A stretch of DNA of 64,000 bases from a virus: IMG/VR virus record IMGVR_UViG_3300032213_002832, positions 62,001-126,000 of that record; one strand, written 5' to 3'. The position numbers were made by a program, and so were the translations under genes. Below are positions 1 through 64,000 of the stretch, piece by piece (positions within the stretch are counted from its first letter, which is position 1; the number at the start of each line of letters is the position of its first letter). Below the pieces are notes generated by a model, which had not been told where the DNA came from, searched no databases, and was given only the letters and a program-made list of their open reading frames with translations.

Positions 1-72
1 CTATGTCTACACTATACGGTGTAATGGTTAAGAATAAGTAATTATAATTACTACATTAATTTTATAAAATAC

Positions 73-118
73 AATGCACATATCTCCCACAATAATGAGG
101 TATGTGCATAATTTTGTT
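73..118 (+). terminator. Rho-independent terminator of an upstream gene
   Basis: A 12-bp stem with one G-T wobble (75-86 pairing with 97-108) and a 10-base loop is followed by TAATTTTGTTT. It would end transcription of a virion gene lying before the window and insulate the next gene. Confidence 0.75.
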
Positions 119-191
119 TAACTAAGCCCATGTGATATAAAGGTAATTGCATTACGCAGTTTTGCAATATTAAAATATAGGAGAAAACAAA

Positions 192-599
192 ATGGCGAAC
201 AAAGAAGCGATGCTAGACAAGATTGCTCGCAATCTGAAGCAAAGAGGACTCGCGGAATCAGTAGTGGTTCGGGGTGCAACAAGTGTTTCTGTCACTAAAA
301 CTGGTGGCGATGTGTTAACAATTTCTTATGTAGACAAGTCAGTTCAATCACCAATGGGTGGTGTAAGTGCTAGTGCTGCACCTTATCTAGGAATCGGCAT
401 TGCTGCTCCTGGTTCACTTAAAGTTAAAGGCGCTGCTGCTGAAACTACTATTGCTGCAATCGTTGATACGACTGAAGCTCTACAAGTTTTGGCTGTACTA
501 AGTGGTTTTGGAAATGATGTGATTATTGAATCTGGAGCTTCAACTGCTGAGCTTGCTCGTATTGCTGGAACTTCTGATCTACTAGGTATGGGAATGTAA
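192..599 (+). CDS. Small virion-module protein upstream of the scaffold, unknown function
   Basis: A 135-residue protein preceded by AGGAG eight bases before the ATG. The N-terminal 25 residues look helical and charged; the rest is rich in Ala, Gly, Ser and Val with no membrane segment. It is first in a run ending with the scaffold-like and major capsid genes, so a head role (decoration or assembly) is plausible by position only. No family was recognised. Confidence 0.7.
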   Translation: MANKEAMLDKIARNLKQRGLAESVVVRGATSVSVTKTGGDVLTISYVDKSVQSPMGGVSASAAPYLGIGIAAPGSLKVKGAAAETTIAAIVDTTEALQVLAVLSGFGNDVIIESGASTAELARIAGTSDLLGMGM

Positions 600-659
600 T
601 CTAGTTTGGGTATAAGTAAATAGGTTACGAAAACCCTAAACTATAGGAAAGGAATACAG

Positions 660-1331
660 ATGAATGAGGAACTAATGAAATCCCTCACTTCCTTGATTGA
701 CGAGTCCCTAGCGGAACTTGAGATCATGAAAAAGTCTGATCGTTTTTCTGCTACTGAGATCAAACTAGATGGACCGGGTACAGGAATTGCTGGCAAAGAT
801 CCACAAGGTAGTCTTGGTAAAGACGAAGATAAAGACGAAGACGACGACGAAGATGAAGATGAAGAAGAAAAAGACGAAGACAAAAAACCAGAAATGGAAA
901 AAGCTGAGTCTAAAAAAGAAGACAAAGACGAAGACAAAAAAGAAGACAAAGACGAAGATAAGAAAAAAGATATGGATGATATGAAGAAGTCGCTTGACGA
1001 GCAGTCAACACTACTTAAATCCTATGTTGATTCTAAATTTGCTAGCTTCGAGACCCAATTAGATAAGATCGCAAAACTTGTCTCTGATATTGCTGATGCA
1101 CCAGTAGCTCCAAAGAGTGTAAGCTATAAAAACATAGCTCCTCTTAAAAAGTCTGCAGGTTCACACGATGAAGAAGGCGAAAATGAGCCACTAACTAAGG
1201 GCCAAATTGTTGATAAGCTTTTTGATCTTAAGAAGTCGGGAACACGCGTAGATAGTGCAGATATAGCAAGCGCAGAATTGGCGAGTGGCCATGATCTTGC
1301 GAAAATCGCTAACAAATACAACATCAAATAA
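660..1331 (+). CDS. Acidic, coiled-coil scaffold-like protein
   Basis: A 223-residue protein directly before the major capsid gene, 12 bases away. Residues about 55-110 are an almost uninterrupted Asp/Glu/Lys tract, followed by a predicted coiled coil (about 110-145) and a Lys-rich C-terminus. Size, charge, coiled coil and position fit a head scaffolding or capsid assembly protein. No protease motif is visible. The low-complexity tract produces long open frames in other frames that are not genes. The role is inference; the coding call is firm. Confidence 0.7.
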   Translation: MNEELMKSLTSLIDESLAELEIMKKSDRFSATEIKLDGPGTGIAGKDPQGSLGKDEDKDEDDDEDEDEEEKDEDKKPEMEKAESKKEDKDEDKKEDKDEDKKKDMDDMKKSLDEQSTLLKSYVDSKFASFETQLDKIAKLVSDIADAPVAPKSVSYKNIAPLKKSAGSHDEEGENEPLTKGQIVDKLFDLKKSGTRVDSADIASAELASGHDLAKIANKYNIK

Positions 1332-1343
1332 GGAGTAACATCG

Positions 1344-2792
1344 ATGTTCAATGATTCAGTTAACAACATTATGCAAGGTATCGAACAGGGTATTCTTACT
1401 CCTGATGAAGTAGAAAACCTGCAAAAAGCTATATCCGCGGGTTACGGATATGCTGGAAAACCAACCGACCTAACATACGGCGGAGTTATCCAAACAGAAT
1501 CGCTAGAAACAACTCTTAAGAGTGTTACTTTCGATATGAAAAACCTAAAAATGTGGCCAGCAATTTCAATGGATAAAGCCACTAACTTGTTCGAGCAATA
1601 CAATCGCTTAACAAGCTACGGTTCTGATTCCGCACCTTACCTAGCAGAAGGTGGAGCTCCTCAAGAAGAAGATAGCTCTTATATCCGTGATGGACAAAGG
1701 ATCGTGTTCTTTGGTACAAGACGTAAAGTTTCTCACCAAATGACATTGATCAAGACTACTGTTGGTGATGTAGTCGCTCAGCAAGCTAAAGAAGGAACAA
1801 TGCACCTTCTTAAGAATGTTGAAAGAGAACTATACTGGGGACAAGCACACTTTGCTAACGCATTGGGCGCTCACACCGGTGAAAACTCTGCTATTCCTGC
1901 AGATTCTATCGCAATGAGCGGATTGCTACAGCAGTTACTTAAGGGTGACTCTGATGAGCAACATCGTTCAGGTGATTTCGAAGGATACGGTTCATTCGAA
2001 TCCATCCTACGCGATCTAGATGGACAAGTAATTACTCAAGATGACGTTGAAGAGTTGGCAGTTGTTCTTTTAGAGAACTTCGGTTCACCTAGCGAAATCC
2101 ACATTGAGCCTCTAGCTCTAAGTTCTTTCGTTCGTCAGTTCTATCCACAATTCAGATCAGCTCCTGGTCTTTCTAACCAAACTGTTGGTTATGACGTATC
2201 CAAAGTAACCACAACTGCTGGTTCAATGGATCTTAAGCCAAACCTATTCTTGCGCCCACGCGGAAAAGCTCGTGAAAAAGCTGTTAACGCAAATTGCCCA
2301 GGACAACCAGCCGCATTCACCGGAGCTGCAGTTCCTGCAACCGGTAATCTAGAAGCTGGTACTTACCAGTACCGAATTACCGAAGTTTCAGATTTCGGCG
2401 AGTCCGCTCCTCGTAACATCACCGCTGCTGTTGTAGTAGCTGCTGATGGTAGCTCTGTTGCATTGACAATGCCAACCGCACAAGCTGGAACAAAGTACTT
2501 CAAAGTATATCGTTCTGCTGCTGGTGGTTCTGTTGCATCTGCTCAGTTCATCGGTAACTATAAAGTAGGTTTGGGAGCATACGTTGATGCTGATGCTAAG
2601 CGCCCAGGACTTGGTGAAGCTTTCATGTTAGACATGAGTGCTGAGTGCATGAGATTCAAGCAACTAGCTCCAATGAGCAAAATTAATTTTGCTATCGTTA
2701 CTACTGCTCTTGAATTTGCGATCGTATTGTACGGAGCTCTCTTCGTATATACTCCAAGATTCAACGGTGGATGGAGAAATGTTGGGAAGTAA
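1344..2792 (+). CDS. Major capsid protein, HK97-type, with inserted Ig-like domain
   Basis: A 482-residue shell protein. An N-terminal helical arm is followed by a core typical of large-phage HK97-fold capsid proteins, including the stretches GTRRKVSHQMTLI and VERELYWGQ. From about residue 314 to 425 the composition changes to an Ala/Val/Thr/Gly-rich beta domain with patterns like GTYQYRITEVSDFGESAP and KYFKVYRS, as in Ig or fibronectin-III folds. The core resumes with FMLDMSAECMRFKQLAPM and ends with a hydrophobic beta segment. A strong SD (AGGAG) precedes the ATG, and a terminator follows the stop, so this gene ends the head operon. The insert should face outward on the capsid. Confidence 0.85.
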   Translation: MFNDSVNNIMQGIEQGILTPDEVENLQKAISAGYGYAGKPTDLTYGGVIQTESLETTLKSVTFDMKNLKMWPAISMDKATNLFEQYNRLTSYGSDSAPYLAEGGAPQEEDSSYIRDGQRIVFFGTRRKVSHQMTLIKTTVGDVVAQQAKEGTMHLLKNVERELYWGQAHFANALGAHTGENSAIPADSIAMSGLLQQLLKGDSDEQHRSGDFEGYGSFESILRDLDGQVITQDDVEELAVVLLENFGSPSEIHIEPLALSSFVRQFYPQFRSAPGLSNQTVGYDVSKVTTTAGSMDLKPNLFLRPRGKAREKAVNANCPGQPAAFTGAAVPATGNLEAGTYQYRITEVSDFGESAPRNITAAVVVAADGSSVALTMPTAQAGTKYFKVYRSAAGGSVASAQFIGNYKVGLGAYVDADAKRPGLGEAFMLDMSAECMRFKQLAPMSKINFAIVTTALEFAIVLYGALFVYTPRFNGGWRNVGK

Positions 2793-2818
2793 TAAGTAAT
2801 TGATTTTACTGATAAAAG

Positions 2819-2845
2819 TGGCTGGTGTAAACCGGCCATTTTTTA
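2819..2845 (+). terminator. Rho-independent terminator after the capsid gene
   Basis: The stem TGGCTGG / CCGGCCA with a six-base loop is followed by six T residues. It separates the abundant capsid transcript from the kinase and A1-like genes. Confidence 0.85.
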
Positions 2846-2903
2846 TTTATATAACCTATAAAATTATTTATTTATGTACAATATCCATATGATGTGGAGA
2901 TGT

Positions 2904-3581
2904 ATGAAAAAGAAATGTCAATATATAGTTGTAGAAGGTTTGGATGGTGTTGGAAAAACAACACAAACTCAAAAATTAGTAGATTATCTACGTAGTCTAA
3001 ATTATAAGGTTTTACAAACAAAAGAACCAGGTTCTGAACATGCTCCACTAACAATGGAACTTCGTAATATAATGTTAAATGCTAAATATGATACCTCACT
3101 CACTGTCGCAGCAAGAGAACTCATTAGTCTTGCTATACGTTCCATCCATCTAGAAAAAGTTATTATACCAGCCCAATACGAGTACGACTTCATAATACAA
3201 GATCGTGGTATCCTATCTGGTCTCGCTTATGGTGAAGCATGTGGTAACGATTTAGGTTGGATAATGAATATTTCTAATACAATTGTTAAAAATGCGGATA
3301 AAACGCTAGATGGACAACCTACTTTGCTATATGATAAGGTAATAGTGTTATCTGGTAATGCTAAAAGTAGTTTACACAAAGCTGCCCAAGCTAAACAAGA
3401 GTTCACACACGGAGACGCAATAGAAAACAAAGGTGTATCCTTTATGGAATCTGTTGGTATAAATATGTTAAATTATTCTAATTTCTTTAATACTAGACAC
3501 ATTGATGTGGATGGTAAAAATATAGATGAAGTTTTTAGTGAAATCATTAATACTCTTAATTTAGAGGAAACCAATGTATGA
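2904..3581 (+). CDS. tmk: Thymidylate kinase-like dNMP kinase
   Basis: About 225 residues of the P-loop thymidylate kinase family, which phosphorylates dTMP to dTDP. The Walker A motif is GLDGVGKTT near residues 12-20; KEPGSEH corresponds to the family's EPGG region, and a DRG motif near residue 100 corresponds to the DRY/DRx substrate-binding Arg. I chose the ATG preceded by GTGGAG; ten further in-frame codons lie upstream without an SD. The stop overlaps the next start (ATGA), so the two are coupled. It may act on a modified deoxynucleotide, given the unusual ThyA-family enzyme in this genome. Specificity is not determinable. Confidence 0.85.
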   Translation: MKKKCQYIVVEGLDGVGKTTQTQKLVDYLRSLNYKVLQTKEPGSEHAPLTMELRNIMLNAKYDTSLTVAARELISLAIRSIHLEKVIIPAQYEYDFIIQDRGILSGLAYGEACGNDLGWIMNISNTIVKNADKTLDGQPTLLYDKVIVLSGNAKSSLHKAAQAKQEFTHGDAIENKGVSFMESVGINMLNYSNFFNTRHIDVDGKNIDEVFSEIINTLNLEETNV

Positions 3582-3655
3582 GTGAGCAAGAACAAGCGGT
3601 AGTTAAAGAAGAAAGTATGAGTGAGCAAGAACAAGCGGTAGTTAAAGAAGAAAGT
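3578..3655 (+). repeat. Exact 39-bp tandem duplication at the 5' end of the A1-like gene
   Basis: Two identical 39-base units begin at 3578 and 3617. Each starts with ATGAGTGAGCAAG and encodes the same 13 residues (MSEQEQAVVKEES). The perfect identity suggests a recent or unstable duplication. Confidence 0.97.
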
Positions 3656-5248
3656 GAAAAGAAACTTGCTCTTGTAGAGACATATGCTTCATTAGCAAAA
3701 ACTTTACGTCGTCATGTCAAAATGACTGATCTTATCGATGGTTCATCTTTTACTAAAGACATGGTCACTCATTACTTTAAGTCACTCTCTAGATTAGAAG
3801 AAGCCGCAAGAGAAGCTTTTCCAGAAAGTTTCTATGACGTTAAGATCAAAGACATAATTGGTCCTAAAAAATTAGCAGAATTACAAGATGCTGTAAAGAA
3901 ATACAAAAGATTTTTCATCACCACAGCTGTAGCTGGATGTCAGGCTGATACAAATTTTCTTAAAAGTATTCAAAGCTATTGTGCGAAAAATAATGCGGGA
4001 TTTCTCGTGTTAGTCGCATCAGATCCAGCTCATGTACATTCAAAGGGCGGATATGGAACTATTGATACTGACGTTATGGCTTATGGTGGTCAAGTAGTAT
4101 TGGCTGATACAGCGCTTAATAGTAATCTATATGTAAGCACACTAAAGCTAAGCGCCAAGCATATCGATCCTATTACCGGTTTATCACGAATTGGTCAACG
4201 TAATGGTAGTTTTATTTACGCATCACCTAAACAGAGATTAAAGGCTACTGCCGTATCTAATACCAAACTCCCACATATGCTAATGACTACTGGAGCAGTA
4301 ACAAGATCTAATTACTCTACAGATATCTATATGAGTGAACGTACAGCATATATCGCAGAAAATGACCATGTAATGGGTGGATTAATCATAGAGATTGAAG
4401 ATGATAAGATATATCATTTTAGACAAGTACAGGCAGATATTGATGGAGCATTTATTGATTTGGGTATTCAGTATAATGCTGACGAATCTGTAGAAAATAT
4501 AGCACCAGAAGCTTTCGTTTTAGGCGATTGGCATAGCGGCGAAACAGATCCTGTGGCTAAACAAGCGTGGGTTGAAGTTGTACAACAACTAGGTGTTAAG
4601 AAAGTTATATTACATGATACTTTTAATGGTCTCTCTATTAATCACCATGAAGATCATATGGGGATTTTGAAGGCACAGAGAGCTCATATGAATCAATTGG
4701 ATCTTGGATCTGAGTTGAAAGTATTGGCACAAGATTTAGATGATTGGGCTTTGCTTGTCGATTCAGTTGTAATTGTAAAATCAAATCATGACATCTTTCT
4801 AGAAAGATACCTCCAAGATGGCAAGTACGTCAAAGATCCCCATAACCACAAATTATCTCTTCATCTATCTTTAGCAATGCTAGATGGTAAAGATCCACTA
4901 CAATATGGCGTTGAAATGCAGGGATTGAAGAATCCAGATAAGATAGTATGGCTTAAGATGGATGATGATTATAAGATTGCTCATATCCAGTTAGGAGCAC
5001 ATGGTCATAAAGGGTCTAATGGAAGTAGGGGGTCTCTAAAAGCAATGGAGGCAGCTTATGGACAGTCTGTTTCTGGCCATGCTCATACACCAGAAATATT
5101 AAGACAAAGTTGGCAAACCGGTACAAGTAGTTATCTAAAACTATCTTATAATTCAGGCGCCAGCTCCTGGTTACATTCCAGTTGCCTGGTTTATTCCAAT
5201 GGCTCAAGACAGCTAATCAATGTTATGAACGGTAAATGGAAAGCCTAA
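3578..5248 (+). CDS. T5 A1-like metallophosphoesterase
   Basis: A 556-residue protein with calcineurin-like phosphoesterase motifs in its C-terminal half: GDWHSG (about 316), HHEDH (about 355), SNHD (about 403), GAHGHKG (about 474) and SGHAHTPE (about 498). Length and motif arrangement match the A1 protein of phage T5, which is required for host DNA degradation and second-step DNA transfer, and relatives in other large phages. The N-terminus holds an exact 13-codon tandem duplication with two in-frame starts. Its position among virion genes, rather than pre-early genes, differs from T5. The phosphoesterase call is strong; the biological role is inferred. Confidence 0.75.
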   Translation: MSEQEQAVVKEESMSEQEQAVVKEESEKKLALVETYASLAKTLRRHVKMTDLIDGSSFTKDMVTHYFKSLSRLEEAAREAFPESFYDVKIKDIIGPKKLAELQDAVKKYKRFFITTAVAGCQADTNFLKSIQSYCAKNNAGFLVLVASDPAHVHSKGGYGTIDTDVMAYGGQVVLADTALNSNLYVSTLKLSAKHIDPITGLSRIGQRNGSFIYASPKQRLKATAVSNTKLPHMLMTTGAVTRSNYSTDIYMSERTAYIAENDHVMGGLIIEIEDDKIYHFRQVQADIDGAFIDLGIQYNADESVENIAPEAFVLGDWHSGETDPVAKQAWVEVVQQLGVKKVILHDTFNGLSINHHEDHMGILKAQRAHMNQLDLGSELKVLAQDLDDWALLVDSVVIVKSNHDIFLERYLQDGKYVKDPHNHKLSLHLSLAMLDGKDPLQYGVEMQGLKNPDKIVWLKMDDDYKIAHIQLGAHGHKGSNGSRGSLKAMEAAYGQSVSGHAHTPEILRQSWQTGTSSYLKLSYNSGASSWLHSSCLVYSNGSRQLINVMNGKWKA

Positions 5249-5267
5249 AATAAACCACTCCAATCAA

Positions 5268-5295
5268 TTGCGGTTACTGGCACTTCTGGTATAAT
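5268..5295 (+). promoter_or_regulatory. Sigma70-type promoter with extended -10
   Basis: TTGCGG (-35), a 16-base spacer and TGGTATAAT (extended -10), about 30 bases before a GTG start. It would drive the accessory virion genes that follow. Confidence 0.7.
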
Positions 5296-5326
5296 AAGCA
5301 TAAGCTTATATACTATGGAGTGAATA

Positions 5327-5641
5327 GTGAAACCAACAAATATGCCATCAGGCGCACAAAGAAATGCAGAAGTAGGGTTAGTTTGGATAGAAATATTAAC
5401 AAACGCCCAAGGGTCATTTCAATTACCATTTCAAGCAACTTTTAGAGTACGTGCTACTGGCGCAACCACGGTAACAATCGGTGGCACTTTAGCTATGACA
5501 ATGTCTGCCGGTGAAATAGCTATTTTCAATGCAGGCACTGGCCCATCTGACACACTCTCTTACACTACTATCGTCATAGCTGGTGCTAACGCATTTGTTC
5601 AAAAAGCAGCAGACATCGAAAGCGGACGTATACGCAGATAA
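5327..5641 (+). CDS. Small beta-rich virion-module protein, unknown
   Basis: A 104-residue protein starting with GTG, preceded by TATGGAGTG. The sequence is Thr/Ala/Gly-rich with alternating hydrophobic residues, suggesting a small beta sandwich like phage decoration or fibre-attached proteins. It has its own promoter and lies 9 bases before the next gene. No family was recognised. Confidence 0.7.
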   Translation: MKPTNMPSGAQRNAEVGLVWIEILTNAQGSFQLPFQATFRVRATGATTVTIGGTLAMTMSAGEIAIFNAGTGPSDTLSYTTIVIAGANAFVQKAADIESGRIRR

Positions 5642-5650
5642 GGAGTTTTT

Positions 5651-6703
5651 ATGAAGTTGGACAACTTTAAAGAACTTCTTGCTAAAAAAGCACAAGATGT
5701 TTCTATTAAAAATTTAATAAAGTTTATGAAAGATGATCTATTTGTAGATCTTGTTTATGAATCACTTGAGAAGATGGCGAGAGCCAGCCATAAAGGCGAT
5801 GCTGCTAATCTAGCTACTCGTGATTTTGGTACTGAAATGGATCCATCTCACGAGCCAAATATGATTCATGACGCATTATCACATCACGTGTCTAACTATA
5901 AGGCTGCACTTAATAGCGGAAATCATACCGTTGCTAATCAGCACGCTAAGCAAGTATTTAGAATAGTAGATATGGCTGATCAAGCACAAAAGCATTCTCA
6001 TGGTAAACTACAAGTCGAAGCAGTGTCTCCACATCCGTGGGAACGAAACAGTAAGACTAATAAGTATACTGCTGATGATGATAAGGTAAAAGATGGTTCA
6101 TACAAACCAGGTGAATTTAAAACAAAAACAAAAGGTTGGCGTTATAGAGGCAATGATTACGGGTTCCTACAACAGGCTCCTCATGAATCGTATTCAGGAG
6201 AGGTGCGTAGACATGGCCATAATAACGCATATCCTATGGAAGAGATAAAGGTTAATGGAAAACATGTTGATGTTGAAGATGTTAAGTCACCAACAACGTA
6301 TGCTGCTCATCCATTTGACTCGCATCCAATAATGCAGCACTTTGAAGAATCAGCTGGAAATAGAACTCCAGAAAGAGATAAGCAATATTTAGCAGAGCGT
6401 GACAAGTTTTCTGAGTCACCTGAGCTAGATAAATATTTCTCAAGCCAAGAAGAAAGACAAAACGCAGATCCAGAAAAAGCTCAACAACGCGGTAGTGTGA
6501 AGTCTTCACCTGTTCATAAGCAAGTTGAGCCACTAGATTTATCTAGCCAATCAAGTACAGAGCCAGGCCAACCAACAGATAAACCGGCTCCTAAGGCTAT
6601 AGTTAGAAAACCAAATCAAGCAAGTACATTATCAGACGAAGAAAGAGCAAAAGCAATATCTCTACTTCCACCTGACTTGCGTGCTAAATTAGGATTAGAA
6701 TAA
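5651..6703 (+). CDS. Hydrophilic virion-module protein, unknown
   Basis: A 350-residue, strongly charged protein with SD AAGGAG. The N-terminus (about 1-45) is amphipathic helix and the middle is rich in His, Asn and Gln. The C-terminal 80 residues are Pro/Gln/Ser-rich and look disordered. The stop overlaps the next ATG (TAATG). It and the next gene share style (helical start, Lys/Gln-rich body, Pro-rich tail) and may be related internal or head-associated proteins. Confidence 0.7.
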   Translation: MKLDNFKELLAKKAQDVSIKNLIKFMKDDLFVDLVYESLEKMARASHKGDAANLATRDFGTEMDPSHEPNMIHDALSHHVSNYKAALNSGNHTVANQHAKQVFRIVDMADQAQKHSHGKLQVEAVSPHPWERNSKTNKYTADDDKVKDGSYKPGEFKTKTKGWRYRGNDYGFLQQAPHESYSGEVRRHGHNNAYPMEEIKVNGKHVDVEDVKSPTTYAAHPFDSHPIMQHFEESAGNRTPERDKQYLAERDKFSESPELDKYFSSQEERQNADPEKAQQRGSVKSSPVHKQVEPLDLSSQSSTEPGQPTDKPAPKAIVRKPNQASTLSDEERAKAISLLPPDLRAKLGLE

Positions 6704-7767
6704 TGAGCACATATGATATAAATTCCATATCGGCTACAATAGATTTTATTCGTCAAAATAAAGATGAGTTAATAAAAAATCTATCAGCATATGAACATTT
6801 GCTTCATACACTAAAGAAAGCAGCAGATGAGCAGAATAAGAAGCAATACTCTAAAGATTGGGAAGCACGCAAAGACTATTCTCCCCAAGAATCTGCTGCT
6901 ATAAAGAAGTACGTTGATGATGGGTATTCTCCAAGAGAAGCAGAGAGACTTGCTGGAGCGCATCAAGGGCCAAAGAATTATAAAGCCGCATTACAATCTG
7001 GCGTTAATCCATCTATGCCATCAGATAAAATGATGGGTAATTTAAAAGGCTTGGCTAAAGAGTGGCTTGACTCAAATCGCAGTCGTGATTTAGCCGAAGC
7101 AGATCCAGTGAAAAATCCGATGAAGCATGCTTCAGGTCAAATGGAACAAGCTCATCAAAAACACACTGGAAACTATCACGAAGCATACAGCGACTTTCTA
7201 TCATCCGATGATGTTAAAAATCTTTCTCCACGAGATAGGCATAAAGCAGTTTCAGAGTGGAAGAATAAGTGGAAACAAGATAATCCAGAGTATGAAGAAG
7301 GATTAACATCTAATGTTTCTCAAACACAATCTAAATTTGCCGATGCCGCTAAAAATATAGAACAAAAGAATCAAGAAGCAGCTCAGCATATAGCTTTAGG
7401 CGGTGCGGGTGACGTTCATGATATGACAGATCAAGAAGCTATGCAGCATCTTAGCGGTAGTCAAAATGATGAAGGTTATAGTGGCGGATCTATCATTAAA
7501 GATCCTGCTGCTGATTTTGCAGCCAAAAACCCACGTTACATAAAAATCTTGAATCAAGAACAAATGGATAGAGTGAAAAGATTAGATGCAGCTGCTACTG
7601 CTCAGGGTAAAACTAGAACTCCAGTACAGCCACAAACACAAGAACAGAGCACACCTGCTGCCCAACCAGAAGCCGCTCCGAAAAAAGCAGTTGTTGTTAG
7701 AGCTGGTCAAAGGGTTAAAAACACAGCCGCACCAATTAAAATCACTCGCGATGATGAAGAGGAATAA
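6703..7767 (+). CDS. Hydrophilic virion-module protein, unknown
   Basis: A 354-residue protein translationally coupled to the preceding gene. It begins with a helical segment (about 8-45), contains a motif reading SPREAERLAG, and ends in a Gln/Pro/Ala-rich tail. It has no membrane segment or catalytic motif that I recognise. Position suggests a virion or assembly function. Confidence 0.7.
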   Translation: MSTYDINSISATIDFIRQNKDELIKNLSAYEHLLHTLKKAADEQNKKQYSKDWEARKDYSPQESAAIKKYVDDGYSPREAERLAGAHQGPKNYKAALQSGVNPSMPSDKMMGNLKGLAKEWLDSNRSRDLAEADPVKNPMKHASGQMEQAHQKHTGNYHEAYSDFLSSDDVKNLSPRDRHKAVSEWKNKWKQDNPEYEEGLTSNVSQTQSKFADAAKNIEQKNQEAAQHIALGGAGDVHDMTDQEAMQHLSGSQNDEGYSGGSIIKDPAADFAAKNPRYIKILNQEQMDRVKRLDAAATAQGKTRTPVQPQTQEQSTPAAQPEAAPKKAVVVRAGQRVKNTAAPIKITRDDEEE

Positions 7768-7770
7768 CAT

Positions 7771-8601
7771 ATGAGCATGAGTAGAACGCCAGAGTTGGAA
7801 ATGTTCCCATATCGCGCGACGGATCAATTTGAACCAACGTTTGAACGATATTGTCCACTTCCAACTGTATGTGATATGAAAGATAATAAGCTTTTTGGTA
7901 TACCATTAAGATCAGCATTGACTGGACAAGAATTAAAAGATAAAACTATTCAGTTCTATATGAATTCAGCAATATCAGAGATTGAGCATATGTTAGATCT
8001 CTATATTACACCAGTTAAATTCTTTGAAACACATGATTATGAGAGATCTAAGTTTACTTGGACTTACAACTACATGAAGTTAGATCATCCAAATATACTG
8101 AGCGTATCTAGAGTAGAGCTTAGTTTTTCCAATAACCCGCTAACACCTGGATTTGTACAGTTTCCATTAGAGTACGTGTATGTGCGTCCTCAAGAAGGCG
8201 TAATACAGCTAGTCCCAGCATACGGTACATCTATATCTGGTTTTCTACTATCTGCTTTTAGTGGTACACAGTTCCATGCCCTTCAATCAGCCGGCACGTC
8301 AAACTTTCCTGGTGGTATACGTGTAGAATATACTGCGGGATTTGCCGAAGATAAAGTACCTGTATCTATATGTGAACTTATTCAAACAATAGCAGCAATT
8401 AATATTTTGTCAGCATTAGGACCCATTTTGTTCCCTCAAACATCTGTCTCTATCTCTGTAGATGGTGCTTCGCAATCAACTGGCGGATTTGGTCCGAAAT
8501 ATCTTAACGATAGAATTGACCAGTTAAAAGAAGAGCGAGATAGAATGGTTGACGTCGTTAAGGGATACTATTGCCGTAGATTTCTCATAGATACTATTTA
8601 A
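7771..8601 (+). CDS. Head-tail connector (adaptor)-like protein
   Basis: A 276-residue protein with an N-terminal helical segment (LKDKTIQFYMNSAISEIEHMLDLYITP) followed by a beta-rich middle (LSVSRVELSF, FVQFPLEYVYVRPQEGVIQLVP) and C-terminal helices ending in a Cys/Arg segment. The helix-beta-helix pattern and location between capsid and tail genes resemble head completion or adaptor proteins of large myo- and siphoviruses. This is pattern-level recognition only. Confidence 0.6.
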   Translation: MSMSRTPELEMFPYRATDQFEPTFERYCPLPTVCDMKDNKLFGIPLRSALTGQELKDKTIQFYMNSAISEIEHMLDLYITPVKFFETHDYERSKFTWTYNYMKLDHPNILSVSRVELSFSNNPLTPGFVQFPLEYVYVRPQEGVIQLVPAYGTSISGFLLSAFSGTQFHALQSAGTSNFPGGIRVEYTAGFAEDKVPVSICELIQTIAAINILSALGPILFPQTSVSISVDGASQSTGGFGPKYLNDRIDQLKEERDRMVDVVKGYYCRRFLIDTI

Positions 8602-8629
8602 GGGATAAAAGTGTTAAAAGGAGATAAAT

Positions 8630-10027
8630 ATGAGTAACAAAAAATGGCAAATAAAGCATCAAGGTAAGTGGTATTCACTTAATCATATAGTTGATAGTGG
8701 TAAACCTTCTCATGAAGAGGGTGGCGGAAACCATTATCATGTAGATGGTCATGAACCAATTAGCCAGCATGATATTGAAGATATTGACATGAGTGGTCAG
8801 CAAGATCTTAATAAGCGTGAAGATAAAATACCCGGCGGTTTAGCTGATAAGAAGAAACCCTCTGACTTTGATAGTGAGAAATTAAAAGCTGGTATCAAAA
8901 TAGAAATGGAACATACTAGTGATAGAGCTGTAGCTGAAGAAATTGCTATGGATCATCTCACTGAAGATTCAGAGTATTATAAGAAACTAAAAGAAGTAGA
9001 AAAATATGATCGCGTAGAAGTAACCCCTGATGGGAAGCGTGAACTTACATATGGAAAAGAAGATCTGAGTAAAGAACCAGACTTGAAAAAACGTTGGAGT
9101 AAACTTAAAAAAGCACTAGATAGCAGTTCTGCCATAATGGATTTAGCTGAAGAGAGTGGAGATGATGAGTCAGATGCTCAACCTGAAGCCCAACCAGATG
9201 CTCAGCCTGAAGGCGACGTTGACCAAAGTGCTCAGCCTCAACCAGACGCACAACCAGAAGATAGCGGTCAAGATGATTCACAGCAAGAAGATGAAGCACA
9301 AAAAGAACAAGAAGTAATTGACTTCCTTCGCCAAGAAGGGTATGATGATACAGAAATCGCATATATTGTACGAAACCACAGTATCCCTATCCCTACAAAA
9401 GATGATAATGCCGCACAAAATGAAGCAGCTAAGGGAGAAATGGAGCAAGCACACTTACAAGAAAAACACGAACTTTCTCATGCGCATAAACAAGATGCTC
9501 ATGAACAAGAACGTCAACAAGATGACGAAGAATATAAGGTTAGGCTAGAGCACAAGAAGCGTATGTCAGAAGTTGAATACGAAAAAGCCAAATCTGACCT
9601 AGTAGATCCTAGTTTAGCTGGAGAGCATAAAAAGAAAATGCTTGATATTGAAGTTGAAATAGCTAGTAAGAAAAAAGAGCAAGCAGCTTTAGAGGTTGAA
9701 CATAAGAAGCGCATGTTAGACTTAGAATATGAGAAAGCTCATAAAGAAGCTAATAAAGAAGATCCAGCAGAAGCTACACAGAAAGAGCAATTACAATTTG
9801 AATTAGACATGAAGAGGATGGAGAAGGAGCTTGAACTTGAATTTAAAAAGAAAGAATTAGCTCTTAAACTAAAACTCACAGAAGAAGCAGCAAAACAAAA
9901 ACATGAACATGCTAAGCAGCAGTTTGAGTCAGACGCGGCAGTTAATTCTCAAGTAAAAGAGAACCAAGCTAAACATAAAATAGCTGAATCTAAAAAACCA
10001 CCAGTTAAGGAGAAAAAAGGTGAATAA
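8630..10027 (+). CDS. DUF5661-like protein with repeats and long coiled coil
   Basis: A 465-residue protein. Residues about 82-125 (SEKLKAGIKIEMEHTSD then AEEIAMDHLTED) match the DUF5661 pattern common in phage and bacterial proteins. Residues about 178-225 contain AQPE/AQPD repeats. The remainder (about 265-460) is a highly charged coiled coil with recurring EHKKRM-x3-EYEKA units. The coiled coil and disorder suggest a fibrous or scaffold-like structural role. SD AAGGAG is present. The stop overlaps the next gene. Confidence 0.7.
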   Translation: MSNKKWQIKHQGKWYSLNHIVDSGKPSHEEGGGNHYHVDGHEPISQHDIEDIDMSGQQDLNKREDKIPGGLADKKKPSDFDSEKLKAGIKIEMEHTSDRAVAEEIAMDHLTEDSEYYKKLKEVEKYDRVEVTPDGKRELTYGKEDLSKEPDLKKRWSKLKKALDSSSAIMDLAEESGDDESDAQPEAQPDAQPEGDVDQSAQPQPDAQPEDSGQDDSQQEDEAQKEQEVIDFLRQEGYDDTEIAYIVRNHSIPIPTKDDNAAQNEAAKGEMEQAHLQEKHELSHAHKQDAHEQERQQDDEEYKVRLEHKKRMSEVEYEKAKSDLVDPSLAGEHKKKMLDIEVEIASKKKEQAALEVEHKKRMLDLEYEKAHKEANKEDPAEATQKEQLQFELDMKRMEKELELEFKKKELALKLKLTEEAAKQKHEHAKQQFESDAAVNSQVKENQAKHKIAESKKPPVKEKKGE

Positions 10028-10337
10028 GATTGAAGCACTTATAAAAGCATTATCAGATGTAAAAGAGAAACTTACAAAAGATGCTTTAGATGACAAGATT
10101 AAAGCTAAAATGAAAGCTGAAATGGATAAGCGTAATTTTGGTGATAAGCAAGTTGCTGACCATTTACGTGACACAGACGAATCTATTCCTGCTGCCCAAC
10201 GTAGTAATATCAAAAACTCACTTAAGATACAAAATGCTCCAAAACCTAAACTAACAATAGTTAAGGGTGAGGAGTGTTATAAGATCAGTGATTTAGGTCA
10301 ATGGGGTATTGAAAAGAAGGATAAAGATAATGGCTAG
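10020..10337 (+). CDS. Small charged protein, unknown
   Basis: A 105-residue protein starting with GTG inside the end of the preceding gene, with SD AAGGAG. It has a Lys/Asp-rich helical N-terminal half and a C-terminal segment KLTIVKGEECYKISDLGQW. No family was recognised. The 8-base overlap suggests translational coupling. Confidence 0.65.
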   Translation: MNKIEALIKALSDVKEKLTKDALDDKIKAKMKAEMDKRNFGDKQVADHLRDTDESIPAAQRSNIKNSLKIQNAPKPKLTIVKGEECYKISDLGQWGIEKKDKDNG

Positions 10338-10749
10338 AAAACAAGATATAGACTGGTCTGACTGGAAAGGTTCTGTTCAATTAACACAACATCCATTATC
10401 AGCACCTATTAATACTAATCTTAAAAAAGGTGCTGATGTTGTTAATAATTTCTTATCGACATGTGCTCAATCTATCTTACGAGATATACCAAAACAACCA
10501 ACAAATGAACGAATGTTTGGTCATCTTGTAAAAACAGAAGCAGAAATTAAGGCTATCAATAAAAAGTGGGAAAATAGCATACACAATCATAAAGAGTTAT
10601 ATAAGCCCATTGATCATCTTAATAAGTCTAAAATAGAAGCTACGTGGGGTGAAGGTAAGTCTTTCAATAGTTTGCTTAAAGAGCAACTCTCTAAAGAGGA
10701 ATTAGCACAAAGAAATATGTGCGTTCAAGATATTGATGTTGCGAAATAA
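10330..10749 (+). CDS. Small helical protein, unknown
   Basis: About 139 residues starting at the ATG preceded by AAGGATAAAG; an earlier in-frame ATG has no better SD. It begins MARKQDIDWSDWKGS and is Asn/Lys-rich and helical. No membrane segment or known motif is present. It ends the accessory operon before a new intergenic promoter region. Confidence 0.65.
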   Translation: MARKQDIDWSDWKGSVQLTQHPLSAPINTNLKKGADVVNNFLSTCAQSILRDIPKQPTNERMFGHLVKTEAEIKAINKKWENSIHNHKELYKPIDHLNKSKIEATWGEGKSFNSLLKEQLSKEELAQRNMCVQDIDVAK

Positions 10750-10756
10750 TACTCTA

Positions 10757-10790
10757 TAGTATGATATACTAGTATAGTGTGATTTAAGAG
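10757..10790 (+). promoter_or_regulatory. AT-rich promoter region for the tail gene block
   Basis: The intergenic segment contains TATAGTATGATATACTAGTATAG, with overlapping -10-like hexamers 40-70 bases before the next ATG. No clear -35 is seen, so the exact promoter is uncertain. Confidence 0.4.
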
Positions 10791-10828
10791 TGACCTAGGG
10801 TGGTCATGCTTGGAAATGGGTGTAAAAT

Positions 10829-11824
10829 ATGTATGAAAAAAGACTCCCAGCAGTCTCTATACGAGCCTTTACTTCCGATGGTGGTACGCTTGGTCGCATA
10901 TTAACTACTCAAGCCCAAGATTTTAAAGTAAAACAACAAGTTATATTAAATTCTAATACCGCTGGCCAATCACGATTAGAGGTTAAGCGCGTAGAATCCG
11001 CTACAGTTTTATATGTAGGTCCTATTTCTACGCCCATCACTGCTAGAAGTGATATATCTAATTATTTAGTAGCAGATTCAGCTTCTATACAAGCAGATGA
11101 ACAACCACGTCCTACCATACCCGAACAAGAAATAGAGCGTTTAACTTACGAAGAAGAACCGACTGTAGCTAGGCGTACAGTTTTAGTAGATGCTTTAGGT
11201 AATAAATATAGCGATACCAATCCATTGCCAGTACAAGTTGATGGTGATATCAATGTTGGCGATATCAATGTAAGATTGTCACATTTAGATAATGTGCCTA
11301 ATCCAGGTGATATCGCCGACTCTGTTCGTGTAGGTGATGGTACTGATCTTTTAGGTATTAATGCCGATGGTAGTATTAATGTTGTAGATGATGCTTTAGC
11401 TGACTTGGTTACTGAAACTAATAACTTAATCACTGATAGTAATACTTTACTTGATGATATTAATACTCAATTAACCAGCGGTACGATTAAAGTAGACGAT
11501 GACCAAACACAAACCGCACTCAATAACATTCTAGGACAATTACAAGCCGGTGGTATAATCATAGGGACTGAGAACGGCACACCAACTGGTGTTCAGCATG
11601 TTTTTGTTAATAATATCAAAGAGATGATATTAAAAGCGAAAGATAGAACTGGGACAATAGTGTACGCAGATTTTGGAACTAAAGATCAGCGCATTACTAA
11701 AATCACATATACGGCACCAAGTATCGGAACCGGAGCTGGCTTTACAGCTGAAAAAACATTCACTTACACCCAAGTCGGAAATCGCTATCGAAGAGATACT
11801 CCTGGCAATTGGTCTTTGGTATAA
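10829..11824 (+). CDS. Tail or baseplate structural protein, unknown
   Basis: A 331-residue beta-rich protein. The N-terminal 100 residues look like a small globular domain. The middle contains Asp/Gly-rich turns (VDGDINVGDINV, VGDGTDLLG) and a helical trimerisation-like stretch, LADLVTETNNLITDSNTLLDDINTQL. The C-terminus ends YRRDTPGNWSLV. The same architecture is frequent in phage tail-tip and fibre-adaptor proteins. It opens the tail or fibre block. Confidence 0.65.
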   Translation: MYEKRLPAVSIRAFTSDGGTLGRILTTQAQDFKVKQQVILNSNTAGQSRLEVKRVESATVLYVGPISTPITARSDISNYLVADSASIQADEQPRPTIPEQEIERLTYEEEPTVARRTVLVDALGNKYSDTNPLPVQVDGDINVGDINVRLSHLDNVPNPGDIADSVRVGDGTDLLGINADGSINVVDDALADLVTETNNLITDSNTLLDDINTQLTSGTIKVDDDQTQTALNNILGQLQAGGIIIGTENGTPTGVQHVFVNNIKEMILKAKDRTGTIVYADFGTKDQRITKITYTAPSIGTGAGFTAEKTFTYTQVGNRYRRDTPGNWSLV

Positions 11825-11835
11825 AAGAGGGAACT

Positions 11836-13911
11836 ATGAAAACAATATTAGCAGACTTAGTAGCAAACGTAGGCAATACCTATGATCAAACCCGTACCAC
11901 AATCCAAGGTAGGGTATCGTCGAAGGTTATCAATACACAGACCGTACTTGGTCCTCCTTTAACAAAGTTTATTGACGTTTTTTCCGATACTGGACAAACG
12001 CCAACAGGTACAATCCGTGTTACTGATGCCAATAGACTTTTTGTGTGTGGAGCACCGACAGCGGGTAATATACCAATATTACTATACGATTTTAATTTAA
12101 CGACTGGCGCTTACGCTTATGTCGGCCGTATTAACGTAGCTATGCCAAACACAGCATCTACTACGCATACCATAAGAGCCTTAAGGGTTGCAGTCGACTC
12201 TACAAACACTGGCTGGAAGATTTTTTTAGTCACAACTGGATCAGTAACTATAAACGGTGGTACTTTTTTAATTAATAGTATCGACAAAACCGATTTCACT
12301 CCAGGTGGTACGTCCATCCCATTCGCAACAGCAAATAACCAAAAAGCTGTATATTTCTTGCAAGATCCAGCAAATATTGGAGCTGGACAACTTAACATTG
12401 CATCGGTTGGTGCTGCTTACGTTTCTTCAACAAATAAACTATATGTTCATAACGGTGTTGCAGCAACACATCAATACTATGTATATGACACGACTACCAG
12501 TCCAACTTACACAACCAATACCGTCAACGTATCTGTAGCATCTCCCGGTGTTGTCTCGGATGCCGGACACAGTTTTGTCCTTAATACGCCCGTTGTTTTT
12601 ACTAGTGGTCCTTTGCCGACTGGACTTGTCGTGGGTACGGTTTACTTCGTCAACAACCCTGTTGCTGGTGTAAGTTATGAATTAAAAGCAACTACAGGTG
12701 GTTCATCAATTAACACAACCGGCTCCCCCGCGACTGGAGTTGCGATAGGTAGAGCTTTTGGAACTACTGGTTCAAATTTTGTGCATAAAACTGGTAACTT
12801 ACCCGCATTATCAGGAACCCTGCTTGCTAACGACTCTGAAGAGTATGCCGTTCCGGTTGCTTCGCCAATCAACGGTGGTGTGCTTAACGGTAATGATTGT
12901 GTATTTTTAGCTACTACAACCAACTTATATTTGGGGTTAATTTCTCAACTAACGTCCGGCGCAGTTACTTGGACCTCTTTGTCAAACTCGAACACATTGG
13001 GTACAGTTAATCAAATCACGGCACCTACACCAACATTCGCAACTTGGTCAAACATATTAGATCAAGCTGTTTATATCACAAACACCTCAAAATTTGTATC
13101 GAAAAAATTAGAAAACAACGTCATCAGATCTATTACCGGCGAACTAAATAATCAATACTATGAAGGATTTTCTCCAGCAACTATTGAATTAGGCTTAGTT
13201 ACTGTCGTCGCTCTCACCAGAAGAGATGGTTGGATTTTTGCAGCGGGTGGTACGACAGGGCAAAGAGGAGTAATTGCTGCCGACTTTAAATCTGATTATT
13301 CAAATGATTTTTCCTATATCGTTACAAAAGTCTTAGATAATCAAAACGCCAAATTAAGATTTTATACTACTTATGAACAACTTTGGGATTCGACTGGTAA
13401 CATCAAGCTTCAGTATAGAACCTCTGGCTTTGGATCTATCAGCGGTGGCTGGATAGATGTTCCAGAATACGAAGACTTGGCTGGTTTGGTGATAGGAAGT
13501 AATCAAATACAGTTTAAGATTTCATTCAGCCTGCAATCAGAAGGAGCATCAGCTCCCGCTCAAGTTAATGAGTTAATAGCCGGTATTGATCCAAATGATG
13601 GGGTTAGTGATAATTGGGAATTTAGCGATGATTTCTCTGACAATGGTGTGCCATCAAGATCCGCATTCAGGTTAAAATTAGCATACGCTTCTGTCGTACC
13701 TACTCTTTATTATAGAGCATATGACTTATCAGATGCTCTATTGATTAATAACAACTCGGTCACTAATGCCGCCAACTTTGAATACTCAACCAATAATGGT
13801 ACATCATGGTTGCCTTTGGGAACTATCCCCAATACTGTAGGTACTTTAGTTAGGTATTCATTTACTACACCCCCAGGAGTTGATGTGCGCCCAGGACTTA
13901 AGGAGTCATAA
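11836..13911 (+). CDS. Large beta-rich tail or fibre protein
   Basis: A 691-residue protein. The chosen ATG has SD GAGGGA and begins after the previous stop; a longer in-frame version overlaps the previous gene without an SD. Composition is Thr/Ser/Asn/Gly/Val-rich throughout, with many short beta-strand patterns and no membrane segment. A segment near 230-310 (TNTVNVSVASPGVV, VVFTSGPLPTG, VGTVYFVNN) resembles phage tail beta-sandwich modules. It lies two bases before the repeat-bearing fibre protein, suggesting one structure. Confidence 0.65.
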   Translation: MKTILADLVANVGNTYDQTRTTIQGRVSSKVINTQTVLGPPLTKFIDVFSDTGQTPTGTIRVTDANRLFVCGAPTAGNIPILLYDFNLTTGAYAYVGRINVAMPNTASTTHTIRALRVAVDSTNTGWKIFLVTTGSVTINGGTFLINSIDKTDFTPGGTSIPFATANNQKAVYFLQDPANIGAGQLNIASVGAAYVSSTNKLYVHNGVAATHQYYVYDTTTSPTYTTNTVNVSVASPGVVSDAGHSFVLNTPVVFTSGPLPTGLVVGTVYFVNNPVAGVSYELKATTGGSSINTTGSPATGVAIGRAFGTTGSNFVHKTGNLPALSGTLLANDSEEYAVPVASPINGGVLNGNDCVFLATTTNLYLGLISQLTSGAVTWTSLSNSNTLGTVNQITAPTPTFATWSNILDQAVYITNTSKFVSKKLENNVIRSITGELNNQYYEGFSPATIELGLVTVVALTRRDGWIFAAGGTTGQRGVIAADFKSDYSNDFSYIVTKVLDNQNAKLRFYTTYEQLWDSTGNIKLQYRTSGFGSISGGWIDVPEYEDLAGLVIGSNQIQFKISFSLQSEGASAPAQVNELIAGIDPNDGVSDNWEFSDDFSDNGVPSRSAFRLKLAYASVVPTLYYRAYDLSDALLINNNSVTNAANFEYSTNNGTSWLPLGTIPNTVGTLVRYSFTTPPGVDVRPGLKES

Positions 13912-13913
13912 TA

Positions 13914-15263
13914 ATGGCTAATTTCTTAGTTAGAAATAATTTTTATCAAGGCACGAGTCAAGCATGTATCGTGGATTTAACACCGCCTACATTCGCGGGC
14001 ATTAACTTCCTTGATGTTGAGTCTAGAGGTCAAATAAGGTCTGGGTGGTCGGCAGCAACCGACGCATCAGCTCCTATTCGGTACGAGGTCTATATCAAGG
14101 CTTCGACCGCAACTGGCCTTTTTAACTTCGCTAATATCATTGCAGTAACACCAAACCTCCAGTACGATATCTTTACTCTACCAGATGGATCTTTCTTACA
14201 AAACGGAGTAACTTACTTTGTTGGAGTAAGGGCGATAGATGGTGTTAATAATAGAGATAGTAATACTATATCTCAAAGTGTTATTTCAACTGGTGTCTTA
14301 ACCACAATTGATACATATAACGTAAGTTGCAGTTTCTCTAATGACAATAACGATGATTTCAATTTGACGGCGTGGGCGGACAAGAATGGATCTCTAGCCG
14401 TTGCTCCTTCTGCGACTGTCGGTGTAGCGAATTATCAAGTGTATGATGAAAACGGCGCTGCTGTAGCTGGTATGTCAGGTTCTGGCATATCGGCTAATGT
14501 CAATGGATTATTCATATTTCCTCCCGTAGCAGACCTGACGAACCGACTCACTGAACATTATCAAGTTAGGGTGGGAATCATTGTAGACTCAGAAGAAAGA
14601 GTTAATTATACGCCAATAGACAGTTTCCAGAGAAATTATGAGATTGCTGGTATTGCTGATGCTGACGCTACTGGACAGATTGTTGGATCTTTCTGGATCA
14701 ACAGAAATGGTTCGATCGTTACTACTGGACTTGGTGATGGATCGTATCAATTATTTACATCTGACGGGATTGCGCTACCACTCACGGAATCTGGAATATC
14801 GGCCGATTCAAATGGATTTTTCGTAATAACTCCGGTATTCTCCCCCTTCCCGCTAGATCCAACCAGGCCATTTATTGTAAGAGCTGTTGTTGACATTGAC
14901 GGTCATATGCATGAACAAAACCTCATTCTGGGCAATGAGCAAGAAGTCTTTGATATTAAAGCTGTATTCTCGATTAATGCGTCTAACCAGCTTCGTGCTA
15001 CCTTTTGGTGTGCTAAAAATCATGAACAGATCAGCGGTGTTGTACTTGGAACAGCTAGTTATCAAGTATATGATGCCTCTGGAGCGGCTGTTTCTGGATT
15101 GACACAGTCTGGTTTAACCGCCGATGGAAATGGCTATTATCAAATCACTCCGGTTTTGGCTACATTAATAACCGATTTAACTCATTACACCGTTAAAATC
15201 ACTATGACGGTAGCTGGTTATCCAAGGATTGCAAGTAAAGCCTTCACTCTTTTAGGTACATAA
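13914..15263 (+). CDS. Fibre-like protein with three tandem beta domains
   Basis: A 449-residue protein. Residues about 20-120 resemble a fibronectin-III domain (RSGWSAATDASAPIRYEVYI). Three homologous units of roughly 105 residues follow. Each has an 'Ala/Phe-x-Asn-x-Asn ... Trp ... ' strand pair, a YQVYDxxGAAV or YQLFTSDGIAL strand, and SGxxADxNGxFxxxPV. The repeats fit a stalk or receptor-binding tail protein. SD AAGGAG precedes the ATG, and the stop overlaps the next start. Confidence 0.7.
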   Translation: MANFLVRNNFYQGTSQACIVDLTPPTFAGINFLDVESRGQIRSGWSAATDASAPIRYEVYIKASTATGLFNFANIIAVTPNLQYDIFTLPDGSFLQNGVTYFVGVRAIDGVNNRDSNTISQSVISTGVLTTIDTYNVSCSFSNDNNDDFNLTAWADKNGSLAVAPSATVGVANYQVYDENGAAVAGMSGSGISANVNGLFIFPPVADLTNRLTEHYQVRVGIIVDSEERVNYTPIDSFQRNYEIAGIADADATGQIVGSFWINRNGSIVTTGLGDGSYQLFTSDGIALPLTESGISADSNGFFVITPVFSPFPLDPTRPFIVRAVVDIDGHMHEQNLILGNEQEVFDIKAVFSINASNQLRATFWCAKNHEQISGVVLGTASYQVYDASGAAVSGLTQSGLTADGNGYYQITPVLATLITDLTHYTVKITMTVAGYPRIASKAFTLLGT

Positions 15264-15808
15264 TGGCTATTTCACGGAAATTATTAGCTCACGAAGATAA
15301 TGAGACTGTGCAATGGTTAAAAGTTGACCATGCCAGTCGTTACATTCAGATGCATAGTTCCGATTGGCAATTCCTATTCAATCCAGAGAGTACCCTTTCG
15401 GCCAGTGAACAGATTATCAAGATCGCTGCCAAATTTGATGATAATACTTTCAATAATATCCGAATGAGTGCGTACCTTTATGATCAGCAAAATGCGACAA
15501 TTGGCAATGCAGCGACATGTGTATTTAAAGTATACAAGGTATCTGGAGCTGATTGGGTAGAAACCTTACTTGCGACAGTTAATGGAACTCAACTCTCAAA
15601 TAATTATTTTTATGTCGCGCCAGACCTCAATACTTTGGGTAACTTAGACTATCAGGGCGGCGATACTATCATGATAGAAGCTACCATAATTAGGCTTACG
15701 ACTACTTATAGAGATAGAATCTATGTCAATCACTTGGGTATCTACGACAACATAACACGACTTCGCGGGGACGTGGAATTCCTAGAAGTTACAAAGATGG
15801 ATGAATAA
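15263..15808 (+). CDS. Tail-associated protein, unknown
   Basis: A 181-residue protein coupled to the fibre gene by a TAATG overlap. Alternating hydrophobic and polar residues suggest a jelly-roll or beta-sandwich (VFKVYKVSGADWVETLLATV, DTIMIEATIIRL). It is likely a tail-tip or fibre subunit from context; no family was recognised. Confidence 0.65.
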   Translation: MAISRKLLAHEDNETVQWLKVDHASRYIQMHSSDWQFLFNPESTLSASEQIIKIAAKFDDNTFNNIRMSAYLYDQQNATIGNAATCVFKVYKVSGADWVETLLATVNGTQLSNNYFYVAPDLNTLGNLDYQGGDTIMIEATIIRLTTTYRDRIYVNHLGIYDNITRLRGDVEFLEVTKMDE

Positions 15809-15809
15809 C

Positions 15810-16292
15810 ATGGTTAGAAAATATGCAATTCTAAAAAATCAAGTAATTACAGAAATCCTCTCTCTAGAGGAAGAGCAGGTTGCTGACGCAGCTCGTAATG
15901 CCGAAACTATCATCGATATCGAAGATATGTTACCACTTCCAGCAATTGGATATATTCTTAATGGAAATACCTTGCAAATTCCGCAAGGGTTAAGTTCTCG
16001 TGAAGAATTTGAAATTGAACTTAACAATCGAAAGTCAATTTTTGGTTCTGAACTGGCCAGAGAATCTGTCAATAGGATTGGAGCGAGAAACAAGATACTT
16101 AATAAGACTGGAGCGCAAGTTACAGCTCTTTTGACTACGCTGCTCGGAGTTAAATCTTTGATGGAGACCGGAGCATTAGGCACTGCCAGAAACGCCTGTA
16201 ATCAACTTAAGTATGTGTACACGGAATATACTGATATATTTGATTTAATCATACAAAAAATTAATGCTTTTGAGGCTACCAATGGCCTCTAA
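15810..16292 (+). CDS. Tail module protein with helical C-terminus, unknown
   Basis: About 160 residues; an ATG three codons upstream overlaps the previous stop. The N-terminal part (KYAILKNQVITEILSLEEEQ, IGYILNGNTLQIP) resembles small adaptor domains seen in phage tail proteins. The C-terminal half is helical and amphipathic, compatible with a fibre chaperone or a structural protein. The call is based on position and pattern. Confidence 0.6.
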   Translation: MVRKYAILKNQVITEILSLEEEQVADAARNAETIIDIEDMLPLPAIGYILNGNTLQIPQGLSSREEFEIELNNRKSIFGSELARESVNRIGARNKILNKTGAQVTALLTTLLGVKSLMETGALGTARNACNQLKYVYTEYTDIFDLIIQKINAFEATNGL

Positions 16293-16773
16293 AACTATCA
16301 TAGTGGGTTTCTCCCACGGCAAAACTATCTTCAGTAAACTTATATCCTTCCTTACACGCCAGGAGATAAGTCATTGCTACACTAGAATTCCTTTTGAAGG
16401 TGATGAAAAATTATCTACTGTTTTTCATGCGGCAGGCTTTAATGTTCACTATATGAATTACAACTATTTCAAAACTTTTCAGAAAAAGATCATTTCAGAG
16501 TACAAAATAGAACTAACTGATGAACAGTGGCTAGAAGCACAAAAGTTCAGGTTCGAAAATGCTGGCAAACCATATGGTTGGAAGCAAATTTTGGGATACC
16601 TATGGATTTTAATTAATAAAAAACTCAATAATCCCTGGGCTGATGGTGATAAAAGCCACGTTTGTGTAGAAGTGGTAGCTAAGTCTTTGGGTTTACCTGA
16701 CGCAGAAAAATTACTTCCACATGAATTAGAGGTAATAATGAAGTCAATGCCTTCAAGTACATTATTGATCTAG
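16282..16773 (+). CDS. Permuted papain-like (YiiX/YebB-type NlpC/P60) amidase or peptidase
   Basis: A 163-residue protein starting at ATG-GCC inside the end of the previous gene, with TGAGG upstream. ISHCYTR near residue 30 supplies the conserved His, and SHVCVEVVAKSLGLP near residue 127 matches the Cys-containing CSxLV region of permuted NlpC/P60 enzymes. GKPYGWKQILGYL lies between. Relatives hydrolyse peptide or acyl bonds in the cell envelope. At the end of the tail block it could be a virion-associated or lytic enzyme. Confidence 0.65.
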   Translation: MASKTIIVGFSHGKTIFSKLISFLTRQEISHCYTRIPFEGDEKLSTVFHAAGFNVHYMNYNYFKTFQKKIISEYKIELTDEQWLEAQKFRFENAGKPYGWKQILGYLWILINKKLNNPWADGDKSHVCVEVVAKSLGLPDAEKLLPHELEVIMKSMPSSTLLI

Positions 16774-17507
16774 TGTGGTTTTTGTTCCATAGCGTGAATC
16801 CTATCTTTTAAGTCATTCTCTCTTTGCTTTTGTACTGCTTTAACATCTTTTATTCGAAGTTCAAATTCATCCTTTATTTCTTTTCTCTCACTTCTTACCT
16901 TAGCATACGCGTGGTCTAATGCCTTTCTAGTTTCAGCATTCATCTCGAGTTGTTTTTGTTTATGTTTTTCCATTAGTTCTATAAAATCTTTAGATAATAA
17001 TGATATCTTCTCTTCTCTTGCCTGTTGAATTGTATCCCACGCAGTCTTTACTTGTTTATCATGGGCCTCACATGAGACAATCTCTGCCTTTTCGGCTTCT
17101 TCTTTATTTTTAAAGCCTTCATAAGAAAAATCATCACACCTTCTTTTAACCTCTTGGTCAATTAGACTACGCATAGCCTCAAAATCTTCTTCATTCCATG
17201 TAGATATTATCGAGTCTACTTCGTGTATTTCTACTGGCCATGCCGATTTATGCTTCTCTTGTATCACACTCTCTACTGTCTCATATTCCGCCATATTAGC
17301 TTCATAACTATCCGTCAATTCAGTAGTCAACTCTTCATCTATAGATTCAATTTCTTTTTTATTTTGCTCAACTTCATATACTAAGTCTACTTTGAGTTTC
17401 TCGATAGATATACTACCTTTAGAAGTTGTTAATTTGACGGTTGATTTCTGAACTGGATCAGAGCCACAACCCACTAATAAGACTAAGCCCAATAAGCACC
17501 CTCTCAT
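16770..17507 (-). CDS. Coiled-coil lipoprotein
   Basis: A 245-residue protein with a signal peptide and lipobox LVG-C at Cys14, followed by Gly. The mature part is almost entirely Glu/Lys-rich coiled coil with one CxxAH-type segment. By the E. coli +2 rule it would reach the outer membrane. A long coiled-coil lipoprotein next to an amidase and a holin-like gene suggests an outer-membrane spanin-like or envelope role, but the length exceeds typical o-spanins. It is convergent with the amidase gene and overlaps it by four bases. Confidence 0.7.
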   Translation of the reverse strand: MRGCLLGLVLLVGCGSDPVQKSTVKLTTSKGSISIEKLKVDLVYEVEQNKKEIESIDEELTTELTDSYEANMAEYETVESVIQEKHKSAWPVEIHEVDSIISTWNEEDFEAMRSLIDQEVKRRCDDFSYEGFKNKEEAEKAEIVSCEAHDKQVKTAWDTIQQAREEKISLLSKDFIELMEKHKQKQLEMNAETRKALDHAYAKVRSERKEIKDEFELRIKDVKAVQKQRENDLKDRIHAMEQKPH

Positions 17508-17695
17508 AAGTCCTCCTTATCTTTAGGATCATTAGCATAGTCTAAAAGTTTAGTGAGCTCTTCTACGGCCCCAGATACTTGGTGTAGTCGCACCTCTAAT
17601 TCTTGAACTAGGTTTAGCATATTTTCACGCTGTTCAACCAATGACAAAGCCTCTTTATTCAAACCTTTTATCCTATCTTCAATCACACTTCTCAT
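17504..17695 (-). CDS. Small coiled-coil protein
   Basis: A 63-residue protein that is almost entirely an amphipathic helix with heptad spacing (LNKEALSLVEQRENMLNLVQELEVRL). It lies upstream of the coiled-coil lipoprotein, with a stop/start overlap (ATGA) that implies coupled translation and possible partnership. It has no signal peptide. Confidence 0.65.
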   Translation of the reverse strand: MRSVIEDRIKGLNKEALSLVEQRENMLNLVQELEVRLHQVSGAVEELTKLLDYANDPKDKEDL

Positions 17696-17707
17696 CTATA
17701 ACCTCTA

Positions 17708-17745
17708 TTTTAGAGCTAATATTATGATATTATAGTATTAGTGTT
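17708..17745. promoter_or_regulatory. Divergent AT-rich promoter region
   Basis: The sequence TAATATTATGATATTATAGTATTAG lies between two divergent genes and offers -10-like hexamers in both directions. Exact start sites cannot be assigned. Confidence 0.4.
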
Positions 17746-17767
17746 ATTTTACCCTCGAGGATTTTTT

Positions 17768-18184
17768 ATGAGCGATATACAACAATTTATTCTCAATAAA
17801 CTTGAGAAGTTAGATGAAAAACTCGATGAAGTTAGAGAACAAAATATCAAAATTAAAGCTGATTTTGATTCGCACGCAACAATAGATCAAGAAATACATG
17901 AAGAAGTGGTTAAATTAACTAGCAGTATAGATAACCACTCAAAATCATTAGATGAATACAATCGACAATTAGAAATACATATTAGGGGAGTCAACACGTT
18001 AGATAAAAAAGTTGACATCTTAGAGCAAAAAGTACTACCTATACTGATAGAGAAAACAGATACAGAAGTAGTTAAAAAGTGGTGGAGTGTCCGTTTTGCT
18101 ACTATTTTAAAAATAGCCGGCTGGTTATCCGGTATCGCTGGCCTAGTTGTAGTGATATTAGAGCTGATTTCTAAATTAAGTTAA
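17768..18184 (+). CDS. Coiled-coil protein with C-terminal membrane anchor, holin-like
   Basis: A 138-residue protein; the ATG after CGAGGATTTTTT is chosen. Residues 1-100 are coiled coil. Residues about 110-135 form one hydrophobic segment (FATILKIAGWLSGIAGLVVVILELI). The topology resembles XhlA or hemolysin-like and some holin-associated proteins. With the neighbouring amidase and coiled-coil lipoprotein it may belong to a lysis module; this is inference. Confidence 0.6.
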   Translation: MSDIQQFILNKLEKLDEKLDEVREQNIKIKADFDSHATIDQEIHEEVVKLTSSIDNHSKSLDEYNRQLEIHIRGVNTLDKKVDILEQKVLPILIEKTDTEVVKKWWSVRFATILKIAGWLSGIAGLVVVILELISKLS

Positions 18185-18235
18185 CATTAAGGTATAATTG
18201 ACATATCCGCCACAAGTAAATTTGCTTGTGTACTA
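18185..18235 (+). promoter_or_regulatory. Promoter and hairpin leader of the triple-repeat gene
   Basis: AAGGTATAATTG near 18191 is a good -10, without a clear -35. Downstream, CACAAG and CTTGTG form a 6-bp hairpin in the leader before AAAGGA. Confidence 0.45.
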
Positions 18236-18255
18236 ACTAATATAAAGGAAAAGTT

Positions 18256-18882
18256 ATGGCCGGCCAAAGCAAAGCATCAATGAGAAAGAAGTTGCGCTCA
18301 GCATTAGCACACAAAAAAGCAGCAGACAAATTATTGGATTCTATTGTAACTTCACAAACAAAGTGGAATAGTGCAATGGCCAAACTACAAGCAGATAATC
18401 CTGCTTCATTAGATACCAACTACACAGCAACTCAAGCAATCACACCTAAATATGAAGCTGATGGCGAAGGTTCAGATGCTCAGCACAAGGTAAGTTTGCG
18501 CAATACAATGAGATCAGCACTTGCTCACAGAAAATTAGCTGATGAACTATGTGATGCGTTAGAAGAAATACAAACTGCGCATAACGCACTAATGGCAAAA
18601 CTAGATGCGGAAGCTGGAACACTTAATGATACAAACTATGTAGCATTAATTGCTGTAACACCAATCGATAGAGATGGTGAAGGTTCAGAAGCTCAGCACA
18701 AAGTAAGTTTAAGAAAATCATTAGTTTCTGCGTTAGCAAATAAATCACTCGCAGATAGTATTCTTGATTCAATTTGGTCTTTACAAACAGCATTAAACTC
18801 AGAGTTGGCTTTATTAAATACTAGTGTTGTTGCGGGATCTAGTGCGCGAGTCGTATCAGTAATTCAACCAGACGCTGAATAA
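18256..18882 (+). CDS. Protein built from three helical repeats
   Basis: A 208-residue protein made of three units of about 70 residues. Each begins with KxSxRKxLxSALAxKxLAD, has a second helix (IxxxQTxxNxxxAxL), then a TNYxAxxAxTP-type turn. A DGEGSxAQHKVSLR linker joins the units. Such repeats suggest an extended or multimeric helical structure. It is unrelated to any family I know. It starts a three-gene run that closes the late region. Confidence 0.75.
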   Translation: MAGQSKASMRKKLRSALAHKKAADKLLDSIVTSQTKWNSAMAKLQADNPASLDTNYTATQAITPKYEADGEGSDAQHKVSLRNTMRSALAHRKLADELCDALEEIQTAHNALMAKLDAEAGTLNDTNYVALIAVTPIDRDGEGSEAQHKVSLRKSLVSALANKSLADSILDSIWSLQTALNSELALLNTSVVAGSSARVVSVIQPDAE

Positions 18883-18893
18883 GGAATAATAGT

Positions 18894-19130
18894 ATGCGTA
18901 GAGCAAATATCGATCGTTTATCAGAATTAACAAAAGAGTTATTAGCCTCAAAACCTGCTTCTAAAGCAAAGGCTAAAGTAGAAGCTAAAGTAGAAGCTAA
19001 AGTAGAAGAAGTAGTAGAAGAACCTGCCAAAGATTTAGATGTTAATGAAGATGGCAAAGTTGACGAAGCAGATGTAGAGATGGTTCAAAAAGAAGTTCGT
19101 AAGAAAAAAGTAGTTAAGAACGAAGAATAA
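18894..19130 (+). CDS. Small protein with Ala/Lys/Glu repeats and one dockerin/EF-hand loop
   Basis: A 78-residue protein. Residues about 22-38 repeat KVEAK units encoded by 12-base DNA repeats. Residues about 48-66 (DVNEDGKVDEADVEMVQKEV) match a dockerin or EF-hand calcium loop, with Asp at 1, Asn at 3, Asp at 5, Lys at 7 and Asp at 12, followed by a helix. Only one loop is present, whereas dockerins carry two. Calcium binding is inferred. Confidence 0.7.
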   Translation: MRRANIDRLSELTKELLASKPASKAKAKVEAKVEAKVEEVVEEPAKDLDVNEDGKVDEADVEMVQKEVRKKKVVKNEE

Positions 19131-19139
19131 GAGGCAGTT

Positions 19140-19592
19140 ATGAAATTCAGAGATAGAGAACATTTTCTAGAAGAGCTTAATAAATCTTTTACAAGAGAAG
19201 TTGAGAACTTAGAAGAATTGAAGAAGTCAATTAAAAAGCCATTATTTCGACATGGTTCTACTATTCATATCACTAAAGCTGTTGCTGGAAAAGGCTATGG
19301 GGTTGAAGAGCATACAGCAGAGGGTGAGAAAGTTTCACATGAAAATGTACCTTTTCAAACACTAGATTCCAAAATGAATTCCCTCCCTAAACATCTTAAG
19401 CAAAAAGAAGGTCCAAAAGAACTTCTCAGAATGAAAGATTCTAAACACGAAGGCGCACTACTATATCATTCAGCAACAGTTTCACATAATTTAATGCCTA
19501 AGAATAAAAAAACTGGTGAAATTAGTAAGTGGGAAAAATTAGAACCACACGGTAAACCACATGGTACAGGTTCGGGTAAAAAAGAAGAATAA
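19140..19592 (+). CDS. Late-region protein, unknown
   Basis: A 150-residue basic protein with SD GAGG. It has a helical N-terminus (DREHFLEELNKSFTREVENLEELKKSI) and then a His/Gly/Lys-rich region with several histidines. No family was recognised. It is the last + strand gene before a bidirectional terminator. Confidence 0.65.
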   Translation: MKFRDREHFLEELNKSFTREVENLEELKKSIKKPLFRHGSTIHITKAVAGKGYGVEEHTAEGEKVSHENVPFQTLDSKMNSLPKHLKQKEGPKELLRMKDSKHEGALLYHSATVSHNLMPKNKKTGEISKWEKLEPHGKPHGTGSGKKEE

Positions 19593-19597
19593 TAAAA

Positions 19598-19621
19598 GAG
19601 AGGTCGCGAAAGCGGCCTCTT
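19598..19621. terminator. Bidirectional terminator between late and early arrays
   Basis: A 9-bp GC-rich stem (AGAGGTCGC / GCGGCCTCT) is closed by a GAAA tetraloop. AT-rich flanks follow on both sides; on the minus strand CTTTTATT follows. It separates two convergent transcription units. Confidence 0.8.
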
Positions 19622-20429
19622 AAAATTTAAACAGCCTGCGAGTAATTAATACAGATATAAACATTAGTATCACTCTAAAAGCAGCACGTCCCCATGCTTG
19701 ATACTCTACAACCTTAGAGACACTCTCTGTCTTGCCTTCACCTTGCTTCTCTTTTAAAGCGATAAGCTTATCTACCAAAGCCTTCTTTTCAAGTTCATGC
19801 CGGTTGACGCTAGTGCCCCAATTCTTACCTTTATAAAATTCTATAGTCTTTTGAATATCTTCTATTTGTTTTTCTACTAATACTACTTGCTGTGAAATAT
19901 TATTACTAACAGCAGTTGTTGAAACACTCTTGAATGCTAAATCAGATGTGATAACAAATAGCATCACACAGAATATAGAAACTCTCAATATACCAACAAG
20001 AGCTGATTCCACAAAGCCTGTCGCTCTATACCCACTCAAGAATATGAAACATACTTCAGTCAATATAGCCTTAATCCAACCCTTAGCTACTATCGTACTC
20101 TCAACGGCATAGAATGACACTGCTTCACTTACAAGAAACATAGTGATGGTACTTAATAATAATATATATAGGATTGAACGTGTATCAATTTTGCTTATCT
20201 TCTTAGAAAACCATCTCTTCCAGCGCTTCTTCTTCCAATTCTCTAACTCTCCTGGCGATAACGTAGTATACACATCAGTTGGATCATCTTTGAAGATTTT
20301 ACGAATAAGTTCATTAAGCTCATCTATAAAAGATAGCTGCTGCTTATCCGTATCTTCGATTTCTGTTTTAAAACGAGAACGAATATTGTTTACAGCATCT
20401 ATTAACTCTTTTTCATCTTTATCACTCAT
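19620..20429 (-). CDS. Multi-pass membrane protein with coiled coil
   Basis: A 269-residue protein. The N-terminal 85 residues are charged. At least three hydrophobic segments follow (ILYILLLSTITMFLVSEAVSFYAV, ILTEVCFIFLSGY, VGILRVSIFCVMLFVITSD). Then comes a coiled coil (about 180-230) and a last hydrophobic helix ending in RRLFKF. It overlaps the exonuclease start by 8 bases. The function is unknown; a membrane-anchoring or exclusion role is possible. Confidence 0.7.
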   Translation of the reverse strand: MSDKDEKELIDAVNNIRSRFKTEIEDTDKQQLSFIDELNELIRKIFKDDPTDVYTTLSPGELENWKKKRWKRWFSKKISKIDTRSILYILLLSTITMFLVSEAVSFYAVESTIVAKGWIKAILTEVCFIFLSGYRATGFVESALVGILRVSIFCVMLFVITSDLAFKSVSTTAVSNNISQQVVLVEKQIEDIQKTIEFYKGKNWGTSVNRHELEKKALVDKLIALKEKQGEGKTESVSKVVEYQAWGRAAFRVILMFISVLITRRLFKF

Positions 20430-21285
20430 ACGATTTAATAGCCTTGCGAAGTTTATCTTTAGTGCTATCTTTAAACTCTAATTTATTAAATATATCATCT
20501 ATATCTTTTGTATACTGAGGTCGCATTCTTAAATCTTCTAAAGAAATATCTACATCTAATTTAACTAGATCTGTCAGTTGTTTGCTTAACCTTATCTTAT
20601 CCATACTCTTTATAAGCTTATCTCTATACTTAGCTGGTGTACTGTGTAGCCTATACTCAATCTCTTCCACACCACCATATTGAGATAGTAGGTCTTGCGC
20701 AGCTTTTGGCCCAATACCTTCTCCACCAGGTATGTTGTCTGCCTTGTCTCCACATAGTGCCAAGTAATCACTGATCTGACTTGGCTTAACACCAAACTTC
20801 TCAAATGCCGTTGCTTCATCATATGTTAGGTTCTTCATAGAATCAAATATAGAGACATTCTCATCAATAAGCTGTAACATATCCTTGTCGCCAGTTAAAA
20901 TAACAATATCTAGCTCATGTTTAAACTTATGTGTAATAGTAGCAATCAGATCATCTGCCTCATACCCAGACGCAGTGATTCCATATATGCCTAGCATACC
21001 TATTATCTTTCTTATAATCAATTCTTGCGCAGATACGGCGTTTACTTTCACTCTATTAGCTTTGTATTCTGGATAGATATCTCTACGTACACTTTTGCCA
21101 TCTTGCGCATCATATGTTATCGCTACGTACTTAGGTTTCTTTTCAGAAATGAATTTACATAATAAGCTTATTGTGCCATATATAGCACCAGAAGGCATCC
21201 CATGGCTCGTATATAGATCACTATGTGCGTGAAACGAACGATGGATAAAACTGCTTATGTCGATTATATATAGTTTATCTTTCAT
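20422..21285 (-). CDS. 5'-3' exonuclease / flap endonuclease
   Basis: A 287-residue enzyme of the PolA N-terminal (FEN) family, which removes RNA primers and 5' flaps. Visible motifs are YIIDISSFIHRSFHA (metal Asp near 9), YDAQDGKSVRRDIYPEYKANR (helical arch Arg/Lys), GYEADDLIATI and LTGDKDMLQL (metal acids), and CGDKADNIPGGEGIGPKAA (H3TH DNA-binding). Length matches stand-alone phage enzymes such as T5 D15. Its start lies inside the upstream gene end. All key acidic residues appear to be present. Confidence 0.93.
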   Translation of the reverse strand: MKDKLYIIDISSFIHRSFHAHSDLYTSHGMPSGAIYGTISLLCKFISEKKPKYVAITYDAQDGKSVRRDIYPEYKANRVKVNAVSAQELIIRKIIGMLGIYGITASGYEADDLIATITHKFKHELDIVILTGDKDMLQLIDENVSIFDSMKNLTYDEATAFEKFGVKPSQISDYLALCGDKADNIPGGEGIGPKAAQDLLSQYGGVEEIEYRLHSTPAKYRDKLIKSMDKIRLSKQLTDLVKLDVDISLEDLRMRPQYTKDIDDIFNKLEFKDSTKDKLRKAIKSYE

Positions 21286-21643
21286 GTTGCGGTGATTTCA
21301 ATATGATTTCGTAAACTGGTTTACCTAACTTCATCATCTCTTTCTTCATGCTTAGACTACCTTTAGATGTTCCACTCCATATAAGGAGCAAAGCATCTCC
21401 ATATTCAGCCATTCTTTTATTTCGTATAGGTCCAGCAGCATTGCCATCATTCTTCCAATTGGCTTGGAATACTTTAGGTTCTTTCTCTAAGAATAAAGAG
21501 GACCACTCTTCGCCAGCTTCATCCACAAAGCCACCACTACCACTCACAACCTCTTTAACTTTTAAGCGAAAGTGCTTAACACATTGGTCCACAAAGTCAG
21601 AGTCAACTAGCAACTCTCTACTTCCAGCAATAACTAATCTCAT
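21275..21643 (-). CDS. SLOG-superfamily nucleotide-binding protein (DUF2493/YspA-like)
   Basis: A 122-residue protein with the pattern IAGSRE at the N-terminus, VVSGSGGFVDEAGEEW, AGPIRNKRMAEYGDALLLIWSGTSKGS and a C-terminal strand KPVYEI. This is the Rossmannoid SLOG fold of the DUF2493/YspA family, predicted to bind nucleotides or their derivatives. It sits between dCMP deaminase (ATGA overlap) and the exonuclease, suggesting a nucleotide-related role. The ligand is unknown. Confidence 0.85.
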   Translation of the reverse strand: MRLVIAGSRELLVDSDFVDQCVKHFRLKVKEVVSGSGGFVDEAGEEWSSLFLEKEPKVFQANWKNDGNAAGPIRNKRMAEYGDALLLIWSGTSKGSLSMKKEMMKLGKPVYEIILKSPQHER

Positions 21644-22092
21644 ACAAATGCCTCATACTTTAATCTGATATACCCTTCTGGAGTTTGTGATTCAATAACT
21701 CTAATATCTTTCATATTCATTATAGTATCGAAGTCTCTATACTTAGTTTCACACACTACTTCAGTTATACCACTTTGATATAAGAGTCGCATACAAGAAA
21801 CACAGGGGCTCATCGTACATACAATCATACAGTCTTTGGTAGAGATGCCGCTATACGCGCAATTCGCAATTAGGTTTACTTCGCTATGTACAATCACGGC
21901 ATACTTCTCTGGCCTAGTATTAGGCAAACTATCATCAGGAGCATTCCTAACAAAGCCATTACACCCTGTAGCTATGATAGCTCCACTGTTGTTATTAATG
22001 AGTACTGAACCCACTTTTGTTTCAGCATCATGACTTCGTAAAGATACATTTTTAGCAATTGCCATTGCTGTTTCAATCTTACTAGGTCTCAT
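21640..22092 (-). CDS. Deoxycytidylate (dCMP) deaminase
   Basis: About 150 residues converting dCMP to dUMP. Zinc motifs are HSEVN (near 66) and SPCVSC (near 95). DAETKVGSVL and NGFVRNAP near the N-terminus are typical of the phage and ComEB enzymes. The ATG preceded by GAGGGG is chosen over an in-frame GTG five codons upstream. It begins a coupled run with the SLOG and exonuclease genes. With the ThyA/ThyX relatives it feeds pyrimidine synthesis. Confidence 0.92.
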   Translation of the reverse strand: MRPSKIETAMAIAKNVSLRSHDAETKVGSVLINNNSGAIIATGCNGFVRNAPDDSLPNTRPEKYAVIVHSEVNLIANCAYSGISTKDCMIVCTMSPCVSCMRLLYQSGITEVVCETKYRDFDTIMNMKDIRVIESQTPEGYIRLKYEAFV

Positions 22093-22149
22093 CCACACAC
22101 CCCTCACATGATATCTTTTAAGATTATACGGTTTAAATATAAAATCCTA

Positions 22150-22158
22150 TGTTATAAT
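22150..22158 (+). promoter_or_regulatory. Extended -10 promoter (TGTTATAAT)
   Basis: An extended -10 lies 19 bases before the ATG of an isolated + strand gene, followed by GGAGG. There is no convincing -35, as is usual for extended -10 promoters. Confidence 0.65.
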
Positions 22159-22176
22159 AATTAGATAGGAGGATTT

Positions 22177-22365
22177 ATGAAAAAGATATTAAGCTGTAGG
22201 AGATCATTAGTTGCTGTGTTTGCGATTAGTTGCTTAACATGGTTGGGGTTGGCAAAGGGGATAGATATTTCTGGCATAGCTATAGCCATCTCTGGAGTAT
22301 CGGCTTCTGTGTGCGCCGCAAATGCTTATCAAGGTAAGGGCTCTAAAACAGAAGAAAAAGGTTAA
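22177..22365 (+). CDS. Small membrane protein, holin-like size
   Basis: A 62-residue protein with two hydrophobic stretches (SLVAVFAISCLTWLGL and ISGIAIAISGVSASVCAA) separated by AKGID, and a charged C-terminus ending SKTEEKG. SD TAGGAGG. It is a lone + strand gene within a minus array, with its own promoter. Similar AANAYQGK endings occur in small phage membrane proteins. Function unknown. Confidence 0.75.
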   Translation: MKKILSCRRSLVAVFAISCLTWLGLAKGIDISGIAIAISGVSASVCAANAYQGKGSKTEEKG

Positions 22366-22553
22366 TCTTCTAAATCTGTTAGGGTTTCATCTAGTTCTAT
22401 ATCCAGCTCAGTACCGTCTGGTGGGGTGGCAGCTTTAAAACGCTTCACCTCAACTTCTTCTTCTACCCAACCCCTTTTAGGGCATTCATATCTAACAATA
22501 GTCTTATATACCAACTCTATCTTATCTTCATTACCTTCTTTTCTTTTTCGCAT
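22362..22553 (-). CDS. Small acidic protein, unknown
   Basis: A 63-residue protein overlapping the end of the ThyX-like gene. The sequence contains ECPKRGW and a Glu/Asp-rich C-terminus (LDIELDETLTDLED). No motif was recognised. It may act on its neighbour given the overlapping translation signals. Confidence 0.6.
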   Translation of the reverse strand: MRKRKEGNEDKIELVYKTIVRYECPKRGWVEEEVEVKRFKAATPPDGTELDIELDETLTDLED

Positions 22554-23109
22554 TCTCTGCCCTCATTAATTGAACAACCAAATCCCACTCACCATGTAGG
22601 CAATCCTCTATCGCCTTACGGTAGGATTCTACCGGCTTTGGTAAGCCTACTTGTTCAATATACCTCATCCAAGAGGTTAATGAGCCATATACTACTAATG
22701 TATTATATATACTTATTGGAGATATAACCTGTGATATAAACCTATCACAATGATCCGATTGATATGCCTGAGGATTGATTAATAATGCCTCTGTCGTCAT
22801 TTCAATATCGGCCTGTATCGTTTTGCTAGTTTCCAAATCTTGTGCGCCTACGGCACCAATATCCGGTATATAAGCCTCTAATTTACCACTCGTCTTCTCT
22901 GATGAGCATCTTAAGCCAAACTCTGAAAAAGTAAGCTGTACAAATAAAGGACACCGGATACTAAGCATGACATGGGTCATATCGGTGATCCGGTTATCTA
23001 TTGTGCCTCTAAAGTGGGTTTTTGAGATCCGCTTAAAGTCTTCCCGCATAGGAGACCCACTAAGTAGAGCAACCCAACCTTTATCAAGTACTGGCGTCCT
23101 GTTCAGCAT
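22531..23109 (-). CDS. Divergent ThyX-like protein lacking the RHRxxS motif
   Basis: A 192-residue protein that aligns by eye to flavin-dependent thymidylate synthase. DKGWVALLSGSPMREDFKRISKTHF corresponds to the N-terminal DxGxVxLxxxMGxD region. MLSIRCPLFVQLTFSEFGLR (48-67) occupies the place of the CPxFVxRQWxRHRxxS signature, and GSLTSWMRYIEQ (142-153) matches GSLRSWxHFxExR. The RHR and catalytic Ser are absent, so catalysis by the canonical mechanism is doubtful. It may be a subunit, a regulator or an enzyme on another substrate. It overlaps the downstream and upstream genes. Confidence 0.6.
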   Translation of the reverse strand: MLNRTPVLDKGWVALLSGSPMREDFKRISKTHFRGTIDNRITDMTHVMLSIRCPLFVQLTFSEFGLRCSSEKTSGKLEAYIPDIGAVGAQDLETSKTIQADIEMTTEALLINPQAYQSDHCDRFISQVISPISIYNTLVVYGSLTSWMRYIEQVGLPKPVESYRKAIEDCLHGEWDLVVQLMRAENAKKKRR

Positions 23110-23506
23110 CTTCTTCCTTTTTAAGGTAATCTACAAAGCCAGCTTTACAAGTAGCTTTTTTATTCTCAAGCTCACCAGACAACATAGCTTCCATAAGTAT
23201 TTCTACATGCTTTGCTTCAATGTAGTCGATAGTACAGGCATCTAGAACTTGTGGAGGTTTGCCGAAAGTTTTAGAAGGTATCATGGCTTTAGCATGAAGC
23301 TGTTGATCAATATGGATATTAGCTACAGTTTCTACCATCTCTAAGAAGTCAAATGGCCCACAAACTGACTCTGAGATAAACTTAGGCTTGGCTCTATCAC
23401 CAGTAGATATAGCAACAAGAAAGGTTTTATCTTTGATTTCAGAGAGATCCATTTCACCCAATTCTCCGATCCAAGTTTCAGGATCTGCTGTTGGTAAATC
23501 ACTCAT
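23084..23506 (-). CDS. Unknown protein upstream of ThyX-like gene
   Basis: A 140-residue acidic protein, rich in Glu, Lys and Ala at the C-terminus. No membrane segment or catalytic motif was recognised. It is preceded by the AAACCGATTCGA element 45 bases upstream, making it the first gene of a short operon with the ThyX-like protein. Confidence 0.65.
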   Translation of the reverse strand: MSDLPTADPETWIGELGEMDLSEIKDKTFLVAISTGDRAKPKFISESVCGPFDFLEMVETVANIHIDQQLHAKAMIPSKTFGKPPQVLDACTIDYIEAKHVEILMEAMLSGELENKKATCKAGFVDYLKKEEDAEQDAST

Positions 23507-23539
23507 ATAAAAATCCTTATAAAATTATTACTAACCCAT

Positions 23540-23550
23540 CGAATCGGTTT
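23540..23550 (-). promoter_or_regulatory. CCGAT-type phage promoter element
   Basis: AAACCGATTCG on the minus strand, followed by ATGGGTTAGTAATAATTTTATAAGGA and an ATG 45 bases from the first A. It is intergenic and matches the recurrent early-region element. Confidence 0.6.
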
Positions 23551-23559
23551 TGTTTAACT

Positions 23560-24045
23560 CTAGATAGGTTTAGCTTTTAAAACGTTTTTAAGATAAGTCT
23601 CAGCTTGTAATTTAGTTTTATGTTTTTTGCGTAGAGGATTTGAAATGGTTTTGCCGTTTCTAATAATGCCATATCCACTATCAATTTCATTTAAATCGTA
23701 TGTTACACCAGTTTCATCAGCATACTGATTAGATACCGATTTCGCTGGCACACTAACAGTTGGTTTGGCAATTGATGATAATCTACTTGTTACGGCCTTT
23801 TTAGCTATGATAAAAAATTCATCACCACTACTGCGATTCTTTCTAGATACATAGTCACCCTGCTGAAGTATATCTTTATATACTTTAATATCAACTGGCC
23901 CATGAATAACTGTTCCGTTTTGCTCTTTAGCTTCTACATGCGTATATTTCCCACTACGAATCTTTTCTATCTCAGATTTCCATATTAGTGTAGTATTCGC
24001 AAAACTCTCTGCTGATGTGGACTTCTTAATAGTTAATACTCTCAT
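23560..24045 (-). CDS. Unknown protein
   Basis: A 161-residue basic protein preceded by AAAGGAGAAGG. The C-terminal part contains TGVTYDLNEIDSGYGIIRNGKTISNPLRKK, resembling a small domain that recurs in phage proteins of unknown role. No catalytic residues are evident. Confidence 0.65.
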   Translation of the reverse strand: MRVLTIKKSTSAESFANTTLIWKSEIEKIRSGKYTHVEAKEQNGTVIHGPVDIKVYKDILQQGDYVSRKNRSSGDEFFIIAKKAVTSRLSSIAKPTVSVPAKSVSNQYADETGVTYDLNEIDSGYGIIRNGKTISNPLRKKHKTKLQAETYLKNVLKAKPI

Positions 24046-24090
24046 ACCTTCTCCTTTGTCATAATTGACATTTATTGATTATTCTTATAC

Positions 24091-24867
24091 TTAACCTAGC
24101 ATCTTTAATATTGCGTCTTTATCTTTTTCATAGATATGGCAAGAATGAACCACGTGAGTGTAGTCGCCTTTAGTAAGTGTTGGGTACGTAGGTTTTAACT
24201 CATCAATCATCTTATCCATAAGAGATACAAAAAATGGAAGATCATACACTAGTCCGCGAAATAAATCATTAGACCTCATAACTACTGAAAAATACAACTT
24301 ATCATTACGTATTAAAAAATTACCGTGCATGGTACAGGTCTGATCTTTATTACCCATATATTGATGTTCTGGTAAACTAAATCGCAATATAGCTTGACGC
24401 GTATCTTTGTCTGCCTTTAAAGATTCTAAACACCATTCCCACGGCGATCGATAAATAGATTGAGCTCTTATACTAATCCCACCATCTTCAAAGCTACGCT
24501 TTTTAGTATACTCATAATTCTCATTACCACAACTCTTGTTTTCCCATATCAAATACCCGTAAGCCGAATTGATAGTCCCATCTGGATTGGCTATCTTCTC
24601 CCAAAACTTAGAGGCCTTAGCAAAATCTTCTACACGATTAGAGCGAGAATTGTAAAGCTCAACCTCTTTAGCTGTATAGTCAGCTATTACTTTATTTCGC
24701 TCTAAGTCTTTAGTGATAATAGGTTCAGAAACTGGATCAGAGACTGTAAAAGTGTAGTTTAAGATCTCTCTAACTGGCATTCCACGTGGTGATGCTATAA
24801 AATCTGGAAAGTACCATACTTGCTGTAGCGCGTCTAAATACGCTTCATGTATATTCTTGTATGTCAT
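24091..24867 (-). CDS. ThyA-family pyrimidine methyl- or hydroxymethyltransferase with Asp at the Asn177 position
   Basis: A 258-residue thymidylate synthase-fold enzyme. Cys178 aligns with catalytic Cys146 of E. coli ThyA; Arg198-Ser199 and Asp201 match Arg166-Ser167 and Asp169 with identical spacing; His244 and Tyr246 match His207 and Tyr209. SAYGYLIW near 101 is the usual N-terminal motif. Asp209 replaces Asn177 (GLVYDL for GLPFNI), the substitution that distinguishes dCMP hydroxymethylase from dUMP methylase, and Thr179 follows the catalytic Cys instead of His. This argues for dCMP, or another non-dUMP substrate, and for a modified pyrimidine. It overlaps the nucleotidyltransferase start by four bases. 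Confidence 0.85.
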   Translation of the reverse strand: MTYKNIHEAYLDALQQVWYFPDFIASPRGMPVREILNYTFTVSDPVSEPIITKDLERNKVIADYTAKEVELYNSRSNRVEDFAKASKFWEKIANPDGTINSAYGYLIWENKSCGNENYEYTKKRSFEDGGISIRAQSIYRSPWEWCLESLKADKDTRQAILRFSLPEHQYMGNKDQTCTMHGNFLIRNDKLYFSVVMRSNDLFRGLVYDLPFFVSLMDKMIDELKPTYPTLTKGDYTHVVHSCHIYEKDKDAILKMLG

Positions 24868-25532
24868 TTATATCCCTCTAAGAATTCTTCATCTCTATTA
24901 GATCTCATTTTCAATAATTCTACAAACATTGCGCGTTGATATTTATCTACCTTAAAACCTTTTTCAATATATTTTACTAATCTTTTTACAGTGATGCTTC
25001 TAGCTTCAGTCTGAAAAACAATTCTCTTATCTACACAGTCACCTATCGCACCTTGAACACTAATGACTTGGCGCTTAACTGGATCATAAGCTATGGCACA
25101 AGCTCTTATATCGAAGTGACTTATGAGATCTTCTGGGGTATTAAATGGTACACCTACAATTAGGTTGTAAGTAACGTTACGATAAACATGCGCACATAAA
25201 TCGTACATAAAATTAGTAGGTTTACTAAACCCATTAATAGCACACCATAAAGTAGCATGTTCTTTAGAATGGAAGTATATGTCAATATCGTTGTGAATTA
25301 TGCTTTGATTTATATAGTGGCACATATAAGAACCAGCTATAATCTCACCATTATCTACGTATTCTGACTCATTGAGCCAACGTAAGGCATTAATCGGACT
25401 AGTTAATATTAAGTTTTCATTTCTATAAAGAAATTCTGGTACTGGTTTATCGTTTAGTAAAAAACTATTTTGAATATCATCAATTTGCTTTTTATAATGT
25501 TCTTCCGCATTATATTCCATGAGTATATCCAT
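24864..25532 (-). CDS. Putative nucleotidyltransferase
   Basis: A 222-residue protein with GSYMCHYINQSIIHNDIDIYF near 66-86, resembling the GG/GS...DxD signature of the polymerase-beta nucleotidyltransferase fold. FDIRACAIAYD (about 143-153) supplies a possible third acidic strand. Similar minimal nucleotidyltransferases occur in large phages and giant viruses. It has SD AGGGG and a stop/start overlap with the ThyA-family gene, so the two are co-translated. The substrate is unknown. Confidence 0.6.
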   Translation of the reverse strand: MDILMEYNAEEHYKKQIDDIQNSFLLNDKPVPEFLYRNENLILTSPINALRWLNESEYVDNGEIIAGSYMCHYINQSIIHNDIDIYFHSKEHATLWCAINGFSKPTNFMYDLCAHVYRNVTYNLIVGVPFNTPEDLISHFDIRACAIAYDPVKRQVISVQGAIGDCVDKRIVFQTEARSITVKRLVKYIEKGFKVDKYQRAMFVELLKMRSNRDEEFLEGYK

Positions 25533-25544
25533 ATAAACCCCTTT

Positions 25545-25934
25545 TTACTCGTCTTCAAACCTATCACCAATTACTTCTTCGACTGGACTCATCCAGACCC
25601 CGTAGCCGTAACGCTTCTTGGTAAGCTTTTTCATAAGTTGACCAACTCTATTATATAAGTGCTGAAACACAAACGTAAACTCTTTAACACTCCTACCATC
25701 TGCTGTACGATACTCAGGATTATAGTTTTGTAAAGCTATTACCAGCTGATAATAAAGTTCTTGGCGCATATCAGCCATGGTCATGCCAGTATTACCTAAC
25801 GATATGTCTGAATCACCAGCAGACATATTAGCTTCTTTCCAATTCTTAACAATACTATCTCTTAAGTACTTATTAACTAATGGCATATACTTCTTAATAT
25901 CAGCGTTTGTAACTACCCTACGTTGCTTATTCAT
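25545..25934 (-). CDS. Putative sigma-like factor (gp55-like region 2)
   Basis: A 129-residue protein. ADMRQELYYQLVIALQNYNPEY then EFTFVFQHLYNRVGQLMKKLTKKRYG resembles sigma region 2 as seen in T4 gp55-type late sigma factors (QEMIADGIEASIKGLHNFD...). No region 4 is present, also as in gp55. It overlaps the upstream gene by four bases, and the CCGAT element lies just inside that upstream gene. An RNA polymerase-binding role is inferred. Confidence 0.55.
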   Translation of the reverse strand: MNKQRRVVTNADIKKYMPLVNKYLRDSIVKNWKEANMSAGDSDISLGNTGMTMADMRQELYYQLVIALQNYNPEYRTADGRSVKEFTFVFQHLYNRVGQLMKKLTKKRYGYGVWMSPVEEVIGDRFEDE

Positions 25935-26473
25935 CTTCTTATCTTTCTTTTGGATGTTTCAGGTGATTCGTATCGGTTTTTAATTAAAAGCAATACTGAT
26001 CGACAAACCTTTAAATGATCTTCAGTCCATGCGGGTTTTGAAGTTGTGAACTTATCAAACTCGTATAAATCTTTCATAAACGCTTCATTACGTATAAAAC
26101 TATTATTCATAGTAGTATCTCGATACCACTTGTATAGTGATGTCAACTTGTTATTACTATGCCCACCCCTTTTATTTATGAAGTCAAGGACCTTATCTCG
26201 CATATTATGGTTGATGCGAGAATAGATTGAGTCAATACTATAGTTAACATCATACTTGTTTCTTTCTAGATTAAACTTTAAATCCGTACAAGATCTCACA
26301 GCCTCTATAACCGCATCATTTATACCATGTATTGCTTGTGAATTAAAGATGAATTGTTTATTGTATCTAAAGTAGATTTGATCTGCGCCATAAGTCAATA
26401 TTGGCGCTATTATAGGTTCTGGTAATTCAATAGCTGAAATCACTTTAGCTACGTCATCTCGTAAATGCTTCAT
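25931..26473 (-). CDS. Unknown protein upstream of the sigma-like gene
   Basis: A 180-residue basic protein, largely helical, with C-terminal KKxRR-like residues (SKRKIRR). No motif was recognised. Its 3' end contains the CCGAT promoter element, encoding KNRYES. Coupled to both neighbours by four-base overlaps. Confidence 0.65.
   Translation of the reverse strand: MKHLRDDVAKVISAIELPEPIIAPILTYGADQIYFRYNKQFIFNSQAIHGINDAVIEAVRSCTDLKFNLERNKYDVNYSIDSIYSRINHNMRDKVLDFINKRGGHSNNKLTSLYKWYRDTTMNNSFIRNEAFMKDLYEFDKFTTSKPAWTEDHLKVCRSVLLLIKNRYESPETSKRKIRR
25969..25979 (-). promoter_or_regulatory. CCGAT-type phage promoter element inside a coding region
   Basis: AAACCGATACG lies within the end of the preceding gene, 46 bases before the ATG of the sigma-like gene. 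Upstream it is flanked by TTAATTAAA as in other copies. Confidence 0.55.
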
Positions 26474-27174
26474 ACAACCTCCTCCATAGAGTAAATTGGA
26501 TTCTTCTTATGTGTCATACACTTGAGTTTGCTTATGTTTGCTAGAGAGTAGGCATCTCCATTTTTAGCATAACTTTTTATCCACTTGAGAAGCTTGATAA
26601 TCAAATCTACATTTTTAATATTCCAAGTATTGTCATAAACTATACGACCAATATGCGTTTGAAGTACGCGTGCTCTTTTATTAATGGCTCGTGATCGACC
26701 GTTTTCTTTACATTCTAATAAATCCGATAATACACTAATATTGGCAGGTTTTGCGCTAGCTACATTGATACAAAGTTCGTGTCTGCTATTAAGATAAGGT
26801 AGTAACTCTTTGATTTCATCGTCACCCAATGATTCTTTCTCTTTCACTATACTAATGCGACCTACTATTCTTTTTTCAGCAACCTCTATTTTAGTACCTG
26901 GCTCAACTGTCATTTTAAAATAACGTTCAAACCCAATCAAGTCAAACAGCTCTGCTTGCTCTTTCGAGATACCAGCTTTATCCAACATCCTATTACAAAA
27001 ATACTCTAATCTCAAATGTCTATCATCAGCAATATATGGAACCAACTCTTCGTATTCAAGCACATACTCTGAAGGTAGTTTAACTAATGTATCACTTAAA
27101 GAAAAAGTATAAGGTTCAATTGCCTTATTCAACCAATCCATCTCTTCATATTGCTTATCATCTAAAAATGCCAT
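26470..27174 (-). CDS. Unknown protein
   Basis: A 234-residue soluble protein with SD TTAGGAG. No catalytic motif or membrane segment was recognised. Helical Leu/Glu-rich segments predominate. The stop overlaps the next ATG. A CCGAT element lies about 64 bases before its start. Confidence 0.65.
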   Translation of the reverse strand: MAFLDDKQYEEMDWLNKAIEPYTFSLSDTLVKLPSEYVLEYEELVPYIADDRHLRLEYFCNRMLDKAGISKEQAELFDLIGFERYFKMTVEPGTKIEVAEKRIVGRISIVKEKESLGDDEIKELLPYLNSRHELCINVASAKPANISVLSDLLECKENGRSRAINKRARVLQTHIGRIVYDNTWNIKNVDLIIKLLKWIKSYAKNGDAYSLANISKLKCMTHKKNPIYSMEEVV

Positions 27175-27182
27175 CTGTTCTC

Positions 27183-27707
27183 CTAATTGTCAAACCAAAA
27201 AACAACACGAACCTCTGGATTTATATCGGATCGGTTTAGAAGCATAGCCTCCGCAGCCTCATTATTAATCCACTCTTCACAGTAGTTGATGATAGTAGTA
27301 TAGTCTTCAGGGCGTTTCTTACCACCATGGTAGTCACTATATTCAAAAAAAGCTTGAGTAGACTTATTATCTGTAGGATAATACTCTGCTTCTATAAGAC
27401 ATTGCTTAAATTCTTCAAGAGAAAGCCAACTATGTGAATGTCCATCAACATACCTATCATATTCCCATCTCAATAACTCTGAAATATCTTCTGGTATCCC
27501 TTTAGGTGCGCGTATTACTGCTGTACCATAACGACGCACACTAGCAAGTATTCCAAATAAATCATAGTTCCTGCCTGTAGCATTCACTTGTTCTAAATAC
27601 TTATAATTATCGCCATCTTCACTATTTACTGTATGGTTTTCATCTAGTTGCCAAGGGTCTTCTTTTCTAAGGCGCTTTTCCAAAAATACATGAATATCAC
27701 ATCCCAC
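27183..27707 (-). CDS. MGCDIH-family phage protein
   Basis: A 174-residue member of a widespread phage family beginning MGCDIH. The signatures GRNYDLFGILASVRRYG, GIPEDISELLRWEYDRY and DGHSHSWLSLEEF are visible. The conserved Cys3, Asp4, His6 and the downstream His-Ser-His cluster could bind metal, but no function is established. SD-like AGGTGG precedes the ATG. Confidence 0.8.
   Translation of the reverse strand: MGCDIHVFLEKRLRKEDPWQLDENHTVNSEDGDNYKYLEQVNATGRNYDLFGILASVRRYGTAVIRAPKGIPEDISELLRWEYDRYVDGHSHSWLSLEEFKQCLIEAEYYPTDNKSTQAFFEYSDYHGGKKRPEDYTTIINYCEEWINNEAAEAMLLNRSDINPEVRVVFWFDN
27227..27237 (-). promoter_or_regulatory. CCGAT-type phage promoter element inside a coding region
   Basis: AAACCGATCCG lies within the end of the MGCDIH gene, upstream of the next gene in the array. 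The distance to the start is about 64 bases, longer than most copies. Confidence 0.45.
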
Positions 27708-27726
27708 CTATAACCCCTTATTATCA

Positions 27727-28017
27727 TTATTTAACTTCAAAACCTGCTTCTTGTGCCTCTTTTAAAGAGAGGTCACCGCGCTTCTCGTCTGCGCGACGTG
27801 TTCTAGCATAGCTAAACTTCTCATAATAAACAAAACGACCATCTGGTATAGTCGTTTTATATACGGTTCCATCCGCATCTTGAAAATAACTGTTGACACC
27901 AATCTCAGCCACTACTGTTTCAAGCGCAGTAGAGAGCTCGTCAAAATACTTCTTTACTTCACTCTTCTTACGTTCTAGCTCAATGAACCGCTGAATCGCC
28001 GGCGTTAGATTTGACAT
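27727..28017 (-). CDS. Small helical protein, unknown
   Basis: About 96 residues. The start MSNLTPAIQRF is chosen because AAGGATG gives it an SD; ten in-frame codons lie upstream inside the previous gene. The N-terminal half is an amphipathic helix (IQRFIELERKKSEVKKYFDELSTAL) and the C-terminal half is beta-like. Similar small proteins are common in phage early regions. Confidence 0.65.
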   Translation of the reverse strand: MSNLTPAIQRFIELERKKSEVKKYFDELSTALETVVAEIGVNSYFQDADGTVYKTTIPDGRFVYYEKFSYARTRRADEKRGDLSLKEAQEAGFEVK

Positions 28018-28540
28018 CCTTATTCTCCTCAGTATTTTTAACGACACGAAGAATTCGCGTCTTACTTGTAGGATTCGGATCGGTTTTTAATTCTGCTATT
28101 TTATCTTCAGGTAGTAGACCAGACTCAAGGTATGGGAGTAGTTGTGAAGCCTTCATGGTTTTAGCTTCTCCATCTATTCTTATGCTCATAGTAGGATCAG
28201 CTCCATCTTTAAGCATGCTTCTAAATAGATCTAGTTTCTCTTCTTCCATAGCTTTAATTTTAGATACTAAAGAGTTTTTATATCGGCCATGAGCAGCACT
28301 AGCATTAGGTTGGTCTAGAGCTCCAAAAATCTGTATTTGCTCATTAGATATTTCGTTAATACGTTCTATTTTGGCTTGTAGCATGCCATTTTTAACACCT
28401 TCATCATAGGCGTAATTAATGTTTTTAACTATGTTTCTCTCAACACCACTAAGTAGTAGGTTATTGAAGAAGTTACTTATATAATAACCAATTAATGAAC
28501 CAACAATCAATGCGCAAGTAATAGATAACAGTAATAACAT
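27980..28540 (-). CDS. Membrane-anchored protein, unknown
   Basis: A 186-residue protein with one N-terminal membrane segment (MLLLLSITCALIVGSLIGYYI) and a helical charged body. The 3' end encodes a CCGAT element. No family was recognised. Confidence 0.65.
   Translation of the reverse strand: MLLLLSITCALIVGSLIGYYISNFFNNLLLSGVERNIVKNINYAYDEGVKNGMLQAKIERINEISNEQIQIFGALDQPNASAAHGRYKNSLVSKIKAMEEEKLDLFRSMLKDGADPTMSIRIDGEAKTMKASQLLPYLESGLLPEDKIAELKTDPNPTSKTRILRVVKNTEENKDVKSNAGDSAVH
28076..28086 (-). promoter_or_regulatory. CCGAT-type phage promoter element inside a coding region
   Basis: AAACCGATCCG preceded by AATTAA, within the end of the membrane-anchored gene and upstream of the next small gene. 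Confidence 0.5.
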
Positions 28541-28568
28541 ACAATCCTTTCAATAATATATCAATAGG

Positions 28569-28576
28569 ATTATACA
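28569..28576 (-). promoter_or_regulatory. Sigma70-like -10 (GTATAAT)
   Basis: TTTTGTATAATCC on the minus strand, about 30 bases before the ATG of the membrane-anchored gene, with SD AAAGGA. Confidence 0.5.
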
Positions 28577-28594
28577 AAACCGTGTTTAATTAAT

Positions 28595-29173
28595 TTATTC
28601 GTTATCTTCGATTGGTAGAGATTCTAATATTTTTTCTATATCAAGTAATTGTAGTGTTTTTTCTAAACCTTCATTACCATGTTCTAAAGCCTTGGCTCGA
28701 AGCAGTGTCATAAAATCTTCAGGGTCAATATCATGTTTCTTTAACTTCTTTTTCCAAGCAGCTAGTTTCTTAGGGTCAACTTTATGGCGCCCTCGGTTTA
28801 GTTTCTCAGGGACCATGCGTGTATTTTTTGCTGCGTATCCATGACTATTGTTTTTTCTATCTGGAGATAGTTTCTGACCGGTTTTCTTTTCAGCTGCTTG
28901 GGTTTGCTTTACAATGGAAGCACGAGATCCTCTACCCTTAGACTTATGGCTTGCTGTACCATTCTTACCGTCTTGGCGCCTTAAAGCATCGTCCGCCTTA
29001 GTTTGCGCTCTCTGCCAGTGGCCAGGCTTTTTCTTATTAGCAGATAGCTTATTTAAGCAACCTCTACAGCGTCCAGCTGGATTAGACTTATTAGCACTAG
29101 TTTTTCCGCAACGAGGGCAGGATTTTATTAGTTCTTCTAATTCAGAAGCTACAAGTTTGTCTAGTATTTCCAA
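28595..29173 (-). CDS. Zinc-finger, HNH-like endonuclease-like protein
   Basis: A 192-residue basic protein using a TTG start with SD TTTGGAGA. A zinc ribbon CPRCGKT-x-CRGCLNK lies at about 19-40. LSPDRKNNSHGYAAKNTRMVPEKLNRGRH (about 102-130) resembles the LxxDRKNxxxGYxxxN part of HNH nucleases, though the second HNH Cys pair is missing. It lies just downstream of a tRNA. A homing-type nuclease or a DNA-binding protein are both possible. Confidence 0.6.
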   Translation of the reverse strand: MEILDKLVASELEELIKSCPRCGKTSANKSNPAGRCRGCLNKLSANKKKPGHWQRAQTKADDALRRQDGKNGTASHKSKGRGSRASIVKQTQAAEKKTGQKLSPDRKNNSHGYAAKNTRMVPEKLNRGRHKVDPKKLAAWKKKLKKHDIDPEDFMTLLRAKALEHGNEGLEKTLQLLDIEKILESLPIEDNE

Positions 29174-29211
29174 GGTTTATCTCCAAAACATAATAAGTCA
29201 TTATATTTACA

Positions 29212-29222
29212 ATTATACCACA
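29212..29222 (-). promoter_or_regulatory. Extended -10 promoter (TGTGGTATAAT)
   Basis: On the minus strand TGTGGTATAAT lies about 40 bases before the TTG start of the zinc-finger gene. The same 11-mer precedes the tRNA. Confidence 0.7.
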
Positions 29223-29233
29223 GATAATAAGTA

Positions 29234-29282
29234 AGCCCTGGCATTTCTACCAGGGCTTTATTTTGCCAGAGTTTCCTCTGGC
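29234..29282 (-). terminator. Two tandem hairpins downstream of the tRNA
   Basis: The first hairpin is GCCAGAG-GAAA-CTCTGGC. The second is AGCCCTGG-loop-CCAGGGCT with AT-rich flank. They probably end or protect the tRNA transcript. The second could terminate in both directions. Confidence 0.65.
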
Positions 29283-29316
29283 TAACACGTTCACTTTCGA
29301 TCCCGTGGATTCGGCT

Positions 29317-29392
29317 TGGACGCGGGTGTGGGATGTGCGCCCACGATCTGAAGGTTATGAGCCTTCCGAGATAACTGCTACTCTAACCCGCA
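29317..29392 (-). tRNA. tRNA-Met/Ile2 (anticodon CAT) with encoded CCA and aberrant T-loop
   Basis: A 76-base cloverleaf: acceptor TGCGGGT/ACCCGCG (one T-G pair), short D arm, anticodon stem GAAGG/CCTTC with loop CTCATAA (anticodon CAT), T stem GTGGG/CCCAC, discriminator T and encoded CCA. The anticodon stem lacks the three G-C pairs of initiator tRNA, so it is an elongator Met or a lysidine-type Ile tRNA. The T loop reads CGCACAT instead of TTCRANY, and the D loop lacks the second conserved G. Confidence 0.8.
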
Positions 29393-29397
29393 CATTC

Positions 29398-29408
29398 ATT
29401 ATACCACA
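29398..29408 (-). promoter_or_regulatory. tRNA promoter (TGTGGTATAAT)
   Basis: An extended -10 ends six bases before the first base of the mature tRNA, so transcription should start at, or one base inside, the mature 5' end. Confidence 0.75.
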
Positions 29409-29414
29409 TTTTCG

Positions 29415-29933
29415 TTAATCCCAAAGTGTTCTCCAATATTTACCTAAGTGCTTGAATAAACGATCATATAGTTCATCTTCTTTTTTAGCACTTTTCTCAT
29501 ACATCTCTCTCGAATCGGTTTCAGCCAACTCATGTAGCTCTGGAGTGTTAGCCTTGCTATAGCTCACCTTTAGTGCTTTATATCTTCTCTTATCAGCCTT
29601 TTCAGCTATAATCTCTTCAAAGCTATACTTTGTATCACCCCATTTATCATTGAATTCTTTTTTATAGAGTTCAGTATCATATTGGCTTTTAATACGCTCA
29701 AAAAGATATACAGCATAATCTATACGTCTACAAATAGTATTATGGTCAGTAACTAGCTGATTTCTACGTATACACTTAGACATACGCTTAAGCTTGAATA
29801 TAATCATATCTTCAAGAAATCCATAGTCATAATCTCTATCCTCTTTAAGAAGAGGTAGCCAATCTTTGATGCGATTAGCTGTTTGTATTTTAACTTTTGT
29901 TTTTCTATGCTTCTGGCGTTTTCTACTGTTCAT
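29415..29933 (-). CDS. Phage family protein, basic, unknown
   Basis: A 172-residue basic protein. KEDRDYDYGFLEDMIIFKLKRMSKCI followed by RRIDYAVYLFERI is a pattern shared by small early proteins of several phage groups. It is coupled to the small membrane gene upstream by overlap. A CCGAT element lies inside its 3' part. No function is known. Confidence 0.7.
   Translation of the reverse strand: MNSRKRQKHRKTKVKIQTANRIKDWLPLLKEDRDYDYGFLEDMIIFKLKRMSKCIRRNQLVTDHNTICRRIDYAVYLFERIKSQYDTELYKKEFNDKWGDTKYSFEEIIAEKADKRRYKALKVSYSKANTPELHELAETDSREMYEKSAKKEDELYDRLFKHLGKYWRTLWD
29511..29521 (-). promoter_or_regulatory. CCGAT-type phage promoter element inside a coding region
   Basis: AAACCGATTCG, about 120 bases upstream of the tRNA on the same strand. 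It lacks the TTAA flank and may be weaker or fortuitous. Confidence 0.4.
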
Positions 29934-30147
29934 TATTTACCCCTCCAGTTGCTTGTTTGTTCAATAAGTACTCAGTATAGATTGCGGCAAGTATGAGTGC
30001 TGGCCAAGCAAATATAATACCTGCTAGACCCATATACACACCGTTTAATCCAGCACCAAAAAATAAACCAACAAACGTTGTACCAATAAACAGGCATAAC
30101 GTGTTTACTAAAGTCGTTTTAGCTAGTCTGACAAGATCATATTTCAT
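29923..30147 (-). CDS. Small two-pass membrane protein
   Basis: A 74-residue protein with two hydrophobic helices (LVNTLCLFIGTTFVGLFFGAG and GLAGIIFAWPALILAAIYTEYLL) and a polar C-terminus. SD TAGGGAT. No family was recognised. Confidence 0.7.
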   Translation of the reverse strand: MKYDLVRLAKTTLVNTLCLFIGTTFVGLFFGAGLNGVYMGLAGIIFAWPALILAAIYTEYLLNKQATGGVNNEQ

Positions 30148-30156
30148 ATTTTATCC

Positions 30157-30627
30157 CTATACTAGAGTACTTGCATTAAAGTAGCCACCAACATAGTTGC
30201 CAGATTGGAAATCTTTAAAAAACCACTCTATTTCTCCACTAATACAAACATCTATTGATAGTTTAGCTCTTTTCAAATACCATGCCAATACTAATCCGCC
30301 ATCTTCTGAAGTACATACAACAGGTACTGGCATTTTAAAACCTACCTTTTTATCTAGTCTAGATCTAATTCTACTTACAACTTCAAAAACAAATTCATCT
30401 ACGTTCTCTTCGTCACTCTGTTCATCACATATAGTTTTTAGCTTTACAAGATACTCATTCCAAGCTTGCTCTTTTTCTTCAGGATTACTTTTAGGCCAAA
30501 AGTAATTGCATATTTTATCACCTAAAATTTGTTCAGGTAAATTTTTATGCCAGTATTCAATACGCTGTTTGGCAATTTTTGAACACACATCATCACAAAG
30601 TTTATCAATATAATCATTATTGCTCAT
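30157..30627 (-). CDS. Unknown soluble protein
   Basis: A 156-residue acidic protein with scattered Cys and Trp residues. The pattern DEFVFEVVSRIRSRLDKK and a C-terminal beta segment (AKLSIDVCISGEIEWFFKD) look globular. It is coupled to a tiny upstream membrane peptide through overlapping start and stop. Confidence 0.6.
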   Translation of the reverse strand: MSNNDYIDKLCDDVCSKIAKQRIEYWHKNLPEQILGDKICNYFWPKSNPEEKEQAWNEYLVKLKTICDEQSDEENVDEFVFEVVSRIRSRLDKKVGFKMPVPVVCTSEDGGLVLAWYLKRAKLSIDVCISGEIEWFFKDFQSGNYVGGYFNASTLV

Positions 30628-30760
30628 TATTTACCCCCTGATTTAAAAACTCATGATATCTACGTGTATCTCTTTTAGCTTTCTCATATAAGAAATAGAC
30701 AAAGATTAAGAAGCACGAAATGATTATGCAATGTATAGTTTTTAACGTCTTATGACTCAT
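30617..30760 (-). CDS. Very small membrane peptide (47 aa)
   Basis: An open frame of 47 codons, MSHKTLKTIHCIIISCFLIFVYFL then a charged tail, with one membrane segment. Its ATG overlaps the stop of the lipoprotein gene (TAATG), and its stop overlaps the next ATG. Tight coupling on both sides supports it being real. Confidence 0.55.
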   Translation of the reverse strand: MSHKTLKTIHCIIISCFLIFVYFLYEKAKRDTRRYHEFLNQGVNNEQ

Positions 30761-31143
30761 TATCTACTCTGTGTTAAAGATGTTTCTAATCTAAAAACAA
30801 ACTCACTGGTTAATTCGTATAAGCCATTAAGATCTTTACAGTACAACCTACCTAAATAGGCATTGTTTGTAAACCTATCATTGCGTCCCCAAACAGGTTG
30901 TCTCACTTTAAACTTACAGCCAGTTTTATTATCATCAAGATAAGTACCACGAGTAAACTTGGGATTGAACATATGTTGATTACATAAGTCGAACTCTCGT
31001 TGAGTAACTATTTTATACCCATTATCTTGACTCTCACACTCCCTGTGACCCCTACTACCGTCACTCATCTTAAAATTATGAGGTACATTGCTAGTATCAC
31101 AACCTGTTAGCATAAGTAATAGTATAAGCTTATTCTTCATCAC
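30760..31143 (-). CDS. Small lipoprotein
   Basis: A 127-residue protein with signal peptide and lipobox LTG-C (Cys15) followed by Asp, which in E. coli would retain it in the inner membrane. The mature domain has several Cys residues (RECES, DLCN, TGCK, LYCKD), suggesting disulfides in the periplasm. No family was recognised. Confidence 0.75.
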   Translation of the reverse strand: MMKNKLILLLMLTGCDTSNVPHNFKMSDGSRGHRECESQDNGYKIVTQREFDLCNQHMFNPKFTRGTYLDDNKTGCKFKVRQPVWGRNDRFTNNAYLGRLYCKDLNGLYELTSEFVFRLETSLTQSR

Positions 31144-31531
31144 ACCCTTTATCCCCAGGAATTCTCACTATTAGATCTACACTTTCTGAATAGTACCCGT
31201 TGCTTTCGCCGTGCCACCTAACATCCACATAACCTTTTACAGTAGCAAATTTATAGAAGGTCCAAGTATGACTATTATCCATTTGAATACGACCATTAAT
31301 ATTTTCTTCAAATGATTCAGACGTCGATTCCTCTGCCACCAATAATGGTGTACCAATTAAGTCATTTAAATCACCAGCGATATCATCAATACGAACATGT
31401 TCACAACACTGCTGATCATGATAGAACACCCATTTAGTACCATTCTCTTCACAAAATACCAACCTCTCACCGCCAGTTGTACCGCTTACATTAGCGAAGG
31501 TTTTACCAACCATATCAGATATAGTTTTCAT
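31130..31531 (-). CDS. DUF7448-family protein
   Basis: A 133-residue member of a phage-rich family. The signatures are MVGKTFANVSG, FYHDQQCCEHVRIDDIAGDLNDLIGTPLLVAEE and TWTFYKFATVKGYVDVRWHGESNGYYSESVDL. The ATG after AAGGAAGG is chosen; eight in-frame codons upstream belong to another reading context. Function unknown. Confidence 0.8.
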   Translation of the reverse strand: MKTISDMVGKTFANVSGTTGGERLVFCEENGTKWVFYHDQQCCEHVRIDDIAGDLNDLIGTPLLVAEESTSESFEENINGRIQMDNSHTWTFYKFATVKGYVDVRWHGESNGYYSESVDLIVRIPGDKGCDEE

Positions 31532-31555
31532 TTTGCCTTCCTTCTTTCTCTCCAC

Positions 31556-31669
31556 TCAACTATTTCTCGCATCATAGCAGCTTTCAGCTCTTCTATAGGT
31601 ACATCGCTCCATATTATAAAATGCTTGGGATGACATTACCTTAATTCCAAATATTTCTAAAAACTTCAT
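31556..31669 (-). pseudogene. Short open frame, possibly the 5' part of a frameshifted small gene
   Basis: A 37-codon frame (MKFLEIFGIKVM...) begins with an ATGA overlap to the upstream gene but reads into an atypical Arg/Cys-rich end. In another frame the 3' part reads DVPIEELKAAMMREIVEWRERRKAK and stops at the ATGA of the DUF7448 gene. This looks more like protein but has no good start. One frameshift would join them. Confidence 0.35.
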
Positions 31670-31842
31670 TTCTTTATCGCCTTTTCAATCTTAGCACAAG
31701 CCTTTAGTATATCCTCAGCAAGCTTCTTAGCTTCGCTCAATGTCATCCAATCGGAAGAAGCGACATAATCCGTAAAATGAATATACCACCCAGGTGGGGA
31801 TGGTTCGATTGAACCTTTAAATGCTTTAACTTTACGTCTCAT
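31666..31842 (-). CDS. Small unknown protein (58 aa)
   Basis: A 58-codon frame with a TAATG overlap at its start and ATGA overlap at its end. The sequence MRRKVKAFKGSIEPSPPGWY then DYVASSDWMTLSEAKKLAEDI looks like a compact beta-hairpin plus helix protein. Overlaps on both sides support translation. Confidence 0.6.
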   Translation of the reverse strand: MRRKVKAFKGSIEPSPPGWYIHFTDYVASSDWMTLSEAKKLAEDILKACAKIEKAIKK

Positions 31843-32357
31843 TATTTATCACCTTTCATTAGTTTTTTCAATGCTTCATTAGGTTCTGGACTTTCTACGA
31901 AGTCTTCGCCGTCAATCTCTTCGAATGGTAAATCCGGTTCACCTAGCTCTTCATTACATAGACCTTGTGGCAATGGTATCCAGCCAGTAACTTTGCCCGA
32001 TATAATATCTTCATGTTCACCAAAACTATAACAGAATTTACCACTTTTTCTATCTTTAAAACCTAATGTAGTCCAACTAGAAAACTCTGTTTCAATAAGT
32101 AATATGGCTTCATTATTAGTGATTGTATCAATAGGTAACCAATCTTTACGTCTAGTTTTTTGTAGTTCAATTGATTTAGCTATGTTTCTAAGCAAAAATC
32201 TTTCTACATCTTTACCGTTATTTGTAGCACAACGACATCCGCCATTAGTGCACATACCAGTTGGTATGACATACTTACAACCACTATCACCACAACCTAA
32301 ACCATAAGCAGCAGGATCTTCAAACCAATCCCAATTACCTATTAAAGACTTAACCAT
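31842..32357 (-). CDS. DUF551-like protein with N-terminal Cys cluster
   Basis: A 171-residue protein. The C-terminal part (KDWLPIDTITNNEAILLI ... GKVTGWIPLPQG) matches the DUF551 pattern of a leading Trp-Pro strand and closing GWxPLP. The N-terminus holds CGDSGCKYVIPTGMCTNGGCRC, a possible metal or disulfide cluster. Function unknown. Confidence 0.7.
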   Translation of the reverse strand: MVKSLIGNWDWFEDPAAYGLGCGDSGCKYVIPTGMCTNGGCRCATNNGKDVERFLLRNIAKSIELQKTRRKDWLPIDTITNNEAILLIETEFSSWTTLGFKDRKSGKFCYSFGEHEDIISGKVTGWIPLPQGLCNEELGEPDLPFEEIDGEDFVESPEPNEALKKLMKGDK

Positions 32358-32413
32358 CTAATACACCTCATTATTTAACTAATTGTAGCGTGTTTGTATC
32401 ATTTAATTGTGTG

Positions 32414-32872
32414 TTATTTCCAACTAAAGTATAGACCAACCTTTTCATCATCAGTGGAACGATATGTAGTAATATGAAAACCATTAAATACCGGATCTTT
32501 TTCAAACATTTCATAAATTTTCCATATCATGTCGAATTCGCTAATCTTAAGCTTGAGATCTCCAATATGCTCTAATACCAATTTATTAACTTTAACGTAT
32601 TGATCTACCCGACCTTCAACTGCTGCTTCTCTTAAGCGCTCTAGTACTAATGGTTTATACTCTAATTCATATAAGCCACATATTATCTCATTATCGTTAT
32701 TGCGAATAAAACTAGCTGTATTCTGTAGTTCCAACTTAAATTGAGAAGGTTCAGACTCTTTTTTAAGCTCAGAAATAGGTTTACGATTAACAATCTTATC
32801 ATCTGCTATAAAAAAACGATATACCGCATATATAAAACCAAATAATGCTAGCACACAAGCTAAAACACCCAT
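32414..32872 (-). CDS. Membrane-anchored protein, unknown
   Basis: A 152-residue protein with one N-terminal hydrophobic helix (VLACVLALFGFIYAVYRFFI) and a soluble helical domain. No family was recognised. Likely inner-membrane with a cytoplasmic or periplasmic domain; orientation is unclear. Confidence 0.6.
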   Translation of the reverse strand: MGVLACVLALFGFIYAVYRFFIADDKIVNRKPISELKKESEPSQFKLELQNTASFIRNNDNEIICGLYELEYKPLVLERLREAAVEGRVDQYVKVNKLVLEHIGDLKLKISEFDMIWKIYEMFEKDPVFNGFHITTYRSTDDEKVGLYFSWK

Positions 32873-32887
32873 AAATACCTCCTTATA

Positions 32888-32995
32888 TTATTCATCGTCG
32901 TGGTCGTCTATACCCTTATATTCATCCATCATAATCACCATGATAACAACGCCCATAATAACAGCGAATACTAAAAACATCGCAATCTTTATCAT
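32888..32995 (-). CDS. Very small membrane peptide (35 aa)
   Basis: A 35-codon frame MIKIAMFLVFAVIMGVVIMVIM followed by DEYKGIDDHDDE, with SD GAGG six bases before the ATG. It has one membrane helix and an acidic tail. Below usual size limits, but well placed between two genes. Confidence 0.55.
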   Translation of the reverse strand: MIKIAMFLVFAVIMGVVIMVIMMDEYKGIDDHDDE

Positions 32996-32997
32996 AA

Positions 32998-33432
32998 TCA
33001 AACCTCATTAATTGGTTGTTTTGTTTTTCTAACCTTCTTTACCTTCTTAGGTATGGCTGCTTTCCATCTTCTAGCTAAAGCATCTATTTTACTGTTAAAG
33101 TCAAAGCTGAATATCTTAATTTTAGCCATCGCATATGACTTATGGTACTTTAAATCATCTACAAAGAAAGTCGTAGCTATATCTTTAACTATGGATTTAA
33201 CTAATACTTTATTAAACGAACCTGTTATTGACACTGCTTCAAAGTGTGTTACCTGATCCTCTATGATTTTATCTGCGAGTTTCTCTGCTGTAGCATTAAT
33301 CATATCTTTAAGCTTTACATACAGTGGCGAATTTACATCTACATTGAAGTTACCGACATAAGCCTTCTCTAAACTAGATACAGCAATATCTGTAATACTC
33401 TTCTTGATGTCTACCACGTTACCTTTAATCAT
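32998..33432 (-). CDS. Unknown basic protein
   Basis: A 144-residue protein with a Lys/Arg-rich C-terminus (AIPKKVKKVRKTKQP). It is mostly helical. It overlaps the SemiSWEET-like gene by 8 bases. No motif was recognised. Confidence 0.6.
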   Translation of the reverse strand: MIKGNVVDIKKSITDIAVSSLEKAYVGNFNVDVNSPLYVKLKDMINATAEKLADKIIEDQVTHFEAVSITGSFNKVLVKSIVKDIATTFFVDDLKYHKSYAMAKIKIFSFDFNSKIDALARRWKAAIPKKVKKVRKTKQPINEV

Positions 33433-33691
33433 ACTGATCCTCTTTAGGATTAACCTTATAATAGGCTATTATTCCGATAATTAATACATTGAATAAGTAA
33501 TTAATTAGCAATATAAGGTCATTAGTAGTATTTGCTACATAAATGATTAAAAATATCTCGCCCAATCCCCACAACCATAAGAACAGAGAGTTCACACCAG
33601 CACTTGATTTCGTCTTAATGGATTGAATCGCTTGAGGGATACCACATATAGCCAACATTGCTGATCCAATTATACCGATAAGACTAATCAT
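33425..33691 (-). CDS. SemiSWEET / PQ-loop-like membrane protein
   Basis: An 88-residue protein with three membrane helices. The first contains ICGIPQAIQSIKTKSSAGVNSLFLWLW, the PQ-loop signature (Pro-Gln, then Lys-Ser/Thr and SxxxW) of SemiSWEET sugar transporters, which work as dimers of three-helix units. The size matches bacterial SemiSWEETs. Substrate and function in a phage are unknown. Confidence 0.8.
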   Translation of the reverse strand: MISLIGIIGSAMLAICGIPQAIQSIKTKSSAGVNSLFLWLWGLGEIFLIIYVANTTNDLILLINYLFNVLIIGIIAYYKVNPKEDQYD

Positions 33692-33702
33692 ATCAATACA
33701 CC

Positions 33703-33918
33703 TTATTTCAATGTTATTGTGGTGGTACCAGGTTTTGCTGGTGGATCATACCTTTTAATGTATTCGTCCATAATCTTTTGTAGTGTTTGCTTTGAGATAA
33801 CTTGGTATCCCATTTTACAGTTTGCTTCATTTAAAGCTAATACCGCAGCATCAACAAGTTCTTTTTTAGTCTTACTCGCTTTAGTGACTTTATTTACTTT
33901 GATTGTTTTATTGCTCAT
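33703..33918 (-). CDS. Small basic protein, unknown
   Basis: A 71-residue protein. The Lys/Thr-rich N-terminus (TIKVNKVTKASKTKKELVDAAV) resembles the first helix of HU-like or other small DNA-binding proteins, but too little sequence remains to assign the fold. Coupled to the upstream gene by TAATG. Confidence 0.55.
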   Translation of the reverse strand: MSNKTIKVNKVTKASKTKKELVDAAVLALNEANCKMGYQVISKQTLQKIMDEYIKRYDPPAKPGTTTITLK

Positions 33919-34277
33919 TATAAATCTCCATGAAGTAATTTTAATTCAGTTAACTCATTTAATAACTCATCCATATCATATTTTTGTCTTACATTATCCC
34001 TAGATTTAATCCAGCATGATACTTCCAAATTCTCAGTTGGCATGAAACCTGAACCAGGTACCCATTTCAGCATCTTGAATGCTTTTGCTTCAAAAGATCT
34101 ACCTGATATTTTTATAGTCTTTGAAGCTGTTTTTTGCTTTTTGTTTCTTTTTAATCTTCCGTAAAGTTCAAATGCTACATCATTGAACATGAATAATACA
34201 TCTCTTTCTGATTTATTTGTCAAAGCTGATACAACCTTAACTGTATCACTATCAATTATTAATGTATTTTCACTCAT
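33918..34277 (-). CDS. Small protein, possible nucleoid-associated type, unknown
   Basis: A 119-residue protein. TVKVVSALTNKSERDVLFMFNDVAFELYGRL is helical, followed by a basic stretch and TIKISGRSFEAKAFK. It pairs with the small basic protein downstream. A DNA-binding role is possible but unproven. Confidence 0.55.
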   Translation of the reverse strand: MSENTLIIDSDTVKVVSALTNKSERDVLFMFNDVAFELYGRLKRNKKQKTASKTIKISGRSFEAKAFKMLKWVPGSGFMPTENLEVSCWIKSRDNVRQKYDMDELLNELTELKLLHGDL

Positions 34278-34278
34278 A

Positions 34279-35727
34279 TTACACCTCTAGATCTCTGTCA
34301 GATTTAAGTGCGCTAGTTTTTGGAATCTTGATTGTTTCGCCTAAACGTACTAAAGGATGATTTTCCATGCCATCTTGAGATATAATCCACAACACTTGTG
34401 GAAACAAGGTATTGGGAGGAATCATAGATTCAAAGTCAACATCACAGAAGCAACCATCTGTAACAATTATTGACAGGTCAGGTTTAGCTTCGGCAATATA
34501 CTTAAGTACTGGAGCTGGATCTGTACCACCCGATTGAACCATGGCTTTATTTAAGCGATCACCAAGCTTATATGGCTCAACATAATATAGATCAGTGTGC
34601 CACAAGCCTAACATACACTTACGATGACCTACTGAAAGACAGTTGTCGACAATAGAGAGAAAGTCATTTAGCTCTTGGACACTAATAGAACCTGATGAAT
34701 CTAAGAAGTTTTGAATTTTAGGTAGTGGACCTACTTTTGTACCAGGAGCAATGTTGCCATACCTACGACTTGGCTTACTCCAAGTACCAACACGGTCAGT
34801 ACCAGAGGCGTGTCGCTTGATAGCCGATTGAATGATTTCCCTATAATTGAGTTCATTCCTACGTGATTCAATATCCGTTAATAAATCCTGTATAAACCCA
34901 GGCAGCTTATCAAATGATAGCCCACGCTTCTGCATGGCCCGCTTAACAAGCTCCTCTGTAGCATCCATCATATCTCGTTCTTCTGAACCGCCATCCCAAT
35001 CATGGGAGTCAAACTCTTTAGGTAACCCTTTGCCTTTGCCTTTACCACCATTACTGCCATCTAATCCACCTTCGCCTTCTTCCTCGCCTTCACCTTCATC
35101 TGACATTTCAGAAAATTTTTCTATAAGCTTATAGTAGTAGTATTCAAATGTCTTATTCTTTTCCCAAGGTATTTGTTTACCCTTTGCGTCTTCATCATAG
35201 AAGTTTTCTACTAGTATTGGATGACCTGGACACAGCTCGTTTTTACAAGTAGCACCCATTTCTCGTTCATTTTTAGGCGGACATTCTTGACAACCATCTG
35301 GAAGGTCTTTAATATATTGATTAATAGACATATCCATCGCTATGTTCATAAGCCTACGACGATTAGGGTTAAGCTTTAACATTGGAGCACGAATGATATG
35401 CTTATGAGTTAAGTGATATAGTTCATGTAATAAGATACTAATCCGAGCGCGTGTACCCTGGTCACCGTCACCTAGGTTTACACAAAACCACTTTGGATTA
35501 ATCATCATCTTCCATTTTTTAGCATTATTATCAAACATTACTCCAGCTGTAGGGAGAGTGTGAGAATAGTGAATGTCTAAGCATTGAAGTATCATGCCGA
35601 AAAATGCTTGATTCTTCGTAAGTTGATACAAAGCTGTTTCTAAGCACTGAACCTTTTTATGTGGATCAACATACTCTTTATCAAGGACCGCTTGACTTAC
35701 AGTCTGCTTTGGCTTAATATCAGTCAT
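34279..35727 (-). CDS. DUF2201-type zincin plus VWA-like protein, MoxR partner
   Basis: A 482-residue protein. HELYHLTHKH (His101) is a HExxH-like zinc site in the N-terminal domain. An acidic Gly/Glu/Lys linker spans about 225-265. The C-terminal half has a VWA-like fold with FLDSSGS (MIDAS near 341), SGGTDPAP and IVTDG. The arrangement matches the putative metallopeptidase/VWA proteins paired with MoxR ATPases. The start was set after the CCGAT promoter and terminator; 31 upstream in-frame codons run through both and are not used. Confidence 0.85.
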   Translation of the reverse strand: MTDIKPKQTVSQAVLDKEYVDPHKKVQCLETALYQLTKNQAFFGMILQCLDIHYSHTLPTAGVMFDNNAKKWKMMINPKWFCVNLGDGDQGTRARISILLHELYHLTHKHIIRAPMLKLNPNRRRLMNIAMDMSINQYIKDLPDGCQECPPKNEREMGATCKNELCPGHPILVENFYDEDAKGKQIPWEKNKTFEYYYYKLIEKFSEMSDEGEGEEEGEGGLDGSNGGKGKGKGLPKEFDSHDWDGGSEERDMMDATEELVKRAMQKRGLSFDKLPGFIQDLLTDIESRRNELNYREIIQSAIKRHASGTDRVGTWSKPSRRYGNIAPGTKVGPLPKIQNFLDSSGSISVQELNDFLSIVDNCLSVGHRKCMLGLWHTDLYYVEPYKLGDRLNKAMVQSGGTDPAPVLKYIAEAKPDLSIIVTDGCFCDVDFESMIPPNTLFPQVLWIISQDGMENHPLVRLGETIKIPKTSALKSDRDLEV

Positions 35728-35754
35728 AATATCTCCTATTTTATATAAAACATT

Positions 35755-35765
35755 CGGATCGGTTT
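35755..35765 (-). promoter_or_regulatory. CCGAT-type phage promoter element
   Basis: GATTAAAACCGATCCGAATG is intergenic, 39 bases before the ATG of the zincin/VWA gene and immediately after a terminator. This is the clearest copy functionally. Confidence 0.7.
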
Positions 35766-35796
35766 TAATCTTTACTAGCAATGCTTTAAAAACAAG

Positions 35797-35820
35797 CACG
35801 AGGCTTATAAAGCCTCGCAC
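35797..35820 (-). terminator. Rho-independent terminator
   Basis: On the minus strand GTGCGAGGCTT-TAT-AAGCCTCGTGC is followed by TTGTTTTT. It ends the MoxR and small-gene transcript, just before a new promoter. Confidence 0.85.
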
Positions 35821-35825
35821 TATAA

Positions 35826-35984
35826 TTATTTACCCAGTTTTTCTCTTTCTTTTAACTGCTCAAGAAGAAGGTCACATCTCTTTAAAGATTCTCTTATTCG
35901 TCTGAATCTTTCATTTAGGTCAATCTCTTCAACTGGCTTATCTAATACAACTTTATTATTTGGAAACTGTATTATTTTTGCCAT
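35826..35984 (-). CDS. Small charged protein (52 aa)
   Basis: A 52-codon frame MAKIIQFPNNKVVLDKPVEE then a helix rich in Arg, Leu and Glu, ending EKLGK. It starts two bases after the MoxR stop and ends before the terminator. Good context for a real gene; function unknown. Confidence 0.65.
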   Translation of the reverse strand: MAKIIQFPNNKVVLDKPVEEIDLNERFRRIRESLKRCDLLLEQLKEREKLGK

Positions 35985-35985
35985 G

Positions 35986-37155
35986 TTATTTCTTCAATGC
36001 GCTGCTAAGTTTAATATGGTCACGTAGCAACTCAATACTCTTAGGGTTACGCTTAGTGAATTCACTAAAGAATTGAGAGATGTTACCACGTTGATTCTTC
36101 TGCGCACAACCTTTGATAAGGTTAATACCGTGATCTGCTGGGATGTTTTCCACAACTTCAACCATAGTCTTCTCATCAATAGTCTCTGGATCATGTGCCC
36201 AATCTTTACCGTCCTTCTTGCGTCCTTCGAACCAGCCACCGTATTTTTCAATAATACTATCAACAGTGAGTGAGATCTTGTCGCCAGCGTAGTTTGCGTT
36301 GGTCTTGTACATATCTTTTAGTTTCTGGATTGCTTTCTCTTTATCATTTAGGATGTCTTGTGCTGTTACAGGCGCGTCATCCCAGCAAGATTTCCAGTAC
36401 TCGTTACCTAAGTGCTTACCTAGTACTGATAGAGCTACAATGTAGTGAGAGCCTCTTTTTGAAGGGTGGTCAGATGCGCCACACATTTCAATAGCATTCA
36501 AGCGATCAAGGGTACGTGGACTAACATACTTGCCTTCTTTACCAACACCATCAGATTTCTTATAAACCCAGCTACCAGCTTTAACAAAGTTTATAACATT
36601 CCTATGCCAAAAAGTAGTTTCGATGTGAGTCATGAACGCTTGGTAGTTGAATTCAACTTCAAATTCTTCAAAACGATTTTTAAGAGCTGTATCCATGCTG
36701 TTGACGTCGTATTTTGAACCTTCAGGGTTTAGTGCTGCTGCGATAACCCAACCTTCAGGTAGTTCGTATGTTGGACCAACTTTTCTGTTCTTATCTGTGA
36801 GCTGCATTAAGCAGTTCTGAATCATTGTATTACCACGGTTTGGCTCTTCAAGTAGTAGAAGTCCGCGACCTTTGGTTGGCCAGAAGTGTGGAAGTGCGTG
36901 ACCCATTCGAGCATTACCTTCTTGATCTTTGTACTCGTAAGGATAGCCTACGAAGTCCGGCCCTTCATAATACGCAATACGTAAGTCAATAAAGCCAAAG
37001 TCAGGATCTGTTTCTCTCTGCTTGGCTACCCATTGCTGTATGATCTCGGATTTACCGATGCCGGCTTCGCCGACAAACATCGGGTTAAAAATCCGCTTAA
37101 TTTTACGAGCAGCAATTGCTAAATCAAGAATCTCTGTAATTTTGTCTGGGTTCAT
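35986..37155 (-). CDS. MoxR-family AAA+ ATPase
   Basis: A 389-residue ATPase. Walker A is GEAGIGKSE near residue 29 and Walker B is LLLLEEPNRG near 98. Sensor-like AALNPEG and arginine-finger region NRFEEFEV follow. MoxR ATPases act with VWA proteins as chaperones or in metal insertion and membrane or cell-envelope remodelling; here the VWA partner is the next operon. It is preceded by a CCGAT promoter. The C-terminal 150 residues are phage-specific. Confidence 0.9.
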   Translation of the reverse strand: MNPDKITEILDLAIAARKIKRIFNPMFVGEAGIGKSEIIQQWVAKQRETDPDFGFIDLRIAYYEGPDFVGYPYEYKDQEGNARMGHALPHFWPTKGRGLLLLEEPNRGNTMIQNCLMQLTDKNRKVGPTYELPEGWVIAAALNPEGSKYDVNSMDTALKNRFEEFEVEFNYQAFMTHIETTFWHRNVINFVKAGSWVYKKSDGVGKEGKYVSPRTLDRLNAIEMCGASDHPSKRGSHYIVALSVLGKHLGNEYWKSCWDDAPVTAQDILNDKEKAIQKLKDMYKTNANYAGDKISLTVDSIIEKYGGWFEGRKKDGKDWAHDPETIDEKTMVEVVENIPADHGINLIKGCAQKNQRGNISQFFSEFTKRNPKSIELLRDHIKLSSALKK

Positions 37156-37185
37156 AAAATCTCCTTAAATATTATATTCAACATT

Positions 37186-37196
37186 CGAATCGGTTT
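37186..37196 (-). promoter_or_regulatory. CCGAT-type phage promoter element
   Basis: ATCAAAAACCGATTCGAATG lies directly after the stop of the HNH gene and 42 bases before the MoxR ATG, which has SD AAGGAG. Confidence 0.7.
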
Positions 37197-37200
37197 TTGA

Positions 37201-37746
37201 TCATATCTTGTCATGTTTACGCCAGTTATCTTCAGCCCACAAAGGTTGTAAGTTAGTATAGTGACATGCTTTAAGTAATTCTTCTCTATCGAGTATATTA
37301 AAAAAGCTTAATGGAATCTTGTGATCTAGTTCCCAACATTTAATCCCTACTTTTCTCCCATAGTTATCCCAAGTCATATCGGGTAACCATAATGACTCTA
37401 TATACGTCCTAAATTCTTTGATAGAGCAACCCAGATCTCTTACGGCACTTCCAACTTTAGTATTCTTTCTAAGAGCTGTGCTTAAGCGTTTTCTTAGATT
37501 TTGTCTTAACTTATATTCTGGATCTTCTTTCATCTTTTTAGCACGATATACTTTATCTCTTGCTATTTTTTCTTTCTTATATAATAAGTATCTGTTTTTA
37601 TTATAATTATTTAAATGTGTTGTATTGTTTTTTACCCAATTAGCAGTTGTGTTGTTTTTTGCGACAACCCTACAATTATCGCTACAAAATTTAGAATTAT
37701 GTACTTTAGGTTGATATTCTTCATTACATACAGCACAATTTTTCAT
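37201..37746 (-). CDS. HNH endonuclease with N-terminal zinc ribbon
   Basis: A 181-residue protein. An N-terminal CxxC-x15-CxxxC zinc site (CAVCNEEY ... FCSDNC) precedes a basic region, then ECWELDHKIPLSFF (about 138-150, HNH His-Asp-His) and HYTNLQPLWAEDN. This fits free-standing HNH nucleases of phages, often homing type. The C-terminus ends KHDKI next to the promoter element. Confidence 0.85.
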   Translation of the reverse strand: MKNCAVCNEEYQPKVHNSKFCSDNCRVVAKNNTTANWVKNNTTHLNNYNKNRYLLYKKEKIARDKVYRAKKMKEDPEYKLRQNLRKRLSTALRKNTKVGSAVRDLGCSIKEFRTYIESLWLPDMTWDNYGRKVGIKCWELDHKIPLSFFNILDREELLKACHYTNLQPLWAEDNWRKHDKI

Positions 37747-37747
37747 T

Positions 37748-38257
37748 TCACTTGCCTTCTAGTACTATTCTTTCAAAGTTATCATCCATAAACCTAAGCT
37801 CATTGTAATAAGCTATTTGAGCATCTATTAGTTTTTTAGAACCACAACTAACATAATAAGCAGCATTAAAACAATTCTTAGCTGTCCTAAAAAAAAGACC
37901 ATCTTGTTCAGCTACAGTAAAAATAGTGTAGTCAGCAGAAATAAGTGGATATAGATATGAGTCACTAATAAAAACGCCATTACCCTGTTGGTCTAATAAG
38001 CCATTAATTACAACATTAGTGTTTCTAGCAGCATCTCTACATTGTTCACTTGTCGCTTTATCTTCAAGCCATAGTTCAACTAATTCAATCCCCTTTACAA
38101 AATAAGGTTCTTGACGCCATATATTACACCCTTGGTAAGCACAGAATAAGGCAAACCTTATACAGTCTTTATGAGATAATTGTTTCAACTGTTCTTCATT
38201 TATGCCACCAAATGCTACATAATTCTCTTGACAATTAGTTCTTATCATGTTATCCAT
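37748..38257 (-). CDS. Unknown protein, weak Imm-5-like pattern
   Basis: A 169-residue protein. FALFCAYQGCNIWRQEPYFVKGIELVELWLEDKATSEQCRDAARN resembles putative immunity (Imm-5-like) and other helical domains of unknown role, in which a Cys/Trp helix precedes AIxxxxxWLxGK. The resemblance is weak. Confidence 0.6.
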   Translation of the reverse strand: MDNMIRTNCQENYVAFGGINEEQLKQLSHKDCIRFALFCAYQGCNIWRQEPYFVKGIELVELWLEDKATSEQCRDAARNTNVVINGLLDQQGNGVFISDSYLYPLISADYTIFTVAEQDGLFFRTAKNCFNAAYYVSCGSKKLIDAQIAYYNELRFMDDNFERIVLEGK

Positions 38258-38265
38258 ATAACCTC

Positions 38266-38508
38266 TTAATTCAAAACATTAGAAGCTGGTTCACCAATAT
38301 CTATAGAGGTTTTAAATAACTGTAGGATGTCGTTAGCGTCACTTACCATTCTGTTTAGCTTAACTAAGTTCTCACTATTTTTACCATTTGAGTGCTCATG
38401 CTTAGCTAAGGTAGCTGCTGTAGATGAAGCAAACACCAGTAGTTCTACTAATGCTTCTATGTATAGTTCATCCATTTGAAAACTATGAATTGTATTCTTA
38501 TTACTCAT
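38266..38508 (-). CDS. Small helical protein, unknown
   Basis: About 80 residues from the ATG overlapping the previous stop; an in-frame GTG is three codons upstream. Mostly helices rich in Leu, Ala and Asn. No motif was recognised. Confidence 0.6.
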   Translation of the reverse strand: MSNKNTIHSFQMDELYIEALVELLVFASSTAATLAKHEHSNGKNSENLVKLNRMVSDANDILQLFKTSIDIGEPASNVLN

Positions 38509-38770
38509 TAGTGCCACTCAATCTATCAACTATCTCTTTAGGTAGATTGTAATTATTAATTATATCTTTTAATGATATTTTCTTAATAGATTTATTGACC
38601 TTACGATTCTCTGCGAAATAGTGAGCACCTTCATCTAATGATAAGATACGACCCTCTGGCATGGTATTTACGATTGGTACTTGTATAGCAACTTCAGCGA
38701 CTTCTTGCTTAGGCAGTACTTCTACTTTTCCACCTCTAGCTAAAAACTCTTCAAACGTCTCTCTTCTCAT
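38501..38770 (-). CDS. Small EEFLARGGKV-family phage protein
   Basis: An 89-residue protein starting MRRETFEEFLARGGKVEVLP, with SD GGAGGA inside the end of the previous gene. The FEEFLxRGGKV motif is common to small early proteins of many phages. Function unknown. A CCGAC-type element lies about 160 bases upstream. Confidence 0.7.
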   Translation of the reverse strand: MRRETFEEFLARGGKVEVLPKQEVAEVAIQVPIVNTMPEGRILSLDEGAHYFAENRKVNKSIKKISLKDIINNYNLPKEIVDRLSGTNE

Positions 38771-39395
38771 CTGATCCTCCAAGGATAAGTGAATCTACGA
38801 AATCTGGAAATGCCTTAACAGCAATATTGATTAATTCTCTGCGTTGTTCTACTTCTTTTTTATATAGCTTATATTCAGCTACTTTTTTATATAACTTACC
38901 AAGACGAACCTTTATTAATTGAATATCGCGTCGGTTTTCAAATTCAAAGTCCCAGTTGATTTCAGCTTCAGATTCATAGTTTTTATCCACAAACCCAGTT
39001 ACGGAGCCTGTCTTACGAACTTCACTGCTAGTGACTTTTATATGGAATACGTTTGTAAAGTAATCCCACTCTATTTGCAACGCAGATGTAGGACCAGAAT
39101 CATTGTCTGTTGGTTTGTCAGCTATCTGTGATCTATCATAGTGATTATAGAATATACCGTTAGAATTAAAGAAAATACGTGTTCTTTTTACAGATTTCTT
39201 CATAACACTTTTACCATGAGTCTCCATAAAGTTTATATGAGAGAAGTCCGACGGATCTCTTATATCCTCTATAATTTCACTTACTACATTAGTACCAAAA
39301 CAATCTAAGCCCTTATTATCTAACTCTTCTTCTAACTTATTTACAAATAGCTTTAGCATAGCTAAATCTTCTGAATTTGTCTTCTTTATTTGCAT
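38751..39395 (-). CDS. Unknown protein with long helix
   Basis: A 214-residue protein with beta segments (RTRIFFNSNGIFYNHY, NVFHIKVTSSEVRKT) and a C-terminal helix (LIKVRLGKLYKKVAEYKLYKKEVEQRRELI). No family was recognised. It starts the long minus array; a divergent promoter region lies upstream. Confidence 0.65.
   Translation of the reverse strand: MQIKKTNSEDLAMLKLFVNKLEEELDNKGLDCFGTNVVSEIIEDIRDPSDFSHINFMETHGKSVMKKSVKRTRIFFNSNGIFYNHYDRSQIADKPTDNDSGPTSALQIEWDYFTNVFHIKVTSSEVRKTGSVTGFVDKNYESEAEINWDFEFENRRDIQLIKVRLGKLYKKVAEYKLYKKEVEQRRELINIAVKAFPDFVDSLILGGSDEKRDV
38927..38937 (-). promoter_or_regulatory. CCGAC-type variant of the phage promoter element
   Basis: GAAAACCGACGCGATATTC lies inside a coding region, about 160 bases before the next start. 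It shares AAACCGACGCGA with the copy near 61,830. Confidence 0.45.
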
Positions 39396-39413
39396 AAACT
39401 CTCCGATTCTTAG

Positions 39414-39419
39414 TATAAT
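39414..39419 (+). promoter_or_regulatory. -10 element of divergent promoter region
   Basis: TTAGTATAATATC precedes the first ClpP-like gene by about 25 bases. The opposite strand contains TATTATAC, suitable for the minus array. Confidence 0.5.
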
Positions 39420-39443
39420 ATCAATACAATAATGGGATTATAC

Positions 39444-40316
39444 ATGGCTATATCTGATAACAATGTGACCCAAATACTTGATTATGATGTTGATTTTAAA
39501 AAACGTCGTATCTATTTTGGTGCGCTTAACGCAAGTAATGACGAGAACGGCTCTGAATTTACTTGGCGCTCTGTAGAGCGTGCGGTAAGGCATATCCATA
39601 TAATGGAAAGTGACGCGCCTGCTAAGCCAATAGAGTTACATATGTCTAGCATAGGTGGTGATACTGCTGCTCTTTTACGTTTATATGATGTCATACAAAG
39701 CTGCTCCTGTCAAATTAAGTTCATCGGTGGTGGAGAGATAAGTTCATCAGCCACTTGGATTATGGCTAGTTGCGATGAGCGTCTACTATATCCAAATACT
39801 ACTATTACAATTCACGATAGTGGTTGGGGTGAAGCAGTGTCTCCAGAAAAGCTTGTAGACAAAAGTATTATGATTGATAACGAAAAACTATTACAACACA
39901 AACTAAATCAGATATATGCCGATAACTCTATAATGCCATTAGAGTTTTGGACAGAGATGGTTAAACGAGATCTCTATCTCACCGCAGAAGAAGCTATCAT
40001 GTTAGGCTTAGCTGACAAGATTATTCAACCGCGTAAAAGAGGTAGCTTGCGTCGTAACCGTATAGCAAGTATGAAGCAAGAGAGAGATAAGAAAGATATG
40101 AGTAAGATGTTAAAGATGCTCAAAGATCGTATCTATATGGATAAACTCTCAAAACTAGAATTACATCTTCCTGAAGAGAAGTTCGATAAAACGCTAGTGA
40201 TTGACAATACAGTAACAGTGGAAGTCCCTACGGTAGTAGCTCCTTTAATAGGAGGTACAAGCCAATCAGATGTCGATTTTCCTCTTCCCACTCTTCATGG
40301 CAAGACGAACACCTGA
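39444..40316 (+). CDS. ClpP-like serine protease 1
   Basis: About 290 residues; the ATG preceded by TGGGATT is preferred to one four codons upstream. LHMSSIGGDTAALLRLYDVI matches the ClpP strand and oxyanion Gly-Gly. Ser101 (GEISSSATW), His124 (ITIHDSG) and Asp191 (LGLADKI) make the triad. The C-terminal 85 residues are an extra Lys-rich tail. Its last codons are part of a terminator stem. In phages ClpP-like proteins act as prohead proteases or in subverting host Clp; placement outside the head block favours the latter. It has its own promoter. Confidence 0.85.
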   Translation: MAISDNNVTQILDYDVDFKKRRIYFGALNASNDENGSEFTWRSVERAVRHIHIMESDAPAKPIELHMSSIGGDTAALLRLYDVIQSCSCQIKFIGGGEISSSATWIMASCDERLLYPNTTITIHDSGWGEAVSPEKLVDKSIMIDNEKLLQHKLNQIYADNSIMPLEFWTEMVKRDLYLTAEEAIMLGLADKIIQPRKRGSLRRNRIASMKQERDKKDMSKMLKMLKDRIYMDKLSKLELHLPEEKFDKTLVIDNTVTVEVPTVVAPLIGGTSQSDVDFPLPTLHGKTNT

Positions 40317-40354
40317 ACTTAAACTCCTCCGGCATTGGAGGAAGTGTTCGTCTT
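40302..40354. terminator. Branched bidirectional terminator
   Basis: A perfect 11-bp outer stem (AAGACGAACAC / GTGTTCGTCTT) encloses an inner 6-bp stem TCCTCC/GGAGGA with a GGCATT loop. The outer stem begins inside the ClpP-like coding end. It lies between convergent genes. Confidence 0.8.
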
Positions 40355-40405
40355 TGTATATTCTGTGTAGTCATACACCACGTACATTCTTCTTTAGCTC
40401 GCATC

Positions 40406-41809
40406 TTACTTAGCAGCTTCTATACGAGCTTCATCAAATGTACACTGGCTAAACTCCAAACCATTTCGGAATACTACTCTTAATTCATCTTGTTCTGAAT
40501 AATTGTAATTTTCTTTAACAGTGAGATATTTTTCATTACTAGGGTTTCGGTCATCCCATCCAGTCATTTTAATTAGTTTTAAACGACCTCGTTTACTATT
40601 CTTACTTGGATCTGTAGCTGGAGCCTTATAAACTTCTCGTTCTTCAACATAATTAACTACTATGCTGCTACATTTGAATGCGAATCGTTGTGTATCACGA
40701 TTAACTTGTTGTAGAAGAGCTCCACCACATCCAAATGCTACGTTATCAGCAGACCAACCAGCATTAGTCATAGCATCTAAAATACCAATAAGAGAATCGT
40801 AGTTAACGCCATCTCCCTGTATAACTCTTACTTGATCTGGCAATATCTTATATCCTTTAGCATTAATACTATAGCCAAAAGCATCTCCAAGCGCATTTAG
40901 AACTTCAACAACGATTTTTTCAGGGTTGCCAGAGTCAGGTCTCACTACAAGAGTACCTTTACGAGCTAATACTTTATCGCGTAATTTCTTACCCCAAATT
41001 TCTTTACAAGCATGAATTATGTCAAATGAGTCAGATACACAAGCAACCAATCCTTCTGGATATTGGTCTAACATGTTTTCCATAGCATCCGCTTCGCATT
41101 CTGGTCCCCAACTTGTTATTGTTGAGTGTTCAGAAGCCGGGATAGAGAATGCTGGCATGTCAGCATAATAGTATTTTTGTGCTAAAGTAATAGCAGCTAA
41201 AGTATCAGTACCCATAAAGTTAAGTAAATGAGCAGCTCCGCCAAGTCCAGCAGACTCAACACTAGATACACCACGAAATCCAAAATCATGAAGTTTAAAA
41301 GCAATTAAATCTGGGTTACCAGTCATTTTCAGATAACTAAGTATTACATCTTTCATGTGTCTAGATAGGGTCGCGACGGTAGTTGGATACCAAACATGTA
41401 ACAAAATAGTTTCTAGATAATTAGTTAACCAGAAACACTCTGGATCTGTATTCTCAACAGTGACAAGAACATTGCCTTCTTCTACTACAGTGCCTTCAGG
41501 AACTGCTTTGATGCGGACTGGTAACCTACCATCATGCTTATCTAGTATATGTTGCCATCCAGCTTTATTAAATAAGTTAGGGCCTAAGTGCTTAGCAAAG
41601 AAAGCATCTGCTTCATCTATCTTCTCTTGCGTTACAACTTTACCACTAAGGTAACGTCCAATAATATACTGTAATCCAAAGAAGGTTGTCTTTGTAAACT
41701 TCCCACCTTTGCGAGCTTCTAAGTATGAATATACTGAAGTAGTTCCAGGTGGATATTGCTTGAAATGAGTTGCCTTATAACTGTCCGTAAGTAGCATGAT
41801 GTTGTCCAT
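40406..41809 (-). CDS. nadV: Nicotinamide phosphoribosyltransferase (Nampt)
   Basis: A 467-residue enzyme making NMN from nicotinamide and PRPP. The N-terminus LLTDSYKATHFKQYP, FKLHDFGFRGVSS, ASEHSTITSWG (active-site His), RPDSGNP (catalytic Asp) and FGCGGALLQQVNRDT are the Nampt signatures. Length matches the family. It follows the NadM-Nudix gene in the same direction, completing a two-step route from nicotinamide to NAD. Phages with this pair can restore NAD drained by host defences. SD AAGGAG. Confidence 0.95.
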   Translation of the reverse strand: MDNIMLLTDSYKATHFKQYPPGTTSVYSYLEARKGGKFTKTTFFGLQYIIGRYLSGKVVTQEKIDEADAFFAKHLGPNLFNKAGWQHILDKHDGRLPVRIKAVPEGTVVEEGNVLVTVENTDPECFWLTNYLETILLHVWYPTTVATLSRHMKDVILSYLKMTGNPDLIAFKLHDFGFRGVSSVESAGLGGAAHLLNFMGTDTLAAITLAQKYYYADMPAFSIPASEHSTITSWGPECEADAMENMLDQYPEGLVACVSDSFDIIHACKEIWGKKLRDKVLARKGTLVVRPDSGNPEKIVVEVLNALGDAFGYSINAKGYKILPDQVRVIQGDGVNYDSLIGILDAMTNAGWSADNVAFGCGGALLQQVNRDTQRFAFKCSSIVVNYVEEREVYKAPATDPSKNSKRGRLKLIKMTGWDDRNPSNEKYLTVKENYNYSEQDELRVVFRNGLEFSQCTFDEARIEAAK

Positions 41810-41823
41810 AATATTCTCCTTGT

Positions 41824-41842
41824 TGAAGTCCGCAACCCGCAG
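41824..41842 (-). other. Hairpin between nadM-nudix and nadV
   Basis: AGTCTGC-GGGTT-GCGGACT forms a 7-bp stem just before the SD of nadV. It has no T-run, so it is more likely an RNA stability or translation element than a terminator. Confidence 0.4.
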
Positions 41843-41843
41843 A

Positions 41844-42875
41844 CTATAATTTGTTTGTGAAATAATTGATTATATGTAAGTGATCCTCATAGAATTCTGA
41901 CTCTTTAATAAATAAGTCTGCTATTGGAATCCATATCGCTCTTTCAGCATCGTCATCACCTTTAACTTGTGGAAGTTGTCCACCGTCAGGTAGTTTTACG
42001 CAAAAAGCATTAGTAATAGTACGACCACGTAGCGATCTACTCGGATTATCAAATACACGCTGGTCAACTATGTATTTCATTAATGTATCTTTTGGTACTA
42101 AGATACGAGTCTCTTCTTTGAGCTCACGAAATGCTGAGTCAATAATAGTTTCATTTTGGTTTACGAAGCCACCTGGAAGTGCTAGAAGCCCTTTACCAGG
42201 ATTAAACTTCCTACGAATAACTAGAACATGGGCGTTTTTAACTACTAGAACATCAGTAGTGACAAAGGTTACTGGATATGGTGCCATTGCCCACATGTCT
42301 TTATAATCTTTAATAAACTTCCACTCTTCAACTAAGTTAGTATATGTTGTAGTCTTTTCCCAATTTGTTAAATAATCTGTTACTTCTTTAGCTAAATTAT
42401 TGGTAAACTGAGGGTTGTTTTGAAAGTATAAGTTACGAATCTCAGTGGCATGTGTTACATTTCTAGCGATAGAGAGTTCTCGTTTCCAACTCTCTGGAAG
42501 AGCATCTAGATACCAAGAGCTCTCATCTTTATTAGAACCTAATACGCATATGCTTGAAGTTTCCACATTATATATTTGATTCATTACTGAGTTATGTAAG
42601 TCAGTAAACCAAGCTGTATCATTATAGTAATAATCACGAACTTGTACAAAAATAAGTCGAGTATTTTCTAATTTAGAGAAACAAACTCTAACCATCTCTT
42701 CACGTTCTTGAGCATTCCAGGGGTTTTTAATGTTTGGGGCAGCACGATGTGAGCCAAGAGCAATAATTACATTATTGGCTAATTCTAATCCGCGCTTGAT
42801 TTGATTGATGTGTTCTTTGTGGGGTGGTTGGAGTCGGCCAATGAAAACCGCATAGTCATACTTATACTTATTCAT
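41844..42875 (-). CDS. nadM: Bifunctional NMN adenylyltransferase / Nudix hydrolase
   Basis: A 343-residue fusion. The N-terminal domain has GRLQPPHKEH (13-22) and the later SS-containing FVLGSNKDESSWYL region of NMN adenylyltransferase. The C-terminal domain has a complete Nudix box, GGFVNQNETIIDSAFRELKEETRI (about 235-258). Homologous bifunctional enzymes join ATP and NMN into NAD and hydrolyse ADP-ribose. It is transcribed with nadV and preceded by both a TGTGGTATAAT and a CCG-type element. Confidence 0.93.
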   Translation of the reverse strand: MNKYKYDYAVFIGRLQPPHKEHINQIKRGLELANNVIIALGSHRAAPNIKNPWNAQEREEMVRVCFSKLENTRLIFVQVRDYYYNDTAWFTDLHNSVMNQIYNVETSSICVLGSNKDESSWYLDALPESWKRELSIARNVTHATEIRNLYFQNNPQFTNNLAKEVTDYLTNWEKTTTYTNLVEEWKFIKDYKDMWAMAPYPVTFVTTDVLVVKNAHVLVIRRKFNPGKGLLALPGGFVNQNETIIDSAFRELKEETRILVPKDTLMKYIVDQRVFDNPSRSLRGRTITNAFCVKLPDGGQLPQVKGDDDAERAIWIPIADLFIKESEFYEDHLHIINYFTNKL

Positions 42876-42920
42876 ACGATAACCTCGTTAATGTTCTGTC
42901 AGCTCTCTGCTAACAATGTT

Positions 42921-42931
42921 ATTATACCACA
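42921..42931 (-). promoter_or_regulatory. Extended -10 promoter of the NAD operon (TGTGGTATAAT)
   Basis: The same 11-mer as the tRNA promoter, about 45 bases before the NadM-Nudix start. A GTTAGC/GCTGAC hairpin follows in the leader. Confidence 0.7.
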
Positions 42932-42937
42932 ATATAT

Positions 42938-42948
42938 CGAAACGGTTT
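42938..42948 (-). promoter_or_regulatory. CCG-type variant element upstream of the NAD operon
   Basis: AATAAACCGTTTCGATA, with GTT in place of GAT, lies next to the extended -10. It could give the NAD operon two modes of expression. Confidence 0.45.
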
Positions 42949-43489
42949 ATTGATCAGTACAGATTTTTTCTCTTACAATCGTAATCTCTGTATTTTGATC
43001 ATGTCGTCTCACTATCATTGTAATACTAGTACCTGGTTCACCCCTGATTTCTCCGTAAGGTGTTATAATATCACCAACTTTAAGTCCAGCTTCATCAGCT
43101 GGATAATCATCTACCACATTAGAGATTTGTTCTTGAGTAGGACTTAAGCGTTTGGAATTAATACCGATACCTCCATACCATTTCTCACACTCATATCCCG
43201 ATTTTTCACTATCTACAAGAACCTGCTTAAGAGTATCACCCTCTTTATCTATGACTTTTTTAGGCTTGCTTTCAGTGGGTGTAGGCTTATTCTCTACCAT
43301 GTTAGGTGGTTTCGGCATAATGTTCTTATTGTCACCCTTATTATCTTCTTTATCTTTACCGGTCTTATTATCAATAATAGTCATAGTGATAGCTTCTCTT
43401 TTCTCTACTTTATCGTGACCTTTCATTAGGATCGACATTGTTGAGAAGAAAAGCGAATGTACAAATATACTAAGTACTATATAGTTCAT
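42947..43489 (-). CDS. Membrane-anchored PDZ protein
   Basis: A 180-residue protein. An N-terminal hydrophobic segment (YIVLSIFVHSLFFSTMSIL) acts as anchor. A Lys/Pro/Asp-rich linker (about 40-85) follows, then a PDZ domain (about 100-178) with YGGIGINSK, YPADEAGLKVGDIITPYGE and PGTSITMIVRR. The likely location is periplasmic. It resembles the PDZ part of HtrA proteases without the protease, which is encoded separately about 6 kb away. Confidence 0.85.
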   Translation of the reverse strand: MNYIVLSIFVHSLFFSTMSILMKGHDKVEKREAITMTIIDNKTGKDKEDNKGDNKNIMPKPPNMVENKPTPTESKPKKVIDKEGDTLKQVLVDSEKSGYECEKWYGGIGINSKRLSPTQEQISNVVDDYPADEAGLKVGDIITPYGEIRGEPGTSITMIVRRHDQNTEITIVREKICTDQ

Positions 43490-43510
43490 TAAATATACCT
43501 CATAATAAAT

Positions 43511-43535
43511 TGTGGGGAGTCATTGACTCCCCACA
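43511..43535 (-). terminator. Perfect-stem terminator
   Basis: An 11-bp perfect stem TGTGGGGAGTC/GACTCCCCACA with a three-base loop follows the next gene upstream on the minus strand; an ATTTATTAT tail is present. Confidence 0.8.
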
Positions 43536-43558
43536 CAAACTAAACTTTTATCTAATAA

Positions 43559-43822
43559 TTAGATAGATCCATTAACCTTACGGTTCTTAAGGGCTTTAAG
43601 AAGACGTGCTTTAGGCGTCTTTCCATAAGCAGCAAACTTTCCGTTACCTTGGAAAACTTGTTCTGTTTGTCCATTTAGCCATGTGTCTAGTGCTAATGAC
43701 TTTTCTGAAAACACACCTTTGCGAGGAGATACTGTATAGTATGGTCCTGCTTCTGTAACTTTTCTAGAGTTAACACTTTGTAATGCTGCTACAAAAAAAC
43801 TGATTGTATAACCTTTTGACAT
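43559..43822 (-). CDS. Small basic protein, unknown
   Basis: An 87-residue protein with SD AAAGGAAA. A segment KVTEAGPYYTVSPRKGVFSEKSLALDTWLNGQ and a basic C-terminus (KARLLKALKNRKVNGSI) are visible. No family was recognised. It is isolated, with a terminator downstream. Confidence 0.65.
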   Translation of the reverse strand: MSKGYTISFFVAALQSVNSRKVTEAGPYYTVSPRKGVFSEKSLALDTWLNGQTEQVFQGNGKFAAYGKTPKARLLKALKNRKVNGSI

Positions 43823-43869
43823 CTAATTTCCTTTATCAATGATGTTGATCGTTCGTATGTTATTTATAC

Positions 43870-43879
43870 CTATTATTTA
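43870..43879 (-). promoter_or_regulatory. -10-like element
   Basis: AGGTATAAATAAC on the minus strand, about 45 bases before the small basic protein. An upstream CCGATAAATAA resembles the sigma28 -10 consensus but lacks the flanks of the recurrent element. Confidence 0.4.
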
Positions 43880-43896
43880 TCGGAACAATGTGAACC

Positions 43897-46188
43897 TTAT
43901 ATTTTATTTTCCAATATGCCTTTAACAATATTCTCCACACTATCATTCTTATATGTAGTGATGTTGTCAAACTTTTCTTCCATATTTGGTAATACTAATT
44001 TCGTCTCAAATTCACCAATCACTCTAATTGCCGTTTCAGCATCTTTTATAGAGGGATGATTCTCTCTTGCTATGGCTCTTTCAGTACATATATCAGCCGG
44101 AACATCTAGAATTACAGCGGATACATCAGTGAGTTTAAAGTTCTTAGCTAAATCAAGCCAACTCTTTCTTTGTAGTACATCGAAGTTACAACGATCTATA
44201 ACAACATTCTTATTCTGCTTTATAGCTTCTACTGTAGCCTTCTTACAAGCATTACGTGATCCCAAATCATCTTGGTTCACACGCACATATCCATGTTTCT
44301 CAAGCTCTGTTGCCACGGTAGATTTACCAGAACCAGGTAGGCCAACAAGTATGATCATCTTAGATTTACTTGTATTATTACTTTTATTGTTATTATTATA
44401 ATAATACATTATGTCATCACCAAACTTACCCCACTCTTTTGGTCCCATATCAAGTTCTGCTTGTAATAACTCTTTAGTCACAAGCTGATCTTCAGAGAGA
44501 ATCTTCTTTACAGCCTCATCTACTCTGCCCTGCATAGTAGCATCAAAATTCTGCCAATGAACTTCCTCTATATCTGAAGGTTTTATCTTATAAAGAGTCC
44601 TATTAATAACGTCACAATTCTCATCTAATAAATACATTACTTTGCCTTCTACAGCAAAATGTTCATATTCATACTTATGAGGTAAATTCTTAAACTTACG
44701 GTATATTAAGTTACTATTTAAATCTTCAAGTTGATGTTGCTTACATTTAGCTACCACATCAATAGGTGCTGAAAAGCAATTAATGTCATCCTCTGCGAAT
44801 ATAACAGGTCGTATAGCACCATTATCGGTAATAACAAATAGTGGTTTTAAATCTATATCAAAATTATATTCAACTAAATGTGGCTCTTTTTTACCACACA
44901 ATTCAGCAGATACAGCACTTACATGGTGGTATTCTAATAACTGTGTTATCTTTTGTACTGTCTCTTCATTATTTAACAATACTTCTCTAGTTAAAGATAA
45001 GAAATTACCCATAGGAGAGTCGCCTAAGAATGGTCTACCTTTAGATTTAGCTGTAACAAACACTGTATTCTCAGCATCAGTATACTTATAGAATAATACA
45101 TTCATACCATTCCACTTTTCAGCGAAGTATACATATTTATAATCTTTTATATCCATGTACTCTTTAGATCCATATGTTTTATATGGATATGCCAGTTTAG
45201 GAGTACCATGTACAAGCTGTTGCTTAACAACTATACCATTCACATGAGTAATTAGCAATGAACCCTGCATTAACCCTTTTTCACGACATATAATTCCACT
45301 CACATGATTGCTTTTATTAAACGGATCTTCCATGGTAAATTTATCAGTGAATTTAATATTACATCCAAACAGTTTAGCAGCTATTGCTCGGTACTTATCT
45401 AGTTCACTAGTAGGTACCGCACTTTGCTCTAAGCACTTAATTTCTTTAAAAGGTTGCCCATGCTTAGCTCTTAATACATCTACTGTACCAGTAGAGAAGA
45501 AGCAACCATTAATAACTTTATCATCAGTTAAACCAGCGCTTGTGTCATACCACTTCCATAAAATACCGTCAACTGCTCCAGGTTCTTGGCCAGCAGTACA
45601 GTGAACATGGCCAGACATGTAGGCCTTGATTCCAGCCGCACCTATAAGTTCTGCTGTAGATACACTCTGTGGATAATGTCCTATCAATACTGGAATAGGG
45701 TTTTTAAGTGATTTAGACTGATGAACCACATCTTTAGCGAAGTCCACTATATTCTTATTAACTTTTTCCATATCTTCTGTTTTTAAAGAGTGATCTGAAT
45801 AGCAGCCAATAACATATGGGCCTAATTGCATTATTTCATTTTCACCAATTATATGTAACCTAGGTACATTTAAGCTAAGTTTTAGCTCTCCAACTCTCCA
45901 TGATGCGTCGTGATTTCCACGACATACAACTATATGACCTAATATATTAGCTCTAAGCCAGTTTAATGAATTAAATACTGAACGCCCGTACATATCATGA
46001 GTAATGTCACCAGTAATAAAAGTGATATCGTTTTCACTTATATTTTCTTTAGCAAAGTCTGCTATAGCTTCTAAGTAATTAACAAAAGTCCATGAACCAA
46101 TAGCCCACCTACGCTCATGCATCTTTTTAATAGGCTGCATGTTCTCATCCATGGAGAGGTGGGTATCTGAAATATGCCAAATTTTCAT
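43897..46188 (-). CDS. Three-domain RNA-repair enzyme: phosphatase, ligase and polynucleotide kinase
   Basis: A 763-residue protein with three domains. (1) Calcineurin-like phosphoesterase, about 1-200: HISDTHLS, TGDITHD, CRGNHD, GHYPQS, SGHVH. (2) Nucleotidyltransferase ligase, about 330-560: FAEKWNGMN gives the adenylated Lys near 357 (KxxG), AELCGKKEP, HFAVEGKVM and YKIKP as later motifs. (3) Polynucleotide kinase, about 605-763: GLPGSGKST P-loop near 615 and VIDRCNF. The activities match bacterial Pnkp, which heals and seals broken RNA, but the domain order is different (Pnkp runs kinase-phosphatase-ligase). It is a plausible counter to tRNA-cleaving defences. Confidence 0.85.
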   Translation of the reverse strand: MKIWHISDTHLSMDENMQPIKKMHERRWAIGSWTFVNYLEAIADFAKENISENDITFITGDITHDMYGRSVFNSLNWLRANILGHIVVCRGNHDASWRVGELKLSLNVPRLHIIGENEIMQLGPYVIGCYSDHSLKTEDMEKVNKNIVDFAKDVVHQSKSLKNPIPVLIGHYPQSVSTAELIGAAGIKAYMSGHVHCTAGQEPGAVDGILWKWYDTSAGLTDDKVINGCFFSTGTVDVLRAKHGQPFKEIKCLEQSAVPTSELDKYRAIAAKLFGCNIKFTDKFTMEDPFNKSNHVSGIICREKGLMQGSLLITHVNGIVVKQQLVHGTPKLAYPYKTYGSKEYMDIKDYKYVYFAEKWNGMNVLFYKYTDAENTVFVTAKSKGRPFLGDSPMGNFLSLTREVLLNNEETVQKITQLLEYHHVSAVSAELCGKKEPHLVEYNFDIDLKPLFVITDNGAIRPVIFAEDDINCFSAPIDVVAKCKQHQLEDLNSNLIYRKFKNLPHKYEYEHFAVEGKVMYLLDENCDVINRTLYKIKPSDIEEVHWQNFDATMQGRVDEAVKKILSEDQLVTKELLQAELDMGPKEWGKFGDDIMYYYNNNNKSNNTSKSKMIILVGLPGSGKSTVATELEKHGYVRVNQDDLGSRNACKKATVEAIKQNKNVVIDRCNFDVLQRKSWLDLAKNFKLTDVSAVILDVPADICTERAIARENHPSIKDAETAIRVIGEFETKLVLPNMEEKFDNITTYKNDSVENIVKGILENKI

Positions 46189-46199
46189 ACTAATCCTTT

Positions 46200-46493
46200 T
46201 TATACGTCACTGTATTCAAACTCTTTACTACCACTATGAGAAATGAGAGTGAGTTTTAAATGTTCGTATGGTAATATTTTCCATTCATAATCTAATAACT
46301 GAAGTTTATCATCTTTATAAAGATCCGTAAGTACTCTATGTATAGCAGAGGAATGCATGCTAGAATGAGATTTAAGTATCACATTTATAGAGTCTTGTGT
46401 AATCAGTTTATCTTGTTTAAGATGATTTAGCATAGCAGTCTTGCAATCCATCAGCTCAAATAATCTATTTAGAAACTCTACCTTCTTATTCAT
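46200..46493 (-). CDS. Small helical protein, winged-helix-like
   Basis: About 97 residues from the ATG best spaced to GGAG; another ATG directly precedes it. The pattern TQDSINVILKSHSSMHSSAIHRVLTDLYKDDKLQLLDYEWKILP, with two helices then a beta wing, could be a winged-helix DNA-binding domain. Assignment is tentative. It overlaps the small gene upstream. Confidence 0.55.
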   Translation of the reverse strand: MNKKVEFLNRLFELMDCKTAMLNHLKQDKLITQDSINVILKSHSSMHSSAIHRVLTDLYKDDKLQLLDYEWKILPYEHLKLTLISHSGSKEFEYSDV

Positions 46494-46665
46494 CATCAAT
46501 CTCCGAGTAATCAAGATTCCAGTAATACCAGCTAGAACAAAAAGCCTTAGCCCATCTGATAGCCTCGTCTTTTGTACCCTTGTATATAGGACCTATGCGA
46601 TAACCGCTTGGAGAAAATAAGCAATACCTATTTTTACTAATTGGCTTCAGCTTTATTTTTATCAT
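46486..46665 (-). CDS. Small conserved-looking protein (59 aa)
   Basis: A 59-codon frame, MIKIKLKPISKNRYCLFSPS then GYRIGPIYKGTKDEAIRWAKAF and a Trp/Tyr-rich end. The dense aromatic and Cys-Ser-Ser content looks like a compact beta-alpha domain. The stop overlaps the next start. Confidence 0.6.
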   Translation of the reverse strand: MIKIKLKPISKNRYCLFSPSGYRIGPIYKGTKDEAIRWAKAFCSSWYYWNLDYSEIDDE

Positions 46666-46690
46666 TACAACTCTTTAATAAGCCTAAAGC

Positions 46691-47806
46691 TTAGTGAAAA
46701 TCAGTGTTATCTCCAAGTAGATATTCATCACTAATTAATTTAAGCACCTTACGTCCTATGTGGCACTTTTCTTCTTTGATAGGACGGATCACTACACCTT
46801 CTATTACCTTTTGGCTTGGTACCATCACTGAGTTACCCTTAGTGAGCTCTTTAGCTTTGGCTGTATCGAAAGGTCCTTTATATAGTACTGGGACAGTTTC
46901 GAATCCGAGTTTAGAGCACAGAGATTCTACATAGCTTTGATCTGTAAAGCCATTTCCAACAATCATTGTATCGAATATTACTAGCTTACGCTCACCTTCT
47001 TTACAACCGTATGTATACCCTTTTTGGATACCAGAGCCGTATATCTCGCCATAAAAGACATGACCTTTAAGTCCTTCAGTCTTTTTCTTTAAATCATATT
47101 GAATAACAGCTGCTTCATATACGTTTCCAATACCCATTTTCTCATAATAATCTTTGTTAAAAGATGTTTTACTTTGAAGTTGTACTCTATTAGAGCCAAA
47201 CGCAAATTCATACTTAGGTAATAAGCCAAATAGTTTCTTTACTTTCTTGAAAAATGTATCAGCTACTGTTGGGACCCAGCCGAATCGGAAGTTGGTTCCA
47301 TGAACCTTTTCAGTAATGAAGACCTCTTCACCTTCTTGAAATAGATTTGGGTTATGTTTAAAGTTATCAAGTCCACCATATTCCGCAAAGTATGGGTTCT
47401 TGTTTTTCTTTGGAGCCGGGCTTCCAGTCATTGATGGAGGTGCTTCTGGTGGCTCAAACTTAGTGATACCTAATTGCTTAGTACAGTCATACCCTTCTTT
47501 TTCAGGTACTTTGAATACGCTACACTTGGCTAACATGCCTTGAGAAATACAGCCTCTTAGCTTAATTGTCTTTACACGAGATTTGCTAAGCTTAACTTTA
47601 GAATCAGGCGAGAATAGGACATCTTCTACTTCTTTAGAGAGTATAGAGTCAATCGGAATATAGATTGCTAAATCGCCTGCTACAAAAGCGCCTTTTTGAA
47701 TTACACATTGCCATCCAGCAATATGCGCCACCTCGAGGCGATCAGCATTTGGAACAGGACTTATACTACTTATCTTTACTACTTTAACTGAAAAATCTGA
47801 AGCCAT
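46691..47806 (-). CDS. RNA ligase, Rnl5 (DraRnl)-like
   Basis: A 371-residue ligase. Residues 1-110 form an N-terminal OB-like domain (SSISPVPNADRLEVAHIAGWQCV, tRNA-binding style). The adenylyltransferase domain has ITEKVHGTN (Lys167), HVFYGEIYGSGIQ, EGVVIRP and RKVLKLIS. This architecture matches the Deinococcus radiodurans RNA ligase family, which seals nicked RNA. It overlaps the DNA ligase stop (TAATG). With the three-domain enzyme it makes a repair cluster. Confidence 0.88.
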   Translation of the reverse strand: MASDFSVKVVKISSISPVPNADRLEVAHIAGWQCVIQKGAFVAGDLAIYIPIDSILSKEVEDVLFSPDSKVKLSKSRVKTIKLRGCISQGMLAKCSVFKVPEKEGYDCTKQLGITKFEPPEAPPSMTGSPAPKKNKNPYFAEYGGLDNFKHNPNLFQEGEEVFITEKVHGTNFRFGWVPTVADTFFKKVKKLFGLLPKYEFAFGSNRVQLQSKTSFNKDYYEKMGIGNVYEAAVIQYDLKKKTEGLKGHVFYGEIYGSGIQKGYTYGCKEGERKLVIFDTMIVGNGFTDQSYVESLCSKLGFETVPVLYKGPFDTAKAKELTKGNSVMVPSQKVIEGVVIRPIKEEKCHIGRKVLKLISDEYLLGDNTDFH

Positions 47807-49050
47807 TATTTATCATTCCTCCATCGAAGTATAACCGGAAATCTCATTACACCATCGGCACTTAAATCTTGGTATTTAATCTCTGCTATTCTACCCACCG
47901 CTAATGATGGCGTATTCCATATATTAGATCTATCTTCATCTGTAAATCCAGAACCTACATCACATGCTAAACCATTCTCTTGAATAAGCTTTAATCCACC
48001 CATCATCCCAGCATATTTGCCTTCACCTTCATATAGTCCAACAACTTTACAATCCATCGATTTCATTGTTTTGAACTTCATTAGGCGATTAGACTTCTTA
48101 CCAAGGTAATATGGGATATTAGGCAATGCCATAGCACCTTCTAAACCTTGTGCTAAGTATTGTCTTTCAAGCTCTAATATCTCATCTACACTTTTAACTA
48201 AGGCTTGAGTGACCTTTACTATATTAGTGAGATTAGGATTTTGCTCAAAGAATAGGTCGAGATTCTCCAGTCTCTCTTTAGTGACCATCTTAAAGCTGCT
48301 ACTATTAAATTCATTAGTTGGAATCCATCCAAACACATGGTATTTGACATCGCCCACACTCTTCTTGCTTTTGCTTGACATTGCTGTTTGCTGCATGGCA
48401 TTGAAGTCATCTGACATGATCTCGCCATCTAAGATGAAATAGGTATCTTCGCAAAGACTCTCTAGTGTTTCTTTAATAGATGGGAAGTTCTCAAACTCCG
48501 TACCATTGCGTGAAAACAGTTGTACTTGGCCATAAGAACATATAGCAAGACACCTGTATCCATCAAGCTTAGGGCTAACATAAACACCTTCTTTGACCAA
48601 CGCCGGAAGGTTCTTTGCTTCCTTACCATCCTTAGCTAACATCACATCAAAGTCAGGGATATTGAATCCAGCTTTATTAGCTTCAGTGAGTCCAAAGCCG
48701 GCACGCAAGTTCTTACGCAATACACGCGCATACCATTTAGCCTCTAATGGATTAAGCAATTCAAATACCTTATCTACTTCACCTTTAGCCTCATTTCCAG
48801 TGATACTTCGTGTCTCTAATCTATTTAGTAATTTCATAAATATTGTATGAGTTGTCTTAGTAGCTTTAGTATCATCTGGAAAACCAGCTACATCATTGAA
48901 CTTCTTAACATAATACTTACGTTTGAAGTTGAGAGCAGCATCAATTAATTCTGCCAACTCAGTATTGTTCTGGTTGGCAGTTAAAATCTTCTGTTTCTCG
49001 GATGTCGATGAGGTTTTCTCGAGCAAATCTAATACGTCGAGCGCATTCAT
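47806..49050 (-). CDS. ATP-dependent DNA ligase
   Basis: A 414-residue ligase. The N-terminal helical region (1-140) is followed by SPKLDGYRCLA (Lys161), FILDGEIMSDDF, KYHVFGW, GLEGAMALP and LMKFKT, motifs I to V of the ATP-dependent family. A C-terminal OB fold ends RFPVILRWRNDK. The KxDG spacing and the CxxxQ region resemble T7/T3-like and other phage DNA ligases. It joins Okazaki fragments with the flap exonuclease. Confidence 0.93.
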   Translation of the reverse strand: MNALDVLDLLEKTSSTSEKQKILTANQNNTELAELIDAALNFKRKYYVKKFNDVAGFPDDTKATKTTHTIFMKLLNRLETRSITGNEAKGEVDKVFELLNPLEAKWYARVLRKNLRAGFGLTEANKAGFNIPDFDVMLAKDGKEAKNLPALVKEGVYVSPKLDGYRCLAICSYGQVQLFSRNGTEFENFPSIKETLESLCEDTYFILDGEIMSDDFNAMQQTAMSSKSKKSVGDVKYHVFGWIPTNEFNSSSFKMVTKERLENLDLFFEQNPNLTNIVKVTQALVKSVDEILELERQYLAQGLEGAMALPNIPYYLGKKSNRLMKFKTMKSMDCKVVGLYEGEGKYAGMMGGLKLIQENGLACDVGSGFTDEDRSNIWNTPSLAVGRIAEIKYQDLSADGVMRFPVILRWRNDK

Positions 49051-49059
49051 ATTATCTCC

Positions 49060-49842
49060 TTAATGTTTTGATAAAAAAGCTTCTAAAGCACTTAGAGGTA
49101 CTAGCATAGCAAAAGCTCTAAGCTGACCCTCTACTAACGACATTACACCAACTACTTCACCATCTTCATTAAGAGCAGGCGATCCACTCTGTCCCTTATC
49201 AGCTAACGCGTCTGTGAACATAAAAGGTGCCGTGAGAACACATATTTGTTCATTTTTTATTGTTCCATCTTTTAATTTTATCGAAACGGTTTCAATTTTA
49301 TACTTTTTAGCTACGCAGAATTTTAGATCTTCTAGTGGATATTGGTTGGATATAAGAAAACGCCCACGATAATGTCCACTTGAAGAAGACAATAGTGGGA
49401 CAATAGGATATCCTACTATGGTGACTTTTGAGTCAATATAAACATCTTCAGCTAACTTAATAGATTTAAAATGAAAATCTTTTGGTACCTCAACAAGACA
49501 TAAATCGTGTTCACTATCAAGTTTGAGTGGTTTTACTTTAAATCGTGAATATTTTCGTAAAATATTATTCTCTCTATGAGAGACAATAAAGAGTGGTAGT
49601 AGGTTGTTTATTTCGCACACATGAGCATTAGTAATAATGACCTGTTTACCACTTTTTGTATTAGCGAGAAAGCCAGTACCACTGGATCCAGTGGTAACAT
49701 CTTCTAAAGATACGATTGATTCAGCATTTTGGTGTAAAACATTCTCTGATTCATGAATAGTTTTCTCGTGATCAATAATAGAAAAACTAGAAACCATGCC
49801 GAGTATTACCAGTAAACCTATTATCATTCGATTGTCCTTCAT
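49060..49842 (-). CDS. HtrA-like trypsin-family protease
   Basis: A 260-residue protein with an N-terminal membrane or signal segment (MIIGLLVILGMVSSFSII). Triad: His74 (ITNAHVC), Asp113 (EHDLCLVEV) and Ser219 (KGQSGSPALNEDGEVVGV). The fold and motifs are those of DegP/HtrA protease domains, but no PDZ domain is attached. It is predicted periplasmic. A separate anchored PDZ protein is encoded nearby. Confidence 0.9.
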   Translation of the reverse strand: MKDNRMIIGLLVILGMVSSFSIIDHEKTIHESENVLHQNAESIVSLEDVTTGSSGTGFLANTKSGKQVIITNAHVCEINNLLPLFIVSHRENNILRKYSRFKVKPLKLDSEHDLCLVEVPKDFHFKSIKLAEDVYIDSKVTIVGYPIVPLLSSSSGHYRGRFLISNQYPLEDLKFCVAKKYKIETVSIKLKDGTIKNEQICVLTAPFMFTDALADKGQSGSPALNEDGEVVGVMSLVEGQLRAFAMLVPLSALEAFLSKH

Positions 49843-49844
49843 GT

Positions 49845-50030
49845 CTATTTTCTTATAATGAGAGTTTGATTATCTCTTAATTCAACTTTGAATCCGTTAT
49901 TTTTCAACAACTCAACTATTTCATAAACTGAAACATTATCAAATTTGACATAACCGTTATCAATCATTATACCTTCTTTAACAAAACCTTTATTTTTATT
50001 ACGTATCCTCTCGTCTTCACTCATCCCCAT
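49845..50030 (-). CDS. Small protein, unknown
   Basis: A 61-residue protein with SD AAGGAG. The C-terminal half (YVKFDNVSVYEIVELLKNNGFKVELRDNQTLIIRK) is a beta-alpha-beta pattern like short secretin/TonB N-terminal (STN) repeats. Too short for a confident fold. It precedes the protease gene by two bases. Confidence 0.6.
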   Translation of the reverse strand: MGMSEDERIRNKNKGFVKEGIMIDNGYVKFDNVSVYEIVELLKNNGFKVELRDNQTLIIRK

Positions 50031-50070
50031 ATTAATGACTCTCCTTTATGTAGTAGGCTATTATAGACAG

Positions 50071-50088
50071 TATAATAAGTAGTATAAT
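50071..50088 (+). promoter_or_regulatory. Tandem TATAAT elements upstream of sigma-like gene
   Basis: Two TATAAT hexamers 12 bases apart precede the + strand start by 30-45 bases. The minus strand carries CTATAATAG for the opposite gene, so this is a divergent promoter. Confidence 0.55.
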
Positions 50089-50115
50089 AGCTTATATATT
50101 AGTATTGAGGAACAA

Positions 50116-50520
50116 ATGAGTCTCTTAAAAGATCCGAAGAACAAGAAACTACTTGACGAATTTATGATCGAACACGCCCCACTTATCAATAAGCATATTA
50201 ACGTATTGAAATCACAGAATAAGATACCACCACACGTTCAAGAAGAAGACCTACATTTGGCTGGATTCAAGGGTTTAATGGAGGCTGTCCATAAATATGA
50301 TCCAGAGATTGCTAGTCGACTATCTTCGAAAGAGGGTGAAAACGTCTTTGCTAAATATGCCGACAAGAAAATTCGTGGACATATGCTAGATCATGTAGTC
50401 TCTACTGGTGAAATACCTAAAGTACACCAGAAGAGAGCCAAGAATATCAGCCTTCTTGAGAAGCAACCTGAGGCTACTACGACTGTGAATCTGGCGAATC
50501 CGGTGAAGAGCTCAGAATAG
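50116..50520 (+). CDS. Sigma28 (FliA)-like factor reduced to region 2/3
   Basis: A 134-residue protein. EEDLHLAGFKGLMEAVHKYDP (44-64) and VFAKYADKKIRGHMLDHV, then GEIPKVHQKRAKNI, align to FliA's DDLLQAGGIGLLNAVERYD, FTTYAVQRIRGAMLDEL and WVPRSVRRNAR. So sigma region 2, including the -10-binding 2.4 helix, and the start of region 3 are present. Region 4 (-35 binding) is missing. It is a single + strand gene with its own promoter and SD TGAGGA. It is the best candidate reader of the CCGAT promoters. Confidence 0.8.
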   Translation: MSLLKDPKNKKLLDEFMIEHAPLINKHINVLKSQNKIPPHVQEEDLHLAGFKGLMEAVHKYDPEIASRLSSKEGENVFAKYADKKIRGHMLDHVVSTGEIPKVHQKRAKNISLLEKQPEATTTVNLANPVKSSE

Positions 50521-50824
50521 TTTCTAATTGTTCATGGAACTCACCTTCATTCCAAACTTCACCACAAGCTGTAATCACCTCTTTAATAGCCTCATCCTGA
50601 ATTAGAGGGTGAGTGCTTGTATATAGAGCACCGCATAGAGCTACGGTGAGCTTATATTGATCTTCAGGACTATATGTATCGCCTTTGGCTTTATATTTAC
50701 CTAATTCTGCCTTCAACTTATCTGTCATCACTAAATCATTAGAAGTGCCAGCATAGTTACTGAAGAAATCTTCAATCATCTTAATGTCGTCATTATTAAT
50801 CACTACTTTATCCTTAATGTCCAT
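50477..50824 (-). CDS. Unknown acidic protein
   Basis: A 115-residue acidic protein, mostly helical, with a Ser/Asp/Pro tail (SSSPDSPDSQS). Its 3' end overlaps the sigma-like gene by 44 bases on the opposite strand. No family was recognised. Confidence 0.6.
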   Translation of the reverse strand: MDIKDKVVINNDDIKMIEDFFSNYAGTSNDLVMTDKLKAELGKYKAKGDTYSPEDQYKLTVALCGALYTSTHPLIQDEAIKEVITACGEVWNEGEFHEQLETILSSSPDSPDSQS

Positions 50825-50840
50825 TTTTAACCCTCTAGAA

Positions 50841-51491
50841 TTATTTGGTTTTCTTTGTGGTTTTTTTAACCAACGTTTTTGTTTTACCCTTAATTCTATT
50901 CACCTTAGGTTTTAATTCTGGAATTTCATATGCCCATGATACAACCGGAATGATATTAGGGATGCCTATCACGTCAATAATATTGAATTTCTTGGCAGCT
51001 TCGGCAGACATCCATATCTCTTTAGATCCAACAGAATCTTTTATTAATTGTTGAAGTTTCTCATATGTAGTACCACAGTTGGCAGCAAGTAACCCCATAA
51101 AGCACCTATTCATTCTTAAAGCCTCATCACTATCTGCCTTAATAGAGTAAGCGTCACCCCAAGAACCAGTAGAGATATTGTGAATCATCACTCTACTCAA
51201 TGGACCACAGAACCTTGTGTCACCGTGCGACAAAAGGATTGCGCCGCAACTTATAGCTTTGCCCATACAAATAGTGATAAACCTATTCGGAACTTCATCC
51301 ATTGTCTCTATCATTTTAGCTAATGAATCTACAAAACCACCATAACTGTCTATATAGATTGGGATAACTATACTTGGGTCTTGTTTAGCGATGGATAAAA
51401 CCTGGTACCTAAATTCTTGTGCTGATTTCTCTGTAAACTGAGTGACCCAAATCTCTCCACTGTACGCACTTGCCGCCGCTTCATTAGCCAT
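50841..51491 (-). CDS. ClpP-like serine protease 2
   Basis: A 216-residue protein. Ser81 (GKAISCGAILLSHG), His104 (VMIHNIS) and Asp173 (FNIIDVIG) make the ClpP triad, and IYIDSYGGFVDSL matches the Gly-Gly loop region. The C-terminus is Lys-rich (KGKTKTLVKKTTKK). It is clearly different from the ClpP-like protease 1, so the genome carries two. Confidence 0.9.
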   Translation of the reverse strand: MANEAAASAYSGEIWVTQFTEKSAQEFRYQVLSIAKQDPSIVIPIYIDSYGGFVDSLAKMIETMDEVPNRFITICMGKAISCGAILLSHGDTRFCGPLSRVMIHNISTGSWGDAYSIKADSDEALRMNRCFMGLLAANCGTTYEKLQQLIKDSVGSKEIWMSAEAAKKFNIIDVIGIPNIIPVVSWAYEIPELKPKVNRIKGKTKTLVKKTTKKTK

Positions 51492-51578
51492 CTGTTACCT
51501 CATAGAATTTAGTATATAATATCTTTATACTCACCCTCCAGTACACAGTACAATATAGATATGAAATAGGAGTAATTA

Positions 51579-52184
51579 ATGACATATTTAAGTGTTAAAG
51601 AAGCTTTGGTTAAGATATTCAATGATTCAGAAAACCCAAGTGAAGTCTTTAAACAAGTGAAGAATGAAGATATCCGTGATTTAGAGATTGCGTTACGTAA
51701 AATGTCAGGTAAGGTATATAAGCAAAACCTCAATAAGAACTCCTCACAAGACTTCAATATATCTAATAACGGACAATGGTCTTTAGAAAAAGCAATCAAG
51801 CCTGGTCCTACTCTAGACTATGGCAAAATAGCTCCAGAACAAAACCCGATCTCAAATCCAGCAGCAGCTAAAGAGGCTAAAACTGCTCGTCTAGCTACTC
51901 AAGAAGCAAACGCCCCATCAATTAATTATGGTGGCAATAGAATGGCCACACCTAAAGTCAATGCTGGCTTAGCTGATAAGGCAAAAGCTGTAAGAGCTAA
52001 AATTGAAGCAGAGAGTAAAGAAACTGCTCTTGAGACTATTCAGCGTAAGCAGAAGATGAACAAAGAAGAAGGTGAACCTCATGATGACCCCAATCATGAG
52101 AAAAAAGAAAAGCAAAAAGCTGCTAAGATAAAAGAAGAAGCTGAAGGCATATTAGATCTACATAAAGCAAAAGCTACTAATTAA
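51579..52184 (+). CDS. Charged helical protein, unknown
   Basis: A 201-residue protein. A helical N-terminus (SVKEALVKIFND) is followed by long Ala/Lys/Glu/Gln stretches and a basic, Glu-rich C-terminus. The style resembles the Lys/Gln-rich late proteins near the start of the window. SD AGGAG precedes the ATG. Confidence 0.65.
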   Translation: MTYLSVKEALVKIFNDSENPSEVFKQVKNEDIRDLEIALRKMSGKVYKQNLNKNSSQDFNISNNGQWSLEKAIKPGPTLDYGKIAPEQNPISNPAAAKEAKTARLATQEANAPSINYGGNRMATPKVNAGLADKAKAVRAKIEAESKETALETIQRKQKMNKEEGEPHDDPNHEKKEKQKAAKIKEEAEGILDLHKAKATN

Positions 52185-52187
52185 AAG

Positions 52188-52583
52188 TTATTCGATAACC
52201 AATCTCTCACCATTAGAATCTAGCCCATCAACTTCATCGGTATACTTTTTAAGTTTAGTACGATGATTACACGATGGGCATTTTCTCATGTAGAATAAGC
52301 CATCTGCTCTAGGAACAATTATTACTCTTAGATAGTCATTCTTACATCCGTGACATATCCAGGTTTGCTTTAAATTCTCTAATTCAACAGTGATATCAAA
52401 ATCTTCATCTTCATATCCCTGAGTTTCTATTATATCTTTAAGGTTTGAGTATCTATCTATATCAATTCTAGACATTTGCTTTCTAAGTTTCGACATTTGC
52501 TTCTTAAGTTTCTGATTTTCCATCTTAAGACGTCTGATTAAAGTTAGTTCAGTATTACTTTGACCTTTATGACTCTTACCCAT
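52188..52583 (-). CDS. Coiled-coil and zinc-ribbon protein
   Basis: A 131-residue protein. The N-terminal half is a coiled coil (LIRRLKMENQKLKKQMSKLRKQMSRI). The C-terminal half has CHGCKNDYLRVIIVP then MRKCPSCNHR, a CxxC/CxxC zinc ribbon like those of transcription-associated proteins. A transcription or nucleic-acid role is plausible. Confidence 0.65.
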   Translation of the reverse strand: MGKSHKGQSNTELTLIRRLKMENQKLKKQMSKLRKQMSRIDIDRYSNLKDIIETQGYEDEDFDITVELENLKQTWICHGCKNDYLRVIIVPRADGLFYMRKCPSCNHRTKLKKYTDEVDGLDSNGERLVIE

Positions 52584-52613
52584 TGACTTCCTTTTTAACT
52601 AGGAGTTAATTTA

Positions 52614-52621
52614 ATTATACA
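52614..52621 (-). promoter_or_regulatory. -10 element (TGTATAAT) for the zinc-ribbon gene
   Basis: CTGTATAATTAAA on the minus strand, about 35 bases before the ATG. It is divergent from the RNR leader promoter. Confidence 0.5.
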
Positions 52622-52653
52622 GCATTTTAATTGAAAATATTAACGACGAGTGC

Positions 52654-52662
52654 TGTTATAAT
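52654..52662 (+). promoter_or_regulatory. Extended -10 promoter (TGTTATAAT) of the RNR leader
   Basis: GCTGTTATAATAAG starts a leader of about 210 bases before the RNR gene. The leader holds a 30-codon frame and a hairpin GTATGC/GCATAC near 52829-52847. Confidence 0.6.
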
Positions 52663-52710
52663 AAGAGTAGAATATCTGTATATGTTTCTTTATCAGTGTG
52701 GGGATAAGTT

Positions 52711-52803
52711 ATGACTTCCATTATGTATATTACTCTTTGTTGCTATTGTATATATTGCCACTATAAGACTAATAAATTAATCTTAATTCCAATTAAAAAA
52801 TAA
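52711..52803 (+). CDS. Possible 30-residue Cys-rich leader peptide
   Basis: A 30-codon frame preceded by TGGGGATAAG. The product MTSIMYITLCCYCIYCHYKT and a short basic tail has four Cys in ten residues. It could be a leader peptide for the RNR gene. Evidence is only the SD and composition. Confidence 0.35.
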   Translation: MTSIMYITLCCYCIYCHYKTNKLILIPIKK

Positions 52804-52881
52804 TTCCAGTAAATTATTAAAATAACCGTATGCTATTGTGGCATACTTATCTTTTATCGTCACCTCATATGGAGAGTTCAC

Positions 52882-54735
52882 ATGAGTATATCAACTGAGA
52901 TCCTGTCAGACATAACTGTTTTTACGAAATATGCTCGTTATTGGCCAGAACTTGGAAGAAGAGAAACTTGGGAAGAAATATGCTTACGCAACATGGCTAT
53001 GCACATTAAGAAATTTCCTTTATTAAAAGAAGAAATAACAAAAGTATATACTGATTTTGTTATTACTAAAAAAGTATTACCAAGTATGAGGTCTCTTCAG
53101 TTCGCTGGCAAACCTATCGAACGTGATCCTAACAGGATATACAATTGTTGCGCTCTACCTGTAGATGATTATCATGCTTTCAGCGAGACTATGTTCTTAC
53201 TCCTAGGTGGTACTGGTGTTGGTTATTCTGTACAAAAGAAGCATGTACGTAAACTACCCTCTATCATTAAGCCAACCAAACATCGTCGTTATGTAGTTGC
53301 TGACTCTATTGAAGGTTGGGCAGACGCAGTTAAAGCACTTGTCCAAGCTTATATGCTTGGTAGGTCTTTGCCTGTCTATGATTTCTCCGACATACGCGAG
53401 AAAGGTGCTCCACTTATTACCTCAGGTGGTAAGGCTCCAGGTGCTCAGCCACTTAAAGATTGCTTACATAACTTACAAAAGATACTTGATAGCGTGGATG
53501 AAGGCGCCCAGCTGACACCGCTACAAGTTCATGACATGATGTGCTACATTGCTGATTCAGTTTTAGCTGGTGGAATACGTCGTGCCGCACTCATCTGTTT
53601 ATTTAGTTTAGATGATGAAGATATGTTGACATGTAAATTCGGCAACTGGTATGAACTAAACCCTCAAAGAGCACGTGCTAATAACTCTGCTGTAATCGTT
53701 CGTGACTTGGTTGAAGAAGACGACTTCAGAATACTATGGGATAAGATCAAGGCCTCTGGTAGTGGAGAGCCCGGCTTCTATCTCACTAATGATCCTGACT
53801 GGTTGACAAATCCATGTTGCGAAATTGCGTTGCGTCCATTCCAGTTCTGTAACCTTTGTGAAATCAACGCTAATGATATAGTTGATCAGGCTGATTATAA
53901 GGAGCGAGCTGTCGCTGCTGCTTTCATCGGCACATTACAAGCTAGCTATACTGACTTCCATTACCTAAGGGAGATATGGAAGAAGACTACTGAGAAGGAT
54001 GCTCTTATCGGCGTCTCTATGACTGGCATTGCTTCTGGTGCGGTACTTAGCTTAGATGAAGTCGCTGCTGCTGAAGCTGTATTGAAAGAGAACATACGAG
54101 TCGCTGATTTAATCGGAATTAATCATGCCGCAAGAACCACCGCGATCAAACCTGCCGGCACGACATCCTGTGTCCTAGGATCATCCTCTGGCATCCACGC
54201 GTGGCACGATGAATATTTCATTAGACGTATGAGAATTGGAAAGAATGAATCTATTTACACGTATTTAAATATTAATCACCCTGAATTACTTGAAGATGAA
54301 TACTTTAAACCTCATCTAATGAGCGTAGTCTCTCTACCTATTAAGGCTCCAGAAGGTGCTATACTTCGTCATGAGAGTGCGATTGACCTACTTGAAAGAG
54401 TTAAGCGATTCAGTAAAAACTGGGTTAAGACTGGACACAGAGATGGAGCTAATACACATAACGTCTCTGCCACTATCAATATCAAAGAAGATGAATGGGA
54501 TGATGTTAGAGGGTGGATGTTTACTAATCGAGAACACTTCAATGGATTAAGTGTATTACCTCATGATGGCGGAAGTTATATACAGGCGCCTTTTGAGTCA
54601 TGTACTAAAGAAAAGTATGAAGAAATGATAGGGCATTTAAGAGGTATTGATCTTACAAGGATAGTTGAGGTACGAGATGATACAGACTTAAGTGGTGAGC
54701 TCGCTTGTGCGGGTGGAAGCTGTGAGTTGAAATAA
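52882..54735 (+). CDS. Adenosylcobalamin-dependent ribonucleotide reductase (class II)
   Basis: A 617-residue enzyme. IYNCCALPVDDY (Cys near 89-90) and NPCCEIALRPFQFCNLCEIN (311-330, with catalytic Asn311-Cys313-Glu315) are RNR active-site motifs. RTTAIKPAGTTSCVLGSSSG is the substrate-phosphate loop, and the C-terminal CAGGSC gives the redox Cys pair (609/614). The size and lack of a small subunit fit monomeric RTPR-type B12 enzymes of the Lactobacillus type. It is a single + strand transcription unit. It supplies dNTPs, if host cobalamin is available. Confidence 0.9.
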   Translation: MSISTEILSDITVFTKYARYWPELGRRETWEEICLRNMAMHIKKFPLLKEEITKVYTDFVITKKVLPSMRSLQFAGKPIERDPNRIYNCCALPVDDYHAFSETMFLLLGGTGVGYSVQKKHVRKLPSIIKPTKHRRYVVADSIEGWADAVKALVQAYMLGRSLPVYDFSDIREKGAPLITSGGKAPGAQPLKDCLHNLQKILDSVDEGAQLTPLQVHDMMCYIADSVLAGGIRRAALICLFSLDDEDMLTCKFGNWYELNPQRARANNSAVIVRDLVEEDDFRILWDKIKASGSGEPGFYLTNDPDWLTNPCCEIALRPFQFCNLCEINANDIVDQADYKERAVAAAFIGTLQASYTDFHYLREIWKKTTEKDALIGVSMTGIASGAVLSLDEVAAAEAVLKENIRVADLIGINHAARTTAIKPAGTTSCVLGSSSGIHAWHDEYFIRRMRIGKNESIYTYLNINHPELLEDEYFKPHLMSVVSLPIKAPEGAILRHESAIDLLERVKRFSKNWVKTGHRDGANTHNVSATINIKEDEWDDVRGWMFTNREHFNGLSVLPHDGGSYIQAPFESCTKEKYEEMIGHLRGIDLTRIVEVRDDTDLSGELACAGGSCELK

Positions 54736-54737
54736 GT

Positions 54738-54763
54738 AAAGGGAGCCAATTGGCTCCCTTTTT
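54738..54763. terminator. Bidirectional terminator after RNR
   Basis: AAAGGGAGCC-AATT-GGCTCCCTTTTT, a perfect palindrome with T-run. It serves both convergent units. Confidence 0.9.
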
Positions 54764-54777
54764 AATATCAGGTTTTA

Positions 54778-55083
54778 TTATTTCTTCTTAAGAAGCTTCA
54801 ATGGTAAGCAGATACCATTGCCTTCAGCTTCTGGTAAAGAAATTGGGCAACTTGCTGTTCCACATACTAGTGGTGACTGGATACTAATCAATTGATTTGG
54901 TGCCATTGGATTTGGTGCTACTGTAACAATGTTACCAACCACTACACTACAATCTTTTGTCTCTTCATCTTTTGCCATTAGCTTTTCACCAACAACAATA
55001 TCCTGTGCTGTAAGCTCTTTCTTTGCGGATGCGCAAGATACGAAAAACATGGCTACTACTGCTACTGCTAATACTACTCTCAT
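54778..55083 (-). CDS. Small lipoprotein
   Basis: A 101-residue protein with signal peptide and lipobox FVS-C (Cys17) followed by Ala. The mature domain has four further Cys residues (DCSVV, LVCGTASCPIS, GICLP). By the E. coli +2 rule it is sorted to the outer membrane. It begins the envelope cassette; an extended -10 (TGGTATAAC) lies upstream. Confidence 0.75.
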   Translation of the reverse strand: MRVVLAVAVVAMFFVSCASAKKELTAQDIVVGEKLMAKDEETKDCSVVVGNIVTVAPNPMAPNQLISIQSPLVCGTASCPISLPEAEGNGICLPLKLLKKK

Positions 55084-55120
55084 TCTTTCTCTCCTTTGTG
55101 GATTAATTTCATCGATATAT

Positions 55121-55130
55121 GTTATACCAA
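55121..55130 (-). promoter_or_regulatory. Extended -10 promoter (TTGGTATAAC)
   Basis: Located about 40 bases before the first lipoprotein gene of the cassette. Confidence 0.55.
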
Positions 55131-55131
55131 T

Positions 55132-55596
55132 TTATATATTTACTATGTTACAATTTGCTGTAGTAAAATTGAAGGTTTCATGTATTACACCAGTGACCCT
55201 ATCTATATATCTAGCCTTCATAAGGTTGGTTTTTCTATCTAACATAATCACCCACTTACCACCATTGTTAAAAGGAGCATAAACGTCAGCATCCACTGTT
55301 ACTCGTGCTAATAAAGATCCAGCTTCATCTTTATAATACTCTTGTTTGTTATTTCGTGAGAAGTCATGTCGTGTAGCTACTTCGGCAGAGGCTTTGATAT
55401 TACCATTTTGAGTGATTTCGGCTTTGTATTTAAGTGAAACACCATTTAGTCTTATATAAGATCCACTGGAAACACCTTCGCATTGAATGGTAGATACCAC
55501 TCTATCTGTAATTGGTTGACGCTTGGTTGGTACTTGAATAGATGTTGGATTGTTACAACTGATTATCATTAACAATAAAGAAAAATACCTTACCAT
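55132..55596 (-). CDS. Lipoprotein with C-terminal beta domain
   Basis: A 154-residue protein with lipobox IIS-C (Cys14). The domain from about 38 onward (CEGVSSGSYIRLNGVSLKYKAEIT ... ADVYAPFNNGGKW) is homologous to the C-terminal domain of the next, collagen-like lipoprotein (CNGTTSGSSYALNGIKVSYWATVT ... ADYYSPYNNNGW). It is preceded by a CCGAT element. Confidence 0.75.
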   Translation of the reverse strand: MVRYFSLLLMIISCNNPTSIQVPTKRQPITDRVVSTIQCEGVSSGSYIRLNGVSLKYKAEITQNGNIKASAEVATRHDFSRNNKQEYYKDEAGSLLARVTVDADVYAPFNNGGKWVIMLDRKTNLMKARYIDRVTGVIHETFNFTTANCNIVNI

Positions 55597-55628
55597 AAAA
55601 CCTCCAAGGATTTGTAATAAGGTATGTT

Positions 55629-55639
55629 CGTATCGGTTT
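55629..55639 (-). promoter_or_regulatory. CCGAT-type phage promoter element
   Basis: TTAATTAAAACCGATACGAAC, 44 bases before the lipoprotein ATG, directly after the stop of the upstream gene. Confidence 0.7.
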
Positions 55640-55642
55640 TAA

Positions 55643-56170
55643 TTAATAGTTATTAATTATACAGGCAGAAGCTGGATAAGTAAATGTTTGCGTTACCGTG
55701 TCGTGATAAACAACAGTAGCAATACCTGTATAGCGGGCCACACTAATTTCAAACCACCCATTATTATTATATGGAGAGTAATAATCTGCGCCAATTTCTA
55801 TAGCAGCTGTTGAAGCTCCAACTTGATTAGCAGAGTAAAATCGAGAACCAGATGTAGGGTCTACGCCTGGTATAGAAACTTCTGCTGAAGCCCAAACATC
55901 GCCAGCTTTAGTAACTGTAGCCCAATAAGATACCTTAATTCCATTTAGCGCATAAGACGATCCGCTTGTAGTTCCATTACAGTATAACGTAGCTACTACT
56001 TTATTATCAGTTCCCGATGAGCCCGTAGCTCCAGTAGGACCAGTGGCTCCAGTAGGGCCTGGTGAGCCTTTGTCTCCAGTAGGACCAGCTGGTCCAGTAC
56101 CACCATCTTTACCATCAGTACCACAACTCATTAAACTTAACGCCAACATCAGACCACTTAATACTTTCAT
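55643..56170 (-). CDS. Collagen-like lipoprotein
   Basis: A 175-residue protein with lipobox LMS-C (Cys16) followed by Gly. Residues about 20-55 are Gly-X-Y repeats (GTGPAGPTGDKGSPGPTGATG). The rest is a beta domain shared with the neighbouring lipoprotein. A collagen stalk on a lipid anchor suggests a surface-displayed trimer. A CCGAT element precedes it. Confidence 0.85.
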   Translation of the reverse strand: MKVLSGLMLALSLMSCGTDGKDGGTGPAGPTGDKGSPGPTGATGPTGATGSSGTDNKVVATLYCNGTTSGSSYALNGIKVSYWATVTKAGDVWASAEVSIPGVDPTSGSRFYSANQVGASTAAIEIGADYYSPYNNNGWFEISVARYTGIATVVYHDTVTQTFTYPASACIINNY

Positions 56171-56199
56171 CGATTCTCCTTAGATTGTTACATAACTAT

Positions 56200-56210
56200 C
56201 GTATCGGTTT
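56200..56210 (-). promoter_or_regulatory. CCGAT-type phage promoter element
   Basis: AAGTAAAAACCGATACGATAG, 41 bases before the collagen-like ATG, which has SD AAGGAG. Confidence 0.7.
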
Positions 56211-56221
56211 TTACTTACTTA

Positions 56222-57124
56222 TTACTTACCAGGGATTTCATACCAATCAAGAACACCGCGATCCCCTACTTCAACTTGTTGCCAATTAGGAGAACCGTTA
56301 TCTTTCAGTTCATCAAGATGCTTATAAAAACACTCTCTAAAATAACGTTGCGCATTTACTTTTTCTGGCGTACTAAACTTACGAGTAACGATTGTTGCCA
56401 GTGGTGCCATAGTGCTAATTGGACCAGATGTTAGTCCGTTATAGTTGATGCTATGAGGACGGTATACACCTTTTACTTTGGCGGAGATAGCTTCTCCAAT
56501 TGGAATAAGTTTATATTTAGTTTTATCGAGAGTAGCAATATTTGGAAGAGGTGCTGCGCCAACAAAGATTGCTCCAGCTATTTCACCTTTATCCAAAGCT
56601 TCAAGAACTTCTTTACCAGAGTTGTATGTAACAACTTCAAATCCGCCATCACCTTGACCTTTAAGGATTTTGGCTGTATAAACACCGCCGCCTGCTGCAC
56701 CAATCTTTTGTCCTTGCATTTCAGATAAAGTATTGAAATCAGCTTTACCAAGACTAAGCATTCCCTTTTTAGGGGTTTTTGACTCTTTAAGAAGGAGTAC
56801 GTGGATTGGTTCAGGGTAGAGCGATACGAGTGTTTGGAATCGCTTGTATGATGGATCTGATTGTGAGTTCGCAAAGAATACATCAGAATGTAGAAAAGCA
56901 GCTTGTGCTTTATTATTTACTAATGCTTCTAAATTACCTGGAGCTCCACCTGCTATGCCTTGAGCTTCAGCTATATTAAACTTATCATTAGCACAAACAC
57001 CGATAATTTCTCCAAGCATTTTCTTATATGTACCGCTTGAACTATCACTAGCAACAGATAAAGACAGTCCTTGTGCAAATCCTACTTGACTAATAAAAAA
57101 CAACAATACTAATAACTTTTTCAT
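56222..57124 (-). CDS. TAXI-family TRAP transporter solute-binding protein
   Basis: A 300-residue secreted protein. The start MKKLLVLLFF gives a signal peptide cleaved near VGFAQG; 25 further in-frame codons upstream belong to another gene. The body shows TAXI features: VASDSSSGTYKKMLGEI near the N-terminus, EAQGIAGGAPGNLEALVNNKAQAAFLHSD, GQKIGAAGGGVYTAKILKG and a C-terminal TMAPLATIVTRKFSTPEKV. TAXI proteins bind small carboxylates or amino acids in the periplasm. No membrane permease subunits are encoded nearby, so it must use host ones or act alone. Confidence 0.88.
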   Translation of the reverse strand: MKKLLVLLFFISQVGFAQGLSLSVASDSSSGTYKKMLGEIIGVCANDKFNIAEAQGIAGGAPGNLEALVNNKAQAAFLHSDVFFANSQSDPSYKRFQTLVSLYPEPIHVLLLKESKTPKKGMLSLGKADFNTLSEMQGQKIGAAGGGVYTAKILKGQGDGGFEVVTYNSGKEVLEALDKGEIAGAIFVGAAPLPNIATLDKTKYKLIPIGEAISAKVKGVYRPHSINYNGLTSGPISTMAPLATIVTRKFSTPEKVNAQRYFRECFYKHLDELKDNGSPNWQQVEVGDRGVLDWYEIPGK

Positions 57125-57137
57125 TCCATTTCCTTTC

Positions 57138-57257
57138 TTAAAAATGAATACCATCATTATTTGATGACGACGCTGGGGTTGATGAGCTGTCTTGAACAAG
57201 ATAACATGTTAGCCATACAGCTAAGATAACTAAAATACTTGCAATAAACCTATACAC
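57138..57257 (-). CDS. Very small membrane protein (39 aa)
   Basis: A 39-codon frame with GTG start and SD GGGAG overlapping the previous stop: MYRFIASILVILAVWLTCYL, then a Ser-rich tail. One membrane segment. The codon style and spacing support translation. Confidence 0.55.
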   Translation of the reverse strand: MYRFIASILVILAVWLTCYLVQDSSSTPASSSNNDGIHF

Positions 57258-57987
57258 TAGTACTCCCTTCTTTTTTAGCAATTTTCATATGTGACAACTC
57301 TTTAGTTAAAGAGGTTGGTTTATTAATGGCTAGATTCATAGAGTCAATAGTTTTACCTGCCATTGCTTGACGCATCTTGCTTTTAATCGACGTTCTTGCA
57401 ACCTCAATTCGTTGAAGCTCTTCTGGATTACGTTCTGCTCCATGAGCTTTCTCCATAGCTTTTGCTGAACGATGTAGAGCAATATAGAGTTTATTGATAC
57501 GTTGAAGTTCTACAAAATCGATTTTACGTTGTCTTAATGTATCTTCAGCATCTTGAATGATAGCTTGTATTGCATTAATCTGTCCATTAAGCATTTCTTG
57601 TTCTTCTAAAGATGCTGTTTTAAGTTGTTTACTAATTTCCTCTTGAGCTCCTTCTAATTCAGCGCAAGAAGAGGAGTATTGATCTTCTAATACGGCTATT
57701 CTTTCAGCTTCTTTTTGCTCATCTTCCCTAATGGTTTCTTCAGAAAATGCTTCAGTCATTTTGGTTAAGGCTTTTACTCTCCATAAAGCAACAGATCGTG
57801 CGGTTACGGGTACTACAAAGTTCACCATTACTAATCCGACAACAGCTACTACTGATGCTGTCACCAACGATGCGCCAACAACTACCACTGCTGCTGACGC
57901 AGCGCCAACAACCGCGACTGTTCCAGCTACTTTAGCATATCCCTGTAGCTTAACTAGTTTAACATCATCCGGTAAAGTACTACTCAT
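57250..57987 (-). CDS. Membrane protein with long coiled coil
   Basis: A 245-residue protein. Residues about 18-62 are an Ala/Val-rich hydrophobic region (VAVVGAASAAVVVVGASLVTASVVAVVGLVMVNFVV), probably two helices. From 80 onward it is a coiled coil. Candidate inner-membrane scaffold within the envelope cassette; no family was recognised. Confidence 0.7.
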   Translation of the reverse strand: MSSTLPDDVKLVKLQGYAKVAGTVAVVGAASAAVVVVGASLVTASVVAVVGLVMVNFVVPVTARSVALWRVKALTKMTEAFSEETIREDEQKEAERIAVLEDQYSSSCAELEGAQEEISKQLKTASLEEQEMLNGQINAIQAIIQDAEDTLRQRKIDFVELQRINKLYIALHRSAKAMEKAHGAERNPEELQRIEVARTSIKSKMRQAMAGKTIDSMNLAINKPTSLTKELSHMKIAKKEGSTSV

Positions 57988-58016
57988 TTCTATCTCTCCA
58001 ATTGTTAAATGTTATG

Positions 58017-58262
58017 TTACTTATGCTTCTTGAACATATGATACTCATTGATCACGCACTGCTCATGTCCAGGCCAACAGGCATTGCGGTCCTTCTTCTG
58101 CCTACACATTAGGTAATCTATGAAACACCTATCCGTACGGATGAAGAAGCTGGCTGACACTGCTTGGCTTTCGAGCTGCGTCAATCTCGCATCAAACTCT
58201 TCATCCCGCGAAGGGTGGGAGTGACTACAAGATACTATCAATGCGCACAGTAGGTATTTCAT
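58017..58262 (-). CDS. Small lipoprotein
   Basis: An 81-residue protein with lipobox IVS-C (Cys12). The mature part has EEFDARLTQLES (helix) and Cys residues at RCFIDYLMC and ACWPGHEQC, suggesting two disulfides. Similar SCSH...RLxxLE lipoprotein starts occur in spanin-like peptides, but no assignment is made. Confidence 0.7.
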   Translation of the reverse strand: MKYLLCALIVSCSHSHPSRDEEFDARLTQLESQAVSASFFIRTDRCFIDYLMCRQKKDRNACWPGHEQCVINEYHMFKKHK

Positions 58263-58273
58263 ATAGTTTCCTC

Positions 58274-58804
58274 TTAAAAGTCTAAGCCTAAGTTGAATAG
58301 GATAGTCTTGTTGGTTTGTACTTGTCCACCTACAGAGAGGTCAAATGGGGTTAAGCTTTGGTCAATGATGCGCTGATACATTAAACCACCAACAGCACCT
58401 TGTCTACTCTTAACTTCTACTGTATCGCCTTTAGTGTTTTTATCTAAACCACTACGTAGACCTTTGCCAGCAAGAATTGATACTCTGTTGGAACCTGGTT
58501 TGATATAAACCGTGTTTGTCTTAACCTGAGTGGTTGTACACTGAGTTTGACTATGGCTAATATCGTGTGTAACAATAAACTGTTGCTTACGTGGGACTAC
58601 TTTAAACTTTTCAGCTGGTACACTTGATTCACGACCATCGGCAGTACGCACAATGATAGTTGCTCCGCGTAGATGCTTAGGTGTGCTTGTGTCGATCACT
58701 TTAGTTTCAAGTTCTTGAGTTCCAACGTTTTCCATTTTACAAACTGTCTCTTCAGCAAAGACTGGTGTTGAGAACAATATAGTTAATAATGCTAGTTTCT
58801 TCAT
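58274..58804 (-). CDS. Exported protein with beta-barrel-like C-terminus
   Basis: A 176-residue protein with signal peptide cleaved after VFA-EE. The C-terminal 70 residues (NRVSILAGKGLRSGL ... GAVGGLMYQRIIDQSL ... SVGGQVQTNKTILFNLGLDF) have amphipathic strands and end in Phe, like outer-membrane beta signals. Probably periplasmic or outer-membrane. No family was recognised. Confidence 0.7.
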   Translation of the reverse strand: MKKLALLTILFSTPVFAEETVCKMENVGTQELETKVIDTSTPKHLRGATIIVRTADGRESSVPAEKFKVVPRKQQFIVTHDISHSQTQCTTTQVKTNTVYIKPGSNRVSILAGKGLRSGLDKNTKGDTVEVKSRQGAVGGLMYQRIIDQSLTPFDLSVGGQVQTNKTILFNLGLDF

Positions 58805-59256
58805 CTAAACTTCCTTCTTATTGGTGTTAATACTACATTTGATTCCATTGGTTTTTGTGTAAAAAAGCTTACATGACATGAATATGTGCGTTTTGATGGA
58901 CTATACCAAATACAAGTATTTGATTCTAGTGCTGATAATCCATATTTTCCATGATGATCTTTTATTATTTGAGAAGCTTTTTGTAAAACTTCATTCATAT
59001 TTTGACTTTGAAACATAGCTGCGACAAATCTTTTTTCCCTATACATTTGTGTATAGTTTACTCCACCCCATAATTCCTTATAATCCTTGTAAACATCTTC
59101 CCCTAAATATGCTCTTAATACATTATCTGGTACCTTTTCAGAGATAGTATCATTGTAAAAATGTTTAGGTAGCGTTTGATTTAAAATGCCAAAACCACCT
59201 ATAGCGGAACCAATCAAACCTATACCAATATTTCTAAACAAATCTCGCTTATTCAT
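58801..59256 (-). CDS. Membrane-anchored or Tat-like exported protein
   Basis: A 151-residue protein with N-terminus MNKRDLFRNIGIGLIGSAIGGFG, a basic pair followed by a hydrophobic segment, reminiscent of Tat signals but with only one Arg. The remainder is soluble, with two Cys near the C-terminus. Coupled to both neighbours by four-base overlaps. Confidence 0.65.
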   Translation of the reverse strand: MNKRDLFRNIGIGLIGSAIGGFGILNQTLPKHFYNDTISEKVPDNVLRAYLGEDVYKDYKELWGGVNYTQMYREKRFVAAMFQSQNMNEVLQKASQIIKDHHGKYGLSALESNTCIWYSPSKRTYSCHVSFFTQKPMESNVVLTPIRRKFR

Positions 59257-59456
59257 TTAACTTCCTTTTGTCCAATTCGTTTTAAAAGCTCTTCTGATTC
59301 TAAGTAAAAATCATCTTCCCAAGCTCTCTCATCACCACCCCAATCTACAACAACGCCTAGATTTAACAATGCTTGAGAGAATCTTGTGTCAGGATACTCT
59401 TCGATATACTGCTCTAGTATAAGTATTATTAAGCGATTTGCTTCTAGACGTGTCAT
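59253..59456 (-). CDS. Small RFSQ-type phage protein
   Basis: A 67-residue acidic protein. The pattern YPDTRFSQALLNLGVV followed by an acidic tail occurs in small proteins of unknown function across phages. No export signal, unlike its neighbours. Confidence 0.65.
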   Translation of the reverse strand: MTRLEANRLIILILEQYIEEYPDTRFSQALLNLGVVVDWGGDERAWEDDFYLESEELLKRIGQKEVK

Positions 59457-59465
59457 AGGGATTCC

Positions 59466-60848
59466 TTAGTGTGTAAAGTCAGAGGCAGGCACTACAGCTT
59501 CAGTCATATTTGGGCCAGACATCTTGAGTTGTAAAGCGATCTGAGTAGCTGGACCTTGGAAATACACGATATTGAACTTGTTTGGACCTTTATTAAGTAA
59601 CTTAGTACCAGATACGGTATGTGGAGCATGTAAACCTTGATCTTCGACTAATAAATAACTATCTTCGATTGAGAGTCTAGCACCGTCATCACTTAGAAGT
59701 TTAAGAGTATATTCACCAGAAGTCTTGATGTTTAAATAACCAGAACAATCTAAAGCATAATCAGTATCGCCTACTAATGTTCGTAAATTAGCTGGCATTC
59801 CTGGAAAACCATTAGCAGATGGACTATCACCTACACTTAGATTAGCAAGAACAAAACTGCCTACTACTGGACTATTTTTTAGAGCATCAGGTAGTTTAGT
59901 ATCACCATTAGTTGAACTAAGATTATGAACATTACATAAAAGACCTGGTTGAATAGCATCTTCACCATCAGCACCAGTTGCTCCTACTGACCCATTAAGT
60001 CCGTCACGTCCTGGCTGACCTTGTGGGCCAGTTGTACCTGCTGGACCTTGAGCACCATTAGCTAGAAATACAGTACTTTCACCACAGACTACATTAGCTC
60101 CACCTGGAGCAGCAAATGCGGTACAAGAAGTTCCATTCAAACCATTTTGTCCGTTTTCACCATTCTGGCCATTTTGGCCATTATTTCCAGTTTTACCTTT
60201 TTTGCCATCATACACATAAGATACAGAATGTCCACATGTAATTTTTATACGTTTTTTATGAGATTGACGCTTCACTGTACAGCTGTCGCCCTTATCACCT
60301 TTATCTCCAGCAATACCTTGTTCACCCTGAATACCCTGATCACCCTGAATACCTTGTTCACCTTGAATACCCTGATCACCTTTATCACCTTTAGCTCCAT
60401 TATGGATAACTAAAGATTCTTGGTCAGGACAAGAAAGGACGACATTACCATCTTCGTCTGTTGATGTTGAACAGCTAAGACCATCAGATCCAGCTACACC
60501 CTGCTCACCAGTTTCACCCTGAATACCTTGTATTCCTTGAACACCTTGCGAACCGTTATAAACGATTTGACTAGTGCCATCATCACAAGAAATCTTAGCA
60601 CCAATCACTACTAAAGTAGTATCTAAAGAGTAGTATTCATCTTCTAGTTCAGCATAAGCTGGGGCAACTGAACATGAGCTACCATCTTTACCAGTTGCGC
60701 CAGTATCGCCTTTCGCTCCATCTTTACCATCAACACCGTTGGTTCCATTTGTACCAGCAGCACCAGGTGCTCCAACCGTCACCTTCACTTTCTCTTTGTC
60801 TACACTACAACCCACTAATAACATTAGACTCAGCAACACGTTCTTCAT
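59466..60848 (-). CDS. Multi-block collagen-like lipoprotein with PA14-like domain
   Basis: A 460-residue protein with lipobox LVG-C (Cys14), then at least five Gly-X-Y blocks (about 26-57, 100-126, 149-189, 217-241, 269-299) separated by short Cys-containing beta modules. The C-terminal 100 residues (YLNIKTSGEYTLKLLSDDGARLSI ... GPNKFNIVYFQGP) match the PA14 fold, which often binds glycans. This is a phage-encoded surface-displayed adhesin or receptor-masking protein candidate. SD TAGGAG. Confidence 0.85.
   Translation of the reverse strand: MKNVLLSLMLLVGCSVDKEKVKVTVGAPGAAGTNGTNGVDGKDGAKGDTGATGKDGSSCSVAPAYAELEDEYYSLDTTLVVIGAKISCDDGTSQIVYNGSQGVQGIQGIQGETGEQGVAGSDGLSCSTSTDEDGNVVLSCPDQESLVIHNGAKGDKGDQGIQGEQGIQGDQGIQGEQGIAGDKGDKGDSCTVKRQSHKKRIKITCGHSVSYVYDGKKGKTGNNGQNGQNGENGQNGLNGTSCTAFAAPGGANVVCGESTVFLANGAQGPAGTTGPQGQPGRDGLNGSVGATGADGEDAIQPGLLCNVHNLSSTNGDTKLPDALKNSPVVGSFVLANLSVGDSPSANGFPGMPANLRTLVGDTDYALDCSGYLNIKTSGEYTLKLLSDDGARLSIEDSYLLVEDQGLHAPHTVSGTKLLNKGPNKFNIVYFQGPATQIALQLKMSGPNMTEAVVPASDFTH
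60295..60385 (-). repeat. Short tandem DNA repeats encoding collagen units
   Basis: Near-identical 18-base units (GGTGAACAAGGTATTCAG type) recur five to six times within the collagen-like gene. They may allow length variation by slippage. Confidence 0.75.
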
Positions 60849-60885
60849 TCTTACTCCTATATATTGATTGGCGCTTAAAACTATG

Positions 60886-60891
60886 TATAAT
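60886..60891 (+). promoter_or_regulatory. -10 element (TATAAT)
   Basis: ATGTATAATATAC precedes the small + strand gene by about 45 bases; the minus strand has TATTATAC for the collagen-like gene. Confidence 0.5.
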
Positions 60892-60933
60892 ATACTAAGA
60901 TATAATCTTAATAAAGTGTTAAAGGATACAAAA

Positions 60934-61182
60934 ATGGCATTATTAATACCGAAAATACAAAAAGATATGGAAGCAGCTTTGATTGCGGCTTTAAAAACAG
61001 AGTTTGCTAAAGAGGGCTTGGCTGATACTACATCTCATCAAAGAATGGCAGCAGCTATAGCGAAAGGCGTAACTCAAGTACTCATCACTGCCATCACTAC
61101 ACAAGCACAAGTGGTGCCAGGTATCGCGACGGTGGGTGGCGAAAGTTCACAAACTTCAGTTTCACCAGGAAAAATAGTTTAA
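60934..61182 (+). CDS. Small PGKIV-ending phage family protein
   Basis: An 82-residue protein starting MALLIPKIQKDMEAALIAAL with SD AAAGGA; an upstream in-frame ATG has no SD. HQRMAAAIAKGVTQVLITAITTQAQVVPGIATV and a final SPGKIV are typical of a small phage family that often lies in virion modules. Function unknown. It is a lone + strand gene. Confidence 0.75.
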   Translation: MALLIPKIQKDMEAALIAALKTEFAKEGLADTTSHQRMAAAIAKGVTQVLITAITTQAQVVPGIATVGGESSQTSVSPGKIV

Positions 61183-61376
61183 GGCTTATAGTGAGTTCTC
61201 TTCATATACTCAACGACGGGATTATTATAGTAATCCCTTGTTCTCTCTTGAAGCCTGTTCAGCTCTTCCAATGAATAAGCTGTATCATTCTTCTCACTTC
61301 TAAACAAACCGGTTATCATAAAACCTATTGGTATACCAGCAAAAATACCCACGATCAAACCCCATATAAAGAACAT
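61179..61376 (-). CDS. Small membrane protein
   Basis: A 65-residue protein with one or two hydrophobic helices (FFIWGLIVGIFAGIPIGFMITGLF) and a charged C-terminus with Tyr residues. Convergent with the PGKIV gene, overlapping by four bases. Confidence 0.65.
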   Translation of the reverse strand: MFFIWGLIVGIFAGIPIGFMITGLFRSEKNDTAYSLEELNRLQERTRDYYNNPVVEYMKRTHYKP

Positions 61377-61390
61377 AAAACCCCTAATTG

Positions 61391-61600
61391 TTACAGTTTT
61401 TGATCTTGTATTACATTAACACCGGCTTTATGTGCTCTATCTCGCATCATTGATAGTCGATCTGCTAACTCTTTATAAACTTTGCTTTCAGCTACAATAG
61501 CTGTATTATTGGCTTTGATTAGAAGTTCAATAATTAAATCATTAGCATCTATATAAACTTCTTTAGAGGGTATTTCAACCACACGAATATTGTGGTTCAT
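61391..61600 (-). CDS. Small helical protein, unknown
   Basis: A 69-residue protein, NDLIIELLIKANNTAIVAESKVYKELADRLSMMRDRAH, mostly a long helix. Coupled to the upstream gene by an ATGA overlap. No motif was recognised. Confidence 0.65.
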   Translation of the reverse strand: MNHNIRVVEIPSKEVYIDANDLIIELLIKANNTAIVAESKVYKELADRLSMMRDRAHKAGVNVIQDQKL

Positions 61601-61788
61601 TCTTTAATCCGATATGATCTCAAAACTCCAATATTAGCTTGTGTACGCTCTTTAGTGAGCTTTTCTTTTTTCTTACGATTTGCTTCCATGATGTTTTCAA
61701 AAGAGGTCTCTTCTACTTCTTCATCAAAAATAATCTCTTCATTTTCAACTAGCTTTTCTTTAGAGAATAGATTAATCACCTTACCCAT
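61597..61788 (-). CDS. Small acidic/basic helical protein
   Basis: A 63-residue protein starting MGKVINLFSKEKLVENEEI, with SD GGAGAGG; ten upstream in-frame codons start with GTG and overlap the leader. Acidic in the middle and Lys/Arg-rich afterwards. A CCGAC-type promoter lies upstream. Confidence 0.65.
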   Translation of the reverse strand: MGKVINLFSKEKLVENEEIIFDEEVEETSFENIMEANRKKKEKLTKERTQANIGVLRSYRIKE

Positions 61789-61828
61789 TAAGCCTCTCCT
61801 TTCAAATGATAACACCACACATATAAAT

Positions 61829-61839
61829 CGCGTCGGTTT
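61829..61839 (-). promoter_or_regulatory. CCGAC-type variant of the phage promoter element
   Basis: GTAATAAAACCGACGCGATTT, intergenic, about 50 bases before the next start. It shares the ACGCGA core with the copy near 38,930. Confidence 0.6.
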
Positions 61840-61848
61840 TATTACACC

Positions 61849-62511
61849 CTAAATCTCTACAATTATAGGTAGATTTTTGATTTTATATTCAGCGGTACAC
61901 GAGCAAGCATTAATAAACTTAACACCGTTGTGTTCTTTTAAGCCATAAGATTCGTGTATATGGCCAAAAACGTGTAGCTTCAATTGTTTTAATTCTTGAA
62001 TTCTTTCAGCTAAATCTTGGCACCCAACAACAGAGCCATCTTGGCATTCATCTAGTATGTCAAAAGGTGGACCATGTGTTATGAGGACGTTCGTATCATC
62101 TGGAATTTGCTTCCATATATCTTTAAGATCATTACCTCTTTGTAAGTTGAAGGCCCAGTTGTAAAAGAAAGGTTGCCATGGACTTCCATATACTTTAATC
62201 TGTCTACCGTTTATAGGTAACACAATTTCTGTGTCTTGTAGGTATATGAAGCTATCGTTAATAGGACCGTTATATAGCCATTCTAAAGCTTGGGCATTAG
62301 TATCACCTTCAAATGTTTGATCATGATTCCCAGCGATAAGTAATTTATATTGAAAACCCTTTATCGAACTGAACCACTTACCAAAATCCCTTACTTCTTT
62401 CTCTCTACCTCTAAAGGTAAAGTCGCCAGCATGTACCAGGATGTCTCCTGGTGGGACGATAAGTGAATCATGGTATGTGTGGGTATCAGAAATCGATACT
62501 ACTTTAATCAT
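61849..62511 (-). CDS. Calcineurin-like metallophosphoesterase
   Basis: A 220-residue enzyme. Motifs ISDTHTYHD (8-16), VHAGDFTFRG (26-35), IAGNHDQ (59-65), THGPP (near 145) and FGHIHES (near 183) complete the dinuclear metal site, with QPFFYNWAF between. This resembles the small phosphodiesterases related to MPPED proteins. Substrate unknown; third phosphoesterase-type domain in the window. Confidence 0.9.
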   Translation of the reverse strand: MIKVVSISDTHTYHDSLIVPPGDILVHAGDFTFRGREKEVRDFGKWFSSIKGFQYKLLIAGNHDQTFEGDTNAQALEWLYNGPINDSFIYLQDTEIVLPINGRQIKVYGSPWQPFFYNWAFNLQRGNDLKDIWKQIPDDTNVLITHGPPFDILDECQDGSVVGCQDLAERIQELKQLKLHVFGHIHESYGLKEHNGVKFINACSCTAEYKIKNLPIIVEI

Positions 62512-62727
62512 TTAGTTTTCCATTATGAATTGGATCAAGTCATTTGTTGAGTTAAAATTAGCAACTTCTTTTAAGTATCCATATTGATTATAAGATCTAA
62601 GTCGTATACGATTACTAAAAACGTCTACTACATGGTCATCACCTAACCAAAGAGTATGCTCAAGATCTCTAATAGAGTACGGTATTCTAAGTTCATCAGC
62701 TTCACGCGCTATATCAAATATGTCCAT
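62512..62727 (-). CDS. Small protein, unknown
   Basis: A 71-residue protein with beta-rich pattern YSIRDLEHTLWLGDDHVVDVFSNRIRLRSYNQYGYL. No family was recognised. Its stop is adjacent to the phosphoesterase start. Confidence 0.6.
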   Translation of the reverse strand: MDIFDIAREADELRIPYSIRDLEHTLWLGDDHVVDVFSNRIRLRSYNQYGYLKEVANFNSTNDLIQFIMEN

Positions 62728-62735
62728 AAATATCC

Positions 62736-63029
62736 TTATTTACCTTTTAGTTTATCAAGTCTCTCTTTAAGCCTCTGTTGATTATCTAGCTCTTCTAAAC
62801 CTTGTATTAACGTATTTTTAATATGTAGATTAAACCAAACTAAACACAAACAAAAAGCGCACAATATGCTAAAAAATAATGCTAACAATATATTGTTATA
62901 AAAATATATGAACATAGCTAGATCAACTACTGCTAAAACTAAGTTAAGCTTAGCATGAAGGTCACATTTATTTATTACATTTTGTACTGCTTCTCTACCT
63001 TCATCACTATTAAATTCTTCAATATTCAT
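62736..63029 (-). CDS. Small two-pass membrane protein
   Basis: A 97-residue protein starting MNIEEFNSDEGREAVQ, overlapping a small upstream gene by ATGA; the longer in-frame version has an atypical N-terminus. Two membrane helices (LNLVLAVVDLAMFIYFYNNIL and LFFSILCAFCLCLVWFNL), then a charged helix. Confidence 0.65.
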   Translation of the reverse strand: MNIEEFNSDEGREAVQNVINKCDLHAKLNLVLAVVDLAMFIYFYNNILLALFFSILCAFCLCLVWFNLHIKNTLIQGLEELDNQQRLKERLDKLKGK

Positions 63030-63157
63030 TGACACATCCCCGTAATTATAATTATTAAACCCATACAAAAAACTATAAAAGCTACATACTCTAACTCTGG
63101 TTCTTGACTTTTGATAGCTGCTAAAATCATTACTAATACTCCAATTAACAATGACAT
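63026..63157 (-). CDS. Very small two-pass membrane protein (43 aa)
   Basis: A 43-codon frame, MSLLIGVLVMILAAIKSQEP then LEYVAFIVFCMGLIIIITGMCQ. Two hydrophobic helices. Its stop overlaps the next start, which supports translation. Confidence 0.6.
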   Translation of the reverse strand: MSLLIGVLVMILAAIKSQEPELEYVAFIVFCMGLIIIITGMCQ

Positions 63158-63159
63158 TG

Positions 63160-63486
63160 TTAATCCTCAAATTTCATAGGTATGAAAGCTGTACTTCCTA
63201 CTTTGTAACCTTCATGAGTAACTATCACTCCGCCTGGTATTCGCTTAATTGTTTTATCTCCACCACAAGGTTTAACCTGCTGTCCTGGTTTTAGTTTCTC
63301 CCAGCTAATATTTTGAGCTTCGCATTCCGCCCGTATTCTATTACAATGTTCCGAGTTTACCATTAAATACCCAATTAAGATAATCACACCAATACGGAAA
63401 GGGATATCTAATAACTCGATGAAGTTAGGAGAAAATACTTTAAATTGCTTCATCTCTTCAATAGTGACTCTATTTTCTTCTCTCAT
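63160..63486 (-). CDS. Membrane protein with C-terminal domain
   Basis: A 108-residue protein. One hydrophobic helix (IPFRIGVIILIGYLMVN) follows a soluble N-terminus; the C-terminal part contains two Cys and GGDKTIKRIPGGVIVTHEGY. It overlaps the previous gene by four bases. Confidence 0.65.
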   Translation of the reverse strand: MREENRVTIEEMKQFKVFSPNFIELLDIPFRIGVIILIGYLMVNSEHCNRIRAECEAQNISWEKLKPGQQVKPCGGDKTIKRIPGGVIVTHEGYKVGSTAFIPMKFED

Positions 63487-63953
63487 TTTTCCTCACTAAT
63501 CATTGCTCTAATAGCTTCGAATAGTTCTTTATTTTCCCAATTTCTATAAGCATGAACTACATAATCTTGGTGTTCGCCTAGATTGTGCCTATTGCTACGA
63601 ATATGCTCATCTAAACCTCGCTTTGTTAAGAACGATTGAGAGGTTTCCCAATAATGACCCACTTGAAGTGTTTCAATCTCTCCAATCTCTTCTTCAAGCT
63701 TTTCACCTTCGTATTCTTTATCTTCTTTTAAGAATTGAATACACTCTTCTTCCGTATCGTACCATCCATCGTCTGGTTCCATTTCGGGGTGCTTAAATAC
63801 TGTTTTAGAGTCAGAGCAGTAATCTCCATCCGCAACGTATTCTCGTTTCTGTTGAAGTAGAAACTGAATTGGTCCAGCAGTCCAACGATTATCTTGAGTA
63901 TCTATTTCATTAATAAAACTCTTAAACCAAGCCATAGCTTCATCTTTAGTCAT
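63483..63953 (-). CDS. Unknown phage protein
   Basis: About 156 residues from MTKDEAMAWFKSF with SD GAGAGG. Patterns RWTAGPIQFLLQQKREYV and DYVVHAYRNWENKELFEAIRAM occur in proteins of other large phages. No function known. Confidence 0.7.
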   Translation of the reverse strand: MTKDEAMAWFKSFINEIDTQDNRWTAGPIQFLLQQKREYVADGDYCSDSKTVFKHPEMEPDDGWYDTEEECIQFLKEDKEYEGEKLEEEIGEIETLQVGHYWETSQSFLTKRGLDEHIRSNRHNLGEHQDYVVHAYRNWENKELFEAIRAMISEEK

Positions 63954-64000
63954 TTTATTACCTCTCATACAAAGATGGTTGTGGACCTTTGTTTACATAG

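Follow-up and report, generated by a model that had tools for sequence, protein, structure and literature searches.

Which reaction is catalyzed by a thymidylate synthase-like phage protein that carries an aspartate where Escherichia coli ThyA has an asparagine? The gene in question lies in a stretch of 64,000 nucleotides (the window), which comprises positions 62001–126000 of a 167,515-bp IMG/VR virus record (G000). A sequence-only reading had proposed an enzyme that acts on cytosine, akin to T4 dCMP hydroxymethylase, and had allowed for a phage DNA containing a modified cytosine or another modified pyrimidine. As judged from its sequence, the gene very probably encodes a dCMP 5-hydroxymethylase, and the phage DNA probably contains hydroxymethylcytosine.

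A ThyA-superfamily enzyme with two fixed substitutions

The coordinates of the open reading frame (Table 1) are exactly those proposed earlier, where the strand had not been given: the plus strand contains many stop codons over this interval, and the 258-residue protein is encoded on the minus strand. It matches Pfam family PF00303 (E = 2e-12) and PHROG 160, thymidylate synthase (E = 2e-33), and at the level of sequence its assignment to the ThyA superfamily is secure. Cys178, Thr179, Arg198, and Asp209 stand at the positions assigned to them, and the spacings of 20 and 11 residues between Cys178, Arg198, and Asp209 equal those between Cys146, Arg166, and Asn177 of E. coli ThyA. Both proposed substitutions were recovered as well: Asp209 aligns with E. 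coli Asn177 and T4 Asp179, and Thr179 with E. coli His147 and T4 Thr149. Because the protein has both family matches and because none of the 16 related IMG/VR loci compared (33–70% identity) departs from Asp at the base-specifying position and Thr directly behind the catalytic Cys, we regard these substitutions as more than chance. They coincide with the top two positions of the MetaGPA study, in which E. coli positions 177 and 147 displayed the highest differential conservation between the thymidylate-synthase domains of cytosine-modified and unmodified phage contigs (PMC8670742). Asp177 was typical of the contigs with modified DNA, and the pairing of a thymidylate-synthase domain with a dCMP deaminase, a frequent partner, occurs on cytosine-modified contigs (PMC8670742).

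Table 1. Features of the window and, where marked G000, of the whole record. Fractions are counts over 23 related loci, several of which are near-duplicates, with each gene tallied separately.
Feature	Coordinates	Strand	Remarks
Predicted dCMP 5-hydroxymethylase, ThyA superfamily, T4 gp42-like, 258 aa	24091..24867	-	Sequence; key residues C178 (nucleophile), T179, R198, S199, D209, D175, S101, Y103, E68
dCMP deaminase (PF00383)	21640..22107	-	Same operon-like block; 18/23
ThyX-fold protein, 192 aa, module member	22531..23109	-	Lacks RHRxxSxNExSxRY; 18/23
Small conserved protein, 140 aa	23084..23506	-	26-bp overlap with ThyX-like gene; 17/23
161-aa ORF between hydroxymethylase and 140-aa protein	23560..24045	-	No family
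222-aa ORF upstream	24864..25532	-	4-bp overlap with hydroxymethylase start; 6/23
Conserved 129-aa ORF	25545..25934	-	18/23
Thymidylate-kinase family protein	2874..3581	+	Sequence
Ribonucleotide reductase	52882..54735	+	Match to a class II (B12) insertion domain; would supply deoxynucleotides
Canonical ThyA	G000:27116-27979		Cys-His, Asn, long tail
N6/N4 DNA methylase	G000:36448-37167		

Residues predicted to specify base, sugar, and reaction

Active-site residues were compared in an alignment of 30 sequences, which included E. coli ThyA, T4 gp42, SPO1 gp29, Xp15, and phage G. In the 258-residue enzyme, the catalytic Cys178 is combined with Asp209 at the position of T4 Asp179, pointing to cytosine as the base. 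The hydroxymethylation signature proposed on the basis of the T4 ternary complex, an Asp three residues before the Cys together with an interacting Ser-x-Tyr motif (PMC6400193), is present as Asp175 (T4 Asp145) and Ser101/Tyr103 (T4 Ser94/Tyr96), and it is invariant in the 17 aligned rows made up of this enzyme and its 16 IMG/VR relatives. In E. coli ThyA, the canonical ThyA of this phage, and one Bacillus phage ThyA, the base position is Asn, the Cys is followed by His or Val, and no Asp stands at −3. The SPO1 dUMP hydroxymethylase has the Asp at −3 yet Asn at the T4-179 position; because it separates the two traits, the Asp at −3 tracks hydroxymethylation and the base-position residue tracks cytosine. 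The C-terminal lid is missing, with 12 residues following the HxY motif as opposed to 28 in T4 gp42 and 55 in E. coli ThyA.

An enzyme with the cytosine specificity of Asp209 could in principle retain a ThyA-like hydride transfer and yield 5-methyl-dCMP, and thereby 5-methylcytosine in DNA; a passage of PMC8670742 cites the Asn-to-Asp exchange alone as converting ThyA into a dCMP methylase. We consider a methylase improbable, as Asp175 at Cys−3, Ser101, and the missing lid are features of hydroxymethylases that are absent from E. coli ThyA, and the T4 D145N mutant was unable to produce 5-hydroxymethyl-dCMP (PMC6400193).

Somewhat less probable still is a pathway in which the linked dCMP deaminase, one of the most constant neighbors of the gene, would turn hydroxymethyl-dCMP into hydroxymethyl-dUMP, so that the DNA would contain 5-hydroxymethyluracil instead. 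A direct dUMP hydroxymethylase resembling SPO1 gp29, which has Asn, would be a simpler route to that base, and T4, which has both a dCMP hydroxymethylase and a dCMP deaminase, still makes hydroxymethylcytosine. The other modified pyrimidine that the initial reading had allowed for is disfavored.

We attach hardly any weight to the notion that the protein still acts on dUMP as a thymidylate synthase, the name that Pfam and PHROGs give it, since Asp and Thr replace Asn177 and His147, the lid is absent, and the genome holds a separate canonical ThyA. In a phylogenetic tree that is weak, with long branches flagged by the tree program, a branch with support of 97/95 separates the Asn-type synthases (E. 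coli, BcoS136, and the phage's own ThyA, together with PaMx74) from the group that includes the 258-residue enzyme.

In a single-sequence search of the Protein Data Bank, the CMP 5-hydroxymethylase MilA came out on top (E = 1e-17), followed by T4 gp42 dCMP 5-hydroxymethylase and its mutants (E = 8e-16), with the best true thymidylate synthase at E = 2e-5. Despite that top match, a MilA-type ribonucleotide enzyme hydroxymethylating CMP is barely credible, given that the CMP/dCMP switch residues of MilA, Ala176 and Lys133 (PMC5175136), are replaced by the deoxyribose-type Ser199 and Arg157 (T4 Ser169 and Arg123), and that T4 dCH ranks first among solved structures, far above MilA, in an alignment-profile search whose profile contains T4 gp42 and is to that extent not independent.

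Several T4 residues are not kept: Phe174 and Arg177 correspond to Arg204 and Val207 in the alignment, and Arg124 to Gln158. Phe174 and Arg177 contact the glutamate tail and PABA moiety of the folate; their positions vary in other Asp-type phage enzymes aligned (BF503P4, EntVFW, and Xp15 at 177), and we did not take them as defining.

Because the protein combines the Asp at Cys−3 and Ser-x-Tyr with the cytosine Asp, the deoxyribose Ser/Arg pair, and almost no C-terminal tail, we predict a dCMP 5-hydroxymethylase and not an enzyme that methylates dCMP or that acts on CMP or dUMP. Support for the original proposal of a cytosine-acting, T4-like enzyme comes from the closest matches among solved structures, from the signatures published for specificity and hydroxymethylation, as far as the sequence reveals them, and from the separate canonical thymidylate synthase. 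The present evidence goes beyond that proposal: it favors a hydroxymethylase over a methylase, and dCMP over CMP as the substrate.

Proposed reaction and nucleotide supply

In the predicted reaction, Cys178 would attack C6 of dCMP while Asp209 would recognize and protonate N3 of the cytosine. Glu68 would aid the activation of methylene-tetrahydrofolate, from which the methylene group would be delivered to C5. With no C-terminal lid in place and with a water molecule activated by Asp175, the exocyclic methylene would be hydrated instead of reduced, giving 5-hydroxymethyl-dCMP and tetrahydrofolate. A kinase of the phage or the host would then lead to hmdCTP for the phage DNA polymerase; the thymidylate-kinase family protein in the window is a candidate for phosphorylating the modified deoxynucleoside monophosphate.

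The canonical ThyA of the same genome would supply dTMP, and a dUTPase gene is also present. No canonical ThyX was found in this genome using PF02511. A strong ThyX match occurs elsewhere in 10 of the 20 relative records; a second PF00303 match is missing from all 20, which may be fragments. That the relatives all have the hydroxymethylase-type gene follows from the way the loci were found, which used this gene; the dTMP synthase, where found, is a separate gene.

Elsewhere, two adjacent minus-strand genes at 40406-41809 and 41844-42875 of the window appear by eye to encode an NAD+ salvage pair, made up of a nicotinamide phosphoribosyltransferase and an NMN adenylyltransferase-Nudix protein. 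A 763-residue protein (43897-46188, minus strand), possibly an RNA repair enzyme, has a metallophosphatase domain at its N terminus and a P-loop kinase domain at its C terminus, and its long middle part gave no Pfam match in our scan. Positions 37748-38257 of the window and G000:128876-135298 encode several diverged members of one paralogous family, which share a motif resembling LSHKDxVRFALFCANQ.

A conserved module with a degenerate ThyX-fold protein

The predicted hydroxymethylase is part of a gene block conserved among related loci (Table 1). The upstream 222-residue protein has weak similarity to nucleotidyltransferases, below the cut-off, and the 140-residue protein gave no sequence or fold match. 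The profile of the 192-residue family aligns with Thermotoga maritima ThyX over nearly the full length (E = 2e-7), and three family members reach PF02511, the best with E = 6e-4. An AlphaFold model of the window's protein (pLDDT 82) retrieved T. maritima ThyX with Foldseek (E = 7e-11), and ThyX structures matched at E values of about 1e-10 and TM scores of about 0.7; profile and model agree on a ThyX fold. The RHRxxSxNExSxRY flavin/dUMP motif is absent or deleted in all 12 family members, and the alignment displays replacements of the ThyX arginines and asparagines that we take to be flavin/dUMP contacts. In the true ThyX proteins that were read, from three relatives, the motif is kept in recognizable form. 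With this motif lost and the contact residues replaced, the 192-residue protein is unlikely to be a thymidylate synthase.

A tblastn search of 50,697 phage records returned no homologue of this protein. A scan of viral contigs with the family yielded 20 loci (plus L016), all 20 of which contain the hydroxymethylase and deaminase genes; four of them (L071, L076, L079, and L086) are on contigs absent from the first scan. Every homologue located, including that at L001:12458-13000, is linked to a dCMP hydroxymethylase. The protein may work together with the hydroxymethylase, or it may itself carry out an additional modification. We tentatively raise the idea, which we hold to be possible though rather doubtful, that the hydroxymethylase, the small protein, the degenerate ThyX-fold protein, and the dCMP deaminase make up a cytosine-modification system not described before. 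The ThyX-derived protein would have taken on a new role in it, either as an accessory or scaffold of the hydroxymethylase or as an enzyme acting further on the hydroxymethylated nucleotide.

Other genes accompany the module in relatives. A uracil-DNA-glycosylase-superfamily gene lies close to the dCMP deaminase gene at L001:15037-15441, L013:16302-16718, and L017:15103-15507; its cluster occurs in 8 of the 16 loci clustered, and the L001 copy matches PF03167 (E = 4e-10). In this window its place is held by a different gene (21275-21643). A pyrimidine-dimer DNA glycosylase family protein (PF03013) is encoded near the module at L001:16262-16762, and 6 of the 16 loci have a member of its cluster. 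A 366-residue ORF at L006:13560-14657 carries the dCMP deaminase C-terminally behind an extra region of about 220 residues.

State of the phage DNA

If incorporated, the modified nucleotide would presumably serve to protect the DNA from host nucleases, by analogy with T4. The carbamoyltransferase family PF02543 was not found in this genome or 20 relatives, and no glycosyltransferase turned up among 24 families in a Pfam scan of 54 otherwise unidentified ORFs of at least 100 residues. MazG-family pyrophosphatase (PF03819), which would remove dCTP, is absent from all 21 records. Because none of the three enzyme types was found in these searches, complete replacement of cytosine is not evident, and unglucosylated 5-hydroxymethylcytosine is the simplest predicted product; its further tailoring by unfamiliar enzymes is possible.

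The genome avoids the tetranucleotide TGCA, with about 161 occurrences on one strand versus 566 expected (observed/expected about 0.28). Within the window the ratio is 0.04–0.32 in blocks after position 16000, and the depletion is weaker in the structural block at 1–16000 (0.56–0.68); for all other tetranucleotides in the window it is not under 0.71. In the relatives (L001–L023) the TGCA ratio is near 1 (0.78–1.08), with the exception of 0.54 in the 5.5-kb L016. A natural guess is selection by a host nuclease that reads TGCA. Such a nuclease may be blind to 5-hydroxymethylcytosine or specific for it, or protection may be incomplete; as TGCA is a palindrome containing C, its avoidance could mean that the cytosines of this phage are not fully protected. 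In the pieces of the T4 genome examined, GATC is depleted (0.20–0.37) despite the modified DNA, and because these pieces also avoid one palindrome, the avoidance of TGCA neither proves nor refutes a modified cytosine. A host search in a genome collection returned one match, a contig binned in a Cytophagales MAG. Judging by its identical length and range, it is apparently the phage contig L010 itself, and we claim no host.

The prediction extends dCMP hydroxymethylation to an uncultivated phage group, the closest protein among 50,697 phage records being only about 40% identical, and places 5-hydroxymethylcytosine in the product of a DNA polymerase unlike that of T4. Such DNA would bear both on how these phages can be handled and detected with enzymes and on how exposed they are to host defenses that depend on modification. 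The enzyme would be of a known kind in a new phage, and its ThyX-like partner is the unexplained part: it would exemplify a thymidylate-synthase fold that has lost its flavin chemistry and is still genetically tied to the unrelated ThyA fold.

Comparison with known systems

T4 gp42 shares with the 258-residue enzyme the catalytic Cys followed by Thr, the Asp at Cys−3, the Ser-x-Tyr motif, and the Asp179 equivalent, in addition to counterparts of Glu60, Ser169, Arg123, and the His/Tyr sugar contacts, and the missing C-terminal lid. The T4 genome also has a separate thymidylate synthase and a dCMP deaminase, as found here. The two enzymes are, however, only 28% identical, and the phage protein has an insertion of about 30 residues around positions 111–140 in addition to the replacements of Arg124, Phe174, and Arg177. 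In T4, b-gt lies next door, whereas no adjacent glucosyltransferase was found here; by sequence inspection, the polymerase of this phage is DnaE-type; and the hydroxymethylase is linked to a ThyX-like gene, which is not known from T4.

Gp36 of Xanthomonas phage Xp15 has the same active-site signature and a neighboring dCMP deaminase, but it is 30% identical, and the carbamoyltransferase near it has no counterpart found in this phage. Streptomyces MilA, of the mildiomycin pathway, shares the cytosine-type Asp and the Cys-Thr pair; it differs in Ala176 and Lys133 for ribose, in a large helical C-terminal extension, and in not being a phage protein. SPO1 gp29, a dUMP 5-hydroxymethylase, has the Asp at Cys−3 that goes with hydroxymethylation, but Asn both at the base-specifying position and after the Cys. 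The 192-residue module protein, finally, has fold and profile similarity in common with flavin-dependent ThyX, but it is shorter than the 220–234 residues of the matched T. maritima entries.

Follow-up and report, generated by a model that had tools for sequence, protein, structure and literature searches.

A phage tRNA(CAU), probably of initiator type, with a candidate A18/G55 elbow, and its covarying counterparts in phages and Patescibacteria

The tRNA gene and its surroundings

The stretch of DNA analysed here (the window, 64,000 nucleotides) comes from a phage record of 167,515 bases (positions 62001-126000) and carries a tRNA-Met(CAT) gene on its minus strand at 29392-29317. It is the sole tRNA called by ARAGORN in the whole 167.5-kb record, the seven stretches spanning the rest of which gave no further tRNA with this program. 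The gene reads TGCGGGT TA GAGT AGCAGTTA TCTC G GAAGG CTCATAA CCTTC AGATC GTGGG CGCACAT CCCAC ACCCGCG TCCA. It has acceptor, D, anticodon and T stems as well as the 3' CCA, which is encoded as part of TCCA; the acceptor stem consists of a T1-G72 wobble and six pairs, the anticodon and T stems are fully paired, and single-strand folding returned the cloverleaf, with a D stem of 3 bp. The first-pass annotation, which had described a CAT tRNA with intact stems and encoded CCA and had proposed covariance-model scoring as a check, is borne out; the gene scored 45.8 bits against a curated cut-off of 29 for RF00005 in a permissive Rfam run. With the Rfam default filters it was missed.

The departure from an ordinary tRNA lies in the elbow. 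The D loop AGCAGTTA (29372-29379, minus strand) was parsed as A14 G15 C16 A18 G19 T20 T20a A21, and the T loop CGCACAT (positions 54-60; 29333-29339, minus strand), read as C54 G55 C56 A57 C58 in its first five bases, is closed by a perfect 5-bp T stem, GTGGG/CCCAC. The T loop thus has no U54, U55 or A58, as claimed before; the second G said to be lost from the D loop is in fact G18, now A18, while G19 is kept. Excerpts of two reviews (PMC7912444, PMC4810234) describe the elbow as being held, throughout the domains of life, by the pairs G18-U55, U54-A58 and G19-C56. The window tRNA shares with the canonical form (G18-Psi55, G19-C56, U54-A58) the 7-base T loop, the closing G53-C61 pair, G19-C56 and purine 57, and differs from it in that both the 18/55 and the 54/58 combinations are swapped (A18 with G55, C54 with C58). 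Since all four bases are replaced, the sites of Gm18, m5U54, Psi55 and m1A58 are gone and none of these modifications can form.

An extended -10 element, TGGTATAAT (29398-29406, minus strand), ends six positions ahead of nucleotide 1 with five bases between, in agreement with the promoter position proposed earlier. No -35 consensus was found on the tRNA strand; TGNTATAAT sites number nine in the 64 kb, with 6.55 expected. The same 5-base gap to nucleotide 1 occurs in contigs L011 (TGCTATAAT) and L013 (TGTTAAAAT), and a good -10 at this distance was seen in these two and the window only, that is in 3 of 121 sequences examined. Within the approximately 9.5 kb of each contig compared, L011 had a match to just a single window ORF and L013 to none, so the common spacing is not obviously that of a single lineage. 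A second TGGTATAAT element of the same form is located at 29212-29220 (minus strand), upstream of the ORF 29173-28595.

Downstream of the tRNA, on the same strand, folding gave the hairpin GCCAGAG-GAAA-CTCTGGC (29265-29282), and an intrinsic-terminator-like hairpin of 11 pairs with a weak T tail follows at 29233-29258. Because of the latter, the tRNA is likely a single-gene unit. The usual distance from a -10 element permits starts at nucleotides 1-4. The -10 spacing kept in L011 and L013, together with the downstream hairpins, makes a predicted single-gene transcript starting at or beside nucleotide 1 plausible; if it started at G2, the first tRNA base would be absent. In the window the 5' leader (TGTGCG) could pair with the T loop (CGCACA), but L002, a phage contig described below, has no such pairing, and the idea was therefore dropped; the idea of the T loop as a second anticodon loop found no support.

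That the gene is decaying, or that it has lost decoding and serves as a decoy, the latter as suggested earlier, seems very improbable. T73, the T1-G72 wobble and the position as a lone tRNA gene would suit such a fate, but the acceptor stem (one wobble apart), the anticodon and T stems are perfect, the anticodon loop is normal, the CCA is encoded, the gene has its own -10 element, and the covarying elbow is common to its relatives.

Other genes of the window, all on the minus strand, include a 763-aa metallophosphoesterase/PNK-like protein adjoining an RNA ligase (PHA02142 OB-fold and RNA_ligase), with a DNA ligase beyond (43897-47806), which is likely an RNA-repair cassette. At 40406-42875 a nicotinamide phosphoribosyltransferase adjoins a CTP_transf-like/NUDIX protein, likely a phage NAD salvage pair, and at 49060-49842 a phage-encoded trypsin-like protease (Trypsin_2) is found.

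Covariation of the D and T loops

ARAGORN was run on all collected loci except the window's own record and gave 994 tRNAs, which were reduced to 742 distinct ones by removing those with poor stems, those with no G53-C61 pair, and duplicates. In this set the D loop carries AG in 118 of 121 tRNAs with G55, whereas among the 612 with T55 it carries GG in 588 and AG without GG in 4. Under a stricter rule the numbers were 109 of 121 for G55 and 3 of 612 for T55 (109/12 vs 3/609; Fisher p 8.7e-112, a value that is indicative only, the related sequences being non-independent). G55 is present in 20 isotypes. Within the G55 set, 39 tRNAs have T loops that no search pattern targeted, and 37 of them carry AG, therefore the covariation was not produced by the searches. 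A separate parse, based on perfect anticodon and T stems, found AG in the D core of 126 out of 130 G55 cloverleaves; the other four have short D regions in which AG is present too by eye. By the same parse, 336 canonical TTCRA cloverleaves had GG in 335 cases and AG in one.

Because base 18 follows base 55 across the 742 tRNAs, the canonical G18-U55 contact appears to be replaced by a covarying A18/G55 pair, whose two bases would touch each other directly. The 54/58 combinations in the 130 G55 cloverleaves were TA (88), CC (23), AT (13), CA (4) and AA (2). The window belongs to the CC class, for which a direct C54-C58 contact is likewise suggested by covariation. The first-pass view of a specialised decoder with an aberrant T loop is partly right: an intact and specialised tRNA is supported, while the word aberrant is not, because many phage tRNAs, spread over about 20 isotypes, show covarying D and T loops.

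Other non-canonical tRNAs, tRNA-Pyl among them, also depart from G18, G19 and TPsiC, as an excerpt of PMC7609411 describes; in tRNA-Pyl, however, G19 and C56 are missing and the D loop is small, whereas the window tRNA keeps both bases and shows a covarying swap found in many isotypes. We found no description of a natural A18/G55 elbow in the literature covered, which dealt with variants of the elbow or T loop, cleavage in the T loop, phage tRNAs in defence, tRNAs of Patescibacteria, leaderless tRNAs, tRNA-targeting defences, and TruB or uL1 in Patescibacteria, most subscription papers lying outside this coverage. Variants of the D and T loops of suppressor tRNAs have reportedly been explored by combinatorial methods in earlier work.

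As for identity, bacterial initiators are marked by a weak or unpaired 1-72, A11-U24 and three G-C pairs at 29-31/39-41. The window tRNA has the T1-G72 wobble and A11-T24, and in place of the three G-C pairs A29-T41, G30-C40 and G31-C39. The full set is present in only 1 of 38 alternative-elbow CAT tRNAs and 2 of 35 canonical ones. A 1-72 mismatch was noticed in 21 of the 38 alternative-elbow CAT tRNAs, as compared with 2 of 92 alternative-elbow tRNAs with other anticodons, and A11-T24 in 21/33 as compared with 4/92; G30-C40 occurs in 33/38. These features mark initiators, which suggests that most of the alternative-elbow CAT group is of initiator type. The window tRNA resembles bacterial tRNA-fMet in its CAU anticodon, A11-U24, G30-C40 and overall body, and possibly, through the T1-G72 wobble, in a weak 1-72; it differs from it in the elbow (A18/G55 with C54/C58), in A29-T41 and in T73. 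The last is unusual also within the group, where A73 prevails (30/38), and both T73 and T1-G72 are atypical of Met tRNA; these two features, and the incomplete G-C pairs of the anticodon stem (A29-T41), count against the reading we prefer.

Distribution in phages and cellular genomes

Viral contigs were scanned with a pattern composed of the CAT anticodon loop followed by the T arm of the window tRNA. This gave 12 contigs with CAT and CGCACAT, all 12 with a tRNA-like cloverleaf, five of them (L002, L003, L005, L006 and L007) with one identical tRNA sequence. The window T loop is therefore not a chance product, since cloverleaves carrying CGCACAT recur in unrelated phage contigs. With any anticodon allowed, CGCACAT was met in 96 stretches, most of which were dropped by the stem filter used to discard chance matches of pattern scans; the loop also occurs with anticodons ACG, TCT, CCT, GAT, TTC and GTG. 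Relaxed loop patterns added CGCRCNN forms, and the matches listed include a Trp tRNA with a loosened alternative loop (L352). Annotated phage tRNA-Met relatives have mostly the canonical elbow, so the loop is unexplained by close BLAST relatives.

The milder loop TGCAAAT, which is the canonical T loop altered at position 55 only, gave at least 177 pattern matches (one tRNA may count more than once), with all 17 stem pairs formed in at least 35 and 16 pairs in at least 19; among the matches listed, the isotypes include Cys, Met, Thr, Arg, Glu, Trp, Gln, His and Leu. In Erwinia phage Cronus one tRNA-Met has the T loop TGCAACT and the D loop AGTAGTA, and the human faecal phage record MT835469 combines TGCAAAT with the D loop AGTAGTTA. 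All eight T4 tRNAs are canonical, with the alternative elbow in none. Most phage tRNA clusters contain few members with the alternative elbow, their neighbouring tRNAs being mostly canonical, which is a point against the preferred reading. One 83-kb viral contig (L444) has it in 12 of 13 parsed tRNAs. We also observed CAT tRNA-like genes with a 13-base D region, no normal D stem and AG kept (L002, L004, L153 and L428); these short-D forms in L002 and L004 are not called by ARAGORN.

A scan of species-level genomes for CAT tRNAs with CGCACAT gave 32 stretches and a single structural match, in L121 (Paceibacterota). In a phylum sample of 286 genomes, which we take to be Patescibacteria, the phylum of L121, the TGCAAAT pattern occurs in 26; of its 28 places, 25 are sound tRNA-Cys or CAT tRNA genes, located chromosomally in 23 genomes, and 24 of these 25 carry AG, the exception being L548. 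Alternative-elbow tRNA-Cys(GCA) and tRNA(CAT) genes were recorded in the Patescibacteria genomes L542-L569. Three other phyla contain the pattern in 8/299, 8/299 and 9/296 genomes, at 26 places none of which folds as a tRNA, which puts the mild form at 0 of 894 genomes by this pattern.

The distribution bears on two further explanations. In one, related to the tRNase resistance proposed earlier, the altered elbow would shield phage tRNAs against cleavage or binding by host enzymes that act on the canonical T loop or elbow. Excerpts of the relevant papers describe a T-loop tRNase, CdiA-CT of strain E479, whose cut falls between the conserved T and the Psi (PMC9086364), and show that Cas12a3 touches the T-arm backbone (PMC12851939), and that anticodon-loop changes in phage tRNAs counter nucleases (PMC10264068); the PNK/phosphatase-like and RNA ligase genes of the window fit as well. 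The nuclease-evading tRNAs, as far as the excerpt of PMC10264068 describes them, are comparable in being phage tRNAs changed where host enzymes act, but there the change is in the anticodon loop, while here it is in the elbow and may serve evasion. We regard this explanation as unlikely, though the strongest of the rivals: the alternative elbow is chromosomal in 23/286 Patescibacteria genomes, in tRNA-Cys and tRNA-Met, only some tRNAs per cluster are altered in most phages, and no elbow-targeting phage defence was identified in this analysis. According to the other, A18/G55 would be equal to G18/U55 and nearly neutral, so that tRNAs of phages and reduced genomes drift between both. Mixed clusters are indeed common, and many isotypes and several 54-58 combinations are involved. 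The switch, however, needs two changes, few intermediates are seen (T55 with AG but lacking GG in 4/612, G55 lacking AG in 3/121), and the form is absent from the 894 genomes of the other three phyla by the pattern used, which leaves drift improbable.

The Psi55 synthase TruB was scored by a TruB_N (PF01509) search that covered all 23 carriers plus 106 of the 262 remaining sample genomes; control genomes were positive in 14 of 14 cases, E. coli included. The genome of L121, in which TruB is present, belongs to neither comparison group. TruB was found in 6/23 carriers and in 75/106 others (Fisher p 1e-4, uncorrected for kinship and genome incompleteness; 3e-4 with the L121 genome counted among the carriers). 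The six carriers that do have TruB count against a link with this enzyme. The host genus of Erwinia phage Cronus presumably has TruB too, which counts against the preferred reading.

A possible second elbow and its meaning

The reading that we prefer, with a probability of roughly 0.55, is that the window gene encodes a working phage tRNA(CAU) of the initiator type, expressed alone from its own promoter and having an alternative elbow composed of A18/G55 and C54/C58. In such a molecule A18 with G55 would stand in for G18 with Psi55, and C54 with C58 for U54 with A58, with G19-C56 and purine 57 retained. The elbow might then close without TruB, TrmA or other modification, and the tRNA would be usable at once in the infected cell, or in cells that lack TruB, and may serve in translation initiation. 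In our view the alternative elbow is most likely of use to tRNAs that have to function without modification, either because a phage makes its tRNAs fast or because TruB is absent from the cell. More tentatively, and at somewhat under even odds, the data suggest a second natural elbow, built on an A18-G55 tertiary pair, whether or not C54-C58 accompanies it, with no need for Psi55, which would have arisen in about 20 phage isotypes and in Patescibacteria tending to be without TruB, and would bypass the elbow modification machinery.

Some phage tRNAs are missed or mis-scored by standard tRNA finders, as were those of L002 and L004 by ARAGORN and the window gene by the Rfam default filters. Excerpts of reviews present G18-Psi55 and U54-A58 as nearly universal in tRNA; the tRNAs gathered here form a large natural set in which the two are replaced together. 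The alternative-elbow set would offer a design principle for orthogonal tRNAs and would allow the reason for elbow modification in cells to be tested directly.
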